From a virus: DNA of 25,104 nt. The DNA lies in the IMG/VR virus record IMGVR_UViG_3300023179_000480, positions 1 through 25,104 of that record; one strand, 5' to 3'. The notes under the pieces are model-generated. The model ran no database searches. It was not told where the DNA came from and saw nothing but the letters and a program-made list of their open reading frames with translations. Made by a program: the position numbers and the translations under genes. This document shows, one piece after another, positions 1 through 25,104 of this stretch; position 1 is the first letter of the stretch; the number at the start of each line of letters is the position of its first letter.

Positions 1-2
1 AC

Positions 3-893
3 CCTAACGCATACACGCTTGCGTCTGGAACTACTAACGGAACATTAAAGCTCACCGCATCTTCTGGCGGTATTCAAGACAACATTGCTGTTACTGGTTT
101 AGGAACTGCTGCCTATACTGCATCTACTGCTTATGCAACATCAAGCCATACACATGGCAATGTGCTAAATGGTGGAACAATGACCACATCAGTTATAGCA
201 ACTAACCCAGTCAAAGTTGTTATTACTGATTCTTCAAATAACCTTGGTCTTCTTCCAACCACAGGTGCAACAAACACTACATTCCTTAGAGGCGATGGAA
301 GTTGGGCTACACCTGCTGGTGGCGGCGGAACACCATTTGGACCTGTAATCAAAACAGGTTATTATTACTCAAGTCTTGGTACAGACAGTTCGGCAAGCGT
401 AGCCATAGCGTCAGCAATTACAAACAACCTTGAACTGCAGCCCTTCTACCTTGCAGCAACCGCGACAGCAATCAGAATCACAATCCAAGTGCAGACAGGA
501 ACCACAGGCGGAGTCATCAGGCTCGGCATTTACAACAATGCTGCAGGCGGAGATTATCCGGGTACATTATTACTTGATGCGGGCACGGTTACAACCGCAA
601 CCGCAGGAGCTAAAACAATAACCATCTCCCAATCATTATCGGCAGGTTTATATTGGATTGGATACCTTCAAACCGCAGGCGCAGGAAACACACAACTTCT
701 TGGCGTTACATCAAATACTTTCACTGGTGCAGGCGCAGGCGCAATGTCTATGGTTATACCGACAGCAACCACCGCGAGCTTCAGCGCAGTCCAAAACATT
801 GCATGGAGACAAACAGGAACCTCAACATTGCCCGCAACATTTGCTGGAACAACATTGCTATCAATGGTAGGGTCAGTCTGGTTAGGATTCTAA
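3..893 (+). CDS. Tail fibre protein, C-terminal part (5' end outside window)
   Basis: The frame is already open at base 3, about 50 codons ahead of the first ATG at 162, so this is the 3' part of a longer gene. The visible N-terminal part has low-complexity Ala/Thr/Ser sequence with a SSHTHGN motif and a FLRGDGSWATP motif (about residues 95-105 of the fragment), both very common in phage tail fibres. The last 180 residues look like a receptor-binding beta domain, with RLGIYNN, PGTLLLDAGTV and LSAGLYWIGYLQ strings often seen at fibre tips. It would bind the host surface. The C-terminal domain uses more A- and C-ending codons and GC-rich GCAGGC runs than the genes that follow, which may mark an exchanged tip domain. 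Family recognition is from motifs only. Confidence 0.8.
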   Translation, partial: PNAYTLASGTTNGTLKLTASSGGIQDNIAVTGLGTAAYTASTAYATSSHTHGNVLNGGTMTTSVIATNPVKVVITDSSNNLGLLPTTGATNTTFLRGDGSWATPAGGGGTPFGPVIKTGYYYSSLGTDSSASVAIASAITNNLELQPFYLAATATAIRITIQVQTGTTGGVIRLGIYNNAAGGDYPGTLLLDAGTVTTATAGAKTITISQSLSAGLYWIGYLQTAGAGNTQLLGVTSNTFTGAGAGAMSMVIPTATTASFSAVQNIAWRQTGTSTLPATFAGTTLLSMVGSVWLGF

Positions 894-894
894 A

Positions 895-1077
895 ATGCAA
901 ATAACAATTTATGGTGAAGGCGGTTTCGACCCCAGCAAACCAAACAACAACATTATTGAAGAATACGAAGTTGAAGACCCGCAACCAACTAAACAACAGT
1001 TAGCAAGACAATCTGCTTTGGCAAAACTTGCTGCTTTAGGCTTAACTGATGAAGAAATTAAAGCGCTATTAGGATAA
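895..1077 (+). CDS. Small protein following the tail fibre, unknown function
   Basis: A 60-residue protein starting one base after the fibre stop codon, so probably translated by coupling. The N-terminal half is acidic and Asn/Pro-rich. The C-terminal half is an amphipathic helix, ending in LGLTDEEIKALLG. Short proteins with this kind of C-terminus are commonly found directly downstream of phage tail fibre genes, but their role is not known to me. It could be a fibre-associated chaperone or a small virion component; that is inference from position. Confidence 0.7.
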   Translation: MQITIYGEGGFDPSKPNNNIIEEYEVEDPQPTKQQLARQSALAKLAALGLTDEEIKALLG

Positions 1078-1086
1078 AATAAACTT

Positions 1087-1620
1087 ATGCGCGCTTACAC
1101 ACCAGGTGGACGTTTTGACACCGATTTTGAGCAAGATGCGGTTAGCGAAGGTATAACCGCTGACCGCACTAACCCTACTGGTTTGCTAGCGCAGTGGTGG
1201 ACTTTTAATTCAGCTCTATCAACCACTGACCCAATTTATGACGTAGAGCCTGTAGGAGCTGGTCGTGTTTGGTCTGGACCTAAGTATATTCCTATTGTAA
1301 TGACTATGATTGGTCAAGGTACAAGCGCACTAAATGACCGAGGTTTTTATAACACGGACAGCCTACACTTAACTATAAACGTAGATGATTTAATGGGAGT
1401 TGCGCCAGATTTATTTGATGATAAAGGATTTATTAAATCCAGTATTGACCTAGTAGATAAGTATAGAATAGTTATTAAGAACGAAGTATATAGGCCTACT
1501 AAAACTCAACCTGCAGGTTTGGTCGGTAACCGACACACTCTTGTACTTATGGACTGCAGTCAGCTGGCTCCAGATGAGCTTGTTAATGATGTCCAGTTCC
1601 TTGCTTACGCACAACCTTAA
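1087..1620 (+). CDS. Virion protein, possible head-closure (neck) protein
   Basis: A 177-residue soluble protein without signal or membrane segment. The first 35 residues look flexible, followed by a segment with QWWTFN and TDPIYDV, and a beta-rich C-terminal half with VYRPTKTQPAGLVG and PDELVNDVQFLAY. The pattern of a short barrel with a compact 'G-x-x-V/Y-R-P' loop and a 'D-E-L-V-x-D' end is reminiscent of head-closure or stopper proteins. Its place just upstream of the other head-tail joining genes fits a neck role. I do not recognise the exact family. The AGGA sequence of the preceding gene's last codons lies 12 bases before the ATG, a weak ribosome-binding site. Confidence 0.45.
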   Translation: MRAYTPGGRFDTDFEQDAVSEGITADRTNPTGLLAQWWTFNSALSTTDPIYDVEPVGAGRVWSGPKYIPIVMTMIGQGTSALNDRGFYNTDSLHLTINVDDLMGVAPDLFDDKGFIKSSIDLVDKYRIVIKNEVYRPTKTQPAGLVGNRHTLVLMDCSQLAPDELVNDVQFLAYAQP

Positions 1621-1632
1621 TAGGAGACATAA

Positions 1633-2109
1633 ATGGCAAAAAAGAAAGCGGATGCATCAGAAAAAACCGGTGTATCAGGGGGCGTCAACAACTGGACACC
1701 GCCTTATGGTGAGGATACTCATATGGGAGTTATCCATAGCTACAATGATAAAGGTGAACTTATGGGTGTGTCTAAGGCAGCCGACCCAGAAGCTGGCAAT
1801 CCGCTAGGAAAGCCGTGGGACGTAGTTAGGCTTCACAATGAGCTGGATTGGATGAAAAAAGCTGGATTAAATCCAAAGTTTAGTCTTGTTGAACACGGGG
1901 TTCCTAAGCCTGAAGCTAAGCCTGGCCCTCCAGCATCCGGCTCGGTTACTAGAGTGTCTCCTTCTAAAACTCCTAAAACTCCTGCAAAACCTAAAAAACC
2001 AGCGGGCGGTAAAACTTCTGCAAAGCCAGCGGCTAAGAAGCCGGCTGCTGCAAAGCCAGCTGCTAAAAAGCCAGTTGCTAAAAAGCCAGTTGCTAAAAAG
2101 GGTAAATAA
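1633..2109 (+). CDS. Basic protein with Lys/Ala/Pro-rich histone H1-like tail
   Basis: A 158-residue protein in two parts. Residues 18-92 look folded (NNWTPPYGED, MGVIHSYNDKGELMG, PWDVVRLHNELDWMKKAGL). Residues 93-158 are a disordered, strongly basic tail made of repeating KPAAKKP and KKPVA units, like the tail of histone H1 or of bacterial histone-like proteins. This suggests nucleic-acid binding, for example packaging with the genome or binding host DNA, but nothing in the folded part proves it. The AGGAG ribosome-binding site at 1623-1627 fits the ATG at 1633. The stop overlaps the next start by one base (TAATG). The function is unknown. Confidence 0.75.
   Translation: MAKKKADASEKTGVSGGVNNWTPPYGEDTHMGVIHSYNDKGELMGVSKAADPEAGNPLGKPWDVVRLHNELDWMKKAGLNPKFSLVEHGVPKPEAKPGPPASGSVTRVSPSKTPKTPAKPKKPAGGKTSAKPAAKKPAAAKPAAKKPVAKKPVAKKGK
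2021..2100 (+). repeat. In-frame tandem repeats encoding the KPAAKKP/KKPVA tail
   Basis: Two imperfect copies of a 20-base unit starting caaagccagc (2021-2040 and 2051-2070) are followed by a perfect 15-base duplication, gctaaaaagccagtt (2062-2076 and 2077-2091), and a partial third copy. The unit length is a multiple of three, so copy-number change would lengthen or shorten the basic tail without breaking the frame. Confidence 0.85.
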
Positions 2110-2240
2110 TGCCTTTTAAATCTAAACAGCAGGAAAAATGGATGTTTGCTACTAAACCAGAAATGGCTAAACGTTGGGCTAAGGAAACTCCGAACCAAAA
2201 AGCTCTTCCTAAAAAAGTTAAAAAGAAGAAAAAGAAATGA
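2109..2240 (+). CDS. Small basic phage protein (KSKxQ..WM type)
   Basis: A 43-residue protein whose ATG overlaps the previous stop (TAATG at 2107-2111) and whose TGA overlaps the next ATG. It starts MPFKSKQQEKWMFATKPEMA and ends in a run of lysines. Many phages encode short proteins starting MPxKSKxQxxWM (similar in style to DUF3008 proteins). The role is unknown. The overlapping codons on both sides are the main support that it is translated. Confidence 0.7.
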   Translation: MPFKSKQQEKWMFATKPEMAKRWAKETPNQKALPKKVKKKKKK

Positions 2241-2350
2241 CTATTGAATTACCTTATTACACTGGAATACTACTTATTGTGGGCGTAACTATTATCTCTG
2301 TTGTTGCCATTATTGCTAAGGCAGCTGTTGAAGTAAAGAAGAAAAAATAA
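2237..2350 (+). CDS. Single-pass small membrane protein
   Basis: A 37-residue protein with ATGA overlap at its start and TAATG overlap at its end. Residues 10-29 form one hydrophobic helix (GILLIVGVTIISVVAIIAKA), followed by a KKKK tail, so it should insert with the basic C-terminus in the cytoplasm. Size and topology would suit a holin-like or spanin-like lysis helper or an infection-time membrane protein, but there is no endolysin gene beside it. It is the only non-soluble member of the surrounding small-gene cassette. The function is unknown. Confidence 0.65.
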   Translation: MTIELPYYTGILLIVGVTIISVVAIIAKAAVEVKKKK

Positions 2351-2664
2351 TGGCTAGTGAATCGTGGCAAAAGAAAGCCGGTAAGAACCCTAAAGGTGGC
2401 CTTAATGAAAAGGGCCGTAAATCCTATGAAAGGGCTAATCCTGGGTCTGACCTTAAAGCACCGGTAAAAAGCGGCGACAATCCCCGTAGAGCCTCTTTCC
2501 TGGCTCGTATGGGTAATATGCCGGGCCCTGAAAGAAAGCCTAATGGAGAGCCTACAAGACTTCTTCTAAGCCTACAGGCTTGGGGAGCATCCTCAAAAGC
2601 AGACGCTAAGAAAAAGGCTGCTGCTATGTCAAAACGTTTAAAAGCTAAGAAAGGCAAAAAATAA
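2350..2664 (+). CDS. DUF6321-like basic phage protein
   Basis: A 104-residue protein with SESWQKKAGKNPKGGLNEKG near the N-terminus, a central DNPRRASFLARMGNMPGP motif (about residues 43-60) and the TRLLLSLQAWG segment, ending in a lysine-rich helix. The order of these motifs matches a small uncharacterised family (DUF6321) that I recall from marine T4-like and podo-type phages. The biochemical role is unknown; the invariant Pro-Arg-Arg and Arg-Met-Gly-x-Met-Pro-Gly pattern suggests a folded nucleic-acid or virion-binding unit. Both ends overlap neighbouring genes by one base. Confidence 0.7.
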   Translation: MASESWQKKAGKNPKGGLNEKGRKSYERANPGSDLKAPVKSGDNPRRASFLARMGNMPGPERKPNGEPTRLLLSLQAWGASSKADAKKKAAAMSKRLKAKKGKK

Positions 2665-2981
2665 TGGCTGTAGCTCAATCTATAGTTGCTACTAGTGGAA
2701 CTGCCACTAGAATTGGACCTACCGTTGATGGCACTTGGACATCAGCAACCTTGGTTCTACAAAACCTAAGCACCACTTCAACTGACCTTATTTATATTGG
2801 AAGTTCAGCTGTTACCACTACAGCTTACGGATATGTTCTACATGCTGGAACAGCTACGTCAAAGAACTCTTTGACCATCGCTATTACACCGCAGGATAAC
2901 CTATATGTCGTATCAAACGCTACGCCTAACCTGGCTGTTTTAACTCTTTACACTACATTTACTAAGCAAGTTCCTGCGTAA
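2664..2981 (+). CDS. Small beta-rich virion-like protein
   Basis: A 105-residue, neutral, Thr/Ser/Ala-rich protein that contrasts with its lysine-rich neighbours. The alternating hydrophobic pattern (ATRIGPTVDGTW, TLVLQNLS, DLIYIGSSAV, LTIAITPQDNLYVVS, LAVLTLYTTF) predicts an eight-or-so-stranded beta sandwich with no signal peptide. Small proteins of this kind in phages are often capsid decoration or fibre-tip proteins. The assignment to the virion is inference from composition and position. Confidence 0.6.
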   Translation: MAVAQSIVATSGTATRIGPTVDGTWTSATLVLQNLSTTSTDLIYIGSSAVTTTAYGYVLHAGTATSKNSLTIAITPQDNLYVVSNATPNLAVLTLYTTFTKQVPA

Positions 2982-2995
2982 ATTTAGGATAAATA

Positions 2996-3157
2996 ATGGC
3001 TAAAAAACCGGTGTGGGAAACTAAGGACCCTTCTAAAAAAGATAAACCCTTAAGCAAAAAGCAAAAAGCTTCCGCTAAAGCTAAGGCTAAGGCTGCTGGC
3101 AGACCTTATCCTAACCTAGTGGATAACATGAACGCCTCTAAGAGAAAGAAGAAATAA
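2996..3157 (+). CDS. Small basic phage protein (GRPYPNLVDNM type)
   Basis: A 53-residue protein, MAKKPVWETKDPSKKDK at the start, a Lys/Ala helix in the middle and AGRPYPNLVDNMNASKRKKK at the end. An AGGA four bases into the short leader (2986-2989) lies six bases before the ATG. I recall similar small proteins with the GRPYPNLVDNM end from other phages, always of unknown function. Its stop overlaps the next ATG (TAATG). Confidence 0.75.
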   Translation: MAKKPVWETKDPSKKDKPLSKKQKASAKAKAKAAGRPYPNLVDNMNASKRKKK

Positions 3158-3432
3158 TGGCAAAACACAAATGTGGTAAGTGCGCCGGCTGTAAAAAAGG
3201 TCTAAAGTGCACTATGGAGTGGAAGGACCAAAAGAAATCTTGGTCTGGCTCTAAAGCTGATGAAAAGGCTGACAAGAAGACCATGGAGGGTATGAGTCCT
3301 AAGCAAAAAGCCGCTTTTAAGAAGGCTGATGAAAAGATGGACAAGAAGAATCCTTCTAAAAAGGAAGACAAAAAGATGGATGCCGCTTTGGCTAAAAAGG
3401 TCAAGAAAACAGTTCCTGCTAAAAAGAAATAA
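3157..3432 (+). CDS. Lysine-rich protein with N-terminal cysteine cluster
   Basis: A 91-residue protein. Residues 6-18 carry four cysteines in the arrangement C-x2-C-x2-C-x5-C (CGKCAGCKKGLKC), which could bind a zinc ion or an iron-sulfur cluster, followed by a highly charged, probably helical and partly disordered Lys/Asp/Glu region (KADEKADKK, KKADEKMDKKNPSKKEDKK). It ends in a Lys-rich VPAKKK tail. It is the last gene before the intrinsic terminator. No family is recognised; nucleic-acid binding is plausible from charge and cysteines, not shown. Confidence 0.65.
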   Translation: MAKHKCGKCAGCKKGLKCTMEWKDQKKSWSGSKADEKADKKTMEGMSPKQKAAFKKADEKMDKKNPSKKEDKKMDAALAKKVKKTVPAKKK

Positions 3433-3444
3433 TTAAAAGTTTAG

Positions 3445-3470
3445 CCCCCCGCAAGGGGGGTTTTCTTTTA
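3445..3470 (+). terminator. Strong rho-independent terminator
   Basis: Six C residues (3445-3450), a GCAA loop of the GNRA type (3451-3454) and six G residues (3455-3460) form a perfect 6-bp GC stem, followed at once by TTTTCTTTTA. It ends the small-gene cassette and separates it from the tail genes. Confidence 0.93.
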
Positions 3471-3532
3471 TTCTAGAAGTGGCCCTATGCTGGGGCTGAA
3501 CCAAATTTGCGCTGTATTTTGCTTACTCCAAT

Positions 3533-3536
3533 GGAG
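3533..3536 (+). promoter_or_regulatory. Ribosome-binding site that fixes the start at 3543
   Basis: GGAG lies six bases ahead of ATG 3543. The upstream in-frame TTG at 3507 has no comparable site, so the shorter 50-residue product is preferred. Confidence 0.6.
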
Positions 3537-3542
3537 ACTGAC

Positions 3543-3695
3543 ATGTCAAGTATTGACAAGGACCCTAAGTCCAAGATATCTAAATCTTCGGATAAAAAGT
3601 TCTTCTTAGGTTTTTCTGATGGCTTTCCAGTTAGCAAATTACCTATGATAGCAGCTCTAGTGAGTCAAGTGATACGGCGGAATAATGGGCGTTAA
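3543..3695 (+). CDS. Small unknown protein ahead of the neck genes
   Basis: A 50-residue protein, first gene after the terminator. The N-terminus is charged (SSIDKDPKSKISKSSDKK), the rest moderately hydrophobic (FFLGFSDGFPVSKLPMIAAL) without being a convincing membrane helix, and it ends RRNNGR. It overlaps the next gene by 11 bases. I do not recognise it. A short adaptor or virion protein is possible; it could also be a truncated product, since a frame-open TTG lies upstream at 3507. Confidence 0.5.
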   Translation: MSSIDKDPKSKISKSSDKKFFLGFSDGFPVSKLPMIAALVSQVIRRNNGR

Positions 3696-4011
3696 TTTTA
3701 GAAAATCCTCTCTTACCTCCCTTTCTGGACTTGAAACCTCACTTACAAAAGAGCTAATTAGAGATGCTATTAGAGCAGGGTGGCCAGCAAAAATAGCAAA
3801 AACCTTATTTGTAACTGTAGATAAGCTTTCTATATCTATTAAGTATGACTCTAAATATGCGAATCAAATTAATGATTTAGAGTACGGCACTGAGGAAATT
3901 GCCCCTAATCCTATCTTTAGGACCTTCTTAAATAAACACTCTAATCTTATTGATAATAAGGTTTCTGAGTGGTCTTTAAATTATTTAATTAATGGGGATG
4001 TGCTTCCGTGA
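3685..4011 (+). CDS. HK97 gp10-like tail-completion protein
   Basis: A 108-residue protein with an amphipathic N-terminal helix (LTKELIRDAIRAG) followed by beta strands and a C-terminal LEYGTEEIAPNPIFRTFLNK segment. The 'E-Y-G-T ... P-N-P-I-F-R-x-F' pattern is typical of the HK97 gp10-like family, which joins the tail tube to the neck. It sits directly before a tail-terminator-like gene and the sheath, the expected place. The length is close to the short end of the family. The last bases overlap the next gene's GTG by four (GTGA). Confidence 0.65.
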   Translation: MGVNFRKSSLTSLSGLETSLTKELIRDAIRAGWPAKIAKTLFVTVDKLSISIKYDSKYANQINDLEYGTEEIAPNPIFRTFLNKHSNLIDNKVSEWSLNYLINGDVLP

Positions 4012-4622
4012 GTTTTATACTAAGTGAGGACCAAGCTCTAAAAACCTTATTAACCGGCATTACGGTTGCCGATGAAAAGAACGCAGCTAGACAAGTAGGC
4101 GTTTGGTTTGCAAATCCAGACATTGAATCCCGCTCCCAAAGTTACCCCTATATCACCATAGAGCTTATTGACTTTAGCCCCGCTACTTATAGGCAGCAAT
4201 CAGGCATGTTTGTTGATAATGACCTTCAGGGAACTATAGCCCCTACCGCAGGTTATGCCTATTCTTACGAAATTCCGGTTACTTGGGATTTAACCTATCA
4301 AATTACCAGTTATGCCAGACACCCTAGACACGATAGGGCTATCTTGGCTCATCTTTTAAATAAAGTTTTTGTGTCAAAACGCGGTTATTTAGCCGTCCCT
4401 AATGACCTTGGGACCGAGACTTCTTACCGCCATTTGACGCTCGAAGAGTTCATCAAACGTGATACCATTGAAGATAATCGAAGATTATATAGAAGTGTGT
4501 TCACTGTAACGGTGACAAGCGAAGGAACCGTTGCTTCTTACGTAAATAGTAAAGAAGCGGCAACTATAAAAATTAATCAAACGCAGACAAGCCATATCCC
4601 AACCGGAAAACAACCTATTTAA
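4008..4622 (+). CDS. Tail terminator-like protein
   Basis: A 204-residue protein starting at GTG, which overlaps the previous TGA. Residues about 45-125 have PYITIELIDFSPATYRQQSG, IPVTWDLTYQITSYARH and PRHDRAILAHLLNKVF: an alternating strand pattern followed by a helix with an Arg/His/Asp surface, as in tail terminators (lambda gpU, T4 gp15 and the DUF4255-type cap proteins of contractile injection systems). It would form the ring that stops tube and sheath polymerisation and docks to the neck. Position before the sheath supports it; the exact family is not certain. Confidence 0.6.
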   Translation: MSFILSEDQALKTLLTGITVADEKNAARQVGVWFANPDIESRSQSYPYITIELIDFSPATYRQQSGMFVDNDLQGTIAPTAGYAYSYEIPVTWDLTYQITSYARHPRHDRAILAHLLNKVFVSKRGYLAVPNDLGTETSYRHLTLEEFIKRDTIEDNRRLYRSVFTVTVTSEGTVASYVNSKEAATIKINQTQTSHIPTGKQPI

Positions 4623-4627
4623 TATTT

Positions 4628-4635
4628 GATAAATA
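4628..4635 (+). promoter_or_regulatory. Possible T4-like late promoter ahead of the sheath
   Basis: GATAAATA matches seven of eight bases of the T4-type late -10 element TATAAATA and lies 26 bases before the sheath start codon, within the only gap between these genes. In AT-rich spacer such matches are expected by chance, so this is weak. An AAGGAG ribosome-binding site follows at 4647-4652. Confidence 0.2.
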
Positions 4636-4660
4636 CTTAATCATTTAAGGAGAAAATCTT

Positions 4661-7159
4661 ATGGCGACTTATAACCGCCCCGGAGTGTACCTAGAAGAAG
4701 TAGCAAGCACTCCACCAGTAGTCGGAAGCGGAACCACCGCAGTAGCCACCTTTATGGGGCCATTGGTTAAGGGTCCACTAGAGGCTACCCTCGTAACCTC
4801 ATGGACACAGTTCACCACTCTATTTGGCGATGTATCAGCTAACTCTGCGGACGTTGACGTGCCAACAGCAGTCTACTTGTTCTTTGCAAATGGAGGAAGC
4901 CAGTGCTACATTCAGCGTGTTGTTACTACCATTACTGCGGTATCTACAGCTGCTACTACTGCTAGCACCTCTTTAGTTGTCGCGGCGGCTACATCCTTGC
5001 CTACCTCTGATGGCAATAACTCTGGAAGTATTTCTACCGGTATGTTTATTTCAGGAACCGGTATTCCTGCTGGAACAACTATTACAAACGTAGTAAGCCA
5101 GACTTTGACTCTAAGCCAAAGCGCTTCAGTTCCGGCTAACACTACCTTAATTATTGGAACTCCAGTATCCTCATCTGTAACTATCTACGGAAGCACTACA
5201 GCTGGAAACACTGCTACGCTTGCGGCTCAAACTCCTGTTACTAGTTACAGTATTGCAACTCAAACCCCAACTGGAACAACTAACATAACTATTACTACTG
5301 CAAGCCATAACTTTAGCGTTGGTCAATCTGTTACTATTGCCGGTGTTACCCCTGCCGGATATAACGGAACTTGGGTTACGCAAACCGGTACTACTGGAAC
5401 TACTCTAGTTGTAAACATTGGTTCTAACCCTGGCGCAATTACTGTTGCTGGTGCAGTAGCCCCTGTAGGTCAAACTACTACAACTCTTACTACTTCTGCT
5501 GCTCACAACTTGCTTGTTGGTCAAACAGTAGTAATTGCTGGAACTACCTCTACCGCTAGTTACAATGGTAACTTTGTAGTAACAGCAGTTCCAACTACAA
5601 CTACCTTTACAGTAGTAAATCCATTGGCTCCTATTGCCCCTATTACTGGTGCAGGAACCGTTACAGCGTACAATACTGCTAGGTCAGAACTTACTCTTAC
5701 TGCTAAGAACCCTGGTGTATGGAGCAACTCTCTTTACTATGAGATTTCAAGCTCTACCACTAGCGGAGCTTATCCAGGTAAGTACTTTAACTTGGCTATT
5801 TACTCTGGTGGAACTACCGCCGGGTTTATTGTGGAGCGTTTCTCTGATTTAACTATGCTTGCCACAGATTCGTCATATGCTCCTACTATCGTTAATGCAT
5901 CTTCTGCTTATGTAGTGGCATCTGACCCTAACTCTGCAAACCACACGGCTGACAAATTTACCAACGCTAATAACCCGCTCTCTGTTAATTTAGTTGCTCT
6001 AACCGGTACGGTTGCTTCTCAGGTTACTGCTAGCACAAGCGTTACTCTTAGTGCTGATGTTACAGGACTTAGCGTTGGTATGTATGTTTACGGAAGCGGT
6101 GTTGCTGCTGGTACAAAGGTAAGCGCTTATAACTCAAGCACTAAGGTAATAACCCTTAGCGCTAATGCCACTATTAGTGCTGGAGCTATTTTAACCTTTG
6201 TAAATACTCCATTTACTGGTGGTACAGATGGAACTTCTGTAAATAACACTGCAGTAGCTGCAACATCCTCGCTAGCTAAATTGGATGTTATTCCTTCTCC
6301 TATCTTGCTTAACGCTCCAGGTATTACCGCACTAAACGACGTTAATAACCTTTTAAACTACGCGTATAGCCGTGGAGATGTGTTTGTAATCATTGACCCT
6401 ACGCAGGTTACTACAGATGCGGTAAGCCAATTAAACCTAGCAAATACCTATACCGGTGGTTCCGGAGGTTCTTCAGCACTTGGTTTTGGAGCGGTTTATT
6501 TCCCCAACTTAACAATTCCAAGTTTAACTTCAAGTGCGCCTGGAGCAACAGTTACTGCCTATCCTGGTGGCGCAGTTGCCGCTAAGTATGTTACTACTGA
6601 CTCATCTAGAGGCGTATTTAAGTCCCCAGCTGGTCTAGAAGCAAGACTTTCAGGCGTAGTGTCTGTAGCTAAGCTAACTAGTACAGAACTAGATTATTTG
6701 AACACTGGAAGCAGCAGCAGCACTTTCTCTACCGCAACTCCGGTAAATGCTATCCGTTACATCCCTGGTTCAGGAATTGTAGTTATGGGAGCTAGAACCC
6801 TAAGTACTTCTTACAATAACAAGTATGTATCTGTAAGGAGAAGCCTAATCCAACTTCGCAAGCAACTTACTGATGCAACTGCTTTCGCTGTCTTTGAGCC
6901 TAATGACCAGCGTTTGTGGAACAGAATTAAGACCACTTGTGAAGTAACCCTAATTAACTTCTGGCAGGCTGGTGGTTTGCGCGGAACAACTCCACAGGAT
7001 GCGTTCTTCGTAAAGTGTGACTCTACAATCAACACTGTGTCAAGCATCGCCGCTGGTGAAGTTCACGTTGAAATCGGTGTAGCCCTACAGCGCCCTGCCG
7101 AATTCATTGTTATCCGTATTAGCCAATACGACAGTGGCTCTGTTGTAACAGTCCTATAG
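4661..7159 (+). CDS. Tail sheath protein with inserted beta modules
   Basis: An 832-residue contractile sheath subunit that surrounds the tube and drives contraction. The start has the sheath signature NRPGVYLEEV (residues 5-14), the middle has LTLTAKNPGVWSNSLYYEI (344-362), and residues 640-832 form the conserved C-terminal core with VSVRRSLIQLRKQL, FEPNDQRLWNRI, FWQAGGLRGTTPQDAFFVKCD and a final interlocking strand. Sheath proteins are commonly near 400-700 residues. The excess is explained by at least four small beta modules at about residues 99-166, 205-263, 272-335 and 456-513, which interrupt the sheath fold in its outer domains. The ribosome-binding site AAGGAG lies eight bases before the ATG. 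Tail identity is very secure; the role of the modules is inferred. Confidence 0.96.
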   Translation: MATYNRPGVYLEEVASTPPVVGSGTTAVATFMGPLVKGPLEATLVTSWTQFTTLFGDVSANSADVDVPTAVYLFFANGGSQCYIQRVVTTITAVSTAATTASTSLVVAAATSLPTSDGNNSGSISTGMFISGTGIPAGTTITNVVSQTLTLSQSASVPANTTLIIGTPVSSSVTIYGSTTAGNTATLAAQTPVTSYSIATQTPTGTTNITITTASHNFSVGQSVTIAGVTPAGYNGTWVTQTGTTGTTLVVNIGSNPGAITVAGAVAPVGQTTTTLTTSAAHNLLVGQTVVIAGTTSTASYNGNFVVTAVPTTTTFTVVNPLAPIAPITGAGTVTAYNTARSELTLTAKNPGVWSNSLYYEISSSTTSGAYPGKYFNLAIYSGGTTAGFIVERFSDLTMLATDSSYAPTIVNASSAYVVASDPNSANHTADKFTNANNPLSVNLVALTGTVASQVTASTSVTLSADVTGLSVGMYVYGSGVAAGTKVSAYNSSTKVITLSANATISAGAILTFVNTPFTGGTDGTSVNNTAVAATSSLAKLDVIPSPILLNAPGITALNDVNNLLNYAYSRGDVFVIIDPTQVTTDAVSQLNLANTYTGGSGGSSALGFGAVYFPNLTIPSLTSSAPGATVTAYPGGAVAAKYVTTDSSRGVFKSPAGLEARLSGVVSVAKLTSTELDYLNTGSSSSTFSTATPVNAIRYIPGSGIVVMGARTLSTSYNNKYVSVRRSLIQLRKQLTDATAFAVFEPNDQRLWNRIKTTCEVTLINFWQAGGLRGTTPQDAFFVKCDSTINTVSSIAAGEVHVEIGVALQRPAEFIVIRISQYDSGSVVTVL
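4955..5665 (+). repeat. Three beta modules inserted in the sheath (types B, A, A)
   Basis: Sheath residues 99-166 form one type-B module (GMFISGTGIPAGTTITNV, LTLSQSASVPANTTL). Residues 205-263 and 272-335 are two adjoining type-A modules, each with HN-F/L-x-VGQ-x-V-x-IAG, a YNG turn and a final TTxxVV strand. The flanking NGGSQCYIQRVV and RSELTLTAKNPGVW belong to the sheath fold itself. Confidence 0.75.
6026..6199 (+). repeat. Fourth sheath beta module (type B)
   Basis: Sheath residues 456-513. SADVTGLSVGMYVYGSGVA and AGTKVSAYNSSTKVITLS are closely similar to residues 933-969 of the 1086-residue gpI-like protein, 14 kb downstream. Confidence 0.8.
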
Positions 7160-7171
7160 GAGGAAAAATAA

Positions 7172-7801
7172 ATGGCACAAAGCGCAATTTCACGCTTTTC
7201 AAAGCTGGCTACTGACCCTTTAAGAAATTTTAGGTTCATAGTTGACTTTCGTGTAACTGGAGACCCTGGTGTGCCAGGTTCTCCTGCGGCTGGTACTAGC
7301 AGCTTCTTGAAGTTCAAGGGCGGGTTTAGCTCCATTGATGGACTAAACATTAGCACCAACAGCATTAGCTACCGAGAGGGCGGTATGAATACTACCCTGC
7401 ACCAGGTTCCAGGAATGACATCGTTCTCTCAAATTACTCTAAACCGAGGAGTAATTCTTGGTCAGTCTGAGGGAATTAACTGGATGAAGCAGCTATTTGC
7501 TGCAGCTTCCGGTGAAGGTATTCCTGGTGTAGACGGCTCTACCTTTAGATGCGATATGGACATTTATGTTCTTGACCATCCAATTACTGGAACTCCGCTA
7601 ATCTCTGCCGGTGATATTTTGAGCACTTCGGCTTACAAAATGAAGTTCATTGTTCACAATGCTTTTATTGTAAATCTAAACTATTCGTCCCTAAACGCTA
7701 CTGACAACCAGTTAATGTACGAAACCATGAGTTTGGTGCACGAAGGCCTTTCTGTTCAGCTAGCTGACTTTGGTTCAAGCGTCCCTGCTACTTTAACTTA
7801 A
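7172..7801 (+). CDS. Tail tube protein (T4 gp19-like)
   Basis: A 209-residue protein with the layout of the T4 gp19 tube family: DPLRNFRFIVDF near residue 16, GGFSSIDGLNIST (about 50-62), ISYREGGMNTTLHQVPGM (about 66-83), ITLNRGVILG and a WMKQLF helix, then a C-terminal strand pair. It polymerises into the inner tube through which DNA passes. It follows the sheath by 12 bases, with a full AGGAGG site at 7158-7163 that overlaps the sheath stop codon, consistent with high expression. Unlike the sheath it carries no inserted modules. Confidence 0.94.
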   Translation: MAQSAISRFSKLATDPLRNFRFIVDFRVTGDPGVPGSPAAGTSSFLKFKGGFSSIDGLNISTNSISYREGGMNTTLHQVPGMTSFSQITLNRGVILGQSEGINWMKQLFAAASGEGIPGVDGSTFRCDMDIYVLDHPITGTPLISAGDILSTSAYKMKFIVHNAFIVNLNYSSLNATDNQLMYETMSLVHEGLSVQLADFGSSVPATLT

Positions 7802-7812
7802 ATCTGGTAAAC

Positions 7813-7820
7813 TATAAATA
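7813..7820 (+). promoter_or_regulatory. Possible T4-like late promoter (TATAAATA)
   Basis: An exact TATAAATA lies in the 38-base gap between the tube and chaperone genes. This is the late -10 box used by T4-like phages through a dedicated sigma factor. Transcription would start near 7827, almost at the AGGAG ribosome-binding site (7828-7832), which is tight. No late sigma factor is visible in this window. Confidence 0.3.
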
Positions 7821-7839
7821 AATAATTAGGAGCATAAAT

Positions 7840-8640
7840 ATGGTTGATAATACAACTGATAATCCAGCAGCAATTGCTGAGGCTGTCAAAGAACTTAATA
7901 AAACTAATGTGACTGAGGTTACTACTGTAGCCCCGTCTAATTCAGAAGTAATACTGCCAGGCGGTTTTATTTCTGAAGATGGTTCTGTAATCAAATATGC
8001 TGAAGTTCGAGAACTTAACGGTATTGATGAAGAAGCCATCTCAAAGGCGGGGTCTGTGGGTAGAGCATTAGCTGCAATGTTGCAGCGTGGTGTGGTATCT
8101 ATCGGTACTAACCCGGTTACAAAAAGTGAAATTGATAGCTTACTTAGTGGCGACCGAGATGCCCTTCTTTTAGGTATCAGACGTGTTACCTTTGGCGATA
8201 CTATTGAGTTTGAATTTCCGTGCCCTCATTGTAAAACGGATTTGGATGTCATAGTAGACCTAGTTGAAGATATCCCGGTAAAAAGCCTTGATGACCCAAT
8301 CAATGGTAGAACATTTACTTACACATCTAAAAAGCATGGAATAATTGAAGTATCTCTACCTACCGGTGTGGTTCAAAAGAAGCTTATTGAAAACTCAGAT
8401 AAAACGGTATCTGAGTTAAACACTATTCTTCTAGGTGGCTGCATTAGGTCTATTAATGGTAATCCGTCATTAGGTGCCACCTCTGCTTTAAATCTTGGAA
8501 TGGTTGACCGTGAGGCAATTGTTAATGAGATTATTGCTAATAACCCGGGCCCACGCCTCGGGGAGGTGAAGACGACTTGCGAGGCTTGCGGCGAGGAAAT
8601 TCCTATGCCACTGTCGTTAGCTGACTTGTTTCGTCTATAA
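7840..8640 (+). CDS. Zinc-binding tail-assembly chaperone / gp26-like baseplate protein
   Basis: A 266-residue protein encoded between tube and tape measure, where tail-assembly chaperones are found in nearly all long-tailed phages. Residues 120-140 have FEFPCPHCKTDLDV with Cys128 and Cys131, and residues 247-250 have CEACGEE with Cys247 and Cys250, together a likely four-cysteine zinc site. The segment between resembles the T4 gp26-type baseplate/assembly family. The protein ends PLSLADLFRL-stop. A second reading frame continues the protein with no start codon of its own, so a minor 312-residue form made by frameshift is likely (see the next two entries). It would bind the tape measure before tube assembly. 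Confidence 0.75.
   Translation: MVDNTTDNPAAIAEAVKELNKTNVTEVTTVAPSNSEVILPGGFISEDGSVIKYAEVRELNGIDEEAISKAGSVGRALAAMLQRGVVSIGTNPVTKSEIDSLLSGDRDALLLGIRRVTFGDTIEFEFPCPHCKTDLDVIVDLVEDIPVKSLDDPINGRTFTYTSKKHGIIEVSLPTGVVQKKLIENSDKTVSELNTILLGGCIRSINGNPSLGATSALNLGMVDREAIVNEIIANNPGPRLGEVKTTCEACGEEIPMPLSLADLFRL
8626..8640 (+). other. Probable programmed +1 frameshift site (TTTC, stop two codons later)
   Basis: Zero-frame codons are TTG TTT CGT CTA TAA. At TTT-C (8629-8632) the Phe tRNA on TTT can slip one base forward onto TTC and keep full pairing. The +1 frame is open from 8621 (after its own TAG at 8618-8620) to 8779, so the change of frame must occur inside the short overlap 8621-8637. No GGGGGG-like or X-XXY-YYZ heptamer that would favour -1 or -2 slippage lies in the overlap. 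Direct proof needs peptide data. Confidence 0.6.
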
Positions 8641-8779
8641 AGAAAAAGATTACGAACAACTACTCGATGAATACGAAGTATTAGCCAGAGCATTTTCAGG
8701 ATGGACACTCTCTGACATTAGAGAGCTTTCAGTAAGAGAACGTAAAAATTGGCTGCATAGAGCAGCCAGAGGTAAGTAA
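8633..8779 (+). CDS. Frameshift extension of the tail-assembly chaperone
   Basis: Forty-eight codons in the +1 frame, from GTC 8633 to TAA 8777-8779. The peptide is clearly protein-like: KDYEQLLDEYEVLARAF, then GWTLSDIRELSVRERKNW and HRAARGK. A 'W-T-L-x-x-I-x-x-L-x-x-R-E-R' helix pattern is typical of the second part of split tail-assembly chaperones in long-tailed phages. There is no ATG, GTG or TTG in this frame between the upstream in-frame stop and the end, so independent initiation is unlikely. The expected fused product is 264 residues of the upstream gene plus these 48. The alternative is a sequencing indel that splits one continuous gene. Confidence 0.7.
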   Translation, partial: VYKEKDYEQLLDEYEVLARAFSGWTLSDIRELSVRERKNWLHRAARGK

Positions 8780-8790
8780 AGCGAGTAAGT

Positions 8791-10953
8791 ATGCCAGATG
8801 ATATTAAATCCGGATTGAACCTAGGCGGTCCCGGAAACACCAGTGGCGGCTCAAAAGCAAGTCGTTTAGTAGCTGACCTTACTGAAAATTATCGTAAGCT
8901 TGACCAGATAATCGAAAAGATTGAAGGCCGCACTAAATCCATCTCCACTAACTTAAGGAACGCTTTTCCTGGTGGCACTAGCGGCGGCGGTTCATCTGCT
9001 GGCAGTTCTATGTCTTTTGTGGACGGTGGGACTGTTCCTGTTGGTGGTCGTTCTTCTAGCGGATTCCTTCAAGGAAGTAATGGCAGCAAGTTTGACTGGA
9101 AAGGCGCTCTTAGCACCATGGGTAGTGCAGCCCTTACTGGGGCTGCAAAACTTTTGGTTCCCGCCGATTACATTACCAATGATATTGCAATAAATAGATT
9201 TGGGTTCTTTAACGCAGGTAATACCTCCGATGCTACTAAAAAAATAGCTACGGATACTATGGGCAACATGATGCACTATGGTACCGCCATTAGTAATCTA
9301 GACGCAGCTAATGCTGTTATGGCTGGCTCTAGCATGGGTTTTATGCCAGGACTATCAAACTATGGAACAGTAAAAGGAAGCGTAGCAAACGTTTCTAACG
9401 TTGTTCCAGGAGCTGGTTTAGAGGCCAGTATGGGCGCAGTAGCGGCATTAAACCAAGGTGCTAGTGTAAATAAACTTCGTATGCTTGGTATTCAAGTTCG
9501 TGACCCGCAGGGTTATATGAGAAGTGTTGAAGATATTGCTAAAGACTTGTGGAAAACAATAAGTAGAACAAAAACTGGTGGAAGTGCAGCAATTACTCAA
9601 GCTGACCTTTCTTACTCTTTGCAACCTGGTATGTCTTTAGACATGCTACTAAACCAGTATTTTGCTGGAGACCCAGTTCTTAGACAATCAATTATTGCTT
9701 ATCTATTTCAGTTTGCGGCACAAGGAGGAGCAACTGATGTAAATAATGGTAAGTTACTTGCATCAGGTGCTAGACCTGGGATTACAGAAAGCGTAGCTAA
9801 TAGAGAGTATCAGTCATATAATTTTATGAATAGATATACTGGGGCCGGTGTTGCTGGAATAATGGGTGGAAATACAGTTATATCTTCAATTTCTGGTACA
9901 TTAGCTAACTTAGGTCCTATTTTGGGAGGGGTCGCTAGTGGTGCGGTAACTGCAAGCACATTTTTAGAGACAATTGCTGGTGCTGGTAATGGGGGCGGTG
10001 GAGATGTTTTAGGTGGTCTAGGTAGTTTGCTTAAATCTGGTGCCGGCGGTGACTTAGGCGGTATATTTACCGGACTAGGCTCAGCGGCTATAGATTTAGC
10101 TGTACCATTAGCCGCAGCATTTCTTGTTGCTGGAGTTGTAGATGCAATTGCACAGCATAAATTAAGTCCGGATGAAATAAAGAATTTTATGAAAGTAGGT
10201 TACGGTTCGGACTATAACAATCTAAATAGCCCTAACTGGAAAAAACCCAGCGTTGTTAGTGATAAGCCCTTGGGTGGAGGTTTTGGTATGGGGGTACCAT
10301 TGGGTGGATTATTTAGTAAAGCAACTGCTGAAACTGGTTTAGTTATTGACGATGCTTTTAGAGATTCTGCTATTCATAGAATTACAAGTGATTACAATGT
10401 TCGTAGAACGTACACTGACCTAAAAGGAATTAAGCATACAGATATCCATGATGGGGTGGATTATGGGGCTAAAGAAGGCCTTAGCTTATTCCCAGTAGCT
10501 GGTGGAAAAGTTGCGGCAAATAAATATGAACCTAATGGTAAGGGGAACTATTTAGTTGTTCGTCATCCTAACGGCTACAGTACGATATATGGCCATATGA
10601 AGAGCAGAAGTGCTCTTGCTGAGGGAACATCGGTTGGATTAAGTACAAAAATAGGTGAAGTTGGAAAAACCGGTTCGGCAACTGGTGCTCACCTACATTT
10701 AGGCGTTCAAGACGATAATGGTAAATTATACAATCCGCATGACTTTTTAAATAATAATTTACCTAGTCGTGGAAGTGTAGGCGGCGGTTATGGCCAGGGT
10801 GCTCCTCTGGAAACTACTACAACTAATTATGGAGGCGTTGTCGTAAATATTAATTTGCCACAAAATGCCAGTATCAATGAAACTGTTTTGGCTAAAGAAA
10901 TTAAACGAATAATAACTCAGGATACGCGTATCAGAGAGGCTGTAAGTAGATAA
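8791..10953 (+). CDS. Tape measure protein with C-terminal M23 peptidase domain
   Basis: A 720-residue Gly/Ala/Ser-rich protein, placed directly after the chaperone gene as a tape measure should be. Residues 20-60 form a charged coiled coil (ENYRKLDQIIEKIEGR), the middle is glycine-rich with a hydrophobic helix (AAIDLAVPLAAAFLVAGVVDAIA, split here in two runs: AAIDLAVPLAAA and FLVAGVVDAIA), and residues about 540-665 are an M23 zinc endopeptidase: His553 and Asp557 in HDGVDYG, His634 and His636 in HLHLGV. All catalytic positions are present, so it should cut peptidoglycan cross-links during penetration. The end (about 680-720) has VVVNINLPQNASI and an amphipathic helix. It is short for a tape measure, so a short tail of roughly 100 nm would be expected. 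The start codon has only a weak Shine-Dalgarno sequence. Confidence 0.85.
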   Translation: MPDDIKSGLNLGGPGNTSGGSKASRLVADLTENYRKLDQIIEKIEGRTKSISTNLRNAFPGGTSGGGSSAGSSMSFVDGGTVPVGGRSSSGFLQGSNGSKFDWKGALSTMGSAALTGAAKLLVPADYITNDIAINRFGFFNAGNTSDATKKIATDTMGNMMHYGTAISNLDAANAVMAGSSMGFMPGLSNYGTVKGSVANVSNVVPGAGLEASMGAVAALNQGASVNKLRMLGIQVRDPQGYMRSVEDIAKDLWKTISRTKTGGSAAITQADLSYSLQPGMSLDMLLNQYFAGDPVLRQSIIAYLFQFAAQGGATDVNNGKLLASGARPGITESVANREYQSYNFMNRYTGAGVAGIMGGNTVISSISGTLANLGPILGGVASGAVTASTFLETIAGAGNGGGGDVLGGLGSLLKSGAGGDLGGIFTGLGSAAIDLAVPLAAAFLVAGVVDAIAQHKLSPDEIKNFMKVGYGSDYNNLNSPNWKKPSVVSDKPLGGGFGMGVPLGGLFSKATAETGLVIDDAFRDSAIHRITSDYNVRRTYTDLKGIKHTDIHDGVDYGAKEGLSLFPVAGGKVAANKYEPNGKGNYLVVRHPNGYSTIYGHMKSRSALAEGTSVGLSTKIGEVGKTGSATGAHLHLGVQDDNGKLYNPHDFLNNNLPSRGSVGGGYGQGAPLETTTTNYGGVVVNINLPQNASINETVLAKEIKRIITQDTRIREAVSR

Positions 10954-12287
10954 TGTCTGGAAATACAAGCTCTAATGGAGCAGACAGAAGTGGCGGAAAA
11001 GCCGGTAGCGGTACCAAGGGATATATCTACAAACTTGGAAATGGATACGATTATAAGAATTTTGGTGTGGTTTCAGATACTCTCTCTATTTCTGTTCAGG
11101 GGTTTGAGTTTGACAGAATTAAGCAAGGTAAGGATGTTGTCCAATTATATAGAGCAAATGCTGATGCTAATGGTGATTACCTTATCTATATGCATGAACT
11201 CAGTTCTAGTATGGTTAATAATGCAAACTCAAATCAGCTTTACCACACTGTAGGGACAAAAGTTCACTTAATTAAGCAAGGAACTTCTGAAACTTTAGAT
11301 TTGCCTTATTATTACGTGCCCGGTGCTGGCGAGATAGCGGCTCCACCGCCTGTTATAACAAAACCTGGAACTGAGGTAATTGTGCCAGCTCCGCCTCAAG
11401 ACCCTAATCAATATCAATGGAATCTTCCGCCGCACAAATGGAGTCTTCCATTTACTGCAGGTAGTGATTTAAATAACATGCCTAATGGTCATAGAAAATC
11501 CCCGTCTGATGATAGATACAGACGTGGCCGTATTTGGTGGAGAGCTACTCAGGCTGACCTAACTACTACTGATGGTACGGGAAAAACTATAACTGTAGAT
11601 AATTCGGATAGAAAATACGGCTTCCAATTTTTATGGAATCCAGAAACTTTTGGTACCGCGGTGTCTGTTCAAATGGATGCTACCCCACAAATTCAAGATA
11701 GATTTGCCGCAACTGTTGGGGCATTCCCTGCTACAGAGACAATTAGTTTTACTCTTAGAATAGATAGAACAAATGATTTTGCATGCGCTAACGCATATTT
11801 TAAGCGCCCTACGAATATTGTTCAGGATTCTACTAATACAGGACAAAATAATTTTATTTCGGCTAAGGACACATATAGATTTATACGATTTTATCAAAAT
11901 GCCGGAAGTTTTAATAGTGGCCTTATTAAAAAGGGAAAGGTATCTACTGTAGAAGAAAAGTTAGTCGACCTTTTCCAACGAGGTACTTTAGCCGATATTG
12001 AATATCTATATAAAGCTATAAATGGCCCTGGTCCTGGTGGAGGTTCTTCTTCTAATGACTATTGGAAAAATGCACGAGGAATTATTACGGCTGATATTGG
12101 TTGGCTTATGCCTACCCTACTTAACGTAGACGTTGGTCCGCTATCATATATAGGATATGTAACTTCTATGAGTGTTACGCATATTGGATTTACCCCTGAT
12201 ATGATTCCTATTAGAAGTGATGTAAATATTTCTCTCAACCTGCTTGCTACAGCTGGCCTAAGTACTTCAAGTAATGGAGGAAAATAA
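10953..12287 (+). CDS. Tail tube/baseplate hub adaptor protein
   Basis: A 444-residue protein that starts inside the previous stop (TAATG overlap). Two parts are joined by a Pro-rich linker around residues 125-160 (APPPVITKPG, IVPAPPQDPNQ). The C-terminal part has KYGFQFLWNPETF and ends with IGYVTSMSVTHIGFTPDM, a beta-rich pattern seen in adaptor proteins that join tube and hub in contractile tails (encoded between tape measure and the gpD-like hub). No enzyme motif is seen. Position and beta pattern are the basis; the family is not firmly named. It ends GGK and overlaps the next ATG by one base. Confidence 0.6.
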   Translation: MSGNTSSNGADRSGGKAGSGTKGYIYKLGNGYDYKNFGVVSDTLSISVQGFEFDRIKQGKDVVQLYRANADANGDYLIYMHELSSSMVNNANSNQLYHTVGTKVHLIKQGTSETLDLPYYYVPGAGEIAAPPPVITKPGTEVIVPAPPQDPNQYQWNLPPHKWSLPFTAGSDLNNMPNGHRKSPSDDRYRRGRIWWRATQADLTTTDGTGKTITVDNSDRKYGFQFLWNPETFGTAVSVQMDATPQIQDRFAATVGAFPATETISFTLRIDRTNDFACANAYFKRPTNIVQDSTNTGQNNFISAKDTYRFIRFYQNAGSFNSGLIKKGKVSTVEEKLVDLFQRGTLADIEYLYKAINGPGPGGGSSSNDYWKNARGIITADIGWLMPTLLNVDVGPLSYIGYVTSMSVTHIGFTPDMIPIRSDVNISLNLLATAGLSTSSNGGK

Positions 12288-12574
12288 TGCCTATTTATTT
12301 AGGGTCTAGGTACGAAAAAATGCCTATTAAGTTTTTTTCTGTAAAACCTGATGCAGACCCCTCTCCTACTGTTTATTACCAGTTCCCTTCTTCGCCTACC
12401 GTTCAAAGAAATTATTCGATATATGACTGGAAAGACGGGGACCGAATTGAATCCGTGGCTTTTCATTTTTATTCTTATCCGAGTAAATGGTGGTTAATTG
12501 CTGATAATAACCCACAAATAATTGATTGGTTAAACGTGCCTGTTGGAACAAGGATTAGGATACCGCGTGGCTAA
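12287..12574 (+). CDS. X: gpX/LysM-like baseplate protein
   Basis: A 95-residue protein. Residues 45-95 resemble the LysM-like fold of P2 gpX and the T4 gp53 family: DWKDGDRIESVAFHFYSYPS, KWWLIADNNPQIIDW and PVGTRIRIPRG, that is a 'D-x-x-x-S-I-A-x-x-x-Y', a 'W-W-x-I-A-x-x-N' and a final 'V-G-x-x-L-x-I-P' element. In P2-like phages this protein lies just before the hub gene D, as here. The symbol follows P2 use and is by analogy. Confidence 0.75.
   Translation: MPIYLGSRYEKMPIKFFSVKPDADPSPTVYYQFPSSPTVQRNYSIYDWKDGDRIESVAFHFYSYPSKWWLIADNNPQIIDWLNVPVGTRIRIPRG
12557..12560 (+). promoter_or_regulatory. Ribosome-binding site that fixes the GTG start at 12567
   Basis: AGGA lies six bases before GTG 12567. 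The more upstream TTG at 12543 and the later ATG at 12579 have poorer spacing or no site, so GTG 12567 is preferred. Confidence 0.5.
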
Positions 12575-13913
12575 TCCTATGAATGCAATTGCTGATGGCG
12601 GCATGGACCAAGCAGCTTACGCCTCTGTTTATTTTCCGCATAATGACAGAGCGCCTAAGCGCGTCTATCGGGTTACTCTTCGCCAAGAGGTGTTTGCTCA
12701 TGACTACGCTGATGTTTATTTTAGAGATTGGAACGTCAGCCCATCTACTATAAAGCCCGGTTCTCCTATGGTGATTAGCATACGTGGTAAAAAATTTTAT
12801 GGGATGGTGCATAACGTAGAAAACATCCAAGAAGTTTCTAAAAACTTTACAAAAATTGGATGGATTGGAGCGTCTTATTACATGCACCAATCTAGTCAAA
12901 AGATATATAGAAACGTTACTGCTAGCCAAGTAATTATTGAAATAGCAAAAAAATATAACTTTGCTTACAGGGTTCATCCACATAAGCGCATCTATTCTTC
13001 TGTTGTTCAGGGAGGCAGAACTGATTGGGAGCTTATGGTTTCTTTAGCAAGAGAATGCGGATATCTACTAAGAGCAGAAAATACCGAAATACATTTTCAT
13101 CCAATTTGGGAAGAGTTTAATAGATATATAAATGAGGCAGCTATATTTGATAAGGGCGATGCTGGGTTTAAAACTAAAAATCCTATTTATGGATTTAATC
13201 CTATAATTAGTGAAACCATGAGCCATCTTGGTTTTAAAAAGGCTGCGACTTCAATTGCCGGTGTTAATCCTATAGATGGAAGTTATTTTAAAGTCACAAA
13301 TCAGGACCCGTTTACTCCAAGCAGAGCTGACTCAAATCCAGAGTTATTTGACGACCACGATACAGAAGCGGTAGCTAATGACTTTACCACCGCGTCTCAT
13401 CTTGCAAAAAGCTCCGATGACTATAGCAGTTTTCCTTATATTGCAGAAGTAGATTGCATAGGAGTTTCTTCAGTACGACCCTGCCTTCCTGTATATCTAA
13501 ATAATATTGGAGATGAGTATACTGGCTATTGGACAGTGCTTAGTATTCTTCATGAAACAATAGAGGCATCATTAAATCAACCTGTTTACACAATTTCTAT
13601 GACGGTAGCAACAGACTCTTTGGGTCAAATTTCTGACCCTAATAAGCCTGTTACTCCTCCAGTCAACCCAACAAGGCGTGTTATTCCGAACGTGAACAAC
13701 ACGATTGTTTCTCCACAAACTGTATTAAATACGCCTGGGTTATCTATTATCCCTATTCAACAGTATGAGGTTGTTGATAGAACAAATCGTTTAGGGCTCA
13801 CTGGTCCATTGGTTTCTGTTTCAAAATGGGGTTCTACTCATGGGGATTTAACATATACATATAATGAAAAAAATATGCCGGAAATTGTAAGAGCAAAGGT
13901 GTATAGAATATGA
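12567..13913 (+). CDS. D: Baseplate hub protein, gpD/gp27-like
   Basis: A 448-residue protein when started at GTG 12567 (MANPMNAIADGG). It has the pattern of P2 gpD, T4 gp27 and VgrG hub domains: strands VYRVTLRQEV, the SIRGKKFYGMV strand followed by IQEVSKNF and TKIGWIG, then NVTASQVIIEIAKKYNF and WELMVSLARECGYLLR. The 'A-S-Q-V-x-x-x-I-A-x-x-Y' and 'W-E-L-x-x-x-L-A-R-x-x-G-Y' elements are characteristic of gpD-like hubs. It forms the trimeric ring that holds the spike and joins the tube. It overlaps the gpX-like gene by eight bases and the spike gene by four (ATGA). The long C-terminal region with Pro and Asn is less conserved. Confidence 0.8.
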   Translation: MANPMNAIADGGMDQAAYASVYFPHNDRAPKRVYRVTLRQEVFAHDYADVYFRDWNVSPSTIKPGSPMVISIRGKKFYGMVHNVENIQEVSKNFTKIGWIGASYYMHQSSQKIYRNVTASQVIIEIAKKYNFAYRVHPHKRIYSSVVQGGRTDWELMVSLARECGYLLRAENTEIHFHPIWEEFNRYINEAAIFDKGDAGFKTKNPIYGFNPIISETMSHLGFKKAATSIAGVNPIDGSYFKVTNQDPFTPSRADSNPELFDDHDTEAVANDFTTASHLAKSSDDYSSFPYIAEVDCIGVSSVRPCLPVYLNNIGDEYTGYWTVLSILHETIEASLNQPVYTISMTVATDSLGQISDPNKPVTPPVNPTRRVIPNVNNTIVSPQTVLNTPGLSIIPIQQYEVVDRTNRLGLTGPLVSVSKWGSTHGDLTYTYNEKNMPEIVRAKVYRI

Positions 13914-14674
13914 GCACAAAAGATATGAGATATTACGGTATTTATAGAGGAGTTGTTGTTTCTACAACAGACCCTTTGGGTAAAGGTAGAGTTGCCCTTA
14001 AAGTCCCTCAGATATCAGGCGATGAAATAACTAACTGGGCTTGGCCTATTATCGGTGTACCTGAAAATAGGAAAGTGCCTTATGGTTCTTTTTATGATTT
14101 CACAAACCAGTTTGCCGGTAATAAAGATTCTACGTCTGTGGGCGACAGTACATACCCTCCAGCCGCCAACACTCCGATATCTATGAGATTGGGATATACT
14201 GATACTACTACTACACAGTTTGTTTATGTAGACGGCGGCGATAATACTAAAATAACTTTTAAAAAAGCTGGTATTTATAATTTCCAATGGTCCGCTCAGT
14301 TTGTAAATACTGATGTAGCTCTTTCAGATGTATCGGTATGGTTAAGGCAAAATGGTGTGGATTTAGACGGTTCTACTGGTCTTGTATCTATACCTAACAG
14401 CCACGCTGGTGGCGATGGTCATTCAATTACGGGATGGAATTATCTTATTAATGCTAAAGCAAATGATTACATAGAACTTTGGTGGACTTGTAATAAATCA
14501 AATACATATATAGCTACATACCCCGCAAGTACTAGTCCTGTATATCCATCAACCGCTTCAGTAGTAGCTACTGTAGACTTGGTTGGTGGCTTTAACCCAG
14601 TTGCGGGAGACCCTTGCTGGGTTATGTTTGAAGGTGGAAACCCCAATTTCCCTCTATGGTTAGGAACATTTTAA
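13910..14674 (+). CDS. V: Spike protein (gpV/gp5-like OB-fold) with inserted C1q-like domain
   Basis: A 254-residue protein. Residues 8-52 (YYGIYRGVVVSTTDPLGKGR, then VPQISGDEITNWAWPI) and 226-254 (PVAGDPCWVMFEGGNP, FPLWLGTF) are the two halves of a gp5/gpV N-terminal OB-fold, which caps the hub and carries the spike. They are separated by about 170 residues: a linker, then a beta domain with ITFKKAGIYNFQWSAQF, SVWLRQNGVD and AKANDYIELWWTC, the pattern of the C1q/TNF-like domain often found at phage fibre ends. There is no lysozyme and no beta-helix. The gene follows the hub gene by ATGA overlap. A cap for the spike that also displays a binding or support domain is inferred. Confidence 0.8.
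   Translation: MSTKDMRYYGIYRGVVVSTTDPLGKGRVALKVPQISGDEITNWAWPIIGVPENRKVPYGSFYDFTNQFAGNKDSTSVGDSTYPPAANTPISMRLGYTDTTTTQFVYVDGGDNTKITFKKAGIYNFQWSAQFVNTDVALSDVSVWLRQNGVDLDGSTGLVSIPNSHAGGDGHSITGWNYLINAKANDYIELWWTCNKSNTYIATYPASTSPVYPSTASVVATVDLVGGFNPVAGDPCWVMFEGGNPNFPLWLGTF
14078..14587 (+). other. C1q/TNF-like domain inserted in the spike OB-fold
   Basis: Codons for residues 57-226 of the spike protein. The segment from about residue 88 has the jelly-roll pattern of the C1q-like domain, with a GIYNFQWSAQF strand and a NDYIELWW strand, and the last strand ASVVATVDLV returns into the OB-fold at GGFNPVAGD. The linker 57-88 is Asn/Asp-rich and polar. Confidence 0.7.
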
Positions 14675-15100
14675 ATGAATGAAGTTCAATTAGATTACCC
14701 ATTTAGCTTTGGTAGAAGCGCTGATGGTAAGTATCTTACTACTCTTGGTGCGTCTAGCGACTATAGAACTATTTGGAAAAACAGAATCTTATTGGTTCTT
14801 GGAACTAGGCCCGGTGAGCGCGTAATGCGACCAGACTTTGGAAGTAACCTATACTCTGCGGTCTTTGAACCGGAGGCAACCGCTGCTGAAATTATAAATG
14901 ACAGTATTAATCAGGCCTTTAGTAAGTGGCTTCCTGACCTTATTCTTAATAGGATAACTCCAACTTTTGACCCAGGAGCTGGGTTATTATCTATATCTTT
15001 AATCTATGCCTTGCCCACTGGCGAAGTAGATAGTGTTACAATTAATACCGGAATATTCAATCGTTCCGGGGACCTTATTCAGGAGATAAACAATGGCTGA
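14675..15100 (+). CDS. W: Baseplate wedge protein, gpW/gp25 family
   Basis: A 141-residue protein with the gpW/gp25 signature around residues 34-70: IWKNRILLVLGTRPGERVM, RPDFGSNLYSAVFEP, then an amphipathic helix AAEIINDSINQAF. The R-P-G-E-R-V-M-R-P-D-F-G block is the best-known mark of this family, which triggers sheath contraction at the inner baseplate and copies the sheath's core handshake domain. It starts directly after the spike stop codon and overlaps the wedge gene by eight bases. Confidence 0.93.
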   Translation: MNEVQLDYPFSFGRSADGKYLTTLGASSDYRTIWKNRILLVLGTRPGERVMRPDFGSNLYSAVFEPEATAAEIINDSINQAFSKWLPDLILNRITPTFDPGAGLLSISLIYALPTGEVDSVTINTGIFNRSGDLIQEINNG

Positions 15101-17273
15101 TACAAATAACTCTTTAGTTACTTATATCCCGCAAATTGACTATACGTCCAGGGACTATATTGCGCTACTTAATGATTTAACCACCTTAGCACAACAGTTT
15201 AACCCAAAGTGGAGCGCTACAAATCCGTCAGATATTGGGGTTACTCTATTAGAGCTTTTTGCATATCTAGGGGATATTCTAAACTACTATGCAGACCGTT
15301 CTGCTTCTGAGGGTTTTCTAAGCACAGCAAGCCAAAGACAAAGCATTCTTCAACTTGCCGCAATGCTAGGATATGCTGTTACAACAAATCAGCCAGCGAT
15401 TGTAAATCTTACACTGGGTAATACATCTGCCTCAGATATTATAGTTCCTTCTCTTACTCAGTTTAAAGGAAGTCAAATAATAAATGGCCAAACTACAGAT
15501 GTAACCTTTGAATTAGATAGTGATGCGTATGTGCCAGCCAATTCTTCAGTTACGGTTACCGCAACGCAAGGAATTACTTATTCTAACGTTACTCTTGGCA
15601 CGTCTACAGGTGCACCAAATCAGGTGTTTAAGATAAACTCTACTAACGTAATTATTAATGGCTCCGGTTCTACAGCAAGTCTAAAAGTTTTTGTTGGAGA
15701 TATTCAATATACCTACGTATCAACATTGGTTGATAGCACCTCTTATGATTCTACATTTACAACATCTGTAGATTCCGATGGCTACACTTATGTTATTTTT
15801 GGCGATGGTGTATTTGGAAGAGTTCCTACGGTGTCGCTTACAGTAACAGCAACTTATAGAGTTGGAGTTGGAGCTGATGGTAATATATCAGCTGGTACTA
15901 TTACCGGACTTGCAAATAACAATGTTTCAAACATAACTGTAACACAGACCTCTGATGCTAGCGGTGGTACGGATATTGAAAGCAGTGACTCAATTAGAGT
16001 TAATGCTCCCAGAGCTTTACGTACTCTTAGGCGCGCAGTTTCTCTTAAAGACTACGCTTATATGGCTCTACAAGTTCCAGGAGTATCAAAGGCAATTGCT
16101 GATTCCTCCGTATGGACCAGCGTAAACTTATATGTTGGACCTAATAGTTCTGCAGCATCATCTACTTATGGCCCTTTTACTGGTGTAACTAAGGTAGAAA
16201 AAACGGCTAGTGATAGTACAGCTTATGTTAGCGGAACTTCCTATTTAACATATACTTGCACTAACTCCGGACTAGCTGTTGGTCAATACGTTAGTGTAAC
16301 AGGTATGGCACCGGTTAACTATAATATCTATGCGCCTGTTTTGGTCACATACGCAGATAGCACAAAGTTTACAGTTCAAGGAACATACAGTACAGCCATT
16401 AATACAGGATTATCTGCAAATGCTAAGGTAACTTCTACCGGTGACCCTACCACATCATTTGCATCTTTACAAAGTACAATTTTGTCATACTTTACTGATA
16501 AGGTAGCCCCTAACGTAAATCTATCGGTTCAACCACCAAGCTATGTACCTGTAAATATAGATTTGGATTTAAAGGTAATTAAGAGTTATCAACAAAGCAC
16601 TGTTTTGGCTCAAGTAGATAGTATGCTATCTAGCTTATTTGATTACAACAATTCATTCTTTGCGGATATTATATCACCAAACTTTATAGTCACAGCATTA
16701 CTAGGAATTAGCGGTGTTGATACTACTACCGTAATTACACATCTAAGAAGAAATACAGATGAAAAAGTATTTAGTGTCTCTTACTATACGAACACTACAA
16801 CTGCAATTACTTTAACAACTAGCACAAATCATAGTTTGGTAGCTGGTGATACTATTTATGTATACAATGTTGATTCTACTGTAGATGGGACTTATACTAT
16901 AGCTAGCGCAACTAGCAATACAGTTACCTTTAATAAGTCTATGGCAGCGGCCACGCCTACTGGTATTACATCTTCTACTAGCTGGACTACTGCTACTACA
17001 GAACTTACAGTTAGCAGCACAACTGGAATTCAAGTTGGTATGAACGTCACTGGAACAAATCTTATCAGCACTGTTAAATCTATCGGGACTGGTAAAATTA
17101 CATTGAATTCAAAACCAAGCGGTTCTGGAACAGGCGCACTGACCTTTACAAAACCTTATTCAAGTGCGGATAACTATATAAGGCTTAAGTCTATTGAAAC
17201 AGTTAACTGCGCTATAAATGAAATCCCAGTCAAGGGAACAATAACTATAAAAACCACTGGCGGACTTTCTTAA
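15093..17273 (+). CDS. J: Baseplate wedge protein, gpJ/gp6 family, with inserted beta modules
   Basis: A 726-residue protein. Residues 10-100 show the baseplate J signature (YIPQIDYTSRDYIALLNDL, DIGVTLLELFAYLGDILNYY, ADRSASEGFL, LQLAAMLGY), residues 228-242 have the YTYVIFGDGVFGR motif, and 305-340 the RALRTLRRAVSLKDYAYMAL and VPGVSKAIAD segment. These place it with T4 gp6 and P2 gpJ, the wedge dimers that clamp the baseplate. Typical gpJ is about 300-400 residues and gp6 about 660. Three beta modules, at 384-446, 568-622 and 632-686, interrupt the later domains. The final residues 690-726 (YIRLKSIETV to ITIKTTGG) are the last strands of the J fold. Confidence 0.92.
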   Translation: MADTNNSLVTYIPQIDYTSRDYIALLNDLTTLAQQFNPKWSATNPSDIGVTLLELFAYLGDILNYYADRSASEGFLSTASQRQSILQLAAMLGYAVTTNQPAIVNLTLGNTSASDIIVPSLTQFKGSQIINGQTTDVTFELDSDAYVPANSSVTVTATQGITYSNVTLGTSTGAPNQVFKINSTNVIINGSGSTASLKVFVGDIQYTYVSTLVDSTSYDSTFTTSVDSDGYTYVIFGDGVFGRVPTVSLTVTATYRVGVGADGNISAGTITGLANNNVSNITVTQTSDASGGTDIESSDSIRVNAPRALRTLRRAVSLKDYAYMALQVPGVSKAIADSSVWTSVNLYVGPNSSAASSTYGPFTGVTKVEKTASDSTAYVSGTSYLTYTCTNSGLAVGQYVSVTGMAPVNYNIYAPVLVTYADSTKFTVQGTYSTAINTGLSANAKVTSTGDPTTSFASLQSTILSYFTDKVAPNVNLSVQPPSYVPVNIDLDLKVIKSYQQSTVLAQVDSMLSSLFDYNNSFFADIISPNFIVTALLGISGVDTTTVITHLRRNTDEKVFSVSYYTNTTTAITLTTSTNHSLVAGDTIYVYNVDSTVDGTYTIASATSNTVTFNKSMAAATPTGITSSTSWTTATTELTVSSTTGIQVGMNVTGTNLISTVKSIGTGKITLNSKPSGSGTGALTFTKPYSSADNYIRLKSIETVNCAINEIPVKGTITIKTTGGLS
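16242..16430 (+). repeat. Type-A beta module inserted in gpJ-like protein
   Basis: Residues 384-446: LAVGQYVSVTGMAPVNYNIY, ADSTKFTVQ and a closing GLSANAKVTST strand, matching the A-type pattern V-G-Q-x-V-x-x-x-G ... Y-N ... T-x-F-T-V of the sheath modules. Confidence 0.7.
16794..17150 (+). repeat. Two beta modules (types A, B) near the end of gpJ-like protein
   Basis: Residues 568-622 (TTAITLTTSTNHSLVAGDTI, VDGTYTIAS, NTVTFNKS) are type A. Residues 632-686 (TTATTELTVSSTTGIQVGMN, STVKSIGTGKITLNS) are type B. They separate the penultimate J strands from the final YIRLKSIETV. Confidence 0.7.
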
Positions 17274-17282
17274 GGAGAAATA

Positions 17283-17993
17283 ATGGCCACTTATCCAAAT
17301 AATATAAAAAGCTTTACCACAAAAGTTGACGGAGTTACTACCGTAGCTGCTGCTGATGTAAATGACCTACAATCAGAAGTTGTCGCTGTGCAAACAGCTT
17401 TAGGTACTAACCCCGCGGGGTCTGTGCTGGGCACAAGTAGCATTGGTACATATACCGCCGTACCTGGAACACTGAATAACGTGAGCGCAAGACTTCAAAA
17501 TCTTGAGGCGGGTCTAACCGCTAATGCTACAGACGGTGCTAGAGTTGGGTATACGTTACTTGATTCGGGTAACTGGACTGCATCAAAGACTGTAACGGTT
17601 GCTGGTAGCAGTTATGTAAAAATTGTAATAGTAATTAACTGTACTACTCAAGCCACAACTAACCAAGGTGCAGTTTTAATTAAAGTAAACTCAGCTACTT
17701 CTGGATATAAATACGCAAACTTTACTTATGCATCACCCCCTACAAGTGCCGGAGGTACTAATGGAGTAGGGTTTTTAGCAAGCGCTAACGCTGCATTTTT
17801 AACCGGAGATTCTGTAACTTTAGAAATTTATAACGTTGCCAATGCTGGAAGAAAAACTGCTGTTTGGTATTCTGATGCTGGATATGGAGCAGGTTCTATA
17901 GATGTTGCTGCTGTAACTCAAGTTGTTTTAGCGGTAACAACAGGAGCTAACTATCCGGCAGCAGCTACTTACTCTGTATATGGCGTTAAATAA
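17283..17993 (+). CDS. Tail fibre-like virion protein
   Basis: A 236-residue protein. Residues 1-45 have the fibre-base pattern YPNNIKSFTTKVDGVTTV, AADVNDLQSEVVAVQTALG and TNPAG, frequent at the N-terminus of phage fibre proteins; the helix around DLQSEVVAVQTAL would trimerise. Residues 60-95 include a second short coiled coil (LNNVSARLQNLEAGL), and 100-236 are a beta-rich head (SYVKIVIVINCTT, VTLEIYNVAN). It sits between the gpJ-like and gpI-like genes. An AAGGAG site overlaps the gpJ stop codon, five bases before the ATG. Confidence 0.75.
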   Translation: MATYPNNIKSFTTKVDGVTTVAAADVNDLQSEVVAVQTALGTNPAGSVLGTSSIGTYTAVPGTLNNVSARLQNLEAGLTANATDGARVGYTLLDSGNWTASKTVTVAGSSYVKIVIVINCTTQATTNQGAVLIKVNSATSGYKYANFTYASPPTSAGGTNGVGFLASANAAFLTGDSVTLEIYNVANAGRKTAVWYSDAGYGAGSIDVAAVTQVVLAVTTGANYPAAATYSVYGVK

Positions 17994-18004
17994 TAGGTGA
18001 TTAA

Positions 18005-21000
18005 ATGACAGTATATGGCAGTAAACAGTATTACACGTTTACCTACGGGTCTGCGACTGTAGCTAATTTTAATATCTATCCGTTCATAGCTCGCTCTGCT
18101 GACTACGGGTGTATAGAGTTATCTTGGTTTATGCCTACATATAATGCGTCATTTTCAAAATTACTTGTATTAAGAAGCCCAATTGATTATCCAACTACTG
18201 CGGATGATGGCGATTTAATTTATCAAACAACTAAAACTGCTTTATCTACAGCAGGAAGTGGTCTTCCAGTTACCCTTACTGGTGTAAGTTCGACTGGAAC
18301 AAAATTTACCGTATCTAGTACAGCAAATATATCTGAGGGTCAAACCGTTTCATCTATTACTGCTGGTACTGGAACACTTGATACTAGTGATATTACAGCA
18401 ATTACCCAAATTATTGATTCAACTACATTTATTGTAAATGTTGCGCCAACTGTGAATTTATCAGGTGCTACTATAATCGTGTCTGATTCAATGTTAGGTG
18501 AAATATATACTTATAAAGATTATGGCTCATACATAGACCAGCTTAGCGGTTTAGCTTCTTCTGTTTACACAGGGACTGTAGATAGTAGTGTAACTAACAG
18601 TAAGTATGTGTCATTAAAGATGTCAGATTCAAATATAAAAATTAACCAAAGGGTTTCCTATACATCTAGTGGTTTATCTTATGGACCAAACTCTGGAAGC
18701 GGAATTATTGGAGGAACTACTGTTGCTGCAATTAATGGCAAATCATTAACCCTAAGCGATTACGCAAATATTCCTGCTGGTACTACACTTAACTTTTACC
18801 CAAATTATTTAGAATTAGGCAGAACGTACTATTACTCAGTGTTTGTGTATACGAACAATTATTGGCAAAGAGTTGGTACTGCAGTTGGAGTATCTGCAAA
18901 TAATTACAATACAGCTAATATTATGTACGACTTTTTACCTGAAGCTTATAAATCAACTTCAGCTCTTGCTTCTTTTGGGACATCTGGACAAAATACAGAC
19001 CTATATAACTTTTTAAGAACCTTTGCGTTTAGTTACGATTTAACTAAGACAATGATAGACAACGCAAAAAATAGATATGATATTAAAAAAATAGATGGTC
19101 GTTTAATACCTTCTATGCTTAACAGTTTTGGTTTTAATTACGAAACTGTTTTAGGATTATCTCAAGCCAGGCGTCTATTGCAGTTCGCATCAAATATCTA
19201 TTTAAACAAAGGTTCGATTACTGGTATAAAAGAATTTATTGGTGCTTTTGCGGGATACAACGTATCGATTGGGTCTCCTAGAAATCTATTATTAACTACT
19301 GATTGTTCGTCCTTTGAAACTGGAACAGGTTTTTGGGATATTGCCGGTGGTTCTGGCGGGTCAACGATTGCGTCAACAACCATGGCTAGTGAAGGAACGA
19401 CTCTTGCTCCTTATGTAGAGACCAATTCTACTACCGGATACTTAAACGGGCAAAAAGGATATCTAAAACTAAGCGTCCCCAATACTGGTGCTCCAGACCC
19501 AGAATTAACTTTTTCATACGGTATGTCATTAGACCGTTATGCAGTTGATTCGTCGAAGCATGTACCCACTGTATCAAATGGATACATAACTTTTTTCTCT
19601 AATTTACTACCTGTCTTTAAAACTGGAGGCATGTTAAACGTAAAAGGATTTAGCCCCGCCTCTGTAAATGGTACATATAAAGTTATTTACTCAGATGATA
19701 CTGGAAGAGTTACTGTAGAAAATACTGCTGTAGCAAATGGAACTTCTATAACAGGAACGGGTAGCCTTGGTATTTTTGACCCAGTGCTTTATGGAGTACC
19801 TGTAACTTCCGGAACTTATTATAAATTTAGCGTGTACACTAGCGCTTCTGTTACAAACTCTAGCATTATGTCTCTTGGGGTTAAATGGTATGACAAATTT
19901 GGTTCTTATTTAACTTATTTTGAAGATTCAAGTTACGGGTCAGGTCCGGCCGGCAGTTGGATATCGACGTTTAGCACACCTACCGTTGCCCCTTCTAGAG
20001 CCGCATATGCTATTCCTTATCTTAAATTTTCAGCCTTTACAGGAACTCCCGATGTTACTTACATAGATGCCGCTCAGTTTGAAAGCTCTAAAGGTGCGGC
20101 ATATACCCCGTTTGTTTACACCGATGCTAGAAGAATTGATTTATATTTGCAACCTACTAGAGCAAATGAGGCAATAAATCCAGGCTTTGAATCATCAGTT
20201 AAAAATTGGTCTGTTACTGGAGGCTCTATTGCTTTAGAGTCCGGAGTTTCAAATGTATACCCAACCTCTTCCGTTGGTTCCGGTTTATCTATTAGTACTG
20301 GTTCTGCGAAAATAACAGCCAGTACTACGACGACTACTGTTCAACAATTGTTTGAAATTTCTAATGTCAGCATAAGTACAAATAGGCTTCTTATTGGAAC
20401 TTCATATAGTAAGTATGGAACTGTTAATTTAACTCCTGGCCAGGCACTAAGCATAATTTCTGGGGCTGGTACATTTGCAGCTAATACTGTAGTGAGTTCA
20501 ATAGAAACATCTTCTGTATTTTATGTAAATACGACGCCAACATCTTCTGGAACAGCAACGATAGGTGTTTCTGGAAATAAGGTGCTTCCTAATCAGGCAT
20601 ACTCGTTGTCTGCTTATGTAAAGGGAACAGCTGGAGCGACTGTTGTGGCTAAAGTTGAATGGAAAAATAAAAGTGGAACGTTAGTTCAGACCGATATAAG
20701 TGACTCTATTACTTTAACTAGTAGCTTCCAAAGAGTGACCTTGACTCCAAAATCAAAATTTGCAACTGTAGCCCAAGATGCAACCGGCACATCAGTAGTC
20801 ATTAAGACTGATGTTGCCGCTGTATCTGGACAATCTGTTAGAGGTAATGGTATTGCATCCGGTACTACAGTTAGCTCATATAACTCCACTACAAAAACTA
20901 TAACTTTAAGCATCGCAGCTGCAATTGCTGCGGGTACAACTATTACGATTGGAACTATGTTGTCTCCCGCAGACGCAGCAGTTGGTGTAATAAGTTTTGT

Positions 21001-21265
21001 ATTTACAGGCGCAAATGGAAACATCTACTATCTAGATTCAGTATTGTTTGAGCTATCAACATCAGCATTAACCTACTTTGATGGAGGAACGGGGTACAGA
21101 ATGACTGATGACCTTCTATGGGAAAACTATTCTTCCATAGATGGTAGAGGGATTTACTATAAAAATAGGTCTGCTGCAATAACTCGGTTGAATTCTGAAC
21201 TTACTGAGTACATACCTATGGGAGCAACATTTGCCCTTATAACTGGGCGTTCTGCTACTAGTTGA
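18005..21265 (+). CDS. I: Large gpI-like tail protein with FN3- and carbohydrate-binding-like domains
   Basis: A 1086-residue protein. (1) Residues 30-300: an FN3-like domain (GCIELSWFMPTYNASF, LGRTYYYSVFVY) split by two beta modules at 97-158 and 194-266. (2) Residues 305-427: a P2 gpI-like block with FLPEAYKSTSALASFG, LYNFLRTFAFSYDLTKTMID, LLQFASNIYLNKGS and TGIKEFIGAFAG, which joins wedge and fibres. (3) Residues 428-695 and 719-1018: two carbohydrate-binding-like domains (NLLLTTDCSSFETGTGFWD; NEAINPGFESSVKNWSV), each ending in a YIDAAQFE or YLDSVLFEL strand and each interrupted by beta modules. (4) Residues 1025-1086: a conserved end, FDGGTGYRMTDDLLWENYSS and YIPMGATFALITG. P2 gpI is about 180 residues, so this is a large fusion. 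It probably connects the baseplate to the fibres and binds surface sugars. Confidence 0.85.
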   Translation: MTVYGSKQYYTFTYGSATVANFNIYPFIARSADYGCIELSWFMPTYNASFSKLLVLRSPIDYPTTADDGDLIYQTTKTALSTAGSGLPVTLTGVSSTGTKFTVSSTANISEGQTVSSITAGTGTLDTSDITAITQIIDSTTFIVNVAPTVNLSGATIIVSDSMLGEIYTYKDYGSYIDQLSGLASSVYTGTVDSSVTNSKYVSLKMSDSNIKINQRVSYTSSGLSYGPNSGSGIIGGTTVAAINGKSLTLSDYANIPAGTTLNFYPNYLELGRTYYYSVFVYTNNYWQRVGTAVGVSANNYNTANIMYDFLPEAYKSTSALASFGTSGQNTDLYNFLRTFAFSYDLTKTMIDNAKNRYDIKKIDGRLIPSMLNSFGFNYETVLGLSQARRLLQFASNIYLNKGSITGIKEFIGAFAGYNVSIGSPRNLLLTTDCSSFETGTGFWDIAGGSGGSTIASTTMASEGTTLAPYVETNSTTGYLNGQKGYLKLSVPNTGAPDPELTFSYGMSLDRYAVDSSKHVPTVSNGYITFFSNLLPVFKTGGMLNVKGFSPASVNGTYKVIYSDDTGRVTVENTAVANGTSITGTGSLGIFDPVLYGVPVTSGTYYKFSVYTSASVTNSSIMSLGVKWYDKFGSYLTYFEDSSYGSGPAGSWISTFSTPTVAPSRAAYAIPYLKFSAFTGTPDVTYIDAAQFESSKGAAYTPFVYTDARRIDLYLQPTRANEAINPGFESSVKNWSVTGGSIALESGVSNVYPTSSVGSGLSISTGSAKITASTTTTTVQQLFEISNVSISTNRLLIGTSYSKYGTVNLTPGQALSIISGAGTFAANTVVSSIETSSVFYVNTTPTSSGTATIGVSGNKVLPNQAYSLSAYVKGTAGATVVAKVEWKNKSGTLVQTDISDSITLTSSFQRVTLTPKSKFATVAQDATGTSVVIKTDVAAVSGQSVRGNGIASGTTVSSYNSTTKTITLSIAAAIAAGTTITIGTMLSPADAAVGVISFVFTGANGNIYYLDSVLFELSTSALTYFDGGTGYRMTDDLLWENYSSIDGRGIYYKNRSAAITRLNSELTEYIPMGATFALITGRSATS
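18293..18802 (+). repeat. Two type-B modules splitting the FN3-like domain
   Basis: Residues 97-158 (TKFTVSSTANISEGQTVSSI) and 194-266 (KYVSLKMSDSNIKINQRV, IIGGTTVAAINGKSLTLS, IPAGTTLNFYP) of the gpI-like protein. Confidence 0.65.
19577..19774 (+). repeat. Type-A-like module inside the first carbohydrate-binding-like domain
   Basis: Residues 525-590: NGYITFFSNLLPVFKTGGML, FSPASVNGTYKVIYSDDTGR and a closing SITGTGSLGI strand. The copy is more divergent than the others. Confidence 0.5.
20372..20563 (+). repeat. Type-B-like module at the head of the second carbohydrate-binding-like domain
   Basis: Residues 790-853: LTPGQALSIISGAGTFAANT, VVSSIETSSVFYVNTTPTSS. It lies between the first strand of that domain and the NQAYSLSAYVKG strand. 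Confidence 0.5.
20780..20953 (+). repeat. Type-B module splitting the second carbohydrate-binding-like domain
   Basis: Residues 926-983: GTSVVIKTDVAAVSGQSVRG, NGIASGTTVSSYNSTTKTIT, LSIAAAIAAGTTIT. The flanking FQRVTLTPKS and ADAAVGVISFVF are neighbouring strands of the same domain. Confidence 0.75.
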
Positions 21266-21289
21266 CGTTTTGTATGTTTTGTGTATAGA
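21262..21289 (+). promoter_or_regulatory. Sigma70-like promoter for the replication module
   Basis: TTGACG (21262-21267) and TATAGA (21284-21289) are separated by 16 bases and match five and four of six consensus positions. The -35 box overlaps the stop codon of the gpI-like gene. It lies 28 bases before the next start codon, at the change from late structural to replication genes. Confidence 0.5.
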
Positions 21290-21304
21290 CTTTAATCTCC
21301 GTCC

Positions 21305-21312
21305 AAGGAGGT
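21305..21312 (+). promoter_or_regulatory. Consensus ribosome-binding site (AAGGAGGT)
   Basis: A full anti-16S match four bases before ATG 21317, the strongest site in the window, at the start of the replication operon. Confidence 0.8.
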
Positions 21313-21316
21313 AAAT

Positions 21317-21904
21317 ATGAGACGAGTAACCATCGCGGTTATAGGCAACGCAAAAACAACCAGAGCCAACGTAGAGGCTCTAATTAGTGATGTAGTTGAT
21401 TCTGTTGACGAAGCTAACATTGCGCTGGTATTTGACCAAGAGCAATCTGATGGTCAGATATGGGCTCACCAATGGGCCAATGAAAAACAAATCCCAGTTC
21501 TGGTATATGGTAACAACGACTATGCCAGCCTGCTTACTGAAACTCCTAGAGAAGACCTTAAATTCTTTGTTCTTTGGGATGATGAAGACCCAGCATGTCA
21601 ATTAGCGGCTTCAGTGGCTCAGGAAGCCTCTATTTTGGCTTATGACCTAACTGATGGCCTTATTATAATTCCAATCGGTTCTGAGCCCATTCTAAGGCCG
21701 GATAGACCCAAAATTCCAGAAGCCGAGACTGTAACTACAAAGTCTAAAGAGATTAAGGTAGAAGTAACGGCTACTGAAGAACCTAGCACTGACTATGATA
21801 GTGAATACGACCTTGAAGAAACTTTGACTGTGTTAGTATCAGAGCTTGGTAAAATCTTTGCCCGTTCATTTGCAACGGAATTTAAAAAGATTATAAAAGG
21901 CTAA
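21317..21904 (+). CDS. Rossmann-like protein with acidic tail, possibly SLOG-type
   Basis: A 195-residue protein, first gene of the replication module. Residues 3-115 alternate strands and helices in Rossmann order: VTIAVIGNAKTTRANVEALI, ANIALVFDQEQSDG, IPVLVYGNNDYASLL, DLKFFVLWDDEDPACQLAAS and the LIIIPIG strand. The early GNA-T turn after strand one and the loss of a P-loop suggest a nucleotide-binding SLOG or DprA/YspA-like fold rather than a kinase. Residues 125-195 are an acidic Pro/Glu-rich linker and a C-terminal helix (ETLTVLVSELGKIFARSFA), probably for partner binding. The function is not known. Confidence 0.6.
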   Translation: MRRVTIAVIGNAKTTRANVEALISDVVDSVDEANIALVFDQEQSDGQIWAHQWANEKQIPVLVYGNNDYASLLTETPREDLKFFVLWDDEDPACQLAASVAQEASILAYDLTDGLIIIPIGSEPILRPDRPKIPEAETVTTKSKEIKVEVTATEEPSTDYDSEYDLEETLTVLVSELGKIFARSFATEFKKIIKG

Positions 21905-21905
21905 A

Positions 21906-22778
21906 ATGTCCGTAGAACTAAGCAGGCAGGCTAAAGACTGCCTTATATTTCTGTATCTTAATCGTACACTTACGATTAATCACCGTACCCTTATGGATAA
22001 CTGCGGCCTAAGCAGACGCAAAAGCGCATCCGTCCTAAAAGAGTTACGAGAGGCAAATTGCCTAAAAATGACACGCCTTGTAGGTGGTGGAACAAAAACT
22101 AAACTGGTATTGTCAGATAACACCAAATCGGTACTATCTGGATACAGCAATATAGCAGTACAGCAGGTAAGCAGTATTTACAATAGCTATACAGCTAGTA
22201 CTACTAATATAGTTACAAATAAATTCTTTGACGAGGTCAAAGGGAAAGAAGAAGAAGTGGGTTATGAGTTCTTTGAAAGGACCTCCTCTGGTGATGATGA
22301 GACTATCCTTGCGCGTAAGAAGTTTATGGAGCAGAAAAAGGCTGAGTACGCGGAGGCTAAAGAAGCAAAGGCACAGCATAGAAAAGATTTACATAGGTCA
22401 CGGGTTGCACCAATCAACTGGACTTGTAAGGATGTCGCATATGAATTTGCGGACAGGCTCGCGGACATCTGGTCCATTAAACCGTTCAGCGTGGCCCAGT
22501 CCAGGTTTGTACAGGCACTCTCGGTATTTAGGAAACAGCACTCCACCGATGGAGAACTGGAACTCAAACTTATCGAACTATTCTTTGAAACAATTAAAAC
22601 CGAAAAATACACAGACGGAAACCATCTCTGGAGAGCATTCTTGTACAAGGCTCCTTCCCTAATTCAGCAGGCTAAAGAACAGTTGATTTCCGTTGAAGAA
22701 ATTGAGACTAATATTATTCGTGATGAAGAGTTGACGGTAAAGAAACTTTCACTTTTAGATAAGGAGCAAGATGTTTAA
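21906..22778 (+). CDS. Winged-helix replication-initiation-like protein
   Basis: A 290-residue protein. Residues 5-68 are a winged-helix domain (KDCLIFLYLNRTLTINHRTL, CGLSRRKSASVLKELREANC, then a GGGTKTKLVLSD wing). Residues 110-155 are a charged helix, and 160-275 form a helical domain (WTCKDVAYEFADRLADIWS, FSVAQSRFVQALSVF, DGNHLWRAFLYKAPSLIQ) as in phage replisome organisers of the DnaD or O-protein type. The next gene is an AAA+ helicase loader, the usual partner. It would bind the origin or single-stranded DNA and help recruit helicase. No origin repeats were found inside the gene. Family assignment is from architecture. Confidence 0.6.
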   Translation: MSVELSRQAKDCLIFLYLNRTLTINHRTLMDNCGLSRRKSASVLKELREANCLKMTRLVGGGTKTKLVLSDNTKSVLSGYSNIAVQQVSSIYNSYTASTTNIVTNKFFDEVKGKEEEVGYEFFERTSSGDDETILARKKFMEQKKAEYAEAKEAKAQHRKDLHRSRVAPINWTCKDVAYEFADRLADIWSIKPFSVAQSRFVQALSVFRKQHSTDGELELKLIELFFETIKTEKYTDGNHLWRAFLYKAPSLIQQAKEQLISVEEIETNIIRDEELTVKKLSLLDKEQDV

Positions 22779-23457
22779 GTCAGATGAATTACCTGCTCGT
22801 AGACGTACATGGTTAAAGATAGCAAGTATTCCACCAGCAAAAGTTGGCTGGGAATTATCAGATTGTACGGCAGTTCCGCAAAACATTATGGATTACATAA
22901 ATAAATGGCTTAAGGCTATTTATGACGGAAGTATTATACGTGCCGAGGGTAAACGTAGTTGCGGTCTAGGTTTGATGCTGTATGGTCTACCAGGTCGTGG
23001 AAAGACCACAATGGGAAACGTTATACTGCAGGATATATTACGAAGCGCTAAACCAGAGCTTTTAGGAATGGAGCCAGGAAAGACTGTGTCTCGACCTTGC
23101 TACTTCATTACATACAATGGGTTGCTAGAACTAAAGGGTTCTATTATGGATGACCATGATAGTGATGAAGAGTTGTTATACAACGGTATTTTAGGCGAGG
23201 CTTACGATGACGCGTACAATGTCCGCGTCCTAGTTCTAGATGATGTAGGCAAAGAGCATGCCAGTGCATCTGGTTGGCAAAAGAATATGCTTCACCATGT
23301 TCTTCGCACTAGGTTCAATAATGGACTCCCTACTATTGTCACCACTAATATCAAAATTGATGACTGGGAATTACACTATGGCTCAGCCACCCAATCATTT
23401 GTCAACGAGTCCTTTATATATATCAATATGGACTCAATCACAGATTTGAGAAAGTAA
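22771..23457 (+). CDS. DnaC/IstB-like AAA+ helicase loader
   Basis: A 228-residue AAA+ ATPase. Walker A is GLPGRGKTT (residues 72-80), Walker B is VLVLDDVGKE (153-162), and the sensor 1 segment is TIVTTNIK (188-195), with RTRFNNGLPT before it as in DnaC loaders. It should place the DnaB-type helicase encoded 0.7 kb downstream on the origin. It overlaps the upstream gene by eight bases. The segment 205-228 (ATQSFVNESFIYINM to DLRK) does not show the usual S-R pair of the arginine finger region, so ATP hydrolysis in the ring may depend on a partner or on a residue I cannot place. Confidence 0.88.
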   Translation: MFKSDELPARRRTWLKIASIPPAKVGWELSDCTAVPQNIMDYINKWLKAIYDGSIIRAEGKRSCGLGLMLYGLPGRGKTTMGNVILQDILRSAKPELLGMEPGKTVSRPCYFITYNGLLELKGSIMDDHDSDEELLYNGILGEAYDDAYNVRVLVLDDVGKEHASASGWQKNMLHHVLRTRFNNGLPTIVTTNIKIDDWELHYGSATQSFVNESFIYINMDSITDLRK

Positions 23458-23458
23458 A

Positions 23459-23770
23459 ATGGATGAAGAAAGACCAGATACAAGATTACTTCAAATATTT
23501 TTAAGTTATCAATCCGATTATCCAGGACCATCTATATTTGAAGTAAGTAGTGACCAAAATAAAAACTTACTATGCAGTTGTCCAGGATTTAAAGTTAAAA
23601 AAACATGCAAACATGTTGCCTTAATCGAAAGTAGGATTTCTAAAAATAACGGTGTATACCAGTTCGAGTTTTCTGAAAGAATTACAAATGATGAATTACG
23701 AAGAGCAATGAAAGATGAAAAAAGTTTTAGAGAGCTGGTTATAAGATTTGGAAAAATAGAGGTTTACTGA
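23459..23770 (+). CDS. Small SWIM-type zinc-finger protein
   Basis: A 103-residue protein with Cys39, Cys41, Cys50 and His52 in the arrangement C-x-C-x8-C-x-H (CSCPGFKVKKTCKHVALIES), the SWIM zinc-finger pattern found in DNA- and protein-binding proteins such as SWI2/SNF2 and transposase-linked factors. The first 35 residues have one strand and a short helix; the last 50 form a charged, probably helical tail (NDELRRAMKDEKSFRELVIR). It stands between the helicase loader and the helicase, overlapping its right neighbour by one base, so a DNA-binding role in replication is likely. No larger partner domain is fused. Confidence 0.72.
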   Translation: MDEERPDTRLLQIFLSYQSDYPGPSIFEVSSDQNKNLLCSCPGFKVKKTCKHVALIESRISKNNGVYQFEFSERITNDELRRAMKDEKSFRELVIRFGKIEVY

Positions 23771-24177
23771 TGCAAAATAATGATATTAGCAACGCTCTTC
23801 CACAACGAGTCATTGTAACCACGGACATAATAACCGATGTTTATGAGGATGAAAAAAAGGTATTAGGGATTATTCCCATGAAAAAAAGACGCAGAGAATA
23901 CAACCGACTTGTTCTAAGCCATCTTTACATGGTATCTCTTAAACGAGGTTTAACTATGGAATTAGTGAGCTTTAATAATTCAGAGGATGACATGGTTGAC
24001 ATCATGCTTTATCTTGATAAGATAGGCACTAATCCGTTCCGCTACGGAACAGCATATAAATCGGTTGATGCGTTAGTTAAAGAATTACCGTATAGACCAG
24101 AAGTCATTGGAGTAATTGATATACCATCTCGCCTACTTAGGTACGGCAGATGGGGAATGGACTTTCCTAACCTATGA
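23770..24177 (+). CDS. Unknown protein between the SWIM-finger and helicase genes
   Basis: A 135-residue protein without cysteine, signal or membrane segment. Segments QRVIVTTDIITDVYE, MKKRRREYNRLVLSHLYM and MELVSFNNSEDDMVDIMLYL alternate strand and helix, followed by NPFRYGTAYKSVDALVKELP and the end IDIPSRLLRYGRWGMDF. The closing R-L-L-R-Y-G-R-W-G-M-D-F block looks well conserved. Strand-helix alternation with an early TTD could suggest a HAD-like or other Rossmann fold, but the catalytic motifs are not clear and I do not assign it. ATGA overlap with the helicase gene suggests coupled synthesis and a replication role. Confidence 0.55.
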   Translation: MQNNDISNALPQRVIVTTDIITDVYEDEKKVLGIIPMKKRRREYNRLVLSHLYMVSLKRGLTMELVSFNNSEDDMVDIMLYLDKIGTNPFRYGTAYKSVDALVKELPYRPEVIGVIDIPSRLLRYGRWGMDFPNL

Positions 24178-25104
24178 GTACAGAAGCAAAACTATTAAGT
24201 GCGGCTATTAGAGTCCGCGACTTATCTCCGCTATTTGAGAACAACGTTTCAGATAACTGGTTTACAAGCGAAGATGATAAACGCATTTGGATTTTCTTGC
24301 GCACCCATTTTGCTAAATACGGTGAATGCCCGAGCGAAGAAGTTGTTTCATCTAACTTCCCTACCTATAAGCTTTTAGAATTAACTGATTCAATTGATTA
24401 TCTGATTGATGACCTAGTAGACCGTAGACGTAAATTATCCATTAGCAATACATTACGTCTTGCTGTAGAGGCAATTCAAACTGAAAAAGACCATGAAGCA
24501 GCCTTGCTTCTTATGCAGGGTGGCATTGTCAAACTAGAGGAAGAGGGCCTAAATAAAACCTCTGATGTAAACCTGATTAATACCACAGAGTCACGGTGGG
24601 AAGACTACCTGTTCCGCAAAAATAATCCAGGTTTGCTCGGTGTTGCCACAGGATTTCCGACTATTGACAACGTTACTAATGGTTTACAAAAAGGTCAGTT
24701 GATTGTTGTAGTCGCTACTCCAAAAACCGGTAAATCAACCCTTGCCCTACAGATTGCAAACAATGTTCACAAGCAAGGACTATCTCCAATGTTCCAGTCG
24801 TTTGAGATGACTAACCGTGAACAGCAAAACCGTTATGATTCTATGCGCGCTCAAGTATCACACAACCGATTGATTTCAGGTATGCTGACTACAACCGAAG
24901 AGCAAAGACTACAAAAAGCACTTGAGACTATGGCAGAGGATAAAGCAAATTTCTGGCTGGTTGACTCCGCTCACGGCATAACAGTTTCTGCAATTCAAAG
25001 CAAGATTCAAACCCTACAGCCAGATGTAGTTTTTATTGATGGTGTGTACCTGATGCTAGACGAACAGACTGGTGAGTCAAATACTCCACAGGCTCTGACT
25101 GGTA
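24174..25104 (+). CDS. dnaB: DnaB-type replicative helicase (3' end outside window)
   Basis: The first 310 residues of a DnaB-family ring helicase, cut by the window end. Residues 1-100 form the N-terminal helical domain (AKLLSAAIRVRDLSPLFE to KLSISNTLRLAVEAI), 140-165 the linker, and 165-310 the RecA-like motor: GLQKGQLIVVVATPKTGKST (Walker A at 181-189), QSFEMTNREQQNR, and the Walker B strand DVVFIDGVYLMLDE (284-297). The first Gly of the P-loop is Ala (ATPKTGKS), a change from AxRPxxGKT of classical DnaB. It follows the unknown gene by ATGA overlap. Together with the loader upstream it would unwind phage DNA. Confidence 0.9.
   Translation, partial: MSTEAKLLSAAIRVRDLSPLFENNVSDNWFTSEDDKRIWIFLRTHFAKYGECPSEEVVSSNFPTYKLLELTDSIDYLIDDLVDRRRKLSISNTLRLAVEAIQTEKDHEAALLLMQGGIVKLEEEGLNKTSDVNLINTTESRWEDYLFRKNNPGLLGVATGFPTIDNVTNGLQKGQLIVVVATPKTGKSTLALQIANNVHKQGLSPMFQSFEMTNREQQNRYDSMRAQVSHNRLISGMLTTTEEQRLQKALETMAEDKANFWLVDSAHGITVSAIQSKIQTLQPDVVFIDGVYLMLDEQTGESNTPQALTG

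Follow-up and report, generated by a model that had tools for sequence, protein, structure and literature searches.

Sequence comparisons place small beta modules inserted in the sheath and baseplate proteins of a contractile phage tail within a pool widespread among phages

We analysed a 25,104-base viral record, referred to here as the window, that encodes a contractile tail. Three of the encoded tail proteins carry small repeated modules. All three are real open reading frames.

4661-7159, plus strand: tail sheath protein, 832 aa, four modules (PF17482 over cut-off; phrog_17610/23; model core against solved sheaths, Z 22.8)
15093-17273, plus strand: gpJ-like baseplate wedge protein, 726 aa, three modules (PF04865 and TIGR02243, both over cut-off)
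18005-21265, plus strand: gpI-like tail protein, 1086 aa, five modules (TIGR02242 tail domain at E 1e-4, below its cut-off; orthologues L014, L015, L126-L158)

The sheath scored 39.7 bits against PF17482, the sheath C-terminal domain (cut-off 26.9). The gpI-like match is weak and places this protein only tentatively in a known tail family. The nearest solved relatives of the sheath (4661-7159) are sheaths of Streptomyces contractile injection systems. The nearest named phages are Streptomyces phages, for example BRock, and the host may be an actinobacterium.

An earlier note on this DNA had proposed about twelve modules: four in the sheath, three in the gpJ-like protein and five in the gpI-like protein. 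Profile searches bore out this inventory, and a six-frame search of the window identified no module beyond the 12. Each spans approximately 55-80 residues. Two types had been described; we find three subfamilies, A (five copies), B (five copies) and C (two copies, solely in gpI). All are rich in Thr and Ser. Charged and aromatic residues are scarce, unlike in many lectin sites, which counts against sugar binding.

4937-5164, plus strand: module B1, sheath aa 93-168 (found by profile; absent from orthologue L006; pLDDT 76-90)
5267-5464, plus strand: module A1, sheath aa 203-268 (found by profile; lead-in IATQTPTG from approximately 5243)
5468-5680, plus strand: module A2, sheath aa 270-340 (found by profile; A copy number here ranges from one to three in orthologues)
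6008-6205, plus strand: module B2, sheath aa 450-515 (52% identity to gpI copy, E 2e-8; pLDDT 77-94)
16221-16442, plus strand: module A, gpJ aa 377-450 (weakest copy; hhalign 66% to the A profile; absent from the L008 and BRock orthologues)
16788-16976, plus strand: module A, gpJ aa 566-628 (iterated profile, E 1.7e-5 before inclusion)
16977-17162, plus strand: module B, gpJ aa 629-690 (orthologue profile finds sheath B2, 19.9 bits; absent from BRock)
18266-18490, plus strand: module C1, gpI aa 88-162 (matches C3, E 4e-6; cleanly absent from six orthologues)
18560-18805, plus strand: module B, gpI aa 186-267 (sheath-only profile, E 7e-8; pLDDT mostly 70-89, one loop near 43)
19556-19783, plus strand: module A, gpI aa 518-593 (iterated profile, E 3e-5 without inclusion)
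20351-20575, plus strand: module C3, gpI aa 783-857 (matches C1; among aligned orthologues present only in L014/L015)
20756-20959, plus strand: module B4, gpI aa 918-985 (sheath-only profile, E 1e-11; most orthologues lack it)

A type B profile made from the two sheath copies only identified gpI 923-984 (34.7 bits, E 1e-11) and gpI 191-264 (22.4 bits, E 7e-8). The top score from 100 locally shuffled protein sets was 8.7 bits. Similarly, an orthologue profile of the gpJ copy at 625-690 recovered sheath 450-515 with 19.9 bits (decoys at most 7.4). The main cross-host matches, which are the stronger type B pairs, scored 20-42 bits; shuffles that keep local composition reached at most 9.4. Hence, the proposed mutual similarity stands above the Thr/Ser background. 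For type A, two-sequence profiles found no copies in other proteins and richer profiles were needed. An iterated profile, built after two scans of viral contigs, matched gpJ 568-632 (E 1.7e-5) while this copy was still outside the model. It also matched gpI 527-587 (E 3e-5), which was never included. Finally, gpI 88-162 and gpI 783-857 are mutual matches (E 4e-6 and 8e-5) with no match to A or B. Hence, we define C as a third subfamily. Judged by these comparisons, gpJ 377-450 is the least secure copy. Profile links between A, B and C vary with the alignment used, from approximately 4% to 74%, so we make no claim of kinship between subfamilies on this basis.

The pair first named as the best, sheath 456-513 and gpI-like 926-983, is identical at 30 of 59 residues and at 58% of DNA positions; the DNA has drifted more than the protein, as first noticed. 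The longest direct DNA repeats in the window are at most 34 nt, at approximately 62-79% identity. Hence, copying within the window is visible at the protein level only.

Comparison with orthologues shows that the modules are true insertions, because close orthologues lack them, hold more of them or hold them elsewhere. Module-free orthologues exist for all three host proteins. At the threshold applied to 39 aligned sheaths, B went unmatched in 23 and A in 25. Module-free sheaths are mostly about 499 aa, compared with 832 aa in the window. Among orthologues whose core is similar, L006 lacks B1 and one A module, L001 and L019 carry three A modules each, and in L021, L141 and L162 an A module is nested within the hairpin of B2. 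Copy number and site differ even between sheaths that are approximately 67-79% identical. A tree of sheath cores places the module-bearing clade within mostly module-free relatives, with gains and losses. Outside this clade there is a separate A insertion (L062/L073) and a B-like one (L008) in the same sheath region. In an alignment with gpJ of Streptomyces phage BRock, the modules fall in clean gaps. C1, C3 or B4 is missing from gpI orthologues, and in L146 an A module sits close to the position of B4.

Structure models indicate that the host folds are not broken by the modules. The sheath model (mean pLDDT 70.5, pTM 0.57) best matches a Streptomyces contractile injection system sheath, with Z 22.8 over 311 residues. 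The rmsd against the solved sheath is 14.5 over the whole chain; hence, domains are loosely placed. The B modules are well modelled and type A poorly (pLDDT approximately 33-71). About five strands per module are seen in the whole-protein models of sheath and gpI. Although the gpI model as a whole is weak (pLDDT 60.9, pTM 0.35), two jelly rolls stand out.

19274-20098, plus strand: carbohydrate-binding module (CBM)-like jelly roll 1, gpI aa 424-698, interrupted by module A (CBM4-2, 4bj0: Z 13.9, rmsd 2.6, 150 of 166 residues aligned)
20150-21079, plus strand: CBM-like jelly roll 2, gpI aa 716-1025, interrupted by C3 and B4 (CBM61, 2xom: Z 13.6, rmsd 2.6, 136 of 145 residues aligned)

These matches span the inserts, and the gpI modules are looped out of both jelly rolls. 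Fold comparison thus identifies a CBM4/22/61-like jelly-roll fold in gpI; a Pfam search of gpI found no CBM family at E 1. Foldseek matches of the whole gpI model were mostly driven by the jelly rolls. Together with the module-free orthologues and the sheath core, the jelly rolls agree with the prior proposal that host folds stay intact. With five modules in or beside two CBM-like jelly rolls, gpI looks like a dedicated glycan-contacting part of the baseplate.

Carried to other phages, the profiles yielded 221 modules in 109 open frames of 177 loci. The hosts form 28 groups that lack similarity outside the modules; 13 groups have at least two members, and better data might join some of the small ones. 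Three sheath lineages are represented, as are gpJ, gpI, a phrog_5838 head protein, minor tail proteins and a Dit-like protein. In one 88.5-kb relative there are 18 A and B matches in six proteins, all within 6.7-43 kb. These are sheath, gpJ, gpI and three more, one of which is the phrog_5838 head protein. Among annotated phages, type A occurs in major tail proteins of Microbacterium phages, A3Wally being one, and in structural proteins of cyanophages; cyanophage fibres carry type B. The fibres of S-CAM22 and others share the type B motif, with 52% identity over 81% of the module; these carriers are fibres, whereas those in the window are sheath and baseplate proteins. A tblastn search of phages with the A1-A2 pair gave no match, probably because of low-complexity filtering. 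A less Thr-rich module from L054 used as query gave 271 records. On this sequence evidence, the modules belong to a pool that is widespread among phages and not private to this one. Elsewhere, two neighbouring proteins (L176:2174-6883) contain seven and three tandem type A modules, and the first has a C-terminal SPP1 Dit-like domain.

Module A1 of the window sheath reaches 70-76% identity with modules that other phages carry in unrelated proteins. Identity to the gpI and gpJ copies of the same phage is only 20-24%. Hence, the view that one family was copied tail-wide holds in that related modules occupy unrelated virion proteins; copying within this tail gives way to the wider pool. At the DNA level, identity between A1 and the modules that non-homologous proteins carry in other phages is mostly 68-78%. 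For the best cross-host pairs, module DNA is 73-79% identical and flanks are 7-33% identical in protein. The lead-in TQTPTGTTNITITT and tail NIGSNPGAITVAG are common to modules in unrelated hosts. Median protein identity of unrelated-host pairs is 0.67, with values up to 87%. We compared fourfold degenerate third positions where the amino acid is equal. Agreement was 0.38, against 0.33 expected for unrelated codons; the test used pairs above 60% identity only, and the pooled expectation takes no account of how codon use varies among phages. Synonymous sites are saturated and the protein is kept at approximately 67%; hence, the copies are old and held by purifying selection. Recent shuffling, suggested by the module DNA identity, was dropped because fourfold sites are near random in the codon test.

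Most accessory domains known from phage tails have so far been classed as Ig-like. We found no sign of an Ig-like nature in these modules: Ig-like Pfam families gave no match to them at E up to 10 or 0.1, and in a Pfam scan no family covered the window copies. We compared a profile of 39 type A modules with the PDB. The best match was residues 195-259 of 4hiz, a phage endosialidase (E 0.0021), and four further endosialidase sequences followed at E 0.19. In an uncalibrated single comparison, hhalign gave 94-95% for type A against the endosialidase barrel. As cut-out domains, six barrel sequences from phage records and that of K1F scored 17-27 bits against the type A profile; whole K1F scored approximately 14. 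The single best of 1000 shuffles was 9-13 bits, with 12.8 as the highest value. The barrel (PF12195; 4hiz, 1v0e, 3gvk) aligns over nearly the whole length of type A and shares the patterns HGL-VGD-V and G-x-x-T-V-x-x-V-x-x-x-x-F-T-V. This similarity was found for type A only. At the curated cut-off for PF12195 End_beta_barrel no window module was detected, and the best relative, L148, reached 22.3 bits against 35. Taken together, the profiles indicate remote homology between type A and the K1-phage endosialidase beta-barrel. This barrel is part of a depolymerase tailspike, whereas the window modules are in sheath and baseplate proteins. K1F endosialidase has three polysialic-acid sites, one in the beta-barrel and including S460 and S468 (PMC12632334, preprint). 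The K1F stretch aligned with type A, 438-498, covers both positions, and residue letters of the K1F gene agree with that numbering.

Other similarities were more limited. No window module matched PF16190 E1_FCCH at its curated cut-off of 29.5 bits. Two type-A-bearing relatives did, L148 with 34.3 and L176 with 32.7 bits. In L176 it is the first A module that is matched; in L148 the matched stretch, aa 58-97, is outside the called A modules. These matches imply no link to ubiquitin activation. Type B matched the lambda tip protein J (E 0.017), a tail tube (E 0.057) and a capsid decoration protein (E 0.21); we treat these similarities as leads only. Phage Ig-like domains, such as Hoc, the C-terminal domain of lambda gpV and the additional domains of sheaths, are likewise small all-beta accessories across unrelated virion proteins. 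They belong to other sequence families, and the window modules show a five-strand pattern in models. Phage domain mosaicism (PMC10684548) also involves fragments common to unrelated proteins, including those of tail and baseplate. That survey located its main hotspots in fibres, spikes, endolysins and polymerases. In our case the sheath is one of the main hosts, and modules nest in modules.

We marginally favour an interpretation in which the modules are promiscuous accessory barrels. Briefly, small self-contained five-stranded beta-barrel domains, drawn from a pool common to many tailed phages, enter loops of structural proteins as in-frame insertions. They are gained, lost, multiplied and nested with the host fold unharmed. 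On sheath and baseplate they would face outward, since models of 112 sheaths place the additional domains away from the tube (PMC9230969). There they may offer many weak sites for cell-surface glycans, keeping the virion near, or oriented on, its host. Weak binding of cell-surface carbohydrates has been proposed for Ig-like domains of tailed phages (PMC9230969, PMC8718954). Much of the tail is thus probably, if putatively, weakly sticky to cell-surface sugars. Head proteins of relatives also hold modules, and for these glycan binding is less obvious. A broader version appears doubtful: that all three subfamilies are branches of a single superfamily of endosialidase-type glycan-binding barrels, exchanged by tailed phages and nested across sheath, baseplate and head, which would make the virion a multivalent glycan-binding surface.

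The barrels might instead act as structural cement that has no ligand beyond the virion itself, contacting neighbouring subunits and stabilising sheath and baseplate. Stabilisation has been proposed for added sheath domains (PMC9230969), the modules of head proteins fit this role and strong conservation suits a required interface. However, one conserved module would have to fit neighbours in 28 unrelated host groups, variation in number and site between similar sheaths is awkward for a fixed contact, and most related sheaths manage without modules. Hence, we regard cement as rather unlikely. It is less likely still that the modules are merely tolerated, as easily folding barrels spread by recombination that persist because they do little harm. 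Wide spread in unrelated hosts, nesting, gain and loss are all consistent with this, but free insertions should drift. Instead, the protein is held while fourfold sites are near random, loops and lead-in TQTPTGTTNITITT included; folding constraint alone could explain part of the conservation. Contacts with other particles, such as virion aggregation or matrix attachment, in place of the host cell seem improbable. A multivalent arrangement across many tail proteins would be well suited to holding on to a matrix, and binding to epithelial layers is reported for gut-phage Ig-like proteins (PMC13370021). Scarcely credible is the possibility that the segments are native to the fold of each host family and resemble each other as Thr/Ser-rich background. 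All segments are indeed Thr/Ser-rich, but the decoy scores and the clean gaps in close orthologues already refute this for most copies; statistics are weaker for gpJ 377-450 and the C pair.

On the favoured reading of outward-facing accessory barrels, a different family, which is widely spread and reaches the contractile sheath, would behave as Ig-like accessories do. Because type A is remotely tied to a sugar-binding domain of known structure, ligands of sheath decoration become testable with small modules. The family would also help to annotate many phage entries listed as 'virion structural protein, unknown function'.

Other genes of the window have features of their own. In the gpV-like spike protein (13910-14674), Phage_base_V matches fall on two stretches, one of them at aa 12-46. 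The long region between has a weak BclA_C likeness (aa 104-159, E 0.018). It may represent another type of insert, which would bring the number of tail proteins with inserts to four; the orthologue in L008 is far shorter. A 720-aa protein (8791-10953), tape-measure-like by position, has an M23 peptidase domain at aa 552-649. Two small Lys-rich proteins are encoded at 1633-2109 and 3157-3432; in the first, AKKPA units repeat to form a histone-H1-like tail. Lastly, a small protein at 23459-23770, read from its sequence only, has a SWIM-like CxCx(n)CxH pattern and adjoins a DnaC-like ATPase.
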